DNA from: Gluconacetobacter aggeris
GTDB taxonomy: Bacteria; Pseudomonadota; Alphaproteobacteria; Acetobacterales; Acetobacteraceae
Length of the DNA: 52,079 nucleotides
Assembly: GCF_014174395.1 (NCBI RefSeq)
Contig: NZ_JABEQD010000018.1
Coordinates: 1 to 52,079, forward strand
Direction of reading: 5' to 3'
Shown here: positions 1 to 52,079 of the stretch, piece after piece
Position numbering within the stretch: the first letter of the stretch is position 1
Layout: each line of letters opens with the position of its first letter
Translations under genes and position numbers: made by a program
Notes under the pieces: generated by a model
What the model saw: the letters and a program-made list of their open reading frames with translations, nothing else
What the model was told of the DNA's origin: nothing
The model's database searches: none

Positions 1-162
1 AAACTCGAAAGCTATAAAAACGCATAAATCAAAGAAATATGCCCCACAGCGTCCAAGCAGGCTCAATCAAACCCAGGCTAAACCCAGATAAAACCAACCC
101 CTAACAACCCACTCTCACAGGCCGTCAGAACGCCGCCAACATATCCCTTCCATTCCATTATT

Positions 163-180
163 CTATTGTCAAAGAACAAC
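163..180 (-). promoter_or_regulatory. boxA-like antitermination site of a putative rRNA leader
   Basis: On the minus strand this reads GTTGTTCTTTGACAATAG, close to bacterial rrn boxA (TGCTCTTTAACA in E. coli; TGTTCTTTGACA-type in alphaproteobacteria). It lies downstream of two good minus-strand promoters and points off the left edge. I infer that a 16S rRNA gene follows outside the window; no rRNA sequence is inside it. Confidence 0.6.
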
Positions 181-212
181 TTCTAATCCCATCCGCCCCA
201 GAAGGGCCAAAG

Positions 213-241
213 AAACTAGCAGGTCCAAACCACCAGGTCAA
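213..241 (-). promoter_or_regulatory. Promoter P2 of putative rrn leader
   Basis: Minus-strand -35 TTGACC (236-241) and -10 TAGTTT (213-218) are separated by exactly 17 bases. It is the second of two tandem promoters upstream of the boxA-like site, the arrangement typical of rRNA operons. The -10 is only a moderate match. Confidence 0.45.
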
Positions 242-267
242 GAACCTCAGCCCCGGCGGTGAACAGC

Positions 268-296
268 GATCTACACCCCACCCCTAATACCGTCAA
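268..296 (-). promoter_or_regulatory. Promoter P1 of putative rrn leader
   Basis: Minus-strand -35 TTGACG (291-296) and -10 TAGATC (268-273) are separated by 17 bases. Upstream of the -35 (about 300-330) there are A/T tracts that could act as an UP element. The spacer is G-rich, as in alphaproteobacterial rrn promoters. Confidence 0.6.
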
Positions 297-353
297 CAGC
301 GAAAAATGCGCCCCGTCGTTTTTTTCTGACCCGCCGATCAGAAAATGGCGGTT

Positions 354-1532
354 TCAGGCCGTTCTGCCCCGATCGATCAGCATGTTGGTCACGGCCGCCT
401 TGAATGGCGCGAGAGAATCGGCCGCCCGCAGACCGGCGCGACGCAGGTAACGGAAGGGTGATTCGTCACGCGTATAGAGGGTGGCGATGCCATTGGTGGC
501 GGCGAACAGTGGCGCCGTGGCCAGGCGATGACGGGTAGAGAACCGCCGCAGCACCGCAGCCGCCCCAGGATCGCCATCGCGCACCATCCCGGCCGTGATT
601 TCCTGGGCCAGGATATCCTGGCCCTTGAGGCCCAGATTGAAGCCGTGCGCGGTGATGGGATGCATGCCCACCGCCGCATCGCCGATCAACGCGAAGCGCC
701 GCGCCGTGAAGCGATGCGCATAGACCGCCCGCAGCGGATAGACATGGCGCGTGCTGACCAGCCGCATGGCGCCCAGCCGATTGCCGACCCTGGCCATGAT
801 CTCCTCGTTGAAGCGGTCGCGTTCCATCGTCCGTAGCGCCTCGATCTGGTCCGGCGGCAGGGTCAGGACCAGGGAGGACGCGCCGCCATTGACGGGCAGC
901 AGCGCGACCGTCTGCCCGTCATCGAACCATTGGGTCGCCACATGATGATGGGGCGATTCATGCGCCATGCGGCAGACCAGCATGGATCGATGGAAATCAT
1001 GGATGATCGCGCCGATGCCCTGCAGGCGCCGGATGTCGGAAAACCGGCCATCGGCCGCGATCGCCAGGCGCGACGTCACGTCGCCCCCCTCGGCCAGCAC
1101 GGTCACGCCGTCACCATCGTCCCGCACACGCCGCGTCGCGACGCCCGCGCGCACCACGATACCGGGGCGCGTCACGGCCTCTTCATACAAGGCCTGACGG
1201 ATCATGTGATTGGAGACCAGATACCCCAGGGCTTCGACACCCTGGCCGTTCGTATCGAAGGTCAGCGGATGGTTGTGCCGTCCGGTTTCCACCCTTGCCT
1301 CGCGCAAGGGGGAAATGCCCACCGGGGGGATGCGCGCCCATGCTCCGGCATTCCGCAGCAGCGTGACCGAATGATGGGTCAGGGCGATCTCCCGCCCGTC
1401 GAACGCGGGTTCGGCCAGCGCGGCCTGCGGCGCGCGCTCCAGCACGGTGACGGACAGGCCGGCGCTTTCCAGCGACAGGGCCGTGGCCAGGCCGGCGGGA
1501 CCACCGCCGATGATCGTGACGTCGCTGCGCAT
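354..1532 (-). CDS. ubiM: FAD-dependent ubiquinone-biosynthesis hydroxylase (UbiH/UbiF/UbiM family)
   Basis: A 392-residue flavin monooxygenase predicted to hydroxylate the aromatic ring of a ubiquinone precursor. Seen: an N-terminal Rossmann dinucleotide motif GGGPAG (residues 9-14), the DG-type motif near 161-169, and the second FAD motif GDAAVGMHP (284-292) followed by TAHGFNLGL. That last variant, rather than the GDAAHxxxP...GQG form of UbiH/UbiF, is what I associate with UbiM (5-demethoxyubiquinol hydroxylase). The family assignment is firm; the UbiM subtype is from memory of the motif. The start at 1532 is preceded by GGAAGAG; the reading frame stays open further upstream but that part overlaps the nitroreductase gene. 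It lies 16 bases downstream of the nitroreductase gene, probably as one operon. Its stop is next to the putative rrn promoters. Confidence 0.85.
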   Translation of the reverse strand: MRSDVTIIGGGPAGLATALSLESAGLSVTVLERAPQAALAEPAFDGREIALTHHSVTLLRNAGAWARIPPVGISPLREARVETGRHNHPLTFDTNGQGVEALGYLVSNHMIRQALYEEAVTRPGIVVRAGVATRRVRDDGDGVTVLAEGGDVTSRLAIAADGRFSDIRRLQGIGAIIHDFHRSMLVCRMAHESPHHHVATQWFDDGQTVALLPVNGGASSLVLTLPPDQIEALRTMERDRFNEEIMARVGNRLGAMRLVSTRHVYPLRAVYAHRFTARRFALIGDAAVGMHPITAHGFNLGLKGQDILAQEITAGMVRDGDPGAAAVLRRFSTRHRLATAPLFAATNGIATLYTRDESPFRYLRRAGLRAADSLAPFKAAVTNMLIDRGRTA

Positions 1533-1548
1533 CTCGCTCTTCCGTATT

Positions 1549-2139
1549 CTACTCTTTGTCCGCCCCGAACGTGACCGGCGCGCCGTGCCATTCCGCCACG
1601 TACCCAACCACCGGCCGGCGCGGCGGCACGGCCCGGTTCGGGTCCGGCGTGCCGACGAACAGGAAGCCCGCCAGCCGGTGCGGCGCATCGAACCCCAGCG
1701 CCGAAGCCAGCGCGGGATCAACCGCCATGTCGCCCGTCACCCACACCCCGCCGAAGCCGGTGGCATGCAGGGCATTGAGGATGTTCATCGCCGCCGCCGC
1801 GACCGCCATTTCCTGCTCGATCAGCGGGATCTTGTCCTCGGGGCGCAGATGCATGCCCAGTGCGATGGTCAGCGGCATGGTGGAGAAGCGGGTGCGGCGC
1901 TTCTCGATTTTCGCGGCCGGCACGTCCGGATCGCGCGCCAGCATGCCGGCCACAACCAGTTCGGCCAGCTTGGGCCGGGCCTCGCCACGGATCAGCACAT
2001 AGCGCCACGGCCTCAGGCGGCCATGGTCCGGCGCGCGCATCGCGGTGGAAAGGATATCCTCCAGCACCGATCCTTCGGGCGCGGGTTCGGACAGGGCGTC
2101 GGTCGATGAGCGGGACAGCAGGCTGTCGAGCACGGCCAT
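1549..2139 (-). CDS. Nitroreductase family protein (YdjA-like)
   Basis: A 196-residue FMN-dependent oxidoreductase of the nitroreductase fold, YdjA/RutE-like by length and by the N-terminal APDHGRLRPWRYVLIRG segment, the usual FMN-binding region. A second family region is GFGGVWVTGDMA in the C-terminal half. The substrate cannot be read from sequence. The ATG at 2139 is preceded by AGGAGG at good spacing, which rules out longer in-frame starts. It is the first gene of a two-gene minus-strand unit with the FAD hydroxylase, and is divergent from hisB, sharing a 185-base intergenic region. Confidence 0.85.
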   Translation of the reverse strand: MAVLDSLLSRSSTDALSEPAPEGSVLEDILSTAMRAPDHGRLRPWRYVLIRGEARPKLAELVVAGMLARDPDVPAAKIEKRRTRFSTMPLTIALGMHLRPEDKIPLIEQEMAVAAAAMNILNALHATGFGGVWVTGDMAVDPALASALGFDAPHRLAGFLFVGTPDPNRAVPPRRPVVGYVAEWHGAPVTFGADKE

Positions 2140-2278
2140 AGGGGCCTCCTTGATCTTGGGCCCCGGCAGCGGTCGCGCGGCCCTGGCCGGCACCATGCAG
2201 CAGAAGAAAGGTGAAGCCAATATCCGCCGCCTGCGACCCAGAGGCACGAACAGGGCTGGCAACACTGCGCGCGCCCCA

Positions 2279-2317
2279 TACAGGAGAGTGGCCTAACGCG
2301 GCCCACTCCTGTAGGAG
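2279..2317 (+). promoter_or_regulatory. Hairpin in hisB leader overlapping the ribosome binding site
   Basis: TACAGGAG (2279-2286) pairs perfectly with CTCCTGTA (2306-2313), extended by GGCC pairing near the loop. The right arm abuts the hisB Shine-Dalgarno GGAG (2314-2317), with which its CTCC could pair instead. Two mutually exclusive pairings therefore exist just before the first his gene. Function is inferred. Confidence 0.4.
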
Positions 2318-2324
2318 AACGGGC

Positions 2325-2921
2325 ATGGATACTGCCCGCACAGCCACGATTCATCGCGTCACCAGCGAGACCGACATCACGCTCCGGCTGAACCTGGACG
2401 GCACCGGCCAGTCCCGGATCGCGACCGGAATCGGCTTCTTCGATCATATGCTGACGGCGCTGGCCCGCCATGGCCTGTTCGATCTGGAAATCGAGGCCAA
2501 GGGCGACCTGCATATCGACTTCCATCACACCACCGAGGATACCGGCATCGCGCTGGGCCAGGCCTTTGTCCGCGCGATCGGCGACAAGCGCGGCATCCGC
2601 CGCTTCGGCCATGCGCTGGTGCCGCTGGACGAGGCGCTGAGCGAAGTGGTGGTGGATATCTCCGGCCGCCCCTTCCTGGCCTGGTCGGTGGATTTCACGC
2701 GCGACAAGATCGGCGAGATGGATACCGAGCTGTTCGAAGAGTTCTTCCGCGCCTTCGCCATGAGCGCGCTGCTGACGCTGCATGTCACGCAGAAGGCCGG
2801 GCGGAACTGCCACCATATTGCCGAAGCCTCGTTCAAGGCGGCGGCCCGGGCCCTGCGCATGGCGGCCGAGCCCGACCCGCGCGCGGCCGGGAGCATTCCC
2901 TCGACCAAAGGCGTGCTGTGA
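2325..2921 (+). CDS. hisB: Imidazoleglycerol-phosphate dehydratase HisB
   Basis: A 198-residue monofunctional HisB, catalysing the sixth step of histidine synthesis: Mn-dependent dehydration of imidazole glycerol phosphate to imidazole acetol phosphate. Seen: the metal motif HHTTED (67-72), a second CHHIAEA motif in the C-terminal half, and the pseudo-repeated domain structure of the family; no fused phosphatase domain. The ATG at 2325 has TAGGAG upstream at good spacing; an earlier in-frame ATG at 2211 would add unrelated residues across the leader hairpin. First gene of the his cluster; its stop overlaps the next start (GTGA). Confidence 0.95.
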
Positions 2922-3304
2922 CGAGCTATTCCACATGGTTCCGGACTGACGACCGGCTTCCGCCCATCCTGGTGGCCGAGCGCCTGTCCTGGCGGGTGCT
3001 GCTGCTGGGCTGGCTGGGGCTGGTGATTCAGGGAAGCTGGATCGCCGGGCTGCTGGCCGGCACCACCAGCCTGCTGCTGCTGGACGCGGTGCGGGCGGCG
3101 CATCTGCCGCTGCTGCCGTTCTGGGCCGGGCTGCATCTGCTGCTGGGCCTGTGCGCCGCCGATATCAGAGAGTGGGAATTGCGGCTGAACGGCCTGGCCG
3201 CCGGTCCGGTGATCGTGGCGCAGGGGCGCGAGGCCGCGCTGCTGCGCCTGCTGGAGCGCAACCCCACGCTCGCGCGCACCCGTGGCAACCCGGCGGAGGT
3301 ATGA
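2918..3304 (+). CDS. Small membrane protein, DUF2628-like, in his operon
   Basis: A 128-residue protein starting with GTG, overlapping the hisB stop by four bases. Two or three hydrophobic segments are visible (about 26-45, 47-60 and 66-82), followed by a hydrophilic C-terminal third containing [10 protein letters not shown]. The family name is recalled from similar genes between hisB and hisH in other Rhodospirillales and is not proven here. No enzymatic motif is seen. It is translationally coupled on both sides, which argues for a real gene, but a role in histidine synthesis is not implied. Confidence 0.8.
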
Positions 3305-3306
3305 AT

Positions 3307-3978
3307 ATGACATCCGCGACGCAATCCATCGTCGTCATCGATTATAATGGCGGCAACCTGGCCTCGGCCGCGCGGGCATTGGCGCGGGCGGCGGCGGATA
3401 GCGCCATCGACGCCGAGGTGACGATTTCGGCCGATCCACAGACGGTACGCGGGGCGGACCGGATCGTACTGCCCGGACAGGGCGCCTTCGCCGACTGTGC
3501 CGCCGGGCTGGATGCCGTGCCGGGGCTGCGCGCGGCCATTATCGACGCGACGGATGCGGGGACGCCGTTCCTGGGTATCTGCGTTGGCATGCAATTGATG
3601 GCCGAACGCGGGTTGGAACATGCCATCACCCCCGGTTTCGGCTGGATCGCGGGCGAGATCGCGCCGATGGACGCGCCGGGCCTGCGCCTGCCGCAGATGG
3701 GGTGGAACCGGCTGGATTTCACACCGGGCGCGCATCCGCTGACCGACGGGCTGGACGAAGACGCCCACGGCTATTTCGTCCATTCCTATGCGCTGCGCCA
3801 CGGCACAGCGGGCGAACGGGTGGCGACCACCGACTATGGCGGGGCGGTGCCGGCGATCGTGGCCCGCGGCAACCGGGCCGGCACGCAGTTCCATGTCGAG
3901 AAGAGCCAGACGGTCGGCCTGCGAATCCTGTCGAATTTCCTGCGCTGGACCCCGGCCCGCGAAGGAGACCGCGCATGA
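3307..3978 (+). CDS. hisH: Imidazole glycerol phosphate synthase, glutaminase subunit HisH
   Basis: A 223-residue class I glutamine amidotransferase that supplies ammonia to HisF. Catalytic triad: Cys92 in GICVGMQ, His196 and Glu198 in FHVEKSQ. The oxyanion-strand region LPGQGAF (55-61) is present. Two ATGs compete: 3301 lies one base after GGAGG (3295-3299), while 3307 is seven bases after it, so 3307 is preferred. The upstream gene ends inside this region (TGA 3302-3304). The C-terminus overlaps the next start (ATGA at 3975). Confidence 0.95.
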   Translation: MTSATQSIVVIDYNGGNLASAARALARAAADSAIDAEVTISADPQTVRGADRIVLPGQGAFADCAAGLDAVPGLRAAIIDATDAGTPFLGICVGMQLMAERGLEHAITPGFGWIAGEIAPMDAPGLRLPQMGWNRLDFTPGAHPLTDGLDEDAHGYFVHSYALRHGTAGERVATTDYGGAVPAIVARGNRAGTQFHVEKSQTVGLRILSNFLRWTPAREGDRA

Positions 3979-5330
3979 GCGGCATCGGCAGCACCACCCG
4001 GGACCAGCCGCGTGCCGAGCGTGTCCAGTCGCTGACGGAAGACGATCTTCAGGCGCTATGCGAGGCGACCGACGCCGCGATCCTGGATGGCGGCGGGTTC
4101 GGCTGGCTGAACGTGCCTGGCCGCCAGGCGATGGAACGCTATTTCCGCGGCCTGCTGATGGTGCCGGAGCGCATGCTGTTCGTCGCGCGGCTGGACGGCA
4201 TCATCGTCGGCGCCGCCCAACTGGTCCGCCCGCCGCGCAACAACGAAGCGCAGGCGATGAGCGCCACGCTGATGCATCTCTATGTCGCGCCTTACGCCAG
4301 GGGGCGCGGCCTGGGCCGGCTGCTGCTGCTGGAGGCCGAACAATGCGCGCGGGCCATGGGCTACCAGATCCTGAACCTGGATGTGCGCGAGACCCAGGAG
4401 GCCGCGATCCGGCTGTTCCGCACGTTCGGCTTCTATCAATGGGGCACCCATCCCAGCTATGCCCGCGCCGACGGGCGGACGATGCGTGGCCTGTTCTTCA
4501 CCAAGCGCCTGCAGGAGAATGAGCGGGTCGTGCCCGCCCACCCCCAAGCGTCTTCCGTTCCCATTCCCGCCACAGGACCTGCCAGCGTGACCGGCCACAG
4601 CCTGACCCTCTACCCCGCCATCGACCTCAAGGACGGCGCCTGCGTGCGCCTGCGCCGGGGCGAGATGGATGATGCCACGGTCTATTCCGACGATCCCGGC
4701 GCGCAGGCCCGGGCCTGGATCGCGGCGGGCTGCGGCTGGCTGCATGTGGTCGACCTGAACGGCGCCTTTGCCGGCAAGTCGGCCAACAGCGCGGCGATCG
4801 AAGCCATCATCGCCAACGCCACCGTGCCGGTGCAGTTGGGCGGCGGCTTGCGCGACCTGGGCAGCATCGAACGCTGGCTGGTCGCCGGGATCACCCGCGT
4901 GATCCTGGGCAGTGTCGCGGTGAAGAATCCCGAACTGGTCCGTGCCGCCTGCCGCGCCTTCCCCGGCCGGATCGTCGCCGGTATCGACGCGCGCTCGGGA
5001 CAGGTGGCGACCGAAGGCTGGGCCGAGACCTCGGACATGAAAGCCATCGATCTGGGCCGCCGGATGGAGGATGTGGGCGTCGCCGCGATCATCTTCACCG
5101 AGATCAGCCGCGACGGCATGCTGACGGGCATCGACATTCCCCAGACCGCCGAACTGGCGAACAGCCTGTCGATCCCGGTCATCGCCAGCGGCGGCGTCGG
5201 CAATATCGAGCATCTGCGCACGCTTCGGGCCGCCACGGTCACCGCGCCGGGGATCGAGGGCGTGATCGTCGGCCGTGCGCTGTATGACGGCCGGGTGGAC
5301 CCGGCCGACGCACTGCGGATTCTGTCCTGA
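3975..5330 (+). CDS. GNAT N-acetyltransferase reading in frame into HisA (possible fusion, 451 aa)
   Basis: From ATG 3975 the frame is open without a stop to 5330. Residues 1-182 form a GNAT domain: acetyl-CoA motif [15 protein letters not shown] (104-118), then [15 protein letters not shown] and the terminal GFYQWG. Residues about 183-204 are a Pro/Ala-rich linker, and residues 205-451 are a full-length HisA. Either a bifunctional GNAT-HisA protein is made, or HisA is also started internally at GTG 4587. The acetyl acceptor is unknown. Upstream, GAAGGAG (3961-3967) is placed about eight bases before 3975. What I see is the absence of any stop; a sequencing or assembly frameshift near 4510-4590 is the alternative explanation. 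Confidence 0.65.
4587..5330 (+). CDS. hisA: Phosphoribosylformimino-AICAR-phosphate isomerase HisA (domain or internal start)
   Basis: A 247-residue (beta/alpha)8 barrel isomerising ProFAR to PRFAR, the substrate of HisF-HisH. Seen: [10 protein letters not shown] with the N-terminal catalytic Asp, the phosphate-binding GGGLRD and ASGGVGN loops, and the VAGIDARSG strand with the second acidic residue. If independently translated, GTG 4587 gives the usual HisA length; the best Shine-Dalgarno nearby is a weak AGGA about ten bases upstream. Otherwise it is the C-terminal domain of the GNAT fusion. The stop overlaps the hisF ATG by one base. Confidence 0.85.
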
Positions 5331-6103
5331 TGCTGAAGCTGCGGGTCATCCCCTGCCTGGACGTGAAGAACGGACGGGTGGTGAAGGGGGTCAACTTCGT
5401 CTCGCTGCGCGACGCCGGCGACCCGGTGGAGCAGGCGGCGGTCTATGACGCCGCCGGCGCCGACGAACTGACCTTCCTGGACATCACCGCCAGCCACGAG
5501 AACCGCGACACGATCCTGGACGTGGTCAACCGCACCGCCGAGAAGATCTTCCTGCCCCTGACCGTGGGCGGCGGCGTGCGCACGACCGACGACATGCGCC
5601 GCCTGCTGCTGGCCGGGGCCGACAAATGCGCGATGAACTCCGCCGCCGTCAGCCGTCCCGAACTGGTCAACGAGGCCGCGCGGAAATTCGGCAGCCAGTG
5701 CGTGGTGGTAGGCGTCGATGCCCGGTCGGACGGGCATGGGTCATGGGAAGTGTACACCCATGGCGGCCGAACCCCCACCGGCCGCAACGCCATCGACTGG
5801 TGCCGGGAAGTGACCGAACGCGGCGCCGGCGAGATCCTGCTGACCAGCATGGACCGCGACGGTACCCGCAGCGGCTTCGACCTGGACCTGCTGCGCGCGG
5901 CCTGCGGCGCGGTGCGGGTGCCGGTCGTGGCCTCGGGCGGCGTCGGCACGCTGGAGCATTTCGTCGAGGGCGCGCGTGCCGGGGCCACCGGCCTGCTGGC
6001 CGCCAGCGTGTTCCATTTCGGCCAGTTCACCATCCCGCAGGTCAAGCAGGCCCTGGCGGAAGCCGGCCTGCCGGTCCGCCGCACGCCGGCTGCCAGATCC
6101 TGA
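5330..6103 (+). CDS. hisF: Imidazole glycerol phosphate synthase, cyclase subunit HisF
   Basis: A 257-residue (beta/alpha)8 barrel that, with ammonia from HisH, converts PRFAR to imidazole glycerol phosphate and AICAR. Catalytic Asp11 (IPCLDVKNG) and Asp130 (VVGVDARSD) are present, as are the phosphate loops TVGGGVRT and ASGGVGT. The ATG shares its A with the TGA of hisA (TGATG), so translation is coupled. It is homologous to the preceding HisA, as expected for this ancient duplication. The C-terminus is ordinary. Confidence 0.96.
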
Positions 6104-6131
6104 ACGGCGCGAATACCCAAGCGAGGGCCTG

Positions 6132-6614
6132 ATGCCAAAAATCCCGAAGACCACGCGCAAGAACGACGACGCCAAGGCCGCCGGCAAGAAGGGCGTCACC
6201 AAGAAGACGGCCCGGAAAAAGGCCGCCCCCGCTGCCGCCATCGTGAAGGCGGCCCCTGCCCTGCCCGCCGAACCGACGGCGACGGCGGAAATCCTGGACC
6301 GGCTGTTCAATGTCGTCGTCTCGCGCAAGGGCACCGACCCGGCAGTCAGCCATTCCGCACGGCTGCTGTCGCGCGGCCGGCGCAAGATCGCGCAGAAATT
6401 CGGCGAGGAAGCGGTCGAGTGCCTGATCGAGGCCGTGGCCGGCAATACCGAGGAACTGGTCGGCGAAAGTGCCGACGTGCTGTACCACCTGATCGTCATG
6501 TGGGTTGATGCCGGCATCCATCCGTCGGATGTATGGGCCGAACTGACGCGCCGCGAGGGCACCAGCGGCATTGCCGAAAAGGCCGCCCGCCCCCGCGACC
6601 CGTTGGCGGTCTGA
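6132..6614 (+). CDS. hisE: Phosphoribosyl-ATP pyrophosphatase HisE with Lys/Ala-rich N-terminal tail
   Basis: A 160-residue protein. Residues about 52-150 are a HisE domain (alpha-helical MazG-like fold) that hydrolyses phosphoribosyl-ATP in the second step of histidine synthesis; [12 protein letters not shown] (85-96) and ESADVLYHL (112-120) hold the acidic metal ligands. Residues 1-45 are a Lys/Ala/Pro-rich tail ([15 protein letters not shown]) not part of the usual HisE of about 100 residues. The ATG at 6132 follows GAGGG; no internal start has a better site. 28 bases separate it from hisF. No hisI is in the window. Confidence 0.93.
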
Positions 6615-6631
6615 AACAAGGAGGCATGTCC

Positions 6632-7012
6632 ATGGCCATTTCCGGACGGGGTCCGTACGACCCGCAGAACGTCTTCGCCAAGATCCTGCGCGGGGAAATC
6701 CCCTGCCGCAAGGTCTATGAAAACGAATACGCGCTGGCGTTCCACGACATCGCGCCGCAGGCACCGGTCCATGTATTGGTGATCCCCAAAGGGCCGTACG
6801 TCTCCTTCGCCGATTTCAGCCAGACGGCCGACGAGGCCGAAATCGCGGGCTTTACCCGCGCGGTCGGCCATGTGGCGGCGTCGCTGGGGCTGGAAGACCA
6901 CGGATACCGCCTGCTGGCGAATATGGGCGCGGCGGCCGGGCAGGAAGTGCCGCATTTCCATGTGCATCTGTTCGGGGGTGCCGCCCTGGGGCCCATGCTG
7001 CATCGGTCCTGA
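6632..7012 (+). CDS. HIT family nucleotide hydrolase
   Basis: A 126-residue histidine-triad protein with HFHVH at 108-112 (His-x-His-x-His motif) followed by LFGG, typical of the Hint branch that hydrolyses purine nucleoside phosphoramidates such as AMP-NH2 derivatives. ATG 6626 lies one base after AAGGAGG and ATG 6632 seven bases after it, so 6632 is preferred. It is the last gene of the his cluster, an association common in alphaproteobacteria; its specific substrate is unknown. A double hairpin follows 15 bases after the stop. Confidence 0.93.
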   Translation: MAISGRGPYDPQNVFAKILRGEIPCRKVYENEYALAFHDIAPQAPVHVLVIPKGPYVSFADFSQTADEAEIAGFTRAVGHVAASLGLEDHGYRLLANMGAAAGQEVPHFHVHLFGGAALGPMLHRS

Positions 7013-7026
7013 GCGGGCGCTTCCTG

Positions 7027-7073
7027 TCGGGGCTCTGCCCCGACGCCCCGGCAGGAGGCTTGCCTCCTGCACC
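7027..7073 (+). repeat. Bipartite hairpin repeat, copy 1 (likely terminator of his operon)
   Basis: Two adjacent hairpins: TCGGGGC/GCCCCGA (7027-7033 / 7037-7043) and GCAGGAGG/CCTCCTGC (7051-7058 / 7063-7070). The same two-hairpin design with the core GGGCTCTGCCC recurs at 9362-9410 (opposite strand) and 28427-28472. No T tract follows, so termination here would not be of the classic type. Confidence 0.7.
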
Positions 7074-7154
7074 TCGATTCAGGACAGGGTTGGTGCCCGT
7101 CGGGATAGCGGATAAAGTATGTCAAAATATTGCCGCAAACGGGAGCGAACGGGA

Positions 7155-7640
7155 ATGATCGTGTGGAACCGCGCGCCGGTGCGTGCCCTTGCCGTCCTGA
7201 CCATGCTGGCCTGCCTGCCATCCTGCGAAACGACGGCCCAGAGGATCGCGCAGAAGGAAGACCATCTCGCCGCGGCCGGCTTTGCCCTGAGACCCGCCAC
7301 GTCACAGCAGCAGCAGGCGATGCTGAACCGCCTCCCGCCCCATCATTTCGTCCGCAGGACGCATGGGAACAGCGTCTTCTACGTCTATGCCGACCCGACC
7401 GTCTGTGATTGCCTGTATGTCGGCGACCAGGCCGCCTACGATAATTACCAGAGCTACCGCCAGCAGAAGATGCTGGCCGACGAGCAGCAGATGACGGCCG
7501 GGGAATACCGGGACGCCACATGGAACTGGAACGCCTGGGGCCCGATGACCGGCCCCGGCTGGGGCGGATGGAACCCGTCCTGGAACCCCGCCTGGGGCAA
7601 CTGGGACCCGGGCATGGGACAGTATAACGCCGGCTGGTGA
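7155..7640 (+). CDS. Predicted lipoprotein with Trp/Gly/Pro-rich C-terminus
   Basis: A 161-residue protein of unknown function. The N-terminus MIVWNRAPVRALAVL with lipobox LPSC (Cys at 24) predicts a lipid-anchored envelope protein. The middle contains a Gln-rich stretch and a CDCLYVGD segment with two close cysteines; a linker rich in Gln/Tyr follows. The last 40 residues are dominated by W, N, G and P (WNWNAWGP, GWGGWNPSWNPAWGNW), a low-complexity tail. The ATG at 7155 is preceded by a purine-rich GGGAG/GGGA; an in-frame ATG at 7119 lacks a ribosome site and would spoil the signal peptide. Convergent with the M81 gene. No family recognised. Confidence 0.8.
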   Translation: MIVWNRAPVRALAVLTMLACLPSCETTAQRIAQKEDHLAAAGFALRPATSQQQQAMLNRLPPHHFVRRTHGNSVFYVYADPTVCDCLYVGDQAAYDNYQSYRQQKMLADEQQMTAGEYRDATWNWNAWGPMTGPGWGGWNPSWNPAWGNWDPGMGQYNAGW

Positions 7641-7671
7641 GTCGGGTTATTCAGCGACGCATGGACACCCC

Positions 7672-9210
7672 TTAGCTGCGCTGGACCCGGGCGGAAACAT
7701 AGGGTTCCGGTTTGTAGGCCAGATCGGCGACCCAGGGCCATGTCGGCCTGCGACGGCGATTGGCAATATGGACGATATCCTGGTCAATGGCTCCCGGCGA
7801 AAGAGCCATGAGCGCCGGATTGGCCAGGGGTTTCATCGTCGGGTTCAGATACCCGCATTTCAGAACGACGATTTTGAAGTTCGTCGGTTCCAGCCCGATA
7901 TCCCTGAACGCTTCGGCGGCGTGGTAGAGTCGTCGCCGAGCGGACAAGGTGGCGGTGATGCCGTTGAATTCGACGACGGCTTCACCATCTTCCGGATGCG
8001 TTACATGCGTCAGATGCCTGACGATCGCCCTGACATGCACAGGCTGGCACATAAGAGGGTCCAGCGTGGCGCCGATGGAAAGCGGCAAGACGGCACCCAC
8101 GCCCGCCCTGTAGCAGGCATCTGTCGCGGCACGGTCTGTCATTCCACCGAGCAGGACGTCTTTTGCACCCGCCTTGAGCAGGGCCTGCAGAAAAAAGGTC
8201 TGGTCGGAGTTTCCGCCCCCACCTGGATTGTCTCCGGAATCCGAAATAACGACCGGATGGGTCTTTGAAGCCATGGCGCGGGCAAGGCATTCATCAATCG
8301 TCCCGGTCGGCGCGCCAAAATGGAATTCATGCCTTGAATTCCAGTAACGTTGCGCAAGTTCGGTGGCGATGCGTTTCTGTTCTTCGAGATTTGTACCCGT
8401 CACCACGACCGACGCCGCGGAGCGGGGTTCATCCGCCCAGACATATCCAACAAGTTGGGAAACATCGAGGATTCCCGGCAGACGGTTGTACTCGCTCAGG
8501 TCCGACCACAGGCGCCTTCCGGGCTCCCATTCCGTACTGCTTTGCTCGCCCGGCAGCAGCACAGGAATGCTTGCCCATACGATGCCAGGGCGAATGCCGT
8601 ATCGCAGGCAATGGGTCAACATGTCGGTGGCACGCATGACGTTTTCGACGCGATCGACATGAGGCGCTGTGCGATAAGCCGTGAAGGCATCGAGCGTATC
8701 GACAATCCGCTGGCTGAGATTGCCATGAAGATCGTAATAAGCGGAGAGCAGGCAGTCCGGCCCCACGACTGAACGGGTCGCCGCGTACCAGTCGCCTTCC
8801 GCATCATCCATGCCATCAACGCTCAGGGCACCGTGCATGGCCAGGTAAACGCCATCAAGCGGCAGGAGCTTATGAAGCCGTTCGAGATATTCGGCTTTCA
8901 GGGTCTCGTAAGTCGCCCTGTCCACCGGACCGCCTGGCGGGGCGGAGGCTTCCAGTGTGGGCAGGAAATCGACATCATAACGATGCAATGGCTGCGACAG
9001 GGGCGCCCCGAAGATGTCGTCTCCCTTGAGAACGGTGAAGTCCGGCATCCGGGACCGAATGCGACTGTACGTGCTGCATTCCGAGGCGATTCCGCCAACG
9101 GCGATGCGGGGAACGCCTTTAAAGGCCGGTATCAGTCCCGCCGCACGGCTCTGATTACGACCTGCGAGAAGCCCCGCCGGCAGCATCTTCAAAATCAGTC
9201 TACGACGCAC
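7672..9210 (-). CDS. M81 family metallopeptidase (MlrC-like)
   Basis: A 512-residue member of the M81/DUF1485 family, named after MlrC, which cleaves linearised microcystin; most members act on unknown small peptides or amides. Seen: VGGIASECSTYS near the N-terminus, AMHGAL (124-129), the metal-binding DLHGN (160-164), and the family hallmark SDSGDNPGGGGNSDQT. I chose GTG 9210, which has AGAGGG eight bases upstream; ATG 9273 would add 21 residues but has no clear ribosome site. The first 16 residues (RRRLILKMLPAGLLAG) are basic then hydrophobic and could be an export signal. Sampled stretches are less GC-rich than the neighbours. It stands alone, convergent with the lipoprotein gene. Confidence 0.85.
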   Translation of the reverse strand: MRRRLILKMLPAGLLAGRNQSRAAGLIPAFKGVPRIAVGGIASECSTYSRIRSRMPDFTVLKGDDIFGAPLSQPLHRYDVDFLPTLEASAPPGGPVDRATYETLKAEYLERLHKLLPLDGVYLAMHGALSVDGMDDAEGDWYAATRSVVGPDCLLSAYYDLHGNLSQRIVDTLDAFTAYRTAPHVDRVENVMRATDMLTHCLRYGIRPGIVWASIPVLLPGEQSSTEWEPGRRLWSDLSEYNRLPGILDVSQLVGYVWADEPRSAASVVVTGTNLEEQKRIATELAQRYWNSRHEFHFGAPTGTIDECLARAMASKTHPVVISDSGDNPGGGGNSDQTFFLQALLKAGAKDVLLGGMTDRAATDACYRAGVGAVLPLSIGATLDPLMCQPVHVRAIVRHLTHVTHPEDGEAVVEFNGITATLSARRRLYHAAEAFRDIGLEPTNFKIVVLKCGYLNPTMKPLANPALMALSPGAIDQDIVHIANRRRRPTWPWVADLAYKPEPYVSARVQRS

Positions 9211-9361
9211 GTCGCCAACCCTCTTTGTATCTTGCCAGATTCGACGCGGCAGAGCTGATCGCACCCCACCCATCGGGCACCGAGAGTCATACTGTGAAGG
9301 AGGCCGATATTGTTTTGCTATGAAAATTAACTACGCATCGGCACGCCGCCCCCGACGAACA

Positions 9362-9410
9362 GGGGTGAAGGGGACGACCGTCCCCTTCCGGGTGCAGGGC
9401 AGAGCCCTGC
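9362..9410 (-). repeat. Bipartite hairpin repeat, copy 2
   Basis: Minus-strand copy of the element at 7027-7073. Hairpins AAGGGGAC/GTCCCCTT (9368-9375 / 9380-9387) and GCAGGGC/GCCCTGC (9394-9400 / 9404-9410). It lies immediately downstream of the ABC exporter stop, where it may end that transcript. Confidence 0.65.
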
Positions 9411-9414
9411 GACC

Positions 9415-11247
9415 TCACCCGTCCAGCGACTGCAATTCGAACAGGCGGCGATACAATCCGCCCTCGTGCGTCACCAGTTCCGCGTGCGATCCGTCTTCCA
9501 GCAGCTCACCGTGGGCGAAGACCAGGATACGGTCCAGCCCGACGACGGTGGACAGGCGGTGGGCGATGACCAGCACGGTGCGGCCGAGCATCAGCCGTTC
9601 CATGGCTTCCTGAACCAGGATTTCCGATTCCGAGTCCAGGCTGGATGTAGCCTCGTCGAAGATCAGGATCGGGGCATTGGCCAGGAAGGCGCGGGCGATG
9701 GCCACGCGCTGGCGCTCGCCGCCCGACAGTTTGACGCCGCGTTCGCCGACCATGGTGGCGTAGCCCTTGGGCAGGCGGTTGATGAAGCCGGCCGCATTGG
9801 CCTGCCGTGCCGCTTCCTCGATCTCGGCCATCGACGCGCCGGGCCGGCCATAGGCGATGTTCTCGGCCAGCGAGCGATGGAACAGCACCGGTTCCTGCTG
9901 CACGATCGCGATCTGCGACCGCAGGCTGGATTGCGTCACCGTGGCGATGTCGATGCCGTCGATCAGGATCCGGCCCGACGTGACATCGTACAGCCGCTGC
10001 AACAGCTTGATCAGCGTGGTCTTGCCCGACCCTGACGGCCCCACCAGCGCGACGCGACTGCCGGCGGGAATGTCGATCGACAGATCCTGGAACAGCGGCC
10101 GGGTCTGCGCCCGATAGCCGAAGCCCACATGATCGAAGCGGATGGCACCATGCGTCACGCGCAGCGTGCCGGCCCCCGGCCGATCCGCGACGCCCAGCGG
10201 CAGGCGATAGATGGCGACCAGTTCCTCCATCTCGTTCACCGAACGCTGCACCATCGAGATCTGCTGCCCGATATCGCGCAGATAGCCCTGCACCAGGAAC
10301 ACCATGGTCAGCACATACGCCACGTCGCCGGGCCCGGCGCGACCGCGCCACCACAGGGCCAGCACCGCGCCGATCAGCAGCACCCGCATCAGCAGGGCCG
10401 CCACATTCTGCAGGTTTCCCGAATTGGTGCCACGTATCCATGACCGCTCGGTCCGAATCTGCCACCGCGCCAGGATGCGCGACAGATGCGCGTCCTCGCG
10501 CTCTTCGGCGCCGAACGCCTTGACGACGGAATTGCAGGTGACGGCATCGGCCAGCGCAGCACCCATGCGGGTATCCCACTTATTGGCCAGCCGGGCCGAA
10601 GGCGCGACATAGCGCAGGGTCAGCCAGGTGGACATCGCCACCAGCACGACCGAACTCACCCCCAGCAGCAGGCCCATCGACGGCCAATGCGCCGCCAGCA
10701 CCACCGTGGTTGCCGCCAGCACCAGCACGCTGGGCAGCAGCATCAGCATCAGCGTGTCGGCCAGCGTGTCGGTGGCCCACATGCCGCGCGTCAGCCGGCG
10801 CACGGTCGAGCCCGCGAACGTGTTGCCGTGCCAGTCGGTCGAAAAACGCTGCACGCGGGCAAAGGCGCTCTCGGCAATGCCGCGCATGGTACGCGCGGTC
10901 AGGTGCGTGATGCCCAGATAGGACATGCGGCGCCCGGCCACGCCCAGCAGGCCCAGCAGCACCAGCCCACCGACCATCCACAGCGCGCCCCGCCGGGCGG
11001 CCTCCATCGCCGGAGTGGCGATCGCGCCCCCCGCTGCCCCGCCGGCGGCGCGCGAGACGTCATCCACCATCCAGCCGGCCAGCAGCGGCGTGACCACGTC
11101 GGCCACCGTCGCCACCGAGACGCCTGCCAGCGTCCAGGCCAGCGCGCCGGGATGGCGCAGCCAGCGGCGGATCACAAAACCCAGAACTTCGGCGAATTCA
11201 TTGCGCGCGGGGCGCTCCTGGCCCGACGCGGCTTGTTGGTCTGTCAT
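9415..11247 (-). CDS. ABC exporter, fused permease and ATPase (MsbA/MDR-like)
   Basis: A 610-residue half-transporter that works as a homodimer or heterodimer in the inner membrane. Residues about 30-330 are the six-helix type IV ABC exporter domain; the ATPase follows with Walker A GPSGSGKTT (403-411), signature LSGGERQ (507-513), Walker B ILIFDEATSS and an H-loop in VIAHRLST. The substrate cannot be told; lipid, drug or peptide are possible. ATG 11247 has GGAG five bases upstream; a start nine codons earlier is possible but has a poorer site. Single-gene unit, divergent from nth. Confidence 0.92.
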   Translation of the reverse strand: MTDQQAASGQERPARNEFAEVLGFVIRRWLRHPGALAWTLAGVSVATVADVVTPLLAGWMVDDVSRAAGGAAGGAIATPAMEAARRGALWMVGGLVLLGLLGVAGRRMSYLGITHLTARTMRGIAESAFARVQRFSTDWHGNTFAGSTVRRLTRGMWATDTLADTLMLMLLPSVLVLAATTVVLAAHWPSMGLLLGVSSVVLVAMSTWLTLRYVAPSARLANKWDTRMGAALADAVTCNSVVKAFGAEEREDAHLSRILARWQIRTERSWIRGTNSGNLQNVAALLMRVLLIGAVLALWWRGRAGPGDVAYVLTMVFLVQGYLRDIGQQISMVQRSVNEMEELVAIYRLPLGVADRPGAGTLRVTHGAIRFDHVGFGYRAQTRPLFQDLSIDIPAGSRVALVGPSGSGKTTLIKLLQRLYDVTSGRILIDGIDIATVTQSSLRSQIAIVQQEPVLFHRSLAENIAYGRPGASMAEIEEAARQANAAGFINRLPKGYATMVGERGVKLSGGERQRVAIARAFLANAPILIFDEATSSLDSESEILVQEAMERLMLGRTVLVIAHRLSTVVGLDRILVFAHGELLEDGSHAELVTHEGGLYRRLFELQSLDG

Positions 11248-11508
11248 GATGCTCCGGCCGGTCATGCCGGCCATCCTTGTGCGTCAGCCCCAACCGCGGC
11301 GACGGCGCAGGCCGTCGCGTGCCGCGCGGCGCGCGCCCGCGCCGCACGATGGGCATTCCGATCTTGTCCCGGTTTTCGGGCAAATTATCGCCGTGCCGCC
11401 CCCGGAACGCAAGACGGCACGGCATTCAGGCATGCCCGACGATTTACAGATCACGCCATCCGGCCGAAAACGGGTCGTCCCCTCTCCACCCTTTCCCGCA
11501 GAGACGGC

Positions 11509-12195
11509 ATGACCCGCACACCGACCGCCCGCCCGCCCGGCGCCCGCCGCCGCATGACGCTGAAGGAAGTCGAACGCTTCATCACCCTGCTGGCCGACGC
11601 GCACCCCAATGCGGAAAGCGAGCTGGATTTCGTCGACGATTACACGCTGCTGGTCGCGGTCGCCCTGTCCGCGCAGGCCACCGACGTCTCGGTCAACCGC
11701 GTGACCAAGGGCCTGTTCCGCGACGCCCCCACCCCCGCCGCGATGGTGGCGCTGGGCGAAGAGGCGGTTGGCGATCATATCCGCACCATCGGCCTGTGGC
11801 GCACCAAGGCACGCAATGTCGTCGCCCTGTCGCAGGCCCTGCTGGACCAGCATGGCGGTCGGGTGCCCCACGACCGCGCGGCGCTGGAAGCCCTGCCCGG
11901 CGTGGGCCGCAAGACCGCGAACGTGGTGATGAACGTGGCCTTCGGCGACAGCACCATGGCCGTCGATACCCATATCTTCCGCATCGGCAACCGCACCGGC
12001 CTGGCCCCCGGCAAGACCCCCCGCGCGGTGGAGGACCAGCTGGTCGCCCGCATCCCGGCCCCGATGCTGCGCCCGGCGCATCACTGGCTGATCCTGCACG
12101 GACGCTATGTCTGCAAGGCCCGCCGCCCGGAATGCTGGCGGTGCCCGGCGATCGAGCCTTGCCAGTATACGGGGAAGGTGCTGGCACCGACTTGA
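11509..12195 (+). CDS. nth: Endonuclease III (DNA glycosylase/AP lyase)
   Basis: A 228-residue base-excision repair enzyme that removes oxidised pyrimidines and cuts AP sites. Helix-hairpin-helix LPGVGRKTA with the catalytic Lys135, catalytic Asp153 in VDTHIFRI, and the C-terminal [4Fe-4S] ligands Cys202, Cys209, Cys212 and Cys218 in C-x6-C-x2-C-x5-C spacing are all present. The first 15 residues are an extra Arg/Pro-rich stretch, and ATG 11554 (MTLKEVE) would match the usual N-terminus; the ribosome site is weak at both. Convergent with comEC across an AT-rich repeat. Confidence 0.95.
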   Translation: MTRTPTARPPGARRRMTLKEVERFITLLADAHPNAESELDFVDDYTLLVAVALSAQATDVSVNRVTKGLFRDAPTPAAMVALGEEAVGDHIRTIGLWRTKARNVVALSQALLDQHGGRVPHDRAALEALPGVGRKTANVVMNVAFGDSTMAVDTHIFRIGNRTGLAPGKTPRAVEDQLVARIPAPMLRPAHHWLILHGRYVCKARRPECWRCPAIEPCQYTGKVLAPT

Positions 12196-12199
12196 GGCT

Positions 12200-12320
12200 G
12201 TTCTTTTTTGAAAAAAAGAACCAAAAAAACTTCTGATCTGTTCAGGGACTTTGTGCTGGGGACACGCGAGACCCTGAACGAGTAAAAGTCTTTTTGCTTC
12301 TTTTTCTTCAGAAAAAGAAG
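12200..12320 (+). repeat. AT-rich element with imperfect inverted-repeat ends, copy 1
   Basis: 121 bases. Left end: hairpin GTTCTTTTTT/AAAAAAGAAC (12200-12209 / 12212-12221) followed by CAAAAAAACTTCT. Right end, read on the other strand: hairpin CTTCTTTTTC/GAAAAAGAAG (12297-12306 / 12311-12320) followed by CAAAAAGACTTTTA. The two ends are thus roughly inverted repeats of about 35 bases. The core has its own inverted repeat GTTCAGGG/CCCTGAAC (12240-12247 / 12272-12279). It lies between the convergent nth and comEC genes, so it could serve as a bidirectional terminator. Copy 2 is at 14374-14495. Confidence 0.75.
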
Positions 12321-12322
12321 GC

Positions 12323-14350
12323 CTACTCCCGCTGCGCCAACGGCAGAACGGGCATCCCATGCTGCCCCGGCGCCAGCACCCAAGGGCGCGCCCCACGCCA
12401 GTCACGGTCCGAGACCACAAGCGGACCACCGGAGCGCAGGAAGACGGCCTGCGCGCCGCTTTTCCATGTCGTCAGCGTGTCGAGCATGCGTACGCCCGGA
12501 CAACCCGCATCATCGGGCACCAGCGTGATCAGCAGAACCATTCCCGCGCAACCGGCCGCTGGCGCATCCCGCAGGCACACGCCATCGCGGCAGGTCATGA
12601 TGCCGCCGGGCGCAATCGGCAGCGCCAGGGCCTGCCGCCAATCGTCCTCGACCAGCCGTTCGCCGCCCGGACGCGGGCCGACGCGCAGCACCGCACCATC
12701 ACGCACCGCCACCGTGCGCCCGTCGGGAGAAAGCAGCAGATCCGGCCGCACGACCAGGAAGGGCACGGCCAAAGCCAGCACCATCGGCCCCACGCCCCAC
12801 CAGCGCCACCGCCCGGCCCACAGGCAGAGCCAGCACAGGCCCAGCAGCCATATCGCCAGTCCCCAGCCCGGCATGGCGGGCACCGCCAGCCGCGCCGCCG
12901 GCCAGCCGGAGACCATGCGCGCCAGATCGAGAATCAGCCCGATGCCCCAGCCCATCGGCACCAGCGCCATGGCCTCCGCCCCCCATGGCATCAGCAGCAG
13001 GGACAGCAGGCCCAGCGGCAGGACCCACATCGCCATCAGCGGCACCGCCAGCAGATTGGCCAGCACGAACCAGGGCTGAAGCGTGCCGAAATGCGCCATC
13101 ACCACCGGCACCGTCGCCCCGCCGGCCAGCAGGCTGGCCTGCGCCAGATGCGCGATGTGGCGCAGGGCCCGCCGCCACCAGCCAGGCTGCTCGATCAGGC
13201 GGGCGAAGAGCGGACGCGTGACCTCGGCCCCCGCCGCCAGCGCCATGACGGCGGCCAGCGACATCTGCAACGGGGCCTCCAGCAGGTCGGCCGGCCCGGT
13301 CAGCAGCAGCAGGATCGCCCCCACCGCCAACCCGCGCAGCGACAGCGCCCGCCGGCCGGTGACCATCGCCACCACCACCAGCGCCGCCATGGTCAGGCTG
13401 CGCAACGCCGGCAGATGCGCGCCCGTCAGCCCCACATACAGGATGCCGGCCGCCAGCCCGGCAATGGCGGCGATCGACCGGCACGGCCAGTACAGCGTCA
13501 CCCATTCCGAACAGGCCAGCAGCAGCCGCACCACCGCCACCGACACGCCCATGACGATGCCCAGATGCAGCCCCGCCACCGCCAGCAGATGGGCCAGCCC
13601 CGCGTCGGCGAACGCGTCGCGATCCGCCTGCTTCATCCCGACGGCGGAACCGGTCAGCACCGCCGTCGCCACCCCGCCCGCGGCACCCGGCAGCACATGC
13701 AGGATATGCGCCGATACACGCTCGCGCAGTCCCTCCAGCGACGACGCCCCCGGCACGGGCCCCAGCGCCTGCGCCCGGCCCAGGGCCATGCCACCGCCGG
13801 CCGTTCCGTCAAAATAGGCACGACGCTGCCGGTCGGGACCGCCGGGCAGGGACGGAGGCGCCGGTGGCCGCAACAGGGCACGCACCCGCACGACCATGCC
13901 CGGAACAGGCACCAGCGGATCGTCGGCGCGCAGGCGCACGCGCAGGATGCGGCGCAGGGGCGGCATGCCGGAATCCAGCGGGTCGTCCAGTACCGCGTCG
14001 GCCAGGTCCAGCCGCCGGACGGAGGGACCATCGGCCGGCAGCAGGGCCACGGCCACGATGCGCCCGGTGACGATGGTCGCGCGCGCCGGCAGGTCGGGCA
14101 AAGGCGGCTGACGATGCGTGGCCCAGAACGCGGCCAGAAACCCCAAGGCCAGCGTCGCGGCACCTCCGCCGAACACACGAGGCGCCAGCGCGTAAGGCCG
14201 CCATGCGATCCAGCCAAGCCCCAGAACGGCAATGCCGGCCCCGGCGAGACCCCCCGGCGTTCCGGGTTCGTGCCGCAGTCGGAAATACCACGCGATGCCC
14301 AGCCCCAGCCCGACCGGCAGCCACAGCGCCAGACGCCGTTGTTCCGCCAT
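12323..14350 (-). CDS. comEC: ComEC/Rec2 family DNA-uptake channel protein
   Basis: A 675-residue polytopic membrane protein. Residues about 1-190 contain N-terminal hydrophobic helices and a soluble OB-like DUF4131 region; about 215-500 is the Competence domain with many helices, including LLAVAGLHLGIVMGV and LTGAHLPALRS; the last 120-150 residues are a small soluble domain with several cysteines. ComEC moves single-stranded DNA across the inner membrane during transformation. The C-terminal part has no HxHxDH motif of the beta-lactamase-like nuclease domain. ATG 14350 is chosen as the first start outside the AT-rich repeat; the ribosome site is weak. dprA, another transformation gene, is 4.5 kb away. 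Confidence 0.88.
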   Translation of the reverse strand: MAEQRRLALWLPVGLGLGIAWYFRLRHEPGTPGGLAGAGIAVLGLGWIAWRPYALAPRVFGGGAATLALGFLAAFWATHRQPPLPDLPARATIVTGRIVAVALLPADGPSVRRLDLADAVLDDPLDSGMPPLRRILRVRLRADDPLVPVPGMVVRVRALLRPPAPPSLPGGPDRQRRAYFDGTAGGGMALGRAQALGPVPGASSLEGLRERVSAHILHVLPGAAGGVATAVLTGSAVGMKQADRDAFADAGLAHLLAVAGLHLGIVMGVSVAVVRLLLACSEWVTLYWPCRSIAAIAGLAAGILYVGLTGAHLPALRSLTMAALVVVAMVTGRRALSLRGLAVGAILLLLTGPADLLEAPLQMSLAAVMALAAGAEVTRPLFARLIEQPGWWRRALRHIAHLAQASLLAGGATVPVVMAHFGTLQPWFVLANLLAVPLMAMWVLPLGLLSLLLMPWGAEAMALVPMGWGIGLILDLARMVSGWPAARLAVPAMPGWGLAIWLLGLCWLCLWAGRWRWWGVGPMVLALAVPFLVVRPDLLLSPDGRTVAVRDGAVLRVGPRPGGERLVEDDWRQALALPIAPGGIMTCRDGVCLRDAPAAGCAGMVLLITLVPDDAGCPGVRMLDTLTTWKSGAQAVFLRSGGPLVVSDRDWRGARPWVLAPGQHGMPVLPLAQRE

Positions 14351-14373
14351 CAACAGGCCGGCCAGCGCGTCCC

Positions 14374-14495
14374 GTTCTTTTTTGAAAAAAAGAACCAAAA
14401 AACTTCTAGCCTTTTAAGGGGAAGACCGCCGGACAAGGCGGAATGCCGACAACGGATTAAAAGTCTTTTTGCTTCTTTTCCTTCAGAAAAAGAAG
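14374..14495 (+). repeat. AT-rich element with imperfect inverted-repeat ends, copy 2
   Basis: 122 bases with the same left end (GTTCTTTTTT hairpin at 14374-14395, then CAAAAAACTTCT) and the same right end (TAAAAGTCTTTTTG, then hairpin 14472-14495 with one mismatch) as copy 1 at 12200-12320, in the same orientation. The central 50 bases differ between copies; here they include CCGCC/GGCGG. It sits in the divergent comEC-gltX intergenic region. Confidence 0.75.
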
Positions 14496-14576
14496 AGACA
14501 AACGCCCAGGCCCCGCAACGCTCCCATACCGGCGCCCCCTGTCGGCAAACAGCGTCTCATGGTAAGGAGCCGGCTC

Positions 14577-15977
14577 ATGACCGTTCGTACGCGCTTCGCA
14601 CCGAGCCCGACCGGGTTGCTGCATATCGGCAACGCCCGCGCCGCCCTGTTCAACTTCCTCTATGCCCGCCACCATGGGGGAAAATTCCTGCTTCGTATCG
14701 AGGATACGGACCGCGAGCGGTCGACCCAGCATGCGGTCGACGTGCTGTTCGACGGGCTGGCCTGGATGGGCATCACCCCGGACGAGGAACCGGTGTTCCA
14801 ATCCACGCGCCAGGCCCGGCATGCCGAAATCGCGCATCATCTGCTGGCGCAGAACCTGGCCTATCGCTGCTACTGCACGCAGGAAGAACTGCAGCAGATG
14901 CGCGAGCAGGCGATGGCCGAGGGCAAGCCGCCCCGCTACAACGGCTACTGGCGCGATCGCGATCCCTCCGAAGCCCCGCCCGGCGCGCCCTTTACCGTGC
15001 GCATCCGCGCCCCGCGCGAGGGCGAGACGGTGATCCAGGACCTGGTGCAGGGCGATGTCCGCGTCGCCAATGCCGAAATGGACGACATGATCATCCTGCG
15101 CGCCGACGGCACGCCGGTCTATCAGCTCGCGGTGGTGGTGGACGACCATGACATGGACATCACCCATGTCATCAGGGGCGACGACCACCTGACCAACACG
15201 TTCCGCCAGGCGATGATCTATCGCGCCATGGGCTGGGACCTGCCGAAATTCGCGCACCTGCCGCTGATCCACGGGCCGGACGGCGCCAAGCTGTCCAAGC
15301 GCCACGGCGCGCAGTCGGTCGTGGAATTCCGCGACATGGGCTACCTGCCCGAGGCCCTGAACAACTATCTGCTGCGTCTCGGCTGGGGCCATGGCGACGC
15401 CGAGATCCTGTCGCGCGACGAGCAGATCCAGCTGTTCGACCTGGACGGCGTCGGCCGGTCGCCCTCGCGCATGGATTACGCCAAGCTGTCGCACCTGAAC
15501 GGCGTCTGGCTGCGCCAGGCCGACGATGCGCGCCTGACCGACGACGTGCTGGAACGCCTGGCCGGGCGCGAGGGCGTGACCGTGGACGACACGCTGCGCG
15601 CACGCGTGCTCACGCTGATGCCCGGCCTGAAGGAGCGCGCGAAGACGCTGGTCGAACTGGCCGACAGCGCCGCCTTCCTGGGCCGGCACGTGCCGCTGGC
15701 CTTCGACGCCAAGGCCGAGAAGCTGCTGACCGACGAGGCCCGCGCCATGCTGGGCATGCTGGCGCGCGACCTTGCGGTGCTGGCGGATTTCGATGCGCCC
15801 TCGATCGACGCCGCCCTGCGTCACTTCGCCGAGAACCACGGCCACAAGCTGGGCCAGGTGGCCCAGCCCCTGCGCGCCGCGATGACCGGCGGCGCGACCT
15901 CGCCCGGCATCGACGCCACGCTGGCCGCCCTGGGAAGGGACGAGGTGATGGCGCGGCTGGGAGCCGTCGCCCGATGA
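14577..15977 (+). CDS. gltX: Glutamyl-tRNA synthetase
   Basis: A 466-residue class I aminoacyl-tRNA synthetase that charges glutamate. The HIGH signature is HIGN (16-19) in [14 protein letters not shown], and the KMSKS loop is KLSKR (238-242); the GluRS stem-contact and anticodon-binding domains fill the second half. The ATG at 14577 has AAGGAG eight bases upstream; ATG 14559 lies before that site. Alphaproteobacteria often carry two gltX genes, so I cannot say whether this copy is discriminating (Glu only) or also charges tRNA-Gln. It starts a long plus-strand run; the stop overlaps pyrB. Confidence 0.96.
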
Positions 15978-16939
15978 ACGACAGCCCGCGCGCGGCGCCG
16001 CCCCGGTTCTTCCCGCAGCACGGGCGGCACCTGCTGGGTCTCCAGGGCATGCATCCGACCCGGATCGTGCCCTTCCTGGACCTGGCCGAGAGCTATGCGC
16101 TGATGAACCGCTCGCGCCAGACGCCGCGCGACCGGCTGCGCGGGCGTACGGTCATCAATCTGTTCTTCGAGGACAGCACCCGCACCCGCACCTCGTTCGA
16201 GCTGGCCGCCAAGCGGCTGGGGGCGGACGTGGTGAACATGACGGTGGCCACCTCGTCGGTGAACAAGGGCGAGACGCTGCTGGACACCGCCGCGACGCTG
16301 AACGCGATGCGCACCGACCTGCTGGTGGTGCGCCATTCGCAATCCGGTGCGCCGGCGCTGCTGGCCCGCAAGGTCGAGGCCAGCGTGGTCAATGCCGGCG
16401 ACGGCACCCACGAACACCCGACCCAGGCGCTGCTGGACGCGCTGACCATCCGCCGGCATTTCGGCACGCTGCACGGGCTGACGGTGGCGATCTGCGGCGA
16501 TGTCAGCCACAGCCGGGTGGCGCGGTCGAACATCCACCTGCTGACGGCCATGGGCGCACGCGTGCGGGTGGTCGGGCCGCCGACGCTGATCCCAGGCGCC
16601 ATCGGCGCGCTCGGCGTGGATGTCCATTACACGATGGAAGACGGGCTGCGCGACGCCGACGTGGTGATGATGCTGCGCATGCAGCGCGAGCGGATGAATG
16701 GCGGCCAGGTGCCCAGCCCGCGCGAATATTTCCGTTTCTACGGGTTGGACCTCAAGCGGCTGGCCCTGGCCCGGCCCGAGGCGCTGGTGATGCATCCCGG
16801 CCCGATGAATCGCGGCGTCGAGATCGAAAGCCGCGTCGCCGATTCAGACCAGAGCGTGATCCGCGAACAGGTCGAAATGGGCGTGGCCGTGCGCATGGCC
16901 GTCCTCGACCTGCTGTCGCGCGCCGGAGACCAGACGTGA
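15974..16939 (+). CDS. pyrB: Aspartate carbamoyltransferase catalytic subunit
   Basis: A 321-residue enzyme joining carbamoyl phosphate and aspartate in pyrimidine synthesis. The carbamoyl-phosphate loop [13 protein letters not shown] (STRTRT at 68-73), the lysine loop SVNKGET and HPTQALLD are intact. No pyrI regulatory subunit is adjacent; instead the next gene encodes a dihydroorotase-like protein, as in the class A ATCase complexes where an inactive dihydroorotase homologue is a structural partner. It overlaps gltX by four bases (ATGA) and pyrC by four (GTGA). Confidence 0.96.
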
Positions 16940-18249
16940 CCGCCTCTTCCCTCTCTGCCCCGCCGATCCTGTTCGAGAATGTCCGCCTGATCGATCCCGC
17001 GCGGGGGCTGGACCGGCCCGGACGCCTGCTGGTCCAGGGCGGCGTGATCGCCGGCACCGACCTGCCGGGCGCCGAGGGCGTGCCCGAGGGCGCCCGACTG
17101 GTCGACGGCGCCGGCGCGATACTGTGCCCCGGCCTGGTGGACATGCGGGTGGCGATCGGCGAGCCCGGATTCGAATATCGCGAAACGGTGGCCTCGGCCG
17201 CGCGGGCGGCGGCGGCGGGCGGCGTCACCACCATGGCGGTACTGCCCAACAGCCAGCCGACGATCGACGACCCGGCGCTGGTGCGGCACCTGCGCGCGCG
17301 CGGCGAGGAAACGGGCATGGTCTCGATCCTGCCCTATGGCGCGCTGACGCGCGGGTGCGCGGGCACCGAGATGGCCGAGATCGGCCTGCTGGACGAGGCC
17401 GGGGCGGTCGCCTTCACCGACGGCACGCGCGCACTGGCCGATGCGCGGATGATGCGGCTGGCCCTGACCTATGCCAGGGGCTTCGACGCGCTGGTGGTCC
17501 AGCACCCCGAAGACCCGTCGCTGGCGCGCGGCGGCTGCGCGACGGATGGCGAACTGGCGACGCGCCTGGGCCTGCCGGGCATTCCCACGGCCGCCGAGGC
17601 GATCATGATCGCCCGCGACCTGCGCCTGGCCGAACTGACGCGCGGCCGGCTGCATTTCGCCCATGTCTCGACGGCGGAAGGGCTGGAGCTGATCCGGGCC
17701 GCCAAGGCGCGCGGCCTGCGCGTGACCTGCGACACCGCGCCGCCCTATTTCGACCTGAACGAAACCGCGATCGGCGATTTCCGCACCTATGCCAAGCTGT
17801 CGCCGCCGCTGCGGGGCGAGTCCGACCGGCTGGCCGTCTGCGCGGCGCTGGCGGATGGCACGATCGACGCCATCGCCTCGGACCATGCGCCCTGCGACGC
17901 CGACGACAAGCGCCAGCCCTTCGCCGTGGCCTCGGCCGGCGGCACCGGGCTGGCCACCCTGCTGGCCGTCACGCTGGCGCGCGTGCATGGCGGCGCCCTG
18001 CCCCTGATCGATGCGCTGGGCCTGCTGACCCACCGGCCCGCCGCCCTGCTGGGCAGCGGCGCCGGCACGCTGGCCGATGGGGCCGAGGCCGATCTCTGCC
18101 TGTTCGACCTGGACCGCGCCTGGAAGATCAAGGCCGACGCCCTGCCGGGCCGGGCCCGCAACACGCCCTTCGACGGGCGGGCGGTGGAAGGCCGGGTGCT
18201 GGGCACATGGAAGGCCGGGCGCCAGGTCTACGGGCAGGACGCGGCATGA
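16936..18249 (+). CDS. pyrC: Dihydroorotase-like protein lacking the HxH metal motif (PyrC/PyrX type)
   Basis: A 437-residue amidohydrolase of the type I dihydroorotase family, GTG start coupled to pyrB. In active enzymes strand 1 ends DxHxHxREPG; here it reads [10 protein letters not shown], so both histidines are replaced (Arg71, Ala73). Other ligand positions look kept: Asp162 (FTDG), His190 (QHPED), His243 (AHVST) and Asp316 (SDHAPC), but the usual PHHL-like segment is APPYF. I infer a non-catalytic partner of PyrB like Pseudomonas PyrC', with the true dihydroorotase elsewhere. The gene symbol follows common annotation; activity is doubtful. Confidence 0.88.
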
Positions 18250-18887
18250 TGACCGAGACGCTCCCCGGCTACGTCCTGCAATTGCTGGGGGCCATCGCCG
18301 TGCTGGCCTACGGCATCGGCAGCATCCCCTTCGGCCTGCTGCTGACGCAGCTTGGCGGCGCGGGCGATATCCGCGCCATCGGATCGGGCAATATCGGCGC
18401 GACCAACGTGCTGCGCACCGGCCGGCGCGGCCTGGCGGCGGCGACGCTGCTGCTGGATGGCGGCAAGGGCGCGTTCGCGGTGCTGTGCGGCTTCATCCTG
18501 TCGCCGTTCCATACCGCGCCGGCGATGGCGGTCGCGGCCCTGTTCGCCGTCATCGGCCATTGCTTTCCCATCTGGCTGAAATTCAAGGGCGGCAAGGGCG
18601 TGGCCACCGGGCTGGGGGCGGCGCTGGCGCTGTCGCCGCTGACCGGCCTTGCCTGCTGCGCCCTGTGGCTGGGGGTGGCAAAGCTGACGAAGATCTCGTC
18701 GGCCGGCGCGCTGGCCGCGTTCGTGGCCATGCCCGTATTGCTGACCCTGTTGAGCGGCGACGGCCTGCGCAGCCCGATTCCGCTGGCGGGGCTGCTGATC
18801 GCGCTGCTGGTGATCGCCCGGCATCACGGCAATATAAGTCGCCTGCTCAACGGAACCGAACCGCGAATCGGGCGGAAGACTCCGTGA
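18246..18887 (+). CDS. plsY: Acyl-phosphate:glycerol-3-phosphate acyltransferase PlsY
   Basis: A 213-residue inner-membrane enzyme that uses acyl phosphate from PlsX to acylate glycerol 3-phosphate, the first step of phospholipid synthesis. The three family motifs are visible: GSIPFG near the N-terminus, GSGNIGATNVLRT, and KFKGGKGVATG, with five or more hydrophobic segments between them. The ATG overlaps the pyrC stop; ATG 18249 three bases on is an equal alternative. The C-terminal stop overlaps dprA (GTGA). Confidence 0.95.
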   Translation: MMTETLPGYVLQLLGAIAVLAYGIGSIPFGLLLTQLGGAGDIRAIGSGNIGATNVLRTGRRGLAAATLLLDGGKGAFAVLCGFILSPFHTAPAMAVAALFAVIGHCFPIWLKFKGGKGVATGLGAALALSPLTGLACCALWLGVAKLTKISSAGALAAFVAMPVLLTLLSGDGLRSPIPLAGLLIALLVIARHHGNISRLLNGTEPRIGRKTP

Positions 18888-20059
18888 CGCCGGCCGGGCC
18901 GCTGGCCGCGCGCCTCCGCCTGGCGCGCAGCGAAGGCGTCGGCCCGGTCGGCTATCGCAAGCTGCTGCTCGATTATGGCGACGCTGAAAGCGCGCTGTCC
19001 GCCCTGCCCGCACGAGCGCGCGCCGCCGGCAGGGGGCGCACGCTGCGCATCCCGCCCGAGGACGAGATCGCGGCCGAAATCGCGGGCACGGCAGCGCTGG
19101 GCGGCCGCATCCTGATGCTGGGCGACCCCGACTATCCGCCTCTTCTGGCCGCCATCCATGATGCACCGCCGGCACTCTCGATCCTGGGCGACCCGGCCCG
19201 GCTGAACGGGTGCTGTATCGCGATCGTCGGCGCACGCAATGCCTCGTCCAACGGTGCGCGCATGGCCGAAAGCCTGGCCGCCACCCTGGCGGCGCACGGC
19301 ATTACCGTGGTCTCGGGCATGGCGCGGGGCATCGACGCCGCCGCCCATGCCGGCGCGCTGCGCGCCGGCACGACCATCGCCGCCGTCGCGGGCGGCCTGG
19401 ACCGCCCCTATCCGACAGAACACGCACAATTGCAGGACAGGATTGCGCAATACGGGGCGGTGGTCACCGAAACCCCGCTGGGCGTCGCGCCGCAGAGCCG
19501 GCATTTCCCCCGCCGCAACCGCCTGATCGCCGGCCTGTCGCTGGGCTGCGTGGTCGTCGAAGCCGCGCTGCGCTCGGGCAGCCTGATCACCGCCGATCTG
19601 GCGGCGGGCTATGGCCGCACGGTCTTCGCCGTGCCCGGATCGCCGCTCGACCCGCGCAGCCGGGGCGCAAATTCCCTGCTGCGGCGCGGCGCGATCCTGA
19701 CCGAAAGCGAGAACGACATCCTGGCCGAACTGCCCGACGCGGCGGCCGGGGACCTCTTTTCCACCAGCACCGGCAAGCGGCCCGGCAGCCTGGCGCAAAG
19801 CACCGCCCCCTGGCCCGAACCGCCGGTCCAGGCCGGTCCCGTACCCCCTTCCGGCCCCGGCGGGACTGTGTCCGATATCCGTCAGGCGATCCTGACTCTG
19901 CTGTCATTCACGCCAACGCCGGTTGACGATCTTGTACGGCGCTGCCAGTTCTCGACATCGGCGATCCTGACCGTACTGTCGGAACTGGAACTGGCAGGCG
20001 ACATTGAAACCCTTCCTGGCGGGAGTGTCGTCCTTCCATCCCAATCCGACGAAGGCTGA
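18884..20059 (+). CDS. dprA: DNA processing protein DprA
   Basis: A 391-residue protein that loads RecA on incoming single-stranded DNA in transformation. An N-terminal helical domain (about 1-80) is followed by the Rossmann-like DNA_processg_A domain with IAIVGARNAS, VVSGMARGIDAAAHAGAL, FPRRNRLIAGLS and VVEAALRSGSLITA, and by a Pro/Gly-rich linker and a C-terminal winged helix (about 330-391). It begins with GTG overlapping plsY. Together with comEC it suggests that the DNA-uptake apparatus is present; no pilus or comEA genes are in this window. Confidence 0.95.
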   Translation: MTPAGPLAARLRLARSEGVGPVGYRKLLLDYGDAESALSALPARARAAGRGRTLRIPPEDEIAAEIAGTAALGGRILMLGDPDYPPLLAAIHDAPPALSILGDPARLNGCCIAIVGARNASSNGARMAESLAATLAAHGITVVSGMARGIDAAAHAGALRAGTTIAAVAGGLDRPYPTEHAQLQDRIAQYGAVVTETPLGVAPQSRHFPRRNRLIAGLSLGCVVVEAALRSGSLITADLAAGYGRTVFAVPGSPLDPRSRGANSLLRRGAILTESENDILAELPDAAAGDLFSTSTGKRPGSLAQSTAPWPEPPVQAGPVPPSGPGGTVSDIRQAILTLLSFTPTPVDDLVRRCQFSTSAILTVLSELELAGDIETLPGGSVVLPSQSDEG

Positions 20060-20095
20060 CGGACGCCGGAACGAGACGCGTGATCCGGAGACAGA

Positions 20096-22816
20096 ATGAC
20101 TGACGTGGTCGTGGTCGAATCGCCCGCCAAGGCGAAGACGATCAACAAGTATCTGGGAGACGGCTTTACCGTTCTGGCGTCGTTCGGCCATGTCCGCGAC
20201 CTGCCGCCCAAGGATGGCAGTGTCCGCCCGGACGAGAATTTCGCCATGGACTGGGAAGCCGATGAGCGCGGCAACCGGCAGATCGCCGCCATCGCCAAGG
20301 CGCTGCGCGGCGCCAAGAACCTGTACCTGGCCACTGACCCGGATCGCGAGGGCGAGGCGATTTCCTGGCATGTCCGCGCCATGCTGGAGGAGCGGAAGCT
20401 GCTGAAGGGCGTGGACGTCCAGCGCGTCACCTTCAACGAGATCACCAAATCCGCCATCCGCACCGCGATGGCCCACCCCCGCGACCTCGACCAGCCGCTG
20501 ATCGAGGCCTATCTGGCCCGCCGCGCGCTGGATTACCTGGTGGGCTTCACCCTGTCGCCGGTCCTGTGGCGCAAGCTGCCGGGGTCGCGCAGCGCCGGGC
20601 GCGTGCAGTCGGTCGCCCTGCGCCTGATCTGCGAGCGCGAAGCCGAGATCGAGAGCTTCAGGAGCCGCGAATACTGGACGGTCGCCGCCCAGTTCACCAC
20701 GCCCGAAGGCGCGCCCTTCACCGCGCGCCTGACGCATCTGGGCGGCCACAAGCTGGACCAGTTCGACCTGCATGACGAGGCCGGGGCCATGGCGGCCAAG
20801 GCAACGGTCGAGGGCGGCAAGTTCGCGGTCCGCTCGGTCGAGCGGCGCAAGGTCCGCCGCAACCCGCCGCCGCCCTTCACCACCTCCACCATGCAGCAGG
20901 AGGCCTCGCGCAAGCTGGGCATGGGCGCCCAGGCGGCGATGCGCGTGGCCCAGCAACTGTATGAAGGCATCGATCTGGGCGGCGAGACGGTCGGTCTGAT
21001 CACCTATATGCGAACCGACGGCGTGCAGATGGCCGGCGAGGCCATCACCGCCATTCGCGACCATATCGGCAGCAGCTTCGGCGCCCCCTATGTACCGGAA
21101 AAGGCGCGGATCTATTCCACCCGCGCCAAGAACGCGCAGGAAGCGCACGAGGCGATCCGCCCCACCGATGTCGCCCGCACCCCCGCCGAGGTCGCCCGTT
21201 ATCTGAGCGACGAGCAGCGGCGGCTGTACGAACTGGTCTGGAAGCGCTCGGTCGCCAGCCAGATGCAGTCGGCGGAGCTGGACCAGGTGATCGTCGAGAT
21301 CGCGGATGCCGCCGGCGCCGCGACCCTGCGCGCCAACGGCTCGATCATCGCCTTCGACGGCTTCCTGAAACTCTATAGCGAAGGCCGCGACGACGCCGCG
21401 ACGAAGGACGAGCAGGACGACGAAAGCCGCATGCTGCCGCCGATGCGCGAGCGCGACCCGCTGAAGACCGGCGCCGTCGAGGCCGACCAGCATTTCACGC
21501 AGCCGCCGCCGCGCTATTCGGAAGCGTCTCTGGTCAAGAAGATGGAAGAGATCGGCATCGGCCGACCCTCCACCTATGCCTCGATCCTGTCGGTGCTGCG
21601 CGACCGCAATTACGTGCGGCTCGATGCGCGGCGCTTCGTGCCCGAAGATCGCGGCCGGCTGGTGACGGCGTTCCTGACCTCGTTCTTCGAACGCTATGTC
21701 GACACCGGCTTCACGGCCGGGCTGGAGGAGCAGCTCGACGACATCTCGGGCGGCCGTGCCGACTGGCGCGACGTGATGTCGGCCTTCTGGCGCGATTTCT
21801 CCCACGCGGTCGACCAGACGAAGGAGCTGAAGATCTCCGACGTCATCACCGCGCTGGACGCCGACCTCGCGCCCCATTTCTTCCCGCCCCGCCCCGACGG
21901 CACCGACCCGCGCGTCTGCACCGCCTGCGGCACCGGCCGGCTGGGGCTGAAACTGGGGCGCTACGGGGCCTTCATCGGCTGCTCGAACTATCCGACCTGC
22001 CAGTTCACCCGCCGCCTGGTGGTGGATTCGAAGGAGGAAGGCGAGGCCGACACGCTGAAGGACGGGATGCGGGTGCTGGGCCAGGCCCCGAGCGGCGAGG
22101 ACGTGACCGTCAAACGCGGCCCGTGGGGGCTGTACGTCCAGCAGGGCGAACCCAACCCCGAGGACAAGAAGGCCAAGCCGAAGCGCGCCACCATTCCGCG
22201 CGGCATCGAAGGCGACAAGATCACGCTGGAACAGGCGCTGGGCCTGCTCTCGCTGCCGCGCATCGTCGGCACCCACCCCGAGACCGGCGAGCCGATCGAG
22301 GCCGGGCTGGGCCGCTTCGGCCCCTATGTGAAGATGGGCGCCATCTACGGGTCGCTGGACAAGGATGACGACATCCTGACCGTCGGCCTCAACCGCGCGG
22401 TCGACGTGCTGGCGCGCAAGCTGGCCTCGGTCCGCACCATTGCGCCGCATCCCAGGGATGGCGAGCCGGTGATGGTGCGCAAGGGCCGGTTCGGGCCGTA
22501 CATCCAGCACGGCCAGATGGTGGTCAACGTTCCGCGTGGCGAAGCGATGGAAGACGTGACGCTGGAGCAGGCGGTGGCGCTGCTGGCCGAAAAGGGCAAG
22601 CCGCTGAAGCCCAAGGGCAAGGCCGCCGCCAAGAAGACCACCGCCAAGGCCACCACCCGCAAGACGGCGGCAAAAACCGCGAAGACGGAGGCCCCCGCCG
22701 ACGGGGCGGATGCCCCGGCCCCCAGGACCACCCGTGCCAAAAAGGCGGCCCCGGCCAAAGCCGCCGCCGAAGGCACGGCGAAGCGAAGCCGGCGCACGGC
22801 CGCCAAGGCCGGGTGA
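20096..22816 (+). CDS. topA: DNA topoisomerase I
   Basis: A 906-residue type IA topoisomerase that relaxes negative supercoils. TOPRIM domain at the N-terminus (Glu9 in VVESPAKAKT, DPDREGE at 81-87), active-site Tyr304 in ITYMRTDG, one recognisable zinc ribbon starting CTACG and ending SNYPTC, then repeated GRFGPY/GRYGAF topoisomerase C-terminal repeats. The last 70 residues form a Lys/Ala/Thr-rich tail (AAAKKTTAKATTRKT), common in alphaproteobacterial TopA and likely DNA-binding. GGAGACAGA precedes the ATG. It lies 36 bases after dprA. Confidence 0.97.
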   Translation: MTDVVVVESPAKAKTINKYLGDGFTVLASFGHVRDLPPKDGSVRPDENFAMDWEADERGNRQIAAIAKALRGAKNLYLATDPDREGEAISWHVRAMLEERKLLKGVDVQRVTFNEITKSAIRTAMAHPRDLDQPLIEAYLARRALDYLVGFTLSPVLWRKLPGSRSAGRVQSVALRLICEREAEIESFRSREYWTVAAQFTTPEGAPFTARLTHLGGHKLDQFDLHDEAGAMAAKATVEGGKFAVRSVERRKVRRNPPPPFTTSTMQQEASRKLGMGAQAAMRVAQQLYEGIDLGGETVGLITYMRTDGVQMAGEAITAIRDHIGSSFGAPYVPEKARIYSTRAKNAQEAHEAIRPTDVARTPAEVARYLSDEQRRLYELVWKRSVASQMQSAELDQVIVEIADAAGAATLRANGSIIAFDGFLKLYSEGRDDAATKDEQDDESRMLPPMRERDPLKTGAVEADQHFTQPPPRYSEASLVKKMEEIGIGRPSTYASILSVLRDRNYVRLDARRFVPEDRGRLVTAFLTSFFERYVDTGFTAGLEEQLDDISGGRADWRDVMSAFWRDFSHAVDQTKELKISDVITALDADLAPHFFPPRPDGTDPRVCTACGTGRLGLKLGRYGAFIGCSNYPTCQFTRRLVVDSKEEGEADTLKDGMRVLGQAPSGEDVTVKRGPWGLYVQQGEPNPEDKKAKPKRATIPRGIEGDKITLEQALGLLSLPRIVGTHPETGEPIEAGLGRFGPYVKMGAIYGSLDKDDDILTVGLNRAVDVLARKLASVRTIAPHPRDGEPVMVRKGRFGPYIQHGQMVVNVPRGEAMEDVTLEQAVALLAEKGKPLKPKGKAAAKKTTAKATTRKTAAKTAKTEAPADGADAPAPRTTRAKKAAPAKAAAEGTAKRSRRTAAKAG

Positions 22817-25086
22817 CGATGGAGGGGAGGAAGCCTTCCGACCCTCAGCCGCCGCCCGATACGCTGCCCGATCCCTCCAGCCCGCCCCGGGCCGGTGGGC
22901 TTCCGGATCGCGAAACCCTGCGCCGGTTCGTGACCGAGGCCACCGGCCGCGTCGGGAAGCGCGAGATCGCGCGCGCCTTCGGCCTGGGCCCGGAACACAA
23001 GGCGGCGCTGCGCGACATGCTGCGCGAACTGGCGCTGGACGGCGCGCTGGTCCCGGCCGGCGCGCGCCGCTTCCGCGCCTCCGCCGCCATGCCCGAGGCA
23101 ACGGTGGTGCAGGTCACCGGCACCGACCCGGACGGCGATCCGATCGCCCGCCCCGTGATGTGGGAGGGCGACGGGCCGGCGCCGGTCATCTTCATGCACC
23201 CCGAGCAGAAGGGCCGCCCTGCCCTGGCACCGGGCGAGCGGGTGGTGGCGCGCCTCAAGCGCGTCGGCCCGGGCCGTTACGAGGGCCGCACCCTGCGCCG
23301 GCTGACCGACGCGCCGGGCCGCGTCGTCGGCCTGTTCCGCGCCACCCCGGCCGATCCGGCCGCCGCGCCGCGCCGGGTGCAGGAAGCCGGGCGCATCGTC
23401 CCCGCCGACCGCCGGTCCAAGGCGGAATGGATCGTCCCGGCGGGCGAGACGCTGGGCGCCGAGCCTGACGAGATCGTGGTCGCCGAACCCCTGCCGATGG
23501 CGGGACATGGGCTGAAACCGGCGCGGATCGTCGAGCGGCTGGGCCCGATGGGCGACGCCCGCTCCGTCAGCCTGCTGGCGATCCACACCCACGCCATCCC
23601 CCACCAGTTCCCGGCCGATGCGCTGGCCGAGGCCGAGCGCGCGCGCGGCGTCTCGGCCGAGGGGCGCGAGGATCTGCGCGACGTGCCGCTGATCACGATC
23701 GACGGCGCCGACGCCCGCGATTTCGACGATGCCGTGTATGCCGAACCCTGGTCCGGGCCGGAGGGCAGCGGCTTCCGCCTGATCGTCGCCATCGCCGACG
23801 TGGCGCATTACGTGCGCCCCGGCTCGACGCTGGACAGCGAGGCAAGGCGGCGCGGCAACTCGGTCTATTTCCCCGACCGGGTAGTGCCGATGCTGCCCGA
23901 GGCGCTGTCGAACGGCTGGTGCTCGCTGCGCCCCGGCGAGGATCGGGGCTGCCTGTTCGTGGAAATCCATATCGATGCGGAGGGCCGGAAACTGCGCCAC
24001 CGTTTCGGCCGGGGCATCATGCGCAGCGCCGCGCGCCTGACCTATGACGAGGTCCAGGCGATCGCGGAGGGCGAGCAGGACAGCCCCCTGCCCGAGGGCA
24101 TGATGACCACGCTGTTCGATGCCTGGCGTGCCCTGTCGACGGCGCGGGCACAACGTGGCACGCTGGAACTCGACGTGCCGGAACGGGTGGTGCGACTCGA
24201 CGAGACCGGGCGGATCACCGCCATCGAGCCCCGCATCCGCCATGACAGCCATCGCCTGATCGAGGATTTCATGGTGCTGGCCAACGTCGCCGCCGCCGAG
24301 GAACTGGAACGAAGCCGCCGGCCGTGCCTGTACCGCATCCACGCCCCGCCCTCGCCGGAACGGGCCGAGGCGATGCGTGACAATCTGTCCGCCATGGGCT
24401 TCACCGTGCCGCCGGTCGGCACGCTGCATGCGCGCGACTTGGCCGGGGTGCTGGCCCGCGCCGCCGAGGGCGACGCGCCCACGCTGGTCAGCGAGACCAT
24501 CCTGCGCGCGCAGAGCCAGGCCGAATACAGTCCCGACAATATCGGCCATTTCGGCCTGGCGCTGTCGTCCTATGCGCATTTCACCAGCCCCATCCGGCGC
24601 TATGCCGACCTGATGGTCCATCGGGCGCTGATCGGCATGGGCACGCACCCGCCCGATGCCATGCCCGCCGCCGACGCGGCCAGGCTGGAGGAAATCGGCC
24701 AGCAGGTCAGCACCGCCGAACGGCGCGCCATCCTGGCCGAGCGCGAGACGACCGAGCGCTACGTCGCCGCCTGGCTGGCCGATCAGGTTGGTACGGACTT
24801 TACCGGCCATGTGTCGGGCGTGACCCGGTTCGGCGTGTTCGTGACATTGACGCGGACCGGGGGCAGCGGTCTGGTGCCGGTATCGACCCTGCCCGACGAT
24901 GTCTGGACCCATGACGACAAGACCCACACCCTGCGCGGCCGCGACAGCGGCCTGGTCCTGCGCCTGGGCCAGCCGGTCACCGTGCGCCTGGCCGAGGCGA
25001 CGCCGGTGACCGGCGGCCTGCTCTTTACCCTGACGGACCTGCCGCCCGTGCCCGCGCGCCGCGCCCGCGGCCAGCGCCCGCGCTGA
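22813..25086 (+). CDS. rnr: Ribonuclease R
   Basis: A 757-residue 3'-5' exoribonuclease that degrades structured RNA. Order: Pro-rich start, winged-helix region (about 35-90), cold-shock-like domains, the RNB catalytic domain with DGADARDFDD (297-306) that supplies the Mg-binding aspartates, and a C-terminal S1 domain (FTGHVSGVTRFGVFVTL). It starts at GTG 22813 overlapping the topA stop; ATG 22819 is an alternative two codons on. The stop overlaps the next ATG by one base (TGATG). Confidence 0.95.
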   Translation: MTMEGRKPSDPQPPPDTLPDPSSPPRAGGLPDRETLRRFVTEATGRVGKREIARAFGLGPEHKAALRDMLRELALDGALVPAGARRFRASAAMPEATVVQVTGTDPDGDPIARPVMWEGDGPAPVIFMHPEQKGRPALAPGERVVARLKRVGPGRYEGRTLRRLTDAPGRVVGLFRATPADPAAAPRRVQEAGRIVPADRRSKAEWIVPAGETLGAEPDEIVVAEPLPMAGHGLKPARIVERLGPMGDARSVSLLAIHTHAIPHQFPADALAEAERARGVSAEGREDLRDVPLITIDGADARDFDDAVYAEPWSGPEGSGFRLIVAIADVAHYVRPGSTLDSEARRRGNSVYFPDRVVPMLPEALSNGWCSLRPGEDRGCLFVEIHIDAEGRKLRHRFGRGIMRSAARLTYDEVQAIAEGEQDSPLPEGMMTTLFDAWRALSTARAQRGTLELDVPERVVRLDETGRITAIEPRIRHDSHRLIEDFMVLANVAAAEELERSRRPCLYRIHAPPSPERAEAMRDNLSAMGFTVPPVGTLHARDLAGVLARAAEGDAPTLVSETILRAQSQAEYSPDNIGHFGLALSSYAHFTSPIRRYADLMVHRALIGMGTHPPDAMPAADAARLEEIGQQVSTAERRAILAERETTERYVAAWLADQVGTDFTGHVSGVTRFGVFVTLTRTGGSGLVPVSTLPDDVWTHDDKTHTLRGRDSGLVLRLGQPVTVRLAEATPVTGGLLFTLTDLPPVPARRARGQRPR

Positions 25087-26687
25087 TGCGCCCCCGGGCC
25101 GCCTCGTCGGGGTGGATCGGCCGGCGGCGGCCCCTGCGGCTGCCGGCGCGGTCGGTCGCGATCATGCTGGTCGTCATCTATCTGATGACGCCAAGGCTGG
25201 CGGCCGCCGATGCGGCCCGCCCGGCGCTGGACACCAGCATGACGCAGGCCGTCCTCAACGCGGCCCTGACCTTCCTGCTGCCCCGCACGCTGGAGAGCCA
25301 TACCTCGCGCGATTTCTGCCTGTGGGGCCTGAACGGGCTGAGCGCGATCGACCCCGCCCTGACCGTGACGGACCGGGACGGCACCGTGCAGCTGGCCTTC
25401 GGGCAGGACGTCTTGCTGCGCGTGCCCGACCCCGCCGAAACCGACCAGGCAGCCTGGACCGACGTGACGGTGCAGTTGATGCAGGCGGCATGGGGCCGGT
25501 CCTCCGCCGTGCGCGACGCGGGCGGCGGCGGATTGCTGCAGGGGTTCTTCGACGAACTGTTCAACCATATGGACCCGTATTCGCGCTACGTCGCGCCCGC
25601 ACCGGCGACGACCGACCGCGACATCCGCACCGGTGGCGAGGCCGGAACGGGCCTGACCCTGGGGCGCGACGCGCGTTCGATCCTGATCACGGCGGTCAAT
25701 GCCAACGGGCCGGCCTGGCCGGCGGGCCTGGTGGTCGGGCAGCGGCTCTACGCGGTCGACGGCCGGTCCACCCGCGACCAGACGCCCCAGACGGTGACGC
25801 AATGGCTGCTGGGCGATCCCGGCAGCAGGGTGACGCTGCTGGTGGGGGACGAGCGCGCACGCCGCACGATCACGCTGCACCGGGCCTCGGTCCCGCCCGA
25901 GACGGTCTTCGCCTATGCCGACGGGCATGTGGTGGTCATCCGCATCACCGCCTTTTCCGCCGATACCGCGCAGGAAATGAGCCAGTACCTGGACCAGGCG
26001 GGCGACGATCCGCATCTGCGCGGGCTGGTGATGGACCTGCGCGGCAACCGTGGCGGCGTGCTGCAACAGGCGGTCACGGCCAGCGCCCTGGTGCTGGATC
26101 GCGGCGTGGCGGTGGTCACCCATGGGCGCGACGCCCAGGCCAACCATGTCTGGGCCGTGCAGGGCGGCGACATGACCGGCGGCGTGCCGATCGTCGTGCT
26201 GGTCGACGGGCGCACCGCCAGCGCCGCCGAGATCCTGGCCGCCGCCCTGGCCGACCACAGGCGCGCCGTCGTGATCGGCAGCGCCACGCTGGGCAAGGGG
26301 CTGGTGCAGACGATCGGCCAGATGCCCGACGGCGGCGAACTGTTCGTGACCTGGAGCCGCGTCCTGGCGCCGCTGGGCTGGCCGCTGCAAGGGCTGGGCG
26401 TGATGCCGCAGGTCTGCACCAGCCGGGGCGAGGCCGACCTGGAACGGCAGCTCCAGGACCTCGCGGCCGGCCAGGTGGACATGCGCGACGCCGTGCTGGC
26501 GACGCGCGCCGTCCGCTTCCCCGTCGCCGTGTCGCGCATCCTGGACCTGCGTAAGGCCTGCCCCGCCGCGATCGGCACCGATTCCGACCTGGACGCCGCC
26601 CGGTCGCTGCTCGACAATCCGGCTGAATATCGCGCCGCCCTGTCCGCCATCCCCGAGGAGGGCACCTATGCACCCCAAGCGGAATAA
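25086..26687 (+). CDS. S41 family C-terminal-processing peptidase
   Basis: A 533-residue exported serine protease of the tail-specific (CtpA/Prc) type. A basic start and a hydrophobic segment (about 23-40) form a signal peptide or anchor ending near RLAAA. A PDZ-like region occupies about 180-265. In the S41 core, DLRGNRGG (317-324), nucleophile Ser379 in DGRTASAAEI and general base Lys404 in TLGKGLVQ are intact. The target is unknown. Coupled to rnr; followed after 36 bases by the DUF1491 gene. The N-terminal 100 residues do not match a domain I recognise. Confidence 0.9.
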   Translation: MRPRAASSGWIGRRRPLRLPARSVAIMLVVIYLMTPRLAAADAARPALDTSMTQAVLNAALTFLLPRTLESHTSRDFCLWGLNGLSAIDPALTVTDRDGTVQLAFGQDVLLRVPDPAETDQAAWTDVTVQLMQAAWGRSSAVRDAGGGGLLQGFFDELFNHMDPYSRYVAPAPATTDRDIRTGGEAGTGLTLGRDARSILITAVNANGPAWPAGLVVGQRLYAVDGRSTRDQTPQTVTQWLLGDPGSRVTLLVGDERARRTITLHRASVPPETVFAYADGHVVVIRITAFSADTAQEMSQYLDQAGDDPHLRGLVMDLRGNRGGVLQQAVTASALVLDRGVAVVTHGRDAQANHVWAVQGGDMTGGVPIVVLVDGRTASAAEILAAALADHRRAVVIGSATLGKGLVQTIGQMPDGGELFVTWSRVLAPLGWPLQGLGVMPQVCTSRGEADLERQLQDLAAGQVDMRDAVLATRAVRFPVAVSRILDLRKACPAAIGTDSDLDAARSLLDNPAEYRAALSAIPEEGTYAPQAE

Positions 26688-26723
26688 GGCGCTGCCCGCC
26701 GGCCGGGTCCGGAAGCCCGGATC

Positions 26724-27062
26724 GTGACCGAAGCCCGCCTGCGCGCCGGCCTGTGGGTTTCCGCCGTGGTCCGGCACGCGAACCAGAGCGGCCATCCGGC
26801 GATGGTCCTGCGGCGCGGCGACGCGGACGCGGGCGGCATCCTCGCCGTCCTTCTGGGGCGGGATGGCCGCCTGTCGGTCCTGGCACAGACCCGCACGGCG
26901 GATGGCAGCCCGGCCTGGCTTCGCGGCACCGGCCCCGACCCGGTCGACCAGGCTGCCGCCGACGCCTATATCGCCCGGCAGGTAGGGCGTGACCCCGATC
27001 TGTGGGTGCTGGAATTCGATGCCCCGGACCTCACCCCACCGTTCGAGGCAACCCTGCTCTGA
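26724..27062 (+). CDS. DUF1491 family protein
   Basis: A 112-residue protein of a small alphaproteobacterial family with no known function. The recognisable parts are RLRAGLWVSAVVRHANQSG at the start, the GDADAGGILAVLL strand and the C-terminal DPDLWVLEFDAP. GTG start 36 bases after the S41 gene, probably the last gene of the long gltX-to-DUF1491 transcription unit. No signal peptide or membrane segment. Confidence 0.85.
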   Translation: MTEARLRAGLWVSAVVRHANQSGHPAMVLRRGDADAGGILAVLLGRDGRLSVLAQTRTADGSPAWLRGTGPDPVDQAAADAYIARQVGRDPDLWVLEFDAPDLTPPFEATLL

Positions 27063-27179
27063 CCCCCGTGGCGGGAACCTTGTGAGTGTGTCATACGCTC
27101 CACACCGTCCCCCTCGCGACCGTCCGGCGCCGGTCTGGCCGCCGTACATGCCACCCTATTATGGATTGCCATCGGCGCG

Positions 27180-27208
27180 TCTTTCGGCAAAGAAGACAGA
27201 AATATAAT
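27180..27208 (+). promoter_or_regulatory. Promoter of the OmpA-family gene
   Basis: A perfect -10 TATAAT (27203-27208) with a weak -35 TCTTTC (27180-27185) at 17-base spacing. Transcription would start near 27215, leaving about 60 bases of leader before the chosen start at 27276 and excluding the upstream in-frame ATG at 27207. Confidence 0.5.
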
Positions 27209-27275
27209 GGACGACGCGCATTCATTCGACCGGGCCGCACAGTCAGCACACCCGGCTCAAGGGAGAAATCAGACC

Positions 27276-28418
27276 ATGACAGTGCGGCACGGATTGCTTG
27301 GAGGAACGATTCTGGCGGCGGCGTTCGCCCTCGGTTCCATGCTCTCCGTCGCCCCGGCCTTCGCCCAACCCGTCCAGGGCCTGTATGTGGCCGGCGAGGG
27401 CGGGGCGACCTTCAATCAGGACCAGCGCGTGCGCTCCTCGCCCAATTTTCCCGACGGGCGCGACAAGTACCATACCGGGGCGGTCGGAATCGGCAGCGTC
27501 GGCTGGGGCCTGGGCAACGGCTTCCGCGTGGAGGTCGAGGGCAATTACCGCAATAACGGTCTGAAGAATTTCAATTCCGCTGCCCTGCCTTCCAGCCATG
27601 CGGGCGGACGGCAGCAGACCTACGGGGTCATGGCCAACGCGCTGTTCGACATGGATATCGGCAAGAGCTGGCTCTACCCCTATTTCGGCGCGGGCGTGGG
27701 TTATGCCTGGCAGTCGATGAACGCCTCCGTCATGGGGCCGGGCTTCAACCAGCAGATCGGCGGCACGTTCGGCAATTTCGCCTATCAGGGCATCTTCGGC
27801 CTCGCCTTCCCGGTGCCATGGGTCGTCGGCCTGTCGGCAACGGCGGAATACCGGTTCTGGACCATGCTCGGCCCGCAATCCCATGGCGCGACGTCCATCG
27901 GCACCATCGGCGGCTACAACGCCAGCCGTCCCTATGGCGCCGCGACGGGCAACCGCGACACCATGACCGACTTCAACCATTCGCTGATGCTCGGCCTGCG
28001 CTACGAGTTCAACCCGGCCCCGCCCCCGGCCCCGCCGTCGGTGGAGCCTGCGGCCCCGGCCCCCGCGCAGACCCGGACCTACCTGGTGTTCTTCGACTGG
28101 GATAAATCCGGCCTGTCGGACCGCGCGCGCGCCATCGTGGCAACAGCCGCCCAGGCCTCGACCCACACCCAGACCACACGGATCGAGGTCAACGGCTATA
28201 CCGACAATTCCGCCGCCCATCCCGGCCCGCGCGGCGCGCGCTACAACATGGCGCTGTCACTCCGCCGCGCCCAGGCCGTGCAGGCCGAACTGATCCGCGA
28301 CGGCGTACCCGGCACCGCGATCGACATCCACGGCTTCGGCGAAGACCACCCGCTGGTCCCCACAGGCCCCAATACCCGCGAGCCCCAGAACCGCCGCGTC
28401 GAGATCATCCTGAAATAA
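27276..28418 (+). CDS. OmpA-family outer membrane protein
   Basis: A 380-residue protein with a clear signal peptide (cleavage after AFA, residue 30), an N-terminal eight-stranded OmpA-like barrel (about 31-250, ending GLRYEFNP), a Pro/Ala-rich hinge (PAPPPAPPSVEPAAPAPAQ) and a C-terminal OmpA peptidoglycan-binding domain beginning TYLVFFDWD, with the LSLRRAQAVQAEL helix and QNRRVEI end. It should tie the outer membrane to the wall. GGGAG lies nine bases before ATG 27276; a TATAAT box supports this start. Single-gene unit ending in a bipartite hairpin repeat. Confidence 0.93.
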   Translation: MTVRHGLLGGTILAAAFALGSMLSVAPAFAQPVQGLYVAGEGGATFNQDQRVRSSPNFPDGRDKYHTGAVGIGSVGWGLGNGFRVEVEGNYRNNGLKNFNSAALPSSHAGGRQQTYGVMANALFDMDIGKSWLYPYFGAGVGYAWQSMNASVMGPGFNQQIGGTFGNFAYQGIFGLAFPVPWVVGLSATAEYRFWTMLGPQSHGATSIGTIGGYNASRPYGAATGNRDTMTDFNHSLMLGLRYEFNPAPPPAPPSVEPAAPAPAQTRTYLVFFDWDKSGLSDRARAIVATAAQASTHTQTTRIEVNGYTDNSAAHPGPRGARYNMALSLRRAQAVQAELIRDGVPGTAIDIHGFGEDHPLVPTGPNTREPQNRRVEIILK

Positions 28419-28426
28419 GGTCAAAC

Positions 28427-28472
28427 TCGGGCTCTGCCCGAACCCGCAAGGGGCCAGTCGGCCTCTTGACCC
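28427..28472 (+). repeat. Bipartite hairpin repeat, copy 3
   Basis: Hairpins CGGGC/GCCCG (28428-28432 / 28436-28440) and CAAGGGGCC/GGCCTCTTG (28447-28455 / 28460-28468, one G-T pair). It follows the same layout as the copies at 7027 and 9362 and lies between the convergent ompA-like and cysK genes. Confidence 0.65.
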
Positions 28473-28551
28473 CAATTCGTTTTGAGCCACGCCGTTTTGG
28501 CCCCCGAACGCGCGCCCGGATCGCCACCAGCACGCGTTTACGGGGCCAAAC

Positions 28552-29541
28552 TTAGGTTAGACCGGTGAAAAGCGAGGTGGACAGATAGCGTTCGGCGAAG
28601 GACGGGGCGATGACGACGATCGTCTTGCCCGCATGCTCCGGCTGCTCCGCCAGCTTCAGCGCCGCATGCAGCGCCGCCCCCGACGAGATCCCGATCGGCA
28701 CGCCATCCAGCCGCGCACACCGCCTTGCGGCCGCGATCGCCTCGCGCTCCGACACCGTCAGCACGCCGTCCAGCGCCGGCAGGTCCAGCGTGCGGGGACA
28801 GAAGCCGGGGCCGATCCCCTGGATACCGTGCGGACCGGCCTCGTCCCCGTTCAGGATCGCGCTTTCCACCGGTTCCACGCCATAGACCGCCAGCCCCGGC
28901 TTGCGCGGCTTCAGCGCATGGGCAATGCCGCTGGCCGTGCCGCCGGTGCCCACGCCGGCCACCACGATATCGACCGCACCTTCCGTGTCGGTCCAGATCT
29001 CCTCGGCAGTGGTCAGGGCATGAATGGTCGGGTTGTCGGCATTTTCGAACTGGCGCGGCATCCACGCATGCGGCGTCTTCTTCACGATGTCCTCGGCCCG
29101 GGCGATGGCACCGGCCATGCCCAGCCGGGACGGAGTCAATTGCAGTTCCGCATCCAGCAGGCGCAGCATCTTGCGCCGCTCCATCGACGCGCCCTCCGGC
29201 ATGGTCACGATCAGCCGATAGCCGCGCGCGACGGCGACGAACGCCAGCGAAATGCCGGTATTGCCCGATGTCGGCTCCACCAGCACGGTACGCCCCGGCG
29301 TGATGTCGCCCCGCTGCTCGGCGGCCAGCACCATGGCGGCGCCGATCCGGTCCTTGACCGACCCCAGAGGATTGAAAAACTCCAGCTTCATCAGGATCCG
29401 GCTGGCCACCTCGTCCTCGCGCATCAGGCGCGGCAGGGCAACCAGCGGGGTGCCGCCGACCGTATCCACGATCGAGTCGTACACCCGCCCACGCGGCCCG
29501 GCCAGGCCCAGATGGCCGTCCGCCGCCACTGAATGATCCAT
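28552..29541 (-). CDS. cysK: Cysteine synthase A
   Basis: A 329-residue PLP enzyme making cysteine from O-acetylserine and sulfide. PLP lysine Lys63 in NPLGSVKDRIG, the substrate loop TSGNTG (91-96), and the phosphate-binding GTGGT (198-202) are intact, as is the GISSGAAL segment. The first 18 residues are a short extension before YDSIVDTVGGTPL. The ATG at 29541 is preceded by GGAAGGAG. It is divergent from an Rrf2-type regulator across 167 bases, which suggests local control of sulfur assimilation. Confidence 0.95.
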   Translation of the reverse strand: MDHSVAADGHLGLAGPRGRVYDSIVDTVGGTPLVALPRLMREDEVASRILMKLEFFNPLGSVKDRIGAAMVLAAEQRGDITPGRTVLVEPTSGNTGISLAFVAVARGYRLIVTMPEGASMERRKMLRLLDAELQLTPSRLGMAGAIARAEDIVKKTPHAWMPRQFENADNPTIHALTTAEEIWTDTEGAVDIVVAGVGTGGTASGIAHALKPRKPGLAVYGVEPVESAILNGDEAGPHGIQGIGPGFCPRTLDLPALDGVLTVSEREAIAAARRCARLDGVPIGISSGAALHAALKLAEQPEHAGKTIVVIAPSFAERYLSTSLFTGLT

Positions 29542-29664
29542 GGGTCGCTCCTTCCTTCAACGCGCCGACGCAGATTTAATCGTAATAGCTGACATAATCC
29601 ATCATCACACCAAACAGAAGCGTGGATCATCGCCGCCGATCCTGCTAGCCTCACGCCCGGCGCG

Positions 29665-29683
29665 TGTCCGGTCGTCGGACACA
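29665..29683. promoter_or_regulatory. Palindrome in cysK/rrf2 intergenic region
   Basis: GTGTCCG-N5-CGGACAC, perfect seven-base arms, 26 bases before the Rrf2-family start. It could be an operator (autoregulation) or an RNA hairpin in the leader. It does not resemble the AT-rich IscR or CymR boxes, so the binder is unknown. Confidence 0.4.
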
Positions 29684-29708
29684 CCATGGATTGCAGGAGA
29701 AATCGGGA

Positions 29709-30158
29709 ATGCTGCTTCGGCGTGACAGGGCCATGATCGCGGTGCTCATCATGCTCGACGTCGCGTTCCATGCCGGACGCACCGGAACCGTCAGCGCCGC
29801 CGACATCGCCGAGCGCGCCGGGCTGGCCCGACGGGGCATCGAGCCGCTGCTCCAGACATTGTCGCGTTCCAGCCTGCTGGAAAGCGTGCGCGGGCCGCGC
29901 GGCGGCTACCGGCTGGGCCGCCCGCGGCGCGACATCACCGTGGCCGACATCGTCGAGGTCGCGACGGCCGACGATTCGTCGTCCGATGACGGGCCGATGG
30001 GCCAGCTTTTCACCCGCGTCATCGATCCGTGCTGGCAGAAGCTGGACGAGACCGTGTCGGCCCAGTGCCGCAAGCTGACCCTGGACGATCTGGTCCACCG
30101 GGCGGAATCCAGCGGCATGCGCCGTCCACTGGCCGAGCCGATCAGCTTTTCGATCTGA
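29709..30158 (+). CDS. Rrf2 family transcriptional regulator
   Basis: A 149-residue winged-helix regulator. The N-terminal HTH (about 10-70) shows the family pattern SAADIAERAGLARRGIEPLLQTL followed by the wing GPRGGYRLGRPRRDITVADIVE. Only two cysteines lie in the C-terminal half (DPCW and AQCRK), not the three-Cys Fe-S cluster set of IscR, so a non-cluster type such as CymR is more likely. Divergent from cysK, which fits control of cysteine synthesis; in Bacillus the related CymR acts in complex with CysK. AGGAG precedes ATG 29709. Confidence 0.88.
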   Translation: MLLRRDRAMIAVLIMLDVAFHAGRTGTVSAADIAERAGLARRGIEPLLQTLSRSSLLESVRGPRGGYRLGRPRRDITVADIVEVATADDSSSDDGPMGQLFTRVIDPCWQKLDETVSAQCRKLTLDDLVHRAESSGMRRPLAEPISFSI

Positions 30159-30163
30159 TTTTT

Positions 30164-30179
30164 CCCCGCGCGTGCGGGG
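30164..30179. terminator. GC hairpin between convergent genes
   Basis: CCCCGC-GCGT-GCGGGG, six perfect pairs with a four-base loop, five bases after the Rrf2 gene stop. T bases precede it on the plus strand and no T tract follows on either strand, so it is a poor intrinsic terminator. Confidence 0.35.
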
Positions 30180-30211
30180 ATGGGCGGGGGAATGCCTCCC
30201 GCCGCCTCCCA

Positions 30212-30757
30212 TCACGGATGAGTGGTCTTGGCGCGACGCCTGGTCGCCGCCCTACTCGTGCTCTTGGCCGGCGCGGGCGCCGGGGTCGGGGCCATCACCA
30301 TGGGGGTCGGCACCACCACGCCGGTCGCATCGACCGTCGCCGTGACATCCAGCGTATCGCGCGGCTGACCGGGGCCGCGGATCAGCGTCACGCTGAAATG
30401 GTCCTGCCCGGCATAGGCGGTGTTGGGCGTGTACATCACGTACGTGTGATTGTTGTAATTATACAGGAACGCCTTGCCATGCTCCGGCGCCGGCGCAACG
30501 CCGAACGAGGCATAGGACCGTTCCCCGTCCTGCTGGACCAGAACGCCGCAATTGCCGTCATCGCTGCGCACGGACATCGTCGCCGTCTTCCGGGCCGGCC
30601 CGGCCGACTTGACGGGGCTGACCTGGCAGACCGCCGAACGCTTCATATAGCCGAACGGGTCGGGCGGACCCGCGACCTGGAGTCCAGGCTTGTTTTGACA
30701 TCCGGCCAGCACGGCAGACGCCGCCACCAGAATTGCAGAAGACAATCGCACGCGCAC
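30212..30757 (-). CDS. Predicted lipoprotein of unknown function
   Basis: A 181-residue protein with a GTG start preceded by GGAG, signal sequence MRVRLSSAILVAASAVLAG and lipobox VLAGC (Cys20). The mature part contains a beta-rich domain (about 60-140: SVRSDDGNCGVLV, SYASFGV, YVMYTPNTAYAGQDHFSVTLIRG) resembling small Ig-like or cadherin-like repeats in the phrase YTPNTAYAGQDHFSVT. The tail is Pro/Ala-rich and ends very basic (RAATRRRAKTTHP), which might bind wall polymers. No firm family. Confidence 0.78.
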   Translation of the reverse strand: MRVRLSSAILVAASAVLAGCQNKPGLQVAGPPDPFGYMKRSAVCQVSPVKSAGPARKTATMSVRSDDGNCGVLVQQDGERSYASFGVAPAPEHGKAFLYNYNNHTYVMYTPNTAYAGQDHFSVTLIRGPGQPRDTLDVTATVDATGVVVPTPMVMAPTPAPAPAKSTSRAATRRRAKTTHP

Positions 30758-31068
30758 TCGTCAACTCCGCTCGCTCAAGAACCGGCCCGCACCAGGCTGC
30801 CGCGAATCGTCCGGCAACGCTCTAGAACAGTACCGGGATGCACATAAAGACCCAATCCGATCCTCAAGGATCGGCAATCACGGATGGCAGGGGGCGGCAG
30901 AACGCGCCATGATGCGAGGACCAGCCGTGACCCCAAAATTTGATTGCCAACACTCTGGTCAGGGTTATGCTGCCATTATAGAACGCTAGCAAGTCCAGTT
31001 CACATGCCGGTTCATGTCATCGACCACGACCCGGCACAGCTTTCCGGTCGGTCGGGAGAAACCTTATC
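30758..31068. other. Intergenic region with one palindrome
   Basis: A 311-base region between divergent lipoprotein and exported-protein genes. It holds the palindrome CCGATCCT-CA-AGGATCGG (30857-30874) and a TTATAG/TATAGA-like -10 near 30975-30982 without a convincing -35. No coding pattern is seen. Confidence 0.4.
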
Positions 31069-31611
31069 ATGACGTTTCCCATTTGGCGCGCCGCCGTGGC
31101 CGGCCTGGCCCTTGCCGGGCTTGTGAACGGACAGGCCGCATTCGCAGCCGGCGCCTGCACCTCCTCCCCCGCGCATGAGGCCTTCGACGTGCAGGGTCTC
31201 AAGAGCGAGCTGATGGTGACGGCCCTGTCGTGCAACATGCAGGACCGCTACAACGCCTTCGTCGAACGCTTCCGCCCCAGGCTGCTGGACGAGGAAGGGA
31301 CGCTGAACGCCTATTTCCGCACCACCTACGGCCGGGGCGCCCAGCGCGAGCATGACGACTACATCACCCAGCTCGCCAACGTGCAGTCCGAGCGCGGGCT
31401 GAAGGCCGGCACCGCCTTCTGCAACCAGCGCGCGGCGATGTTCGACGAGGTCGCGGTGCTGGAAAGCGCGCAGGACCTGTCGCGCTACGCCCAGGCCAAG
31501 GACATCATCCAGCCCGCATCGTACGAAACCTGCGCCGCGCCCGAGCGCGTGCTGCACTCGGAAGTCCGCAGCCGTTCGCGCGCCCGGGCCGCCCACACCA
31601 CCCGGAGCTGA
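31069..31611 (+). CDS. Exported protein of unknown function
   Basis: A 180-residue protein with a Sec signal peptide (MTFPIWRAAVAGLALAGLV, cleavage after AFA, residue 26). The mature part contains four cysteines, which could form two disulfides, and is mainly helical in appearance (VQGLKSELMVTALSCNMQDRYNAFVERFRP). The C-terminal 20 residues are Arg/Ser-rich. GGGAG precedes the ATG. It stands alone 50 bases upstream of parE. I recognise no family, though similar short periplasmic proteins occur in acetic acid bacteria. Confidence 0.8.
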   Translation: MTFPIWRAAVAGLALAGLVNGQAAFAAGACTSSPAHEAFDVQGLKSELMVTALSCNMQDRYNAFVERFRPRLLDEEGTLNAYFRTTYGRGAQREHDDYITQLANVQSERGLKAGTAFCNQRAAMFDEVAVLESAQDLSRYAQAKDIIQPASYETCAAPERVLHSEVRSRSRARAAHTTRS

Positions 31612-31661
31612 CACGCGCGCCTGCTTGACAGGGAACCGGGCTGCGGAACAAAGAACAGTCC

Positions 31662-33692
31662 ATGAACGACGATCTCTTTTCCGCGCCGCGCCCGAAGCGG
31701 GAGTCGCGCCCCCGCGCGACCGGGGCCACCGCACCGGCTCCGGCCAGCGCGGCCGAGACGTACGATGCCAGCGCCATCGAGGTGCTGGAGGGGCTGGAGC
31801 CCGTCCGGCGGCGCCCTGGCATGTATATCGGCGGCACGGATGAAGGCGCGTACCATCACCTGGCCGCCGAGATCCTGGACAATGCGATGGACGAGGCGGT
31901 GGCCGGCCACGCCACCACCATCGACGTCACGCTGGATGAAGGCGACTGGCTGACCATCCGCGACAATGGCCGGGGCATTCCGGTCGATCCGCACCCCAAA
32001 TTCAAGGATCGCTCGGCGCTGGAGGTCATCCTGACCACGCTGCACGCGGGCGGGAAATTCTCGGGCAAGGCCTACGCCACCTCGGGCGGCCTGCACGGCG
32101 TGGGCTCGTCGGTGGTCAATGCGCTGGCGGCGCGGATGGAGGTCGAGGTCGCACGCGACCGCACCGTGTGGCGCCAGGCCTATGAACGCGGCCATCCGGT
32201 CACGACGCTGGAAAAGGTGGGGCCGACCCAGAACCGGCGCGGCACGCAGATCCGCTTCACCCCGGACCCGCAGATCTTCGGGCGCCTCCATTTCTCCCCT
32301 GCCCGGCTGTATAAACTATGCCGGTCCAAGGCCTATCTGTATCGCGGCGTGACCATCCGCTGGGCCTGCGACCCGACGCTGATCCGTGACGAGGCCATTC
32401 CAGCCGAGGCGGTGCTGCATTTCCCCGGCGGCGTCGCCGACAGCCTGCGCGACGAGCTGGGCACGGCCGCGCTGCTGGCCGAGATGTGGTCCGGCGACGC
32501 CGACCTTCCGGTCGGCCCCGATGGCGCCGAGACCGGCCGCATGGAATGGGCGGTGGCATTCCTGGAATCCGGGTCGTCCAGCCTGGCCTCCTACTGCAAC
32601 ACCATCCCCACCCCGCAGGGTGGCACGCACGAGGCCGGATTCCGCGCGGCATTGCTGAAAGGCTTCCGCGCCTGGGGCGAGCAGCGGTCGAACCGCCGCG
32701 CCTCCGCGATCGCGGCCGACGATATTCTCGGGATCATCGCCGCCAAACTGTCGGTCTTCATCCGCGATCCGCAATTCCAGGGCCAGACCAAGGAAAAGCT
32801 GACCTCGTCCGAAGCCAGCCGCCTGGTCGAGACCGCGCTGCGCGACCGGTTCGAGCAATGGCTGGCCGGCCATCCGGCGCAGGCCGACAACCTCCTGGCC
32901 TTCATCATCGAGCGCGCCGAGGAACGGCTGCGCCGCAAGGATCTGAAGGACACGCCGCGCAAGAGCGCCACACGGCGCCTGCGCCTGCCGGGCAAGCTGA
33001 CCGACTGCACGCGCGAGAACGCGGCCGAGACCGAGATCTTCCTGGTCGAGGGCGATTCCGCCGGCGGTTCCGCCAAACAGGCCCGCAACCGCGAGACGCA
33101 GGCCGTGCTGCCGCTGCGCGGCAAGATCCTGAACGTCGCCAGCGCCTCGACCGAGAAGCTGCGCGCCAACCAGGAACTGCGCGACCTGGTCGAGGCCCTG
33201 GGCTGCGGCATCGGCGAACGGTTCGATGCCACGCGCCTGCGCTACGGGCGCGTCATCATCATGACCGACGCCGACGTGGACGGGGCGCATATCGCGTCGC
33301 TGCTGATGACCTTCTTCTACCGCGAGCTGCCCGAACTGATCCGCCGGGGCCATGTCTACCTGGCGCAGCCGCCGCTCTACCGCCTGACCCAGGGCGGCCG
33401 GACGGTCTATGCGATGGACGATGCCGACCGTGAGCGGAAGCTGAAATCGGATTTCAAGCCCAACGCCAAAATCGAGATCTCACGCTTCAAGGGCCTGGGC
33501 GAAATGCCGCCGGGCGACCTGAAACAGACGACGATGGACCCGAAAAAGCGCACGCTGCTGCAGGTCGTCACCCGGCCCGAAGACCGCGCGCTGACCAGCG
33601 ACCGCGTCGAGCAGTTGATGGGCCGGAAGGCGGAATCGCGCTTCCAGTTCATCCAGGAACATGCCCGCCTGGTCGAGGAACTGGACGTCTGA
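31662..33692 (+). CDS. parE: DNA topoisomerase IV subunit B
   Basis: A 676-residue GHKL ATPase subunit of the decatenating type II topoisomerase. The ATP site includes EILDNAMDEAV (70-80) and DNGRGIPVD (101-109), with the ATP-lid GGKFSGKAYATSGGLHGVG. The TOPRIM domain has EGDSAGGSAKQ (463-473) and DADVDGAHI (536-544). Length and the lack of a GyrB insertion favour ParE over GyrB. The first 33 residues are a Pro/Ala/Arg-rich extension. No strong ribosome site is visible before ATG 31662. parC is not in the window. Confidence 0.93.
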   Translation: MNDDLFSAPRPKRESRPRATGATAPAPASAAETYDASAIEVLEGLEPVRRRPGMYIGGTDEGAYHHLAAEILDNAMDEAVAGHATTIDVTLDEGDWLTIRDNGRGIPVDPHPKFKDRSALEVILTTLHAGGKFSGKAYATSGGLHGVGSSVVNALAARMEVEVARDRTVWRQAYERGHPVTTLEKVGPTQNRRGTQIRFTPDPQIFGRLHFSPARLYKLCRSKAYLYRGVTIRWACDPTLIRDEAIPAEAVLHFPGGVADSLRDELGTAALLAEMWSGDADLPVGPDGAETGRMEWAVAFLESGSSSLASYCNTIPTPQGGTHEAGFRAALLKGFRAWGEQRSNRRASAIAADDILGIIAAKLSVFIRDPQFQGQTKEKLTSSEASRLVETALRDRFEQWLAGHPAQADNLLAFIIERAEERLRRKDLKDTPRKSATRRLRLPGKLTDCTRENAAETEIFLVEGDSAGGSAKQARNRETQAVLPLRGKILNVASASTEKLRANQELRDLVEALGCGIGERFDATRLRYGRVIIMTDADVDGAHIASLLMTFFYRELPELIRRGHVYLAQPPLYRLTQGGRTVYAMDDADRERKLKSDFKPNAKIEISRFKGLGEMPPGDLKQTTMDPKKRTLLQVVTRPEDRALTSDRVEQLMGRKAESRFQFIQEHARLVEELDV

Positions 33693-33736
33693 TCGCCCAT
33701 GTTCCCTGACCATCCCCACACGCCTCCGGACGAACG

Positions 33737-34657
33737 ATGACCACGGCCGCGCGTTCCGCGGCCGGAGACGAACAGACGCAGGGTCCGCTGGCCGGCATCC
33801 TGCTGGTCGTGGGGGGCATGGTCTCGTTCCAGGTCGGCGGTTCGTTCGCCAAGCTGCTGTTTCCCGTCTTCGGGCCACTGGGCACGGTCAGCCTGCGCCT
33901 GTGGATCGCCGCCATCGTGCTGGGCATCCTGACGCGCCCCTGGCGCGCGGCACCGAACCGGGCGACCCTGAAGCTGGTCCTGTGGTACGGCGCCTCGATC
34001 GGCGTGATGAACATGGCGTTCTACCTGTCGCTCGACCGGCTGCCGCTGGGCGTGGCGGTGGCGGTCGAGTTCCTGGGGCCGCTGATCCTGTCCCTGTCGG
34101 GCGCGCGGCGCGCGCGCGAATTGCTGCTGTTTCCCGTCATCGTCGGGGGGCTGTACCTGCTGCTGCAACCCGGCGCGGCGCTGGCCGGCCGGCCGCTCGA
34201 CCTGCTGGGCGTGGCCTATGGGCTGATGGCCGCGGCGGCCTGGGCTGCCTATATCGTGACTGGCGGCCGGGTCAGCCGGCGCATCGACGCCGCGCGTGCC
34301 ACGGCCCTCGGCCAGGCCGTGGGCGCCGTGCTGGTGACGCCGCTGATGGCGGCGACCCTGCCCGTCGCCGCCAGGCATCCGCATGCCGCCCTGCTGGCCT
34401 GCTTCGTCGCCATCCTCTCGTCCGCGCTGCCCTACACGCTGGAAATGCTGGCCATGAAGCGGCTGCATCCCCGCCAGTTCGGCATCCTGACCAGCCTCGA
34501 CCCGGCGGTGGCCGCCATCATCGGGCTGGCATTGCTGGGCGAACATCTGGCCCCCGCGCAATGGGCGGGAATCCTGTGCATCGTGCTGAGTTCGATCGCC
34601 GGCGTCCTGCTCCAGCGCCCCGGCCAGGAAACCGCGCCGGTACTGCCCGAGATGTAG
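33737..34657 (+). CDS. rhtA: EamA family transporter, RhtA-like threonine/homoserine exporter
   Basis: A 306-residue inner-membrane protein of the drug/metabolite transporter superfamily with about ten hydrophobic helices in two EamA repeats. The segments GGSFAKLLFPVFGPLGTVSLRLW, YLSLDRLPLGVAVAVEFLGPL and LKRLHPRQFGILTSLDPAVAAIIG-like C-terminal repeat resemble RhtA, which exports threonine and homoserine. Substrate is inferred from that likeness only. 44 bases after parE and 81 before ghrA. Confidence 0.82.
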   Translation: MTTAARSAAGDEQTQGPLAGILLVVGGMVSFQVGGSFAKLLFPVFGPLGTVSLRLWIAAIVLGILTRPWRAAPNRATLKLVLWYGASIGVMNMAFYLSLDRLPLGVAVAVEFLGPLILSLSGARRARELLLFPVIVGGLYLLLQPGAALAGRPLDLLGVAYGLMAAAAWAAYIVTGGRVSRRIDAARATALGQAVGAVLVTPLMAATLPVAARHPHAALLACFVAILSSALPYTLEMLAMKRLHPRQFGILTSLDPAVAAIIGLALLGEHLAPAQWAGILCIVLSSIAGVLLQRPGQETAPVLPEM

Positions 34658-34738
34658 CGGGCCCCTCCGGCGCCCTGCTCTCCCCACCGCCCGAGGATCG
34701 CGATAGATTCGCAACGATCGGACAGCGAGGAGAGAGAC

Positions 34739-35674
34739 ATGACCGACCGGATGGTCTTCTACAGCCAGATGGACAATCCCGAACCCTGGCGGGCCGCGCT
34801 GCATGCGGCCCTGCCGGATTTGGGGTTCGCACTGGCCGACTCGGTCACCGACACCGCCGGGATACGCTATGCGCTGGTCTGGAACCCGCCGCAGGGGTTC
34901 TTCGCCCGTTTTCCCGACCTGCGCATGATCGTCAGCCTGGGTGCCGGCGTCGATGCGCTGGTGGCGCGCGACGACCTGCCGCCCGGCGTGGCGATCACGC
35001 GGCTGCAGGACCCGATGATGTCGCGGATGATGGCCAGCTACGTCCTGTTCGCGACCCTGCGCCTGGCCCGCGACATTCCGGCCTTCGCGGCCGCGCAGCG
35101 CGAGGGACGGTGGCACTTCATCGAACCCCGCCCCCTCTCGCACACGCGTGTCGGCATCATGGGATTGGGCGAACTGGGCCTGTTCGCGGCACGGGAATGC
35201 GCGCGGCTGGGCTTTACGGTCAGCGGCTGGTCGCGCAGCCCGAAAGCCGAGCCCGGCATCACCTGCCATGCGGGAATGGACAGCCTCCCCGCCTTCCTCG
35301 GCGAATGCGATATCCTGGTCTGCATGCTGCCCAAGACGCCGCAGACCATCGGCCTGCTGAATGCCGAACGGCTGGCGATGCTGCCGCGGGGCGCGGGCTT
35401 CATCAATGTCGCGCGCGGCGCCATCGTCGATGAAGAGGCGCTGGTCGCCGCCCTGCGCTCCGGCCGGATCGGACAGGCCACGCTGGACGTCTTCAGCCAG
35501 GAGCCGCTGCCGCAAGACCATCCGCTGTGGCACCTGGACAATGTGCTGATCACGCCGCACGTCGCCTCGGTCGCCCTGCCGGACTCGGCGGCACCCCAGA
35601 TAGCCGAGAATATCCGCCGCCTGCGCACCGGCCTGCCCGCGCGCGATACGGTGGACGTCGCGCGCGGTTACTGA
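34739..35674 (+). CDS. ghrA: Glyoxylate/hydroxypyruvate reductase A
   Basis: A 311-residue D-2-hydroxyacid dehydrogenase of the GhrA type, reducing glyoxylate and hydroxypyruvate with NAD(P)H. The Rossmann loop GIMGLGELG, catalytic Arg in NVARGAIVDE, Glu in the following helix, and the catalytic His in LITPHVAS are visible; the early SLGAGVDAL segment is typical of the subfamily. GAGGAGAGAG precedes the ATG. It is the last gene before the TonB receptor region. Confidence 0.9.
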   Translation: MTDRMVFYSQMDNPEPWRAALHAALPDLGFALADSVTDTAGIRYALVWNPPQGFFARFPDLRMIVSLGAGVDALVARDDLPPGVAITRLQDPMMSRMMASYVLFATLRLARDIPAFAAAQREGRWHFIEPRPLSHTRVGIMGLGELGLFAARECARLGFTVSGWSRSPKAEPGITCHAGMDSLPAFLGECDILVCMLPKTPQTIGLLNAERLAMLPRGAGFINVARGAIVDEEALVAALRSGRIGQATLDVFSQEPLPQDHPLWHLDNVLITPHVASVALPDSAAPQIAENIRRLRTGLPARDTVDVARGY

Positions 35675-35801
35675 CAGGGCCGGAATGACGCAATCGGGCG
35701 GCTACAATACGCATGAATCCGCGCTTGGTGCGGGCGGCCTGTGGCTTCCACGGCACAGGTCGATCCGGCTTCCGAACAAAAAGCCCGCAGTTTTTCCAGA
35801 A

Positions 35802-35819
35802 AAATTCGTCCACGAATTT
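35802..35819 (+). terminator. Hairpin downstream of ghrA
   Basis: AAATTCG-TCCA-CGAATTT, seven perfect pairs with a four-base loop, flanked by complementary GAA/TTC. Only a short TTCTTC follows, so it is a weak terminator candidate for ghrA. The surrounding 35675-35890 stretch is AT-rich and non-coding. Confidence 0.35.
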
Positions 35820-35894
35820 CTTCTGACAATTTAATTGAATTTCCTGATTCTTAATACTCGTCCTCCCCTACGGTCTTCGCAATCGCGCAGCGTT

Positions 35895-35916
35895 CATGTT
35901 GCATAACGGCAACATG
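35895..35916. promoter_or_regulatory. Conserved palindrome upstream of TonB receptor 1
   Basis: CATGTTGC-N6-GCAACATG, perfect eight-base arms. Equivalent sites with the same six-base spacer lie upstream of receptors 2 (39817-39832) and 3 (46714-46737). It is about 300 bases before the start codon. A dimeric repressor or activator operator is the simplest reading. Confidence 0.6.
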
Positions 35917-35950
35917 ATGCAAGAAATCCGTAACAGACGGCACACGAGCG

Positions 35951-36003
35951 GTCGACACGACCGTTATGATCATGTGTAGTTTTTGTTAACGCGCTGTAAC
36001 AGG
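35951..36003 (+). promoter_or_regulatory. Second conserved leader block, TonB receptor 1
   Basis: GTCGAC at 35951, CATGTGT at 35971, then TTTTGTTAACGC and TGTAACAGG to 36003. The same order and spacing occur at 39870 and, less exactly, at 46770. TGTTA/TAACA and CATGTGT/ACACATG (the latter reaching 36016) form inverted repeats. Promoter or structured leader; not resolved. Confidence 0.5.
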
Positions 36004-36211
36004 CCAATGACACATGCCCAGGGAGCTCCACGGCACATCGCATTCACCGGACATCCGGAACGAGATGGGACGCGGTCGCCCGTTAAATCCTGTCGGAATC
36101 GCTCGGATTCCGCCGGATTTTCCGGTCGGAACGCCTGGCATCGCATACAGCGCACCATTCTGATCAAGACACTGGCTTACCAATCTTCACGTTAATATCT
36201 TTGGAGCAATC

Positions 36212-39200
36212 ATGGGCGATCGCCAGATCAAGCAGACGACCGCACGAACTCTTCGCCGAAAGAACGTTCTTCTTCTCGCCTTCACGGCCATGAGCGGGGT
36301 GATGTATTCCTCCGCTTACGCCCAGAGCGCGCAGACGGCGACACAGACCCCGCGCAAGCCCCATGTCCGGACGACCAAGGCCGCCAAGGCCATGAAGTCG
36401 ACCCTGGCAACGCCGGCCGTGGCCGCACCGGTCGTGGCCCCGGCCACCCGCAACGCTTCGGTCCTCTCGGCCGCGGCCGAAGCCCCCGCACCGGAGACCG
36501 CCTCGAAGGCCGAGACGATCATGGTGACGGGTTCGCTGTTCCGCGATCCGAACACGACCAGCGCATCACCGATCACGCGCATCACGGCGAAAGACCTGCA
36601 GCAGCGTGGTATCAAGACAGTAACCGACGCCCTGCAGCTTCTATCGTCGAATGGCGGCGGTAACCTGACCAATGCATGGTCGGCCGGTGGCGGCTTCGCG
36701 GCTGGCGCCTCGGCACCGTCGCTGCGCGGGCTCAGCACCGATTCGACCCTGGTTCTGATGGACGGGCAACGCCTGTCCTACTACCCGCTGGCCGACGACG
36801 GGGAGCGCAACTTCGTCGACACCAACTGGATGCCGCAATCCATCATGCAGTCGGTCGACGTGCTGCAGGATGGCGGGTCGGCCACCTACGGCGCCGACGC
36901 GGTCGCGGGCGTGGTCAACATGATCACGCGCAAGGAAATCCAGGGCTTCGAAGGCAATGCCGAAGGCGGCCTGACCCAGCGCGGCGATGCCGGCCACCAG
37001 CGGCTCTACGCCACCTATGGCCATGGCGACCTTGCGCGCGATGGCTACAATTTTTACGTCAACTCGGAATACCAGCAGGACGATCCGCTCTATTATCGTC
37101 AGCTGGGCTATCCTTACAATAACGGCGACCTGACCGGCATCGGCGGCACAAACGGCAACGACAATATCGTTTCCAACGGCACGATCGCCAACTTTGCGGC
37201 GACGCCGGGTGCAATCGTCCATCCGGTCGACGGATCCGGTAAGGCAACCGGCCCGTGGCAGCTTCTGAACCCGTCAGGCTGCAACAGCCTGGGAGGCATC
37301 GTTGCAACCGGAACGGTCACCGGCACGCCGGGCATCAGCCAGGCCTGCACGATGAACACGCAGAAATATGAACAGGTTGCCCCTGATCTGCGTCGTATCA
37401 GTGCCAGCGCGCATTTCACCGCGAACGTGACTGACCGCTCGCAACTGGTCGCGATGTTCAACTGGTCGCAGGCCCGTTCAACCGTTACCGGCACGCCATA
37501 CGGCACCTACGGCAGTTCGTCCTATTCCCAGGCCCGGCTGGCCACGGCGCAGAATACCTATCTGCCCATATACCTGCCTGACGGGTCGCTGAACCCGAAC
37601 AACCCGTTCGCGGCTCAAGGTGAGCACGCACAGGTGTCCGCTCGCTTCGGCGACCTGATCCCCACCACCACCGAAACCAGCTCGAACTTCCGCGGATCGG
37701 TTCGCTATTCCGGCTGGGCGCCGTCCAACTGGGGTTCGGACTGGAATTACGATGCCAATTTCGTCGGCATGAACACGCTGCTGAACCAGACAATCACCGG
37801 CGTTCCAACGATCAATGGCATCAACAATGCGATTCTCAACGGCACCTACAATTTCGTCGATCCGTCGCAGAACTCCCGCTCCGTCCTGAATTCGATCGCG
37901 CCGCGGAACGTGATCAATGCCCGCACGCAGGAATATTCAGGCGAACTGTCGGCCAGCAAGGGCCTTTTCCACCTGCCGGGTGGCATGGCCAAGCTGGCGA
38001 TCGGCGGCAATGTCCGATGGGAAGCACTGAACGCCCCGAACGCCAATCCGCTGGATCCGAACGATCCCGGCGCGCAATATACCAGCTATATCAATCCGGT
38101 GAATGCACGCGGCAGCCGCTGGGTCGAATCCGGCTTCTTCGAAGCTGATCTTCCGTTCGTAAAGATGCTGGATGCCACGGTGTCCGGCCGTTACGACAAT
38201 TATTCCGAAGGCTTCAGCCACTTCTCGCCGAAGGTCGGAGTGAATTTCAAACCGATCGACAAGCTGACATTGCGAGGCACCTTCTCGAAGGGCTTCCGCG
38301 TTCCCAGCTTCGCTGAAACCGGCGGATCGAACGTCGGGTACATCAATTATACCCCGACCAATGCCGCCTTCATCAGTCAGCATCTGAACGCTGACGGCTC
38401 GCCGGACAATTACGCCCAGACCTACCGGATTGGCCAGAACAGCGCGGGCAACCCGGATCTGCGGCCCGAAACCTCGACCAACTTCTCTGGTGGCCCGGTC
38501 TACCGTCCGACCCGATGGCTGACGCTGAGCGCCGATTACTATTATATCCGCAAGAATCACTATATCGCGCCGAACCCGATCGCGCTTTCGAGCGTGGCGG
38601 ACGATTGGCTGACCTCCGGAAATGCAAACCTGCCTTCGTCCGTAACGGTTACGCCGGATGTCGCCGATCCGCAGCACCCCGAGGGTCAGCGTCGTCCCGG
38701 CATCGTCAACCTGGGCTATGTCAACACCAACAAGCTGGTGACCGACGGTTTCGACCTGTCGATGGAAATCAACACCCAGTTGCCGGGCTTCCTGCATGAA
38801 GTGCATTGGTACAGCAAGGGCAGCGCCACGTTCGTCGACAAGATGAACCTGACGAATCCTGATGGATCGGTGTACCGCTTCGCCGGAACGCTCGGACCTT
38901 ACGGTGCGGTTTCGGCTTCCGGCACGCCGAAATGGCGCGCCAACTGGTCGAACACCTTCACCTGGAAGAAACTGGCCGTCACGCCGACCGTCTATTATAC
39001 CAGTGGCTACAAGACGACGGCCGAAGATCAGAGCGGCTCTGGAACCGCCAACAACTGCGCCGACGCTCAGGCCGGCAATAACTTTGTTCCGTCTCAGTGC
39101 AGGGTCAAAGGCTGGTGGGATGTCGACCTGACGCTCAACTACCAGTTCAGCCCGCGCTGGTCCGCCTATGCCAACGTCTACAATCTACTGGGCTTCCGGG

Positions 39201-39307
39201 CACCGTACGATTTCGGCACCTATGGCGGCTATCTCTACAACTCTTCATGGTCGCAGCAGGGCGTCGTCATGCGCTCGTTCCAGTTCGGCGTGAACGTCAA
39301 ACTCTGA
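36212..39307 (+). CDS. TonB-dependent receptor 1
   Basis: A 1031-residue outer-membrane receptor. A long signal peptide (MGDRQIKQTTARTLRRKN, hydrophobic core, cleavage after AYA, residue 37) is followed by a Pro/Ala/Lys-rich stretch to about 100, a TonB-box-like ETIMVTGS, the plug domain (about 105-240: SLRGLSTDSTLVLMDGQRLS, GSATYGADAVAGVVN) and a 22-strand-type barrel ending in RSFQFGVNVKL. No N-terminal signalling (STN) domain. TTGGAG precedes the ATG. First of three tandem paralogues; the plug, the C-terminus and start region are very alike, and the extracellular-loop regions differ. The ligand is unknown; peptides, siderophores or sugars are possible. Confidence 0.93.
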   Translation: MGDRQIKQTTARTLRRKNVLLLAFTAMSGVMYSSAYAQSAQTATQTPRKPHVRTTKAAKAMKSTLATPAVAAPVVAPATRNASVLSAAAEAPAPETASKAETIMVTGSLFRDPNTTSASPITRITAKDLQQRGIKTVTDALQLLSSNGGGNLTNAWSAGGGFAAGASAPSLRGLSTDSTLVLMDGQRLSYYPLADDGERNFVDTNWMPQSIMQSVDVLQDGGSATYGADAVAGVVNMITRKEIQGFEGNAEGGLTQRGDAGHQRLYATYGHGDLARDGYNFYVNSEYQQDDPLYYRQLGYPYNNGDLTGIGGTNGNDNIVSNGTIANFAATPGAIVHPVDGSGKATGPWQLLNPSGCNSLGGIVATGTVTGTPGISQACTMNTQKYEQVAPDLRRISASAHFTANVTDRSQLVAMFNWSQARSTVTGTPYGTYGSSSYSQARLATAQNTYLPIYLPDGSLNPNNPFAAQGEHAQVSARFGDLIPTTTETSSNFRGSVRYSGWAPSNWGSDWNYDANFVGMNTLLNQTITGVPTINGINNAILNGTYNFVDPSQNSRSVLNSIAPRNVINARTQEYSGELSASKGLFHLPGGMAKLAIGGNVRWEALNAPNANPLDPNDPGAQYTSYINPVNARGSRWVESGFFEADLPFVKMLDATVSGRYDNYSEGFSHFSPKVGVNFKPIDKLTLRGTFSKGFRVPSFAETGGSNVGYINYTPTNAAFISQHLNADGSPDNYAQTYRIGQNSAGNPDLRPETSTNFSGGPVYRPTRWLTLSADYYYIRKNHYIAPNPIALSSVADDWLTSGNANLPSSVTVTPDVADPQHPEGQRRPGIVNLGYVNTNKLVTDGFDLSMEINTQLPGFLHEVHWYSKGSATFVDKMNLTNPDGSVYRFAGTLGPYGAVSASGTPKWRANWSNTFTWKKLAVTPTVYYTSGYKTTAEDQSGSGTANNCADAQAGNNFVPSQCRVKGWWDVDLTLNYQFSPRWSAYANVYNLLGFRAPYDFGTYGGYLYNSSWSQQGVVMRSFQFGVNVKL

Positions 39308-39330
39308 CGAAACCCAGCGCAATAAGGGAG

Positions 39331-39360
39331 GGGGTGGTCCAAGGACCACCCCTTTTTTTT
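39331..39360 (+). terminator. Intrinsic terminator of TonB receptor 1
   Basis: Stem GGGGTGGTCC/GGACCACCCC (39331-39340 / 39343-39352) followed by eight T. The same stem sequence ends receptors 2 and 3. Confidence 0.9.
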
Positions 39361-39800
39361 ACATACCGACTTGCGCCCGAGGACGACCCTTGTCCGGTTC
39401 GCTTCCTGACCCGATGATCCGTTAACCATCCCGCGGTCATGACCTGCCTCTATCCGGCTTATTTTCCTGGCAGATCGGGCAAATAAACAATGACGGCCGG
39501 CCGACCCTCTTCCATGGTCTGCCGCCCCCACGCTTCAGCATGTATTTCGGACCAGCCTTCGCCGCTCGGTACTCCGCGCCAAATGTCTTCAGCCGGAAAA
39601 AGAGCACCACAGTGCGCACGAATCACGCCTCAGACTGTTGAGGGCGATCGATCTGTGCCGTTTACGGCACGTGCTCTCTTGCACGCGTAAAGACTGGGAA
39701 ACAGTATGATATCTATAAATTTCATTAAAAAGATTTCTTATATTTTAATAACTTTCCATTTCCAATATCTATCCCCTTTTTTCAATACCTTCCTCCGCGA
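39361..39800. other. Non-coding stretch between TonB receptors 1 and 2
   Basis: No convincing gene; short ORFs on both strands (39490-39690 plus, 39437-39619 minus) overlap each other and match nothing I know. Nested inverted repeats occur at 39601-39677: AGAGCAC/GTGCTCT enclosing GTGCCGT-TT-ACGGCAC (39655-39670). The last 100 bases are AT-rich, like the region before receptor 1. Confidence 0.4.
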
Positions 39801-39816
39801 CGGCACATATGTATCC

Positions 39817-39832
39817 GTTGCCTCCATGCAAC
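39817..39832. promoter_or_regulatory. Conserved palindrome upstream of TonB receptor 2
   Basis: GTTGC-N6-GCAAC with the right side extended to GCAACATAA; the left extension is degenerate. Counterpart of the perfect palindromes at 35895 and 46714. About 38 bases separate it from the GTCGAC block, as in the first leader. Confidence 0.5.
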
Positions 39833-39869
39833 ATAATGACAAAAATCTGCAATAATTCACACACGAATG

Positions 39870-39921
39870 GTCGACACTCCCACTCCGATCATGTGTAGTT
39901 TCGTTAACGCGCCGTAACAGG
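39870..39921 (+). promoter_or_regulatory. Second conserved leader block, TonB receptor 2
   Basis: GTCGAC at 39870, then GATCATGTGTAGTTTCGTTA and CGCGCCGTAACAGG, nearly identical to 35951-36003. CATGTGT/ACACATG flank the GTTA/TAAC pair. Downstream the two leaders stay similar to the start codon, including CCGGAACGrGATGrGACGCG. Confidence 0.5.
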
Positions 39922-40125
39922 CAATGGACACATGTTCGGAGAGTTCCACGATCTCACACTCATCGAAAATCCGGAACGGGATGAGACGCGGCCAATCGTT
40001 GCAGCATCGGAATCAGGATGATTCAGAGGTGTTCTCCGATGGGACGACCCGGCATGACCTTTGGCGCCGAATGCTGATCAAGACACTCGTTTACCAATCT
40101 TCACATCAATATTCTGGAGAAATTC

Positions 40126-43100
40126 ATGGGTGATCGCCAGATAAAGCCGACAACCGCACGAACTCTGCGCCGAAAGAATATCGTTCTGTTCGCCTTCACG
40201 GCCATGAGCGGGATGATGTACTCTTCCGCTTTCGCGCAGAGCGCGGAGACGGCGACGCAGACACAATCCCCGCGCAAGCCCCATGTCAGGACGATCAAGG
40301 CTGCCAAGACCGTGAAAACGGCCCCGGCCGCGGCGGGGCCGGTCGCGATGGCACCGGTCGCGGCCACGCTCCCTCCGAGGGCCCCGAACAATGCGACAGC
40401 CATAGCGAACGCGGCGACAATGGCCAGCAGTCCGGCTCCGGAGCAGGAGGCCGAAAGTGTCACGGTGACCGGCACGCTGTTCCACGATCCGAACGCGACC
40501 AGTTCCTCCGAAATCACGCATATCACGCGCAAGGACATGCAGCAGCGCGGCCTGAAAACCGCCAATGACATCCTGCAACAATTGTCGGCGAACGGTGCGG
40601 GCAATCTTACCAGCCAGTGGGCGGCGGGTGGCGGCTTTGCCCCCGGTGGATCGGCGCCATCGCTCCGTGGCCTCAGCACCGACTCGACCCTCGTCCTCAT
40701 CGACGGGCAGAGAAACTCCTACTATCCCCTCGCTGACGACGGCGAGCGGGATTTCGTCGATACGACATGGATTCCGCAATCCATCATGGAGGGTGTCGAC
40801 GTTCTGCAGGACGGCGGGTCCGCGACCTATGGCGCCGATGCTGTGGCCGGCGTCGTGAACTTCACGACCCGCAAGAACATCCAGGGATTCGAGGCCAATG
40901 CCGAAGGCGGCCTGTCGCAACGTGGGGATACGGGCCATCAGCGGCTATACGCAACATATGGCCACGGTGACCTGAATCGCGACGGATATAATTTCTACAT
41001 CAATTCGGAATACCAACAGGACGACGCTTTATACTATCGCCAGCTTCAATCCCCCTATAACAACGGCGACCTCACCAGCCTCGGTGGATCGAACGGAAAC
41101 ACGAACACCCTGCTTCCCGGTACGAACCAGTTCAATACCAATTACACCGGCTCCACCTCCGCCGCGATTGTCCGGCCCTTCGTCAATGGGGCAGGCGTCG
41201 GCGGATACAGCCTGCTCAACCCGCAAGCCGGATGCGGCGGCCTGACGCCGGTTTCGGGGTACAATTTCACGGGAAATGACACGTCGCTGACATCGGCGTG
41301 CTCGCAAAATTCCAAGCAATATGCAATGGTGCAGCCGGACCAGCGCCGGGTCAGCGCGACCGCGCACTTCACGGCGAATGTGACGGATAATTCGCAACTG
41401 GTCGCGATGTTCAACTGGTCGCAAGCCCGGACCATAACGACGTCGGCGCCTTCCCCATACGGGACGGCGACGCAGGCGGAACTGGTGTCGAGCAGCCCGG
41501 TCGTCCTGCCATGGCAGCTTTCCAACGGCCAACTGAATCCGAACGATCCGTATGCGGCCCAGCATCAGGACGCCCAGATCGCAGGATTGTTCAATCAGGT
41601 CCCGGTCACGACCGATACGTCGAACAATTTTCGCGGATCGGTACGCTATACCGGCTGGGCGCGTTCGAACTGGGGATCGGACTGGAACTACGATGCTGAC
41701 TTTGTCGGCATGAATACGCTGCTGAACCAGGTTCAGACAGGCCAGCCTTATCTCAGTCACCTTGAAAACGCCATTGCCGACGGGTCCTATAACTTCGTCA
41801 ACCCGTCCCAGAATTCCAGAAGCGCCACGAACTACGTCTTGCCGGTCAACACCATCAATGCTCGCTCGCAGGAGTATTCCGGCCAGGCAACCTTGAGCAA
41901 AGGCCTGTTCAAATTGCCCGGCGGAATGGTGAAAGTCGCGATCGGCGGAAATATCCGTTACGAAGCCGTAAACGATCCGAATGCCAATCCGCTCGATGTG
42001 AACAACCCCGCCAATCAGTGGGCCATCTATAATCCGGTGGCCCAGGTCGGGCATCGCTGGGTCGAATCCGGATTCTACGAAGTCAATATTCCGATCGTCA
42101 AAATGCTGAATATCGACACATCCGGTCGGTATGACAATTATAACGAGCAATCGGAAAATTTCAGCCACTTCTCGCCGAAAGTCGGCTTTCAGTTCAAGCC
42201 CATCAAGCAGATCACACTGCGGGGAACCTTCAACCGCGGCTTCCGTGTGCCCAGCTTTGCCGAAACGGGCGGACAGACCGAAGGCTTCGTGCCGGTACAG
42301 TGGGACCAGACAAACCCCGCCATCACCGCCTGGCAGAACAGCCACGGCAATGATGGATATGTTCAGTCGGGGAATTACATCGGGCAGTTGAACGTTGGCA
42401 ATCCGCAGCTGAAGCCGGAAACCTCGACCAGCTATACCATCGGTCCGGTCTTCAATCCGACGAACTGGCTGACCATTTCGGCCGAATACTACTACATCAA
42501 GAAAAACCATTTCATTACGAGTGGTATCCTGAACCCGAACGCCTACCTCAATCAGTGGGTTGAGAACGGTGGTTCGAACGTGGGGCTGCCTGCCGGAATT
42601 ACGGTCGTTCCGGGCCCGAAAGACGGCAATTACCCGAACGCGCTGGTGGCCCCCGCTTATGTCGCGGGCGAATACATCAACGCCAAAAGCATGATGACGG
42701 ATGGTGTCGACCTGTCGATCAGCGCGCATGCCCATCTTCCGGGTGCGCTGCATGACGTCACATGGTACAGCAATGGCCAAGCGACCTACGTCAGGCGCTT
42801 CAACCAGGTCAACCCTGATGGATCGATTTACCAGTTCGCCGGGACGCTCGGTCCGTATTCCGCCGTTTCCGCTTCGGGTACGCCGCGCTGGCGCGCGAAC
42901 TGGTCGAACACGTTCGCCTGGAAAAAACTGGCCGTTACCCCCACCGTCTATTACACGAGCGGTTACAAGACAGTGGCGGATGATTCCGGCGCGACGGCGC
43001 CTGCCGCCGATGGACGTTACAGCCATAGCTGCGCGAATTCGGTCGGGATGTTGCAGTTTAACGGCCCGGCCTATCCGACCCAGTGCCGCGTCAAGAGTTT

Positions 43101-43293
43101 CTGGGATGTTGATCTGACCGTCAATTATCAGTTCAACAAGAAATGGTCGATATACGCCAACGTCTATAACCTTCTCGGTTTCCGCGCGCCGTATGATTAC
43201 GCGACGTATGGCGGATACCTCTACAATTCTTCATGGTCGCAGAAGGGTGTGATCATGCGCTCCTTCCAGTTCGGCGTGAACGTCACGCTCTGA
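40126..43293 (+). CDS. TonB-dependent receptor 2
   Basis: A 1055-residue paralogue of receptor 1 with the same signal peptide type (MGDRQIKPTTARTLRRKN, cleavage after AFA, residue 37), a longer Pro/Ala-rich spacer, TonB-box-like ESVTVTGT (110-117), plug domain with APSLRGLSTDSTLVLIDGQR and a barrel ending RSFQFGVNVTL. TCTGGAG precedes the ATG. The barrel differs from receptor 1 mainly in loop regions (for example around residues 330-400 and 690-760), which fits a changed ligand. An efficient terminator follows, then the M1 aminopeptidase gene. Confidence 0.93.
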   Translation: MGDRQIKPTTARTLRRKNIVLFAFTAMSGMMYSSAFAQSAETATQTQSPRKPHVRTIKAAKTVKTAPAAAGPVAMAPVAATLPPRAPNNATAIANAATMASSPAPEQEAESVTVTGTLFHDPNATSSSEITHITRKDMQQRGLKTANDILQQLSANGAGNLTSQWAAGGGFAPGGSAPSLRGLSTDSTLVLIDGQRNSYYPLADDGERDFVDTTWIPQSIMEGVDVLQDGGSATYGADAVAGVVNFTTRKNIQGFEANAEGGLSQRGDTGHQRLYATYGHGDLNRDGYNFYINSEYQQDDALYYRQLQSPYNNGDLTSLGGSNGNTNTLLPGTNQFNTNYTGSTSAAIVRPFVNGAGVGGYSLLNPQAGCGGLTPVSGYNFTGNDTSLTSACSQNSKQYAMVQPDQRRVSATAHFTANVTDNSQLVAMFNWSQARTITTSAPSPYGTATQAELVSSSPVVLPWQLSNGQLNPNDPYAAQHQDAQIAGLFNQVPVTTDTSNNFRGSVRYTGWARSNWGSDWNYDADFVGMNTLLNQVQTGQPYLSHLENAIADGSYNFVNPSQNSRSATNYVLPVNTINARSQEYSGQATLSKGLFKLPGGMVKVAIGGNIRYEAVNDPNANPLDVNNPANQWAIYNPVAQVGHRWVESGFYEVNIPIVKMLNIDTSGRYDNYNEQSENFSHFSPKVGFQFKPIKQITLRGTFNRGFRVPSFAETGGQTEGFVPVQWDQTNPAITAWQNSHGNDGYVQSGNYIGQLNVGNPQLKPETSTSYTIGPVFNPTNWLTISAEYYYIKKNHFITSGILNPNAYLNQWVENGGSNVGLPAGITVVPGPKDGNYPNALVAPAYVAGEYINAKSMMTDGVDLSISAHAHLPGALHDVTWYSNGQATYVRRFNQVNPDGSIYQFAGTLGPYSAVSASGTPRWRANWSNTFAWKKLAVTPTVYYTSGYKTVADDSGATAPAADGRYSHSCANSVGMLQFNGPAYPTQCRVKSFWDVDLTVNYQFNKKWSIYANVYNLLGFRAPYDYATYGGYLYNSSWSQKGVIMRSFQFGVNVTL

Positions 43294-43318
43294 CGAAACC
43301 CGATACGGGAAGAAAAGG

Positions 43319-43345
43319 GGGTGGTCTTCGGACCGCCCTTTTTTT
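43319..43345 (+). terminator. Intrinsic terminator of TonB receptor 2
   Basis: Stem GGGTGGTC/GACCGCCC (43319-43326 / 43331-43338, one G-T pair) with a stable TTCG tetraloop, followed by seven T. Confidence 0.9.
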
Positions 43346-43474
43346 GTCGGCGGAATGACGGCCGCTTCGCGGCGGTCTTCTACGCTGCCCGCCCGATTTG
43401 CGTTGTGCACCCAACAGGGGAACAATGGCGGGTAGATGATCAGGCTTGCTGGTCCACTACACCGGAGTTTCCGT

Positions 43475-46123
43475 ATGAATTTCAAACCCGCCATCGCCAC
43501 GCTTTTATTGGCGAGCACGGCCCTGCTGTCAGGACCTGCCCTGGCCGAATCTCCCTTCGATTTCGCCCACGCACCCGGCCAGTTGCCGAAAGATGTGGTG
43601 CCCGCCGCCTATCGGATCGACATCGTCACCGACCTGAAGCGCCTGACCCTGACCGGGCATGAAGACATCGACGTCAACGTCACGGCCCCCACCGCCAGCA
43701 TCACGCTGAACCAGGCGGGCCTGACGCTGACAGCGGCCACGCTCGACGGCACGGCGGCCAAGATCACGCAGGACGACAAGGCCCAGACGGCGACGCTGAC
43801 CCTGCCGCAGCCCATGGCCACCGGGGCGCACAAGCTGGCGATCACCTATCGCGGCCCCATTCCGGCCACGCCGAACGGCATCTATTACGATGATTACCGC
43901 ACCTCCAACGGCAAGCAGCACCGCATGCTGGTAACGCAGTTCGAGGTCGCGGACGCCCGCCGCATGTTCCCCGGCTGGGACGAACCCGCCTTCAAGGCGA
44001 CGTTCCAGTTGACGGCGACCCTGCCGGCCAGCTTCACCGCCGTCAGCAACATGCCGATCGAATCGTCCACGCCGGCCGGCGCGAACGCCAAGCGGGTGGT
44101 CTTCGGCACCTCGCCGCGCATGTCCACATACCTGCTGGCCCTGGTGGCCGGTGACATGAAGGCCGTCAGCGGCAAGGGCGGCGACACGCCGATCAATGTC
44201 TATGCCCCGACCGGCGAGCAGGAAAAGGGCCGCTACGCGCTGACCGCCGCATCGCAGATCCTGCCCTATTACAACGCGTATTTCGGCGTCGCCTATCCGC
44301 TGCCCAAGATGGACCTGATCGCCATTCCCGGAAATTACGAGGCCGGGGCGATGGAAAACTGGGGCGCCATCACCTTCATCGACGACGACCTGCTGTTCGA
44401 CCCCAAGACCAGCGCGCCGACGACCCAGGAAGCCGTCTATATCGTCGTGGCGCATGAAATGGCCCACCAATGGTCGGGCGACCTGGTGACGATGGGCTGG
44501 TGGGACAATATCTGGCTCAATGAAGGGTTCGCCACCTGGATGGAGACCAAGGCCACCGACCATTTCAACCCGACCTGGCAGATGTGGCCGCGCCAGCATT
44601 ACGAACGCGAACAGGCGATGGCGCAGGATGCCCATCCGACCACGCACCCCATCCAGCAGGTGATCCACGACGTCAGCGAGGCCGATACCGCCTTCGACCG
44701 GATCAGCTACCAGAAGGGCGAGCAGGTCATCCGGATGGTCGAGGACTGGCTGGGTCCCGATATCTTCCGTGACGGGATGCGCGCCTATATGAAGGCCCAC
44801 GCCTACGGCAACACCACCAGCGCCGATCTGTGGGTCGCGCTGTCGCAGGTGTCGCACCAGGATGTGGCGACCGTCGCCCGCAGCTTCACCGAGCAGCCGG
44901 GCATCCCGCTGGTCACCGTCGGCCGACGCTGCGAAGCCGGCAAGACGACCCTGACGCTGACCGAAGGCCGCTTCGCCATCGGTGACGCCCATCCGCTGCC
45001 CGCACGCTGGAACATCCCCGTCACCATCGGCGGCCCCGGCGTCACCGCGCAGCGCGTCATCCTGACGCCCGACCAGCCGGCGCACCTGACCTTCACGGGC
45101 TGCGACCAGGCGCTGAAGGCCAATCCGGGCGAAAACGGCTATTATCGTACGGCCTACGATGCGTCGTCGCTCACCGCCCTCGGAAAAGCATTCGGCCAGT
45201 TGAGCGCCGTCGACCGCGCCAACCTGCTGGGCGACCAGTATGCGCTGTTCCAGGCCGGCCTGGCACCGCTTTCGACCTGGCTGGACCTGGTTGCCACCCT
45301 GCCGGCCACGCACGAGGACAATATCGCCGTCTGGCAGGACACGATCGGGCGCCTGAAGGATCTGGACGCGATGGAGCGCGGCAGCCCGTCCCGCCTCGCC
45401 TTCCATGCCTTTGCCCGCGCCCTGCTGGGGCCGCAACTGGCACGCCTGGGCTGGACGCCGCGCGCGGATGAATCCTTCCTCGACACGCTGCTGCGTCCGC
45501 AGGTGATCACGGCCCTGGGGCAGTTCGACGACCCGGCGGTCATCAGCGGCGCGCAGGCGCGCTTTGCCGCCTATGTGAAGAACCCCGGCAGCCTGCCGGC
45601 CAGCCTGGTCGATCCGGTCACTTCGGTCGCCGGCCAGCATGCCGATGCCGCGACCTACGCGACGCTGGTGAAGATGCTGCACGCGGCAACCAGCACCGAA
45701 GACAAGCTGCGCTTCTTCAGCGCGCTGGCGGCGGCGCATGATCCCGCCTTGATCCGCCAGACCGTGCAGATCGCCTATAGCGGCGTCATCCCCAACGGCC
45801 GCGTCGCCCGCTCGCTCGCCCGGGTGGCCGCCACCAGCGACAATCCCGATCTGGTCTGGTCGCTGGTGCAGGACCCGCAGACGCAGAAGCAGATCCGCGC
45901 ACGTCTGGCTCCCTGGTCGCAATCCGCGCTGCTGCCGGCCATCGCGTCGCACTCGGTCAACCCGGACGTGGCGAAGGCACTGGCCGCCGACCCGTCGGCT
46001 ACAGCCTCGATCGGCGCCAAGATCGAGGCCCGTAAGGCCACGGATCTGATCGCCGCCAATGCCGCCATCGCGGCGCGGGCCCAGGCCGACCTCACCCCCT
46101 GGCTGGCCGCCCTGTCACACTGA
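43475..46123 (+). CDS. M1 family aminopeptidase (PepN/ERAP type), exported
   Basis: An 882-residue zinc aminopeptidase that removes N-terminal residues from peptides. Signal peptide MNFKPAIATLLLASTALLSG (cleavage after ALA, residue 24) places it in the periplasm, unlike cytosolic PepN. Substrate-anchor GAMEN (291-295), zinc motif HEMAH-x18-E (HEMAH 327-331, Glu350 in LNEGF) and a catalytic Tyr in RISYQKG are intact; the C-terminal half is the helical ERAP1-like domain. GGAG precedes ATG 43475. Lying between two TonB receptors, it may trim peptides brought into the periplasm; this link is inferred from position. Confidence 0.93.
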   Translation: MNFKPAIATLLLASTALLSGPALAESPFDFAHAPGQLPKDVVPAAYRIDIVTDLKRLTLTGHEDIDVNVTAPTASITLNQAGLTLTAATLDGTAAKITQDDKAQTATLTLPQPMATGAHKLAITYRGPIPATPNGIYYDDYRTSNGKQHRMLVTQFEVADARRMFPGWDEPAFKATFQLTATLPASFTAVSNMPIESSTPAGANAKRVVFGTSPRMSTYLLALVAGDMKAVSGKGGDTPINVYAPTGEQEKGRYALTAASQILPYYNAYFGVAYPLPKMDLIAIPGNYEAGAMENWGAITFIDDDLLFDPKTSAPTTQEAVYIVVAHEMAHQWSGDLVTMGWWDNIWLNEGFATWMETKATDHFNPTWQMWPRQHYEREQAMAQDAHPTTHPIQQVIHDVSEADTAFDRISYQKGEQVIRMVEDWLGPDIFRDGMRAYMKAHAYGNTTSADLWVALSQVSHQDVATVARSFTEQPGIPLVTVGRRCEAGKTTLTLTEGRFAIGDAHPLPARWNIPVTIGGPGVTAQRVILTPDQPAHLTFTGCDQALKANPGENGYYRTAYDASSLTALGKAFGQLSAVDRANLLGDQYALFQAGLAPLSTWLDLVATLPATHEDNIAVWQDTIGRLKDLDAMERGSPSRLAFHAFARALLGPQLARLGWTPRADESFLDTLLRPQVITALGQFDDPAVISGAQARFAAYVKNPGSLPASLVDPVTSVAGQHADAATYATLVKMLHAATSTEDKLRFFSALAAAHDPALIRQTVQIAYSGVIPNGRVARSLARVAATSDNPDLVWSLVQDPQTQKQIRARLAPWSQSALLPAIASHSVNPDVAKALAADPSATASIGAKIEARKATDLIAANAAIAARAQADLTPWLAALSH

Positions 46124-46152
46124 CCACCATCGAAGCGCCGGAACACACAACG

Positions 46153-46185
46153 GATCGTTTCAGGCCGGCGGGGCCTGAAACGATC
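46153..46185 (+). terminator. Strong hairpin after the M1 aminopeptidase
   Basis: GATCGTTTCAGGCC (46153-46166) pairs perfectly over 14 bases with 46172-46185, loop GGCGG, followed by TTCTCC. It lies 29 bases after the stop. Confidence 0.75.
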
Positions 46186-46189
46186 TTCT

Positions 46190-46700
46190 CCGGCGATACG
46201 ATTTCCGGGCACGATCAACCGTAGCCCTCTCTGCCGCCGGCAGCCCTGTTCGCCCGCATGGATTCGCGAACATTGCCCCGGCGCCTCTTCTGAATCCTCC
46301 TTCAAGGCCCGTTGGGCAATAGGCTCTGAGGCGCGAGAGCGGCCTTATGGGCCGGCACGGCCGAGCACGGAAATCATGCGGCGAATCGCCGCCAGCGATA
46401 TTTGCCAACAGCCCCGGCAAACCCGCCTGCGGCCGGAAAACATGGGAACGGCCCCGTGATTCGCCTCCCCACATCCATCCTCGCCCAAGACCCGGCCTTC
46501 ATCCACCCTCCACCATCATTGGGAAAATGCAGGTGCCATTGCTTCAACCCGACGCCAGCAGCCTGGACGATGTGAGAGCGGAATAAAAAGAAAAGAATAG
46601 CGCAAATATATTCGCAAAAAGATCTCCGGAATGTCCATTCTGGAAATTTTATCGAATGCCATCTCGCCTCCGTTCTATTGTTCAATCAAAACAATCCCTT
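46190..46700. other. Non-coding stretch before TonB receptor 3 leader
   Basis: GC-rich at first, turning AT-rich from about 46580. The only long frame (46160-46474, minus) runs through the terminator hairpin and matches no family. An inverted repeat TCCgGAATG/CATTCtGGA lies near 46625-46645. I see nothing else. Confidence 0.4.
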
Positions 46701-46713
46701 CGGGCAGAAGCAT

Positions 46714-46737
46714 TTATGTTGCACCAATGCAACATAA
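46714..46737. promoter_or_regulatory. Conserved palindrome upstream of TonB receptor 3
   Basis: TTATGTTGC-N6-GCAACATAA, perfect nine-base arms, the best copy of the three. It lies 483 bases before the start codon, further away than in the other two leaders. Confidence 0.65.
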
Positions 46738-46769
46738 CGAACGAAATTCGTTACGAACAGAATGGAACG

Positions 46770-46820
46770 GTCGACAGGGTCGTCGTCTTTATGCGTATTT
46801 TGTTACCGCTATGTAATAGG
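46770..46820 (+). promoter_or_regulatory. Second conserved leader block, TonB receptor 3
   Basis: GTCGAC at 46770 and TTTTGTTACCGC then ATGTAATAGG to 46820, matching the order and spacing of 35951 and 39870 with more differences. GTTAC/GTAAT takes the place of GTTA/TAAC. Confidence 0.45.
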
Positions 46821-47219
46821 AAGTTAAGCATGGTTTCTTGGCATCATGAGGATGGTGATCGTAACGCGCGGCACTTCTATGCCGGGTGGATCAACATGCG
46901 CTTTTGTCAGGACCTTACCATATGCACACGCGGGGGCTTGGCGCAGCCGGCCCGATGTCCGCGCCGTCCCTGACGGCCGCAGAACGTTACAAAAACCACA
47001 TGACAAATATGGTTCGGATGCCCATGCGGTCATGGGTATTTTGTAATTCTTCAGCAAGCAAGATCATTCAAAAATCAGAATGATAAGCCAGGGACACAGT
47101 ATGCCGGACCTGGAATACCTCCGGTGCTCTTCTTATTTCATGTCAATAAAATTCGTTCCGGAATCAATCAAATCGGAACAGCTTTCCCCTCAAGCATAAG
47201 AACGATCCAGGAGAAATTC

Positions 47220-50200
47220 ATGGGCGATCGCCGAGCCAAACAGACGACATCCAGAACTTTTCGACATAGAAACATCCTTCTTCTGGCCTTCACGGCCATG
47301 AGCGGAATGGTGTGTTCCCCTGTCTTCGCCCAAGGCACGATGACGGCGACGCAGACGCCCCGCAAGCATATCAAGCCGACCAAGGCGACTAAGAAGACGG
47401 TCGCACCGACCACGGCAACGGCCCCGGTGACCACCAGGCCGGCCGTCATGGCGCCGAACGCCGCGATCGTGGCGCAGACCTCGACTGCCCCCGTCGTGCC
47501 GACCTCGGCGGAAGCCGAAAATGTCGTCGTGACGGGTTCGCTGATTCGCGACCCGAATTTCCGCAGCGCCTCCCCCATGACGCATCTGACGTCCAGGGAC
47601 CTGCGGCAGCGCGGAATCACGACGGCTTCCCAGGCGTTGCAGCAGTTGGCTTCCAACGGTTCGGGCAACCTGCCGGCCAACTTCTCGGCCAACGGTGCCT
47701 TCGCGGCCGGCGCCACCGCACCGTCCTTGCGCGGCCTGACGACGGACTCGACCCTCGTCCTCATGGACGGGCAGCGCCTGTCCTACTATCCGCTTTCCGA
47801 TGACGGCGAACGCAACTTCGTCGACAGCAACTGGATTCCGATGTCGATCATGGAGACGATCGACGTGCAGAAGGACAGCGCCTCCGCCACCTACGGCGCC
47901 GACGCGGTCGCGGGCGTGATCAACTTCATCACCCGCAAGCAGATCAAGGGATTCGAAGCCAACGCCGAAGGCGGGCTGAGCGGTCAGGGCGATTCCGGCC
48001 ATCAGCGCCTCTACGCCACCTACGGCCATGGCGACCTGGATCGCGACGGCTACAATTTCTACGTCAATGCCGAGTACCAGAACGATGACATGCTGTACAA
48101 TTCGCAGCGTGGCTATCCCTACAACACGGGCGACCTGACGGGTATCGGCGGCTACAACGCCAATCCAAACGCCGTCCAGGCCGACGGCTCGGTCACGGGC
48201 ATCGGCGCGACCACGACCGCGCTCGTCCGGCCGGTCTCGGTCGGTTCCAGCGGTGCGCTGACGCCGCTTGGCGGCCTTCAGCCTCTTGGCGGCTGCGGCG
48301 ACCTGACCGCGCACAACGTGCCTGTGGGCGCGTTCCCCGGCAGCACCGGTAAATTCGCGAACAGCATCTGCGAGCAGAACACCGTCGGCAATTACAAGGT
48401 GATCACCCCGGCAGACCGCCGCGTCAGCACGACGGCGCATTTCACCGTCCGCCCGTGGCAGCGGGCCGAGCTGACGGGCATGTTCACCTATTCGCAGAAT
48501 CTGAACTACAATACCGCCACCCCGATCAGCATCCGCTCGCAAAGCCGCTCCGGCGATATCAGCTTCGCCAATATCACGCTGCCGGCGCTGCTGGCCAACG
48601 GGCAGTTGAACCCCAACAACCCGTATGCCGCGCAGGGGCAGGCCGCCCAGATCTATTATCTGTTCGGCGACATGCGCCCCACGTCTACCCAGTTCAACCA
48701 GGCCTATCGCGGCTCGGTCCATCTTTCGGGCTGGGAACCGTCGAACTGGGGCTCGGACTGGAAATATAACGCGTCGTTCGTCGGCATGACCGACGACCTG
48801 GCCTATGTCCGGACCGGCTACCCGATCTTCAACCGCGTCCAGCAGGCAATCAACGACGGCAGCTACAATTTCATCAATCCGTCGATGAACTCGGCCGCCA
48901 TCCGCAACTGGATCGCGCCGCGCTCGACGCAGCACTCGGATTCCTCGGAATATTCGGGCGAACTGACTTTGCAGAAAGGCCTGTTCAAACTGCCGGGCGG
49001 CATGGTCAATCTCGTCGTCGGCGGCAATATCCGCTATGAATCGCTGAACAATCCCAGCGCCAACCCCGACGATCCGTTGAATCCCAGCGCCCAGTATATG
49101 GGCATCAACGGCTTCTACGCGAAGGGCAGCCGGTGGGTGGAATCCGGTTTCTTCGAGACCTATATTCCGTTCGTCAAATATTTCAGCGCCGACGTGTCCG
49201 GTCGCTATGACAATTACTCAGTCGGCTACAACCGCTTCTCGCCCAAGGTCGAAGCCCTGATCAAGCCGATCAAGGAATTCACGCTGCGCGGCACCTTCTC
49301 GAAGGGCTTCCGCGTGCCGAGCTTCGCCGAAACCAACAGCCAGACGGTCGGCTACGTCACGGACAATCCGTCCAGCCACTCCTATACGTCCGCCTTCCTC
49401 GCCCAGCATCAGAATGCCGCTGGTACGGGGCCCGACGCCTATGCGCAATCGTACAGCCTGGCGCTGAACACGGTCGGCAACCCCAATGTGAAGCCTGAAC
49501 TGTCGACCAGCTTCACCGGCGGTGCCGTCATCCAGCCGACACGCTGGATGAACCTGAGCGTCGATTACTATTACATCAAGAAGGACAACTATATTACGAC
49601 GGCCAACCAGGCGACGGCGCTGGAAGCCTATTACACCGGTTCGCCCATGCCTTCCGGCATTTCGGTCATCCCGGACGTCGCCGATCCGGATCATCCCAAC
49701 GCGCAACCCCGCGCTGGTATCGTCAATCTCGGCTATATCAACGGCGCCTCGCTCACGACCGATGGCCTCGACCTCGCGCTTGATGCCAATATCCCCCTGC
49801 CTGGCAAGCTGTCGAAGATCAAGTGGTACAGCAAGGGCGAAGCCACCTATATCTTCCGCTACAACATCACCTATCCGGGCGTAGGCACCGAGCGTTTCGC
49901 GGGAACCCTGGGACCGGCCAACACAACTTCGGCGTCCGGAACGCCCCGCTGGCGCGCCAATTGGGCCAATACCTTCACTTATGACAAGCTGTCGCTGACC
50001 ACGACCGTTTATTATACCAGCGGCTACAAGCTGACCGCGGAAGACTATAATGGTCCCGGCACCCGCAACGACTGCTCGACAGCCGCCACCGGCTTCGCTG
50101 GCGAAACAACGCTGGATGGCAACCCCATCCGCTGCAACGCCCCCAGTTTCTGGGATGTGGACCTGACGCTGGCCTACCGCATCAGCAATCGCTTCTCGGT

Positions 50201-50342
50201 CTATGCCAACATGTACAATGTCGGCAACTGGAAACCGGCCCTCGATCTCGGTACCTATGGCGGCTATCTGTACAACCCGTCCTGGGCGGCAGCCGGCATG
50301 CTTGGCCGCGCCTTCCGCTTCGGCGTCAACGTGACGCTCTGA
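47220..50342 (+). CDS. TonB-dependent receptor 3
   Basis: A 1040-residue receptor, more diverged than receptors 1 and 2. Signal peptide MGDRRAKQTTSRTFRHRN with cleavage after VFA (residue 37), Pro/Thr/Lys-rich spacer, TonB-box-like ENVVVTGS, plug domain with APSLRGLTTDSTLVLMDGQR and YGADAVAGVINFITRK, and a barrel ending RAFRFGVNVTL. CAGGAG precedes ATG 47220; the frame is open to 47124 upstream, but that ATG has no ribosome site. Its leader is about 170-200 bases longer than the other two. It is followed by its own terminator. Confidence 0.93.
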   Translation: MGDRRAKQTTSRTFRHRNILLLAFTAMSGMVCSPVFAQGTMTATQTPRKHIKPTKATKKTVAPTTATAPVTTRPAVMAPNAAIVAQTSTAPVVPTSAEAENVVVTGSLIRDPNFRSASPMTHLTSRDLRQRGITTASQALQQLASNGSGNLPANFSANGAFAAGATAPSLRGLTTDSTLVLMDGQRLSYYPLSDDGERNFVDSNWIPMSIMETIDVQKDSASATYGADAVAGVINFITRKQIKGFEANAEGGLSGQGDSGHQRLYATYGHGDLDRDGYNFYVNAEYQNDDMLYNSQRGYPYNTGDLTGIGGYNANPNAVQADGSVTGIGATTTALVRPVSVGSSGALTPLGGLQPLGGCGDLTAHNVPVGAFPGSTGKFANSICEQNTVGNYKVITPADRRVSTTAHFTVRPWQRAELTGMFTYSQNLNYNTATPISIRSQSRSGDISFANITLPALLANGQLNPNNPYAAQGQAAQIYYLFGDMRPTSTQFNQAYRGSVHLSGWEPSNWGSDWKYNASFVGMTDDLAYVRTGYPIFNRVQQAINDGSYNFINPSMNSAAIRNWIAPRSTQHSDSSEYSGELTLQKGLFKLPGGMVNLVVGGNIRYESLNNPSANPDDPLNPSAQYMGINGFYAKGSRWVESGFFETYIPFVKYFSADVSGRYDNYSVGYNRFSPKVEALIKPIKEFTLRGTFSKGFRVPSFAETNSQTVGYVTDNPSSHSYTSAFLAQHQNAAGTGPDAYAQSYSLALNTVGNPNVKPELSTSFTGGAVIQPTRWMNLSVDYYYIKKDNYITTANQATALEAYYTGSPMPSGISVIPDVADPDHPNAQPRAGIVNLGYINGASLTTDGLDLALDANIPLPGKLSKIKWYSKGEATYIFRYNITYPGVGTERFAGTLGPANTTSASGTPRWRANWANTFTYDKLSLTTTVYYTSGYKLTAEDYNGPGTRNDCSTAATGFAGETTLDGNPIRCNAPSFWDVDLTLAYRISNRFSVYANMYNVGNWKPALDLGTYGGYLYNPSWAAAGMLGRAFRFGVNVTL

Positions 50343-50357
50343 CACTCTGCACGATTG

Positions 50358-50386
50358 GGGTGGTCTTTCCGGACCACCCTTTTTTT
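50358..50386 (+). terminator. Intrinsic terminator of TonB receptor 3
   Basis: Stem GGGTGGTC/GACCACCC (50358-50365 / 50372-50379) with a six-base loop, followed by seven T. Same stem as the terminators of receptors 1 and 2. Confidence 0.9.
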
Positions 50387-50548
50387 GACCAGAACATGCA
50401 GCCTCGCAGCATGTCTGCGTCTCCGGCTTCTTCCCGCCCTCTTTTTCGAAATCGTGGGAAAGCCTGGTCGGATCCTCTTCCGCCTGACCTGCCATGGAGA
50501 CTTCCTTCTATCTTGAAGGAGAGGCTGGCTTATTGAGAGGACAGATTG

Positions 50549-50620
50549 ATGAAGCTCAGCCGCTTCAACAAGAAACCGATCCGCCAATTCCGGGCGGTTC
50601 AATCCCACACGGACAAGTAG
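50549..50620 (+). CDS. Possible 23-residue small ORF
   Basis: ATG 50549 to TAG 50618-50620, beginning MKLSRFNKKPIRQF, with a purine-rich GAGAGGAC upstream. The product would be strongly basic. It could be a real small protein, a leader peptide or the remnant of a gene start. No homology known to me; it lies in the 304-base gap between receptor 3 and ugd. Confidence 0.25.
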   Translation: MKLSRFNKKPIRQFRAVQSHTDK

Positions 50621-50646
50621 GCCACCCCGTCAAAATAGGCCGGACA

Positions 50647-51813
50647 TCAATCCGCGCCGAACACATCGCGCGTGAAGATCTTGTCCTCGACATCGATGAG
50701 TTCCTGGGTGCGCCGGTTCGCCACGATCACATCACAAACCGCCTTGAACTCCGCCAGATTTCTTACAACGCGCGAGCTGAAGAATCTGTCCTCGTGCAGG
50801 GCAGGCTCGTAAACGACGACTTCGATTCCCTTGGCCTTGACGCGCTTCATGATTCCCTGAATCGCGCTCTGGCGGAAATTATCCGACCCGGCCTTCATCA
50901 CCAGTCGATAGATACCGACCACCTTAGGCTTCAGCGCGATGATCCGTTCCGCCAGGAAATCCTTGCGGGTACGGTTTGCGTCGACCACCGCCGAGATCAG
51001 ATTCTGCGGCACCTGGTCGTAATTGGCCAGAAGCTGTTTCGTATCCTTGGGCAGGCAGTAACCGCCATAACCCAGGGAGGGATTGTTGTAATGCTGCCCG
51101 ATGCGCGGATCGAGGCACACACCATCAATGATCTGACGTGAATCCAGGGCACGCGAAAGCGCGTAGCTGTCGAGTTCGTTGAAGAAGGCAACACGCAGCG
51201 CGAGATAGGTATTGGCGAACAGCTTGATGGCTTCGGCTTCGGATGGATCGGTAAGAAGGACGGAGATGTCCTTTTTTACTGCCCCTTCGATCAGCAGATC
51301 CGCAAAGCGACGCGCGCGCGCACTGCGCTCACCCACGATGATTCGCGAGGGATACAAATTGTCATAAAGCGCACGACCTTCCCGCAGGAACTCGGGCGAG
51401 AAGATCACCTGGTTGGTATGCATCCGTGATCGGACGGCCTCGATGAAGCCCACAGGTATGGTCGATTTGATGACGATGGTTGCCGATCTGTTCAGCGCGA
51501 TGACCTGAGAAATCACCGCCTCCACCGACGAGGTGTCGAAATGGCTGGTTTCCGTATCGTAGTTCGTCGGGGTGGCGACAATAACGAAATCAGCATTCCG
51601 GTAAGCTTCAGCGGGATCAGTCGTCGCCTTCAGCGAAAGCCGCGCGTTGGCGAGGAAATCTTCCATCTCGCTGTCGATGATGGGCGACCGGCGTGCATTC
51701 ACCTTCTCGACACGTACGGAACTGATGTCGACCGCTGTCACGTCATTGTGCTGCGCCAGCAGAACGGCGTTCGACAAACCGACATATCCAAGCCCCGCAA
51801 CCGCGATCTTCAT
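50647..51813 (-). CDS. ugd: UDP-glucose 6-dehydrogenase
   Basis: A 388-residue NAD-dependent enzyme that oxidises UDP-glucose to UDP-glucuronate for surface polysaccharides. N-terminal Rossmann motif GLGYVG (7-12), the KSTIPVGF segment (116-123), Lys197 and Asn201 in IKLFANTYL, and the catalytic Cys253 in [10 protein letters not shown] are present. The length matches the short Ugd class (E. coli type). The ATG at 51813 is taken from the start of the Rossmann fold; the purine-rich AGCGAGGA upstream is an acceptable ribosome site. It faces the TonB cluster; other exopolysaccharide genes may lie beyond the right edge. Confidence 0.95.
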
Positions 51814-52079
51814 ATAGTCCTCGCTTCACATCAATCCATGGAGTCCACGGGGCGAATTGACCTTGCCCCCGACCTGCTCTGAAGCTTTCATCCAACTGAA
51901 GGTAGACCTCAGGGAAAGTTAAGCCCTTGGTTGTAGGGTGTGCAATGGGGCCAGGATCGGAGTGACCCTGCTGACCCTGCTCCCAACATGCCCTCAGTTT
52001 TGAGTCAGATTCGGGTAGCATCTGATTTTATTATGTTTTATTTTCAGCCCATCATCTGCCCAAAGAAAAACCCCACGAA
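51814..52079. other. Region upstream of ugd, unexplained
   Basis: A minus-strand frame runs 52021-51743, but it overlaps the ugd start by 71 bases and has no recognisable domain. The segment reads like a fragment of a coding or insertion sequence more than a normal promoter region, with a repeated CTGACCCTGCT-like pair near 51963-51983. The last 60 bases are AT-rich. Confidence 0.3.

Follow-up and report, generated by a model that had tools for sequence, protein, structure and literature searches.

A palindrome with a GTTGC-N6-GCAAC core precedes each of three genes for TonB-dependent receptors in Gluconacetobacter aggeris, and it is probably bound by a dimeric regulator of transcription. This protein would most likely act as an activator and be dedicated to one small family of these receptors. 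The prediction comes from comparing the leaders within a 52,079-nucleotide stretch of the genome (the window), across the genus and across the family.

Results

Three related leaders carry the same palindrome

The three palindromes reported in a preliminary description are real, and their sequences were confirmed at the positions in Table 1. All have a six-base spacer; in operator 2 the left half is shorter and the right half intact. GTCGAC follows at 35951, 39870 and 46770, which is 37, 37 and 36 bases past the end of the 5-6-5 core, so that the fixed spacing noted earlier stands but its value of about 37-38 bases is slightly corrected. Likewise, the statement that the core lies before all three TonB receptor genes is right within the window, but the genome has 69 plug-domain matches, and the motif belongs to a small receptor sub-family comprising 3 of these 69.

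Table 1. Predicted regulatory elements and genes of the receptor cluster
Feature	Coordinates	Strand	Description
Predicted operator 1	35895..35916	+	CATGTTGC-ATAACG-GCAACATG, 8-bp arms; centre ~-81.5 from putative transcription start
Predicted operator 2	39815..39834	+	CCGTTGC-N6-GCAACAT; core 39817-39832 = GTTGC-CTCCAT-GCAAC, 5-bp arms
Predicted operator 3	46714..46737	+	TTATGTTGC-ACCAAT-GCAACATAA, 9-bp arms; centre ~-80.5
Second conserved block beside operator 1	35916..35935	+	consensus ~AATGCAAGAAATCYGTAACA; counterparts 39835-39854, 46736-46755
Putative promoter, receptor 1	35952..35980	+	TCGACA-N17-TGTAGT
Putative promoter, receptor 2	39871..39899	+	TCGACA-N17-TGTAGT
Putative promoter, receptor 3	46771..46799	+	TCGACA-N17-CGTATT
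Putative 5' untranslated region, receptor 1	35987..36211	+	~225 nt, GGAG ribosome site
TonB-dependent receptor 1	36212..39307	+	1031 aa, plug and barrel
TonB-dependent receptor 2	40126..43293	+	1055 aa
M1-family aminopeptidase	43436..46123	+	between receptors 2 and 3; signal-peptide-like start (by eye)
TonB-dependent receptor 3	47220..50342	+	start taken at MGDRR; in-frame GTG at 47124

The leaders of the genes at 36212 and 40126 are 72% identical over 306 bp. The three genes owe the shared motif to common descent of the entire leader. Because the leaders are paralogous, the three sites are not independent and their co-occurrence alone is weak proof; the comparison between species is informative instead. 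A terminator-like run past receptor 2 suggests that the aminopeptidase is likely transcribed from its own promoter. The peptidases adjoining the receptors are of families M1, S10 and M28, which hints weakly at peptide or amino-acid supply as the signal.

The extended motif is largely specific to these receptors

The window contains three exact cores. When one mismatch was allowed it contained four, a number reached in 19 of 100 shuffles, and the 7-6-7 form with up to three mismatches also occurred four times (14 of 100 shuffles reach four); neither count is significant. The whole genome holds nine exact cores, compared with three for a reversed-pattern control: three before the window receptors, five within open frames of at least 150 codons and one outside such frames. 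The six outside the window, in ~4.27 Mb, correspond to ~0.07 expected per 52 kb. When at most one mismatch is allowed, every match in this genome to the longer form TGTTGC-N6-GCAACATRAYG precedes one of the three receptors; at two to three mismatches it matches many other places, exceeding the reversed control. Across all 14 Gluconacetobacter genomes, TGTTGC-N6-GCAACA was found at 14 places: 13 precede receptors of this cluster, and one falls inside open frames. The looser TGTTG-N8-CAACA was found at 46 (14 before these receptors; reversed control, 11). The genome-wide scan proposed in the preliminary description thus places the extended motif preferentially before these TonB receptors, and the 5-6-5 core also arises by chance in coding DNA.

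Several other motif places were not accepted as members of the regulon. These were the single core outside long frames, which lies ~160 bp ahead of an OmpA-family frame and lacks the promoter spacing; TGTTGYAKATMTRCAACA, which recurs between frames that appear to converge; an incomplete palindrome in front of a further receptor (C1:426245); and two sites in G. diazotrophicus (G003), one before an XRE-like frame (identified by eye) and one upstream of a porin-like frame on the strand opposite the composite match. The sequence of the porin-associated site is identical in a second genome, G004.

Palindrome arms are conserved within Gluconacetobacter

In 14 Gluconacetobacter leaders the majority base accounts for 96.4% of arm positions, 48.8% of the spacer and 46.3% of the upstream flank. 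Conservation is high in the downstream flank too (74%), so constraint is not confined to the palindrome. The count uses 14 of 16 leaders, two from G. tumulicola having been dropped as near copies of those in this genome. The G. aggeris genome is very close to that of G. tumulicola. For a separate set of distinct sites, duplicate 20-mers were collapsed (own1 and one tumulicola site; dulc0 and liq0), which also reduced 16 rows to 14. GCAACA in the right half and GTTG in the left half are invariant across these 14 sites.

In the genus, 17 leaders belong to close relatives, with receptors of at least 55% identity, and 13 of these leaders retain the palindrome with a freely variable spacer; it is degraded in the G. 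diazotrophicus and G004 leaders and was not detected in those of G012 and G013. By presence of the predicted operator, the 14 genomes divide into seven that bear it and seven others. Three captured leaders (asuk0, dulc0 and liq0) are outside the 13 of 17 and inside the 14-leader count; they were recovered by searching for the palindrome or by weak similarity at the N terminus and are therefore not independent evidence of retention. This comparison of orthologous leaders, likewise suggested at the outset, bears out the earlier view of an operator under selection for a regulator, which is supported by the conservation of the arms and the receptor specificity of the extended motif.

The palindrome lies upstream of a putative promoter

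The GTCGAC block is probably the -35 element of a promoter and not a second operator. On this reading the palindrome lies near -81, where activators commonly bind. In a strict sigma-70 scan, neither the leader of receptor 1 nor that of receptor 3 yielded a promoter; the proposed -10 element has no A at position 2, a base which that scan demands. The putative start of receptor 1 coincides with a TGTTAACGCGCTGTAACA repeat, which is more variable between species (CATTAACGTGCCGCAACA, TGATAACGCGCCTGCAACA) than the upstream palindrome. No Rfam family reached threshold in 35600-47200, and the sole match up to E = 1 was a sub-threshold microRNA model on the opposite strand. A structured 5' untranslated region was considered and set aside: its RNAalifold fold gave a covariation term of 0.07, near zero, with at least one two-sided change in 8 of 48 pairs.

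In the proposed mechanism, a dimer would read ATGTTGC-N6-GCAACAT, whose two half-sites are separated by roughly one turn of the helix. The dimer would be centred at about -81 on the same DNA face of every promoter, with 36 or 37 bp between core and GTCGAC, and once bound would contact RNA polymerase at TCGACA-N17-TGTART just downstream. The promoter, the start site, activation over repression, and the regulator and its signal are all predictions here.

The arrangement recurs in other genera

A composite of palindrome and spacing, GTTGY-N6-GCAACA-N35-38-TYGAC, has 17 matches spread over 11 of the 299 genomes of the family, compared with three for the reversed control. Ten of the 17 are before these receptors and five are single matches in other genera. 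The palindrome-promoter spacing recurs in Acetobacter senegalensis, A. tropicalis and Novacetimonas cocois. Beyond six operator-bearing Gluconacetobacter loci, the architecture is present in 4 of 52 loci, with N. cocois counted twice, against 0.015 expected in dinucleotide shuffles, of which none of 200 rounds reached four; the score was chosen after the Acetobacter spacing had been seen, and 8 of the 52 loci were judged to be places taken twice (one locus, L133, is G. diazotrophicus). In N. cocois the palindrome shows promoter-like spacing, but its arms extend over at least 15 bp and it could be the terminator of the upstream gene. The full palindrome was absent from all scanned loci of Asaia (8) and Gluconobacter (8). 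An ungapped motif scan outside Gluconacetobacter gave mostly chance-level matches, those at P ≤0.02 being L097, L098 and the L100s group (L101, L107, L108, L109 and L112).

Discussion

Alternative explanations for the conserved palindrome

The likeliest rival to an activator site is an upstream repressor operator, acting by looping or together with a second repeat, TGTTA-N8-TAACA, that overlaps the putative start. TonB receptors are often under repressors, and the start-site repeat of receptor 1 fits such a scheme, but its greater variability between species and the unusual nature of repression from -81 alone make this unlikely. Still less probable is a promoter for an ECF sigma factor, in which GCAACA would serve as the -35 element and CGTAACA, 15 bases on, as the -10 element, the palindrome being incidental. 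ECF factors often drive TonB receptors, GCAACA is invariant, and a YGTAACA-like block lies 21 bp on. An ECF promoter consists of a -35 AAC motif, 15-16 bases and a CGT -10, and has no need of an inverted left arm, yet GTTG is equally invariant. Although the spacing is near right, the supposed CGT begins with C in 7, T in 6 and A in 1 of 14 leaders, and no STN domain was detected in the three receptors at E 0.001.

The leaders are plainly homologous and seem to have been exchanged between receptors, as would be expected if the palindrome were a functionless leftover of recent leader duplication and recombination; this is very unlikely given that the arms are nearly fixed while the spacer and upstream flank are nearly free, and that members of other genera keep the spacing. 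The arms could also pair in RNA, but a hairpin in a longer leader transcript is extremely improbable: among the 14 distinct sites, none of the seven arm pairs has changed on both sides, pairing at the two outermost positions is lost in 5 and 2 sites, and the palindrome lies upstream of the putative promoter. The lack of compensatory change indicates a DNA site and not an RNA stem.

Relationship to known regulators

Class I activator sites of the CRP/FNR family are centred near -61, -71, -82 or -92, and the CRP site is TGTGA-N6-TCACA. The palindromes share with such sites a ~22-bp inverted repeat with a TG...CA core, a six-base spacer, a TTG/CAA core as in FNR-type boxes and a class I position at ~-81, which depends on the putative promoter; they differ in that their arms read GTTGC. 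The genome has 10 matches to the HTH_Crp_2 profile, 5 of them over the cut-off. Among the six best of these 10 there is no CRP/FNR protein other than one FNR-like protein, the only one with cNMP_binding; the other five are two of Lrp/AsnC type, one of MocR type, a 208-aa HTH-only protein and a DtxR-type fusion. The remaining four matches are the weakest, with E values between 4e-4 and 9e-4. The FNR-like protein has an N-terminal cysteine cluster and an ETVSR helix, and presumably reads TTGAT-N4-ATCAA. A CRP/FNR regulator, attractive for spacing and position, was set aside because the sole protein found with both HTH and sensor domain is FNR-like. An Rrf2-family gene (29664-30158) was also rejected; it has no 7-6-7 site nearby within three mismatches and was taken as a housekeeping neighbour.

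LacI operators have a constant central CG, and Zur boxes hold ATGTTA/TAACAT with half-sites ~3 bases apart. The spacers here are free, with no common central CG, and the repeat is far upstream, which is unlike LacI operators; the inner bases GC and the spacer of six are unlike Zur boxes. Resemblance extends to inverted repeats before uptake and utilisation genes for LacI (PMC4052901) and to alphaproteobacterial TonB receptors under a metal regulator for Zur in Caulobacter (PMC4176598). The Fur box of G. diazotrophicus is also a palindrome before TonB receptor genes, but a 19-bp 9-1-9 repeat, whereas the form here is 7-6-7 (PMC9368920). A cobalamin riboswitch before a TonB receptor of Gluconobacter oxydans offers another long leader in the same family (PMC5756330), but the site here is upstream of the putative promoter and matches no Rfam family at threshold. 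For TonB receptors of this family, the open-access literature searched describes Fur boxes and one riboswitch, and no comparable operator. Such a short site, fixed in its distance from the putative promoter, could serve directly as bait to isolate the regulator.

Separate histories of leader and receptor

Leader and receptor body can have separate histories. In G. asukensis, a receptor whose body is 29% identical stands behind a leader that is 90% identical, directly after a ghrA-like dehydrogenase gene, the position that receptor 1 has in G. aggeris. Operator, promoter, 5' leader and signal-peptide start may, tentatively, form an exchangeable expression cassette that places unrelated TonB receptors under one regulator, an idea somewhat doubtful at present; exchange would occur where recombination falls within the leader and the signal-peptide region. 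If this is true, a strain could swap its receptor yet stay in the regulon. The separate histories suggest how receptors may be exchanged with their control kept.

Palindromes Upstream of the Receptor Genes

The genes for the large TonB-dependent receptors 1, 2, and 3 are each preceded by a palindrome with the common core GTTGC-N6-GCAAC, and the sequences at the three sites agree with the preliminary description. GTCGAC, previously placed about 37 to 38 bases past each palindrome, lies 37 bases from the core at two sites, but 36 at the third. We propose that the palindrome is a putative operator for the receptor genes, an assignment well supported by sequence comparison.

Coordinates of the palindromes, receptor genes, and related features
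Feature	Location	Remark
Palindrome 1	35895-35916	8-bp arms; predicted centre about -81.5
Palindrome 2	39817-39832	5-bp arms; predicted centre about -81.5
Palindrome 3	46714-46737	9-bp arms; predicted centre about -80.5
Predicted start, receptor 1	near 35987	
Predicted start, receptor 2	near 39906	
Predicted start, receptor 3	near 46806	
Receptor 1 gene	36212-39307 (+)	
Receptor 2 gene	40126-43293 (+)	
Receptor 3 gene	47220-50342 (+)	
Hairpin, receptor 3 leader	47016-47041	terminator-like
G. asukensis gene 0	L121:1884-4838	
TGTTACACACCAGAAACATTACG, then GTCGACT	L048 ~850-960	decayed leader copy, G. asukensis
TGTTGYAKATMTRCAACA	L085:1501-1518; L076:1501-1518	
TGTTGTGTATGCACAACA	L078:1501-1518	in G003 (G. 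diazotrophicus)
ATGATGCAAATTTGCAACAT palindrome	G000:C1:426245-426272 (L036)	

The window is a complete 52-kb contig of a 4.32-Mb genome, in which the exact core occurs at 9 places, versus 3 for the reversed pattern. Five of the six cores beyond the window fall within long open frames; the sixth is outside such frames, has an OmpA-family frame ~160 bp downstream of it, and does not show the promoter spacing. Looser forms of the core in the window were not above chance (counts matched by 19/100 and 14/100 shuffles). Because the leaders share a common origin, the three sites are not independent events. What carries weight is the comparison among species.

Downstream of the palindrome, TCGACA-N17-TGTART is well conserved, with CGTATT replacing TGTART at receptor 3. 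This pair is a probable promoter, from which the starts and palindrome centres in the table are predicted. A strict consensus scan found no promoter in the leaders of receptors 1 and 3. A start-site study in Gluconobacter oxydans describes a lax promoter, ttGnnn plus Tatnnn, the latter in the most abundant transcripts (PMC5756330); the bases shared with it are the G in TCGACA and the first T in TGTAGT. The long receptor 3 leader also contains a hairpin ~180 bp upstream of the start codon, possibly an attenuator.

Conservation within Gluconacetobacter

A protein search of 14 genomes of the genus identified 17 receptors with 55% or greater identity to receptor 1, which is itself 99% identical in protein to its Gluconacetobacter tumulicola counterpart. 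The earlier suggestion to compare orthologous leaders showed partial retention of the palindrome: GTTGY-N6-GCAAC is present upstream of 13 of the 17, whereas the form in G003 and G004 is degraded and none was found upstream of the receptor 1 relatives in G012 and G013. The same leader type precedes unrelated receptor bodies in three further genes, from G. asukensis, G. dulcium, and G. liquefaciens. The suggested clustering before receptor genes was evident across the genus, where TGTTGC-N6-GCAACA occurs at 14 places, 13 ahead of these receptors and one (G012) within open frames. The looser TGTTG-N8-CAACA has 46 places in the 14 genomes, 14 of them ahead of these receptors, and the reversed control 11.

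Over 14 leaders, the mean majority base was 96.4% in the arms (14 positions) versus 48.8% in the spacer (6 positions), consistent with the proposed selection on an operator; the flanks gave 46.3% upstream (23 positions) and 73.7% downstream (32 positions). GTTG and GCAACA were invariant across 14 distinct sites. Because no arm pair among these sites had changed on both sides, and outer pairs were broken in some, the comparison argues that the palindrome is a DNA site read by a protein and not an RNA stem.

A CRP-type regulator would be attractive, but no candidate emerged from the six best of 10 genome matches to the HTH_Crp_2 profile (5 above the cut-off); only one of those six also carries a sensor domain, and that protein is FNR-like. 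The Fur box described for G. diazotrophicus is 9-1-9 (PMC9368920). The portions consulted of open-access papers on Acetobacteraceae TonB receptors or shared leaders yielded no description of an operator of this kind, and no open-access paper was found for the motif sequence itself. Operators of this sort are familiar, and the palindrome would be a new one.

Other sites were also seen. TGTTGYAKATMTRCAACA recurs across several Gluconacetobacter species and lies between apparently convergent frames at both tabulated loci; it is perhaps a terminator or another site. TGTTGTGTATGCACAACA is directly ahead of a frame that by eye resembles an XRE-type regulator, and is perhaps its own operator. ATGATGCAAATTTGCAACAT precedes a further TonB receptor gene of this genome by ~170 bp and is possibly the box of a different regulator.

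Structure-database matches to the receptor 1 plug are receptors for siderophores, colicin I, and B12, all too distant to tell the substrate. An M1 aminopeptidase whose start resembles a signal peptide adjoins the receptors in the window, and the neighbours in G. asukensis are S10 and M28 peptidases; these peptidase genes hint that the receptors may carry peptides. The genome has 69 TonB plug matches, a large set for a 4.3-Mb acetic acid bacterium.

Distribution in Other Genera

Relatives were drawn from one scan (36 loci) and a family search (19/200 genomes at E 1e-50). The palindrome was missing from 8 Asaia loci, 8 Gluconobacter loci, and most other non-Gluconacetobacter loci scanned. A combined score was built from the left half, GCAAC, a 36-37-bp gap, and the -35/-10 pair (maximum 17), and 13 was reached in Acetobacter senegalensis, A. 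tropicalis, and Novacetimonas cocois (4/52 loci, the N. cocois place counted twice). Dinucleotide shuffles gave 0.015 loci expected at ≥12, and the observed number was reached in 0/200 rounds, a somewhat flattering figure given that the score was fixed after the Acetobacter spacing was known. Family-wide, the composite pattern GTTGY-N6-GCAACA-N35-38-TYGAC has 17 places in 11/299 genomes (reversed control, 3 places): 10 lie in leaders of receptors from this cluster, spread over four Gluconacetobacter genomes; two represent one site, common to G003 and G004, that precedes a porin-like frame running on the opposite strand; and five are single matches in other genera.

In N. cocois (L120), a palindrome lies ~210 bp ahead of the match start; its arms (CCCCACATTGTGTTG...CAACACAATGTGGGG) are very long, it has no T run, and its distance from a promoter-like pair is the one usual for the operator. 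Two genomes of another genus (g54; L108 and L109) have a near-perfect ATGTTGC-N6-ACAACA ahead of receptor 1 relatives, ~157 bp before the match start. These sites are much closer to the gene and do not have the usual promoter spacing.

Different Histories of Leader and Receptor

Pairwise identities of leaders and bodies disagree. G. asukensis gene 0 and receptor 1 are 90% identical in the leader but 29% in the body, and a ghrA-like gene precedes both in the equivalent location. Compared with receptor 1 of G. takamatsuzukensis, gene 0 of G. dulcium is 80% identical in the leader and 29% in the body, and that of G. liquefaciens 82% and 28%. The opposite is seen for receptor 3 and its G. takamatsuzukensis counterpart (body 95%, leader 80%). 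In G. asukensis the signal peptide tracks the leader, in G. liquefaciens it does so for the most part, and in G. dulcium this applies to roughly the first 22 residues only. The G. asukensis locus L048 also holds a second, decayed leader copy; the intact leader follows 357 bp downstream.

Given this disagreement, we tentatively entertain spread of the operator together with its promoter as a cassette. Such spread would itself make the sites look alike, so the free spacer inside them is more telling. The proposed cassette behaviour of the leader is the more surprising part of this picture.
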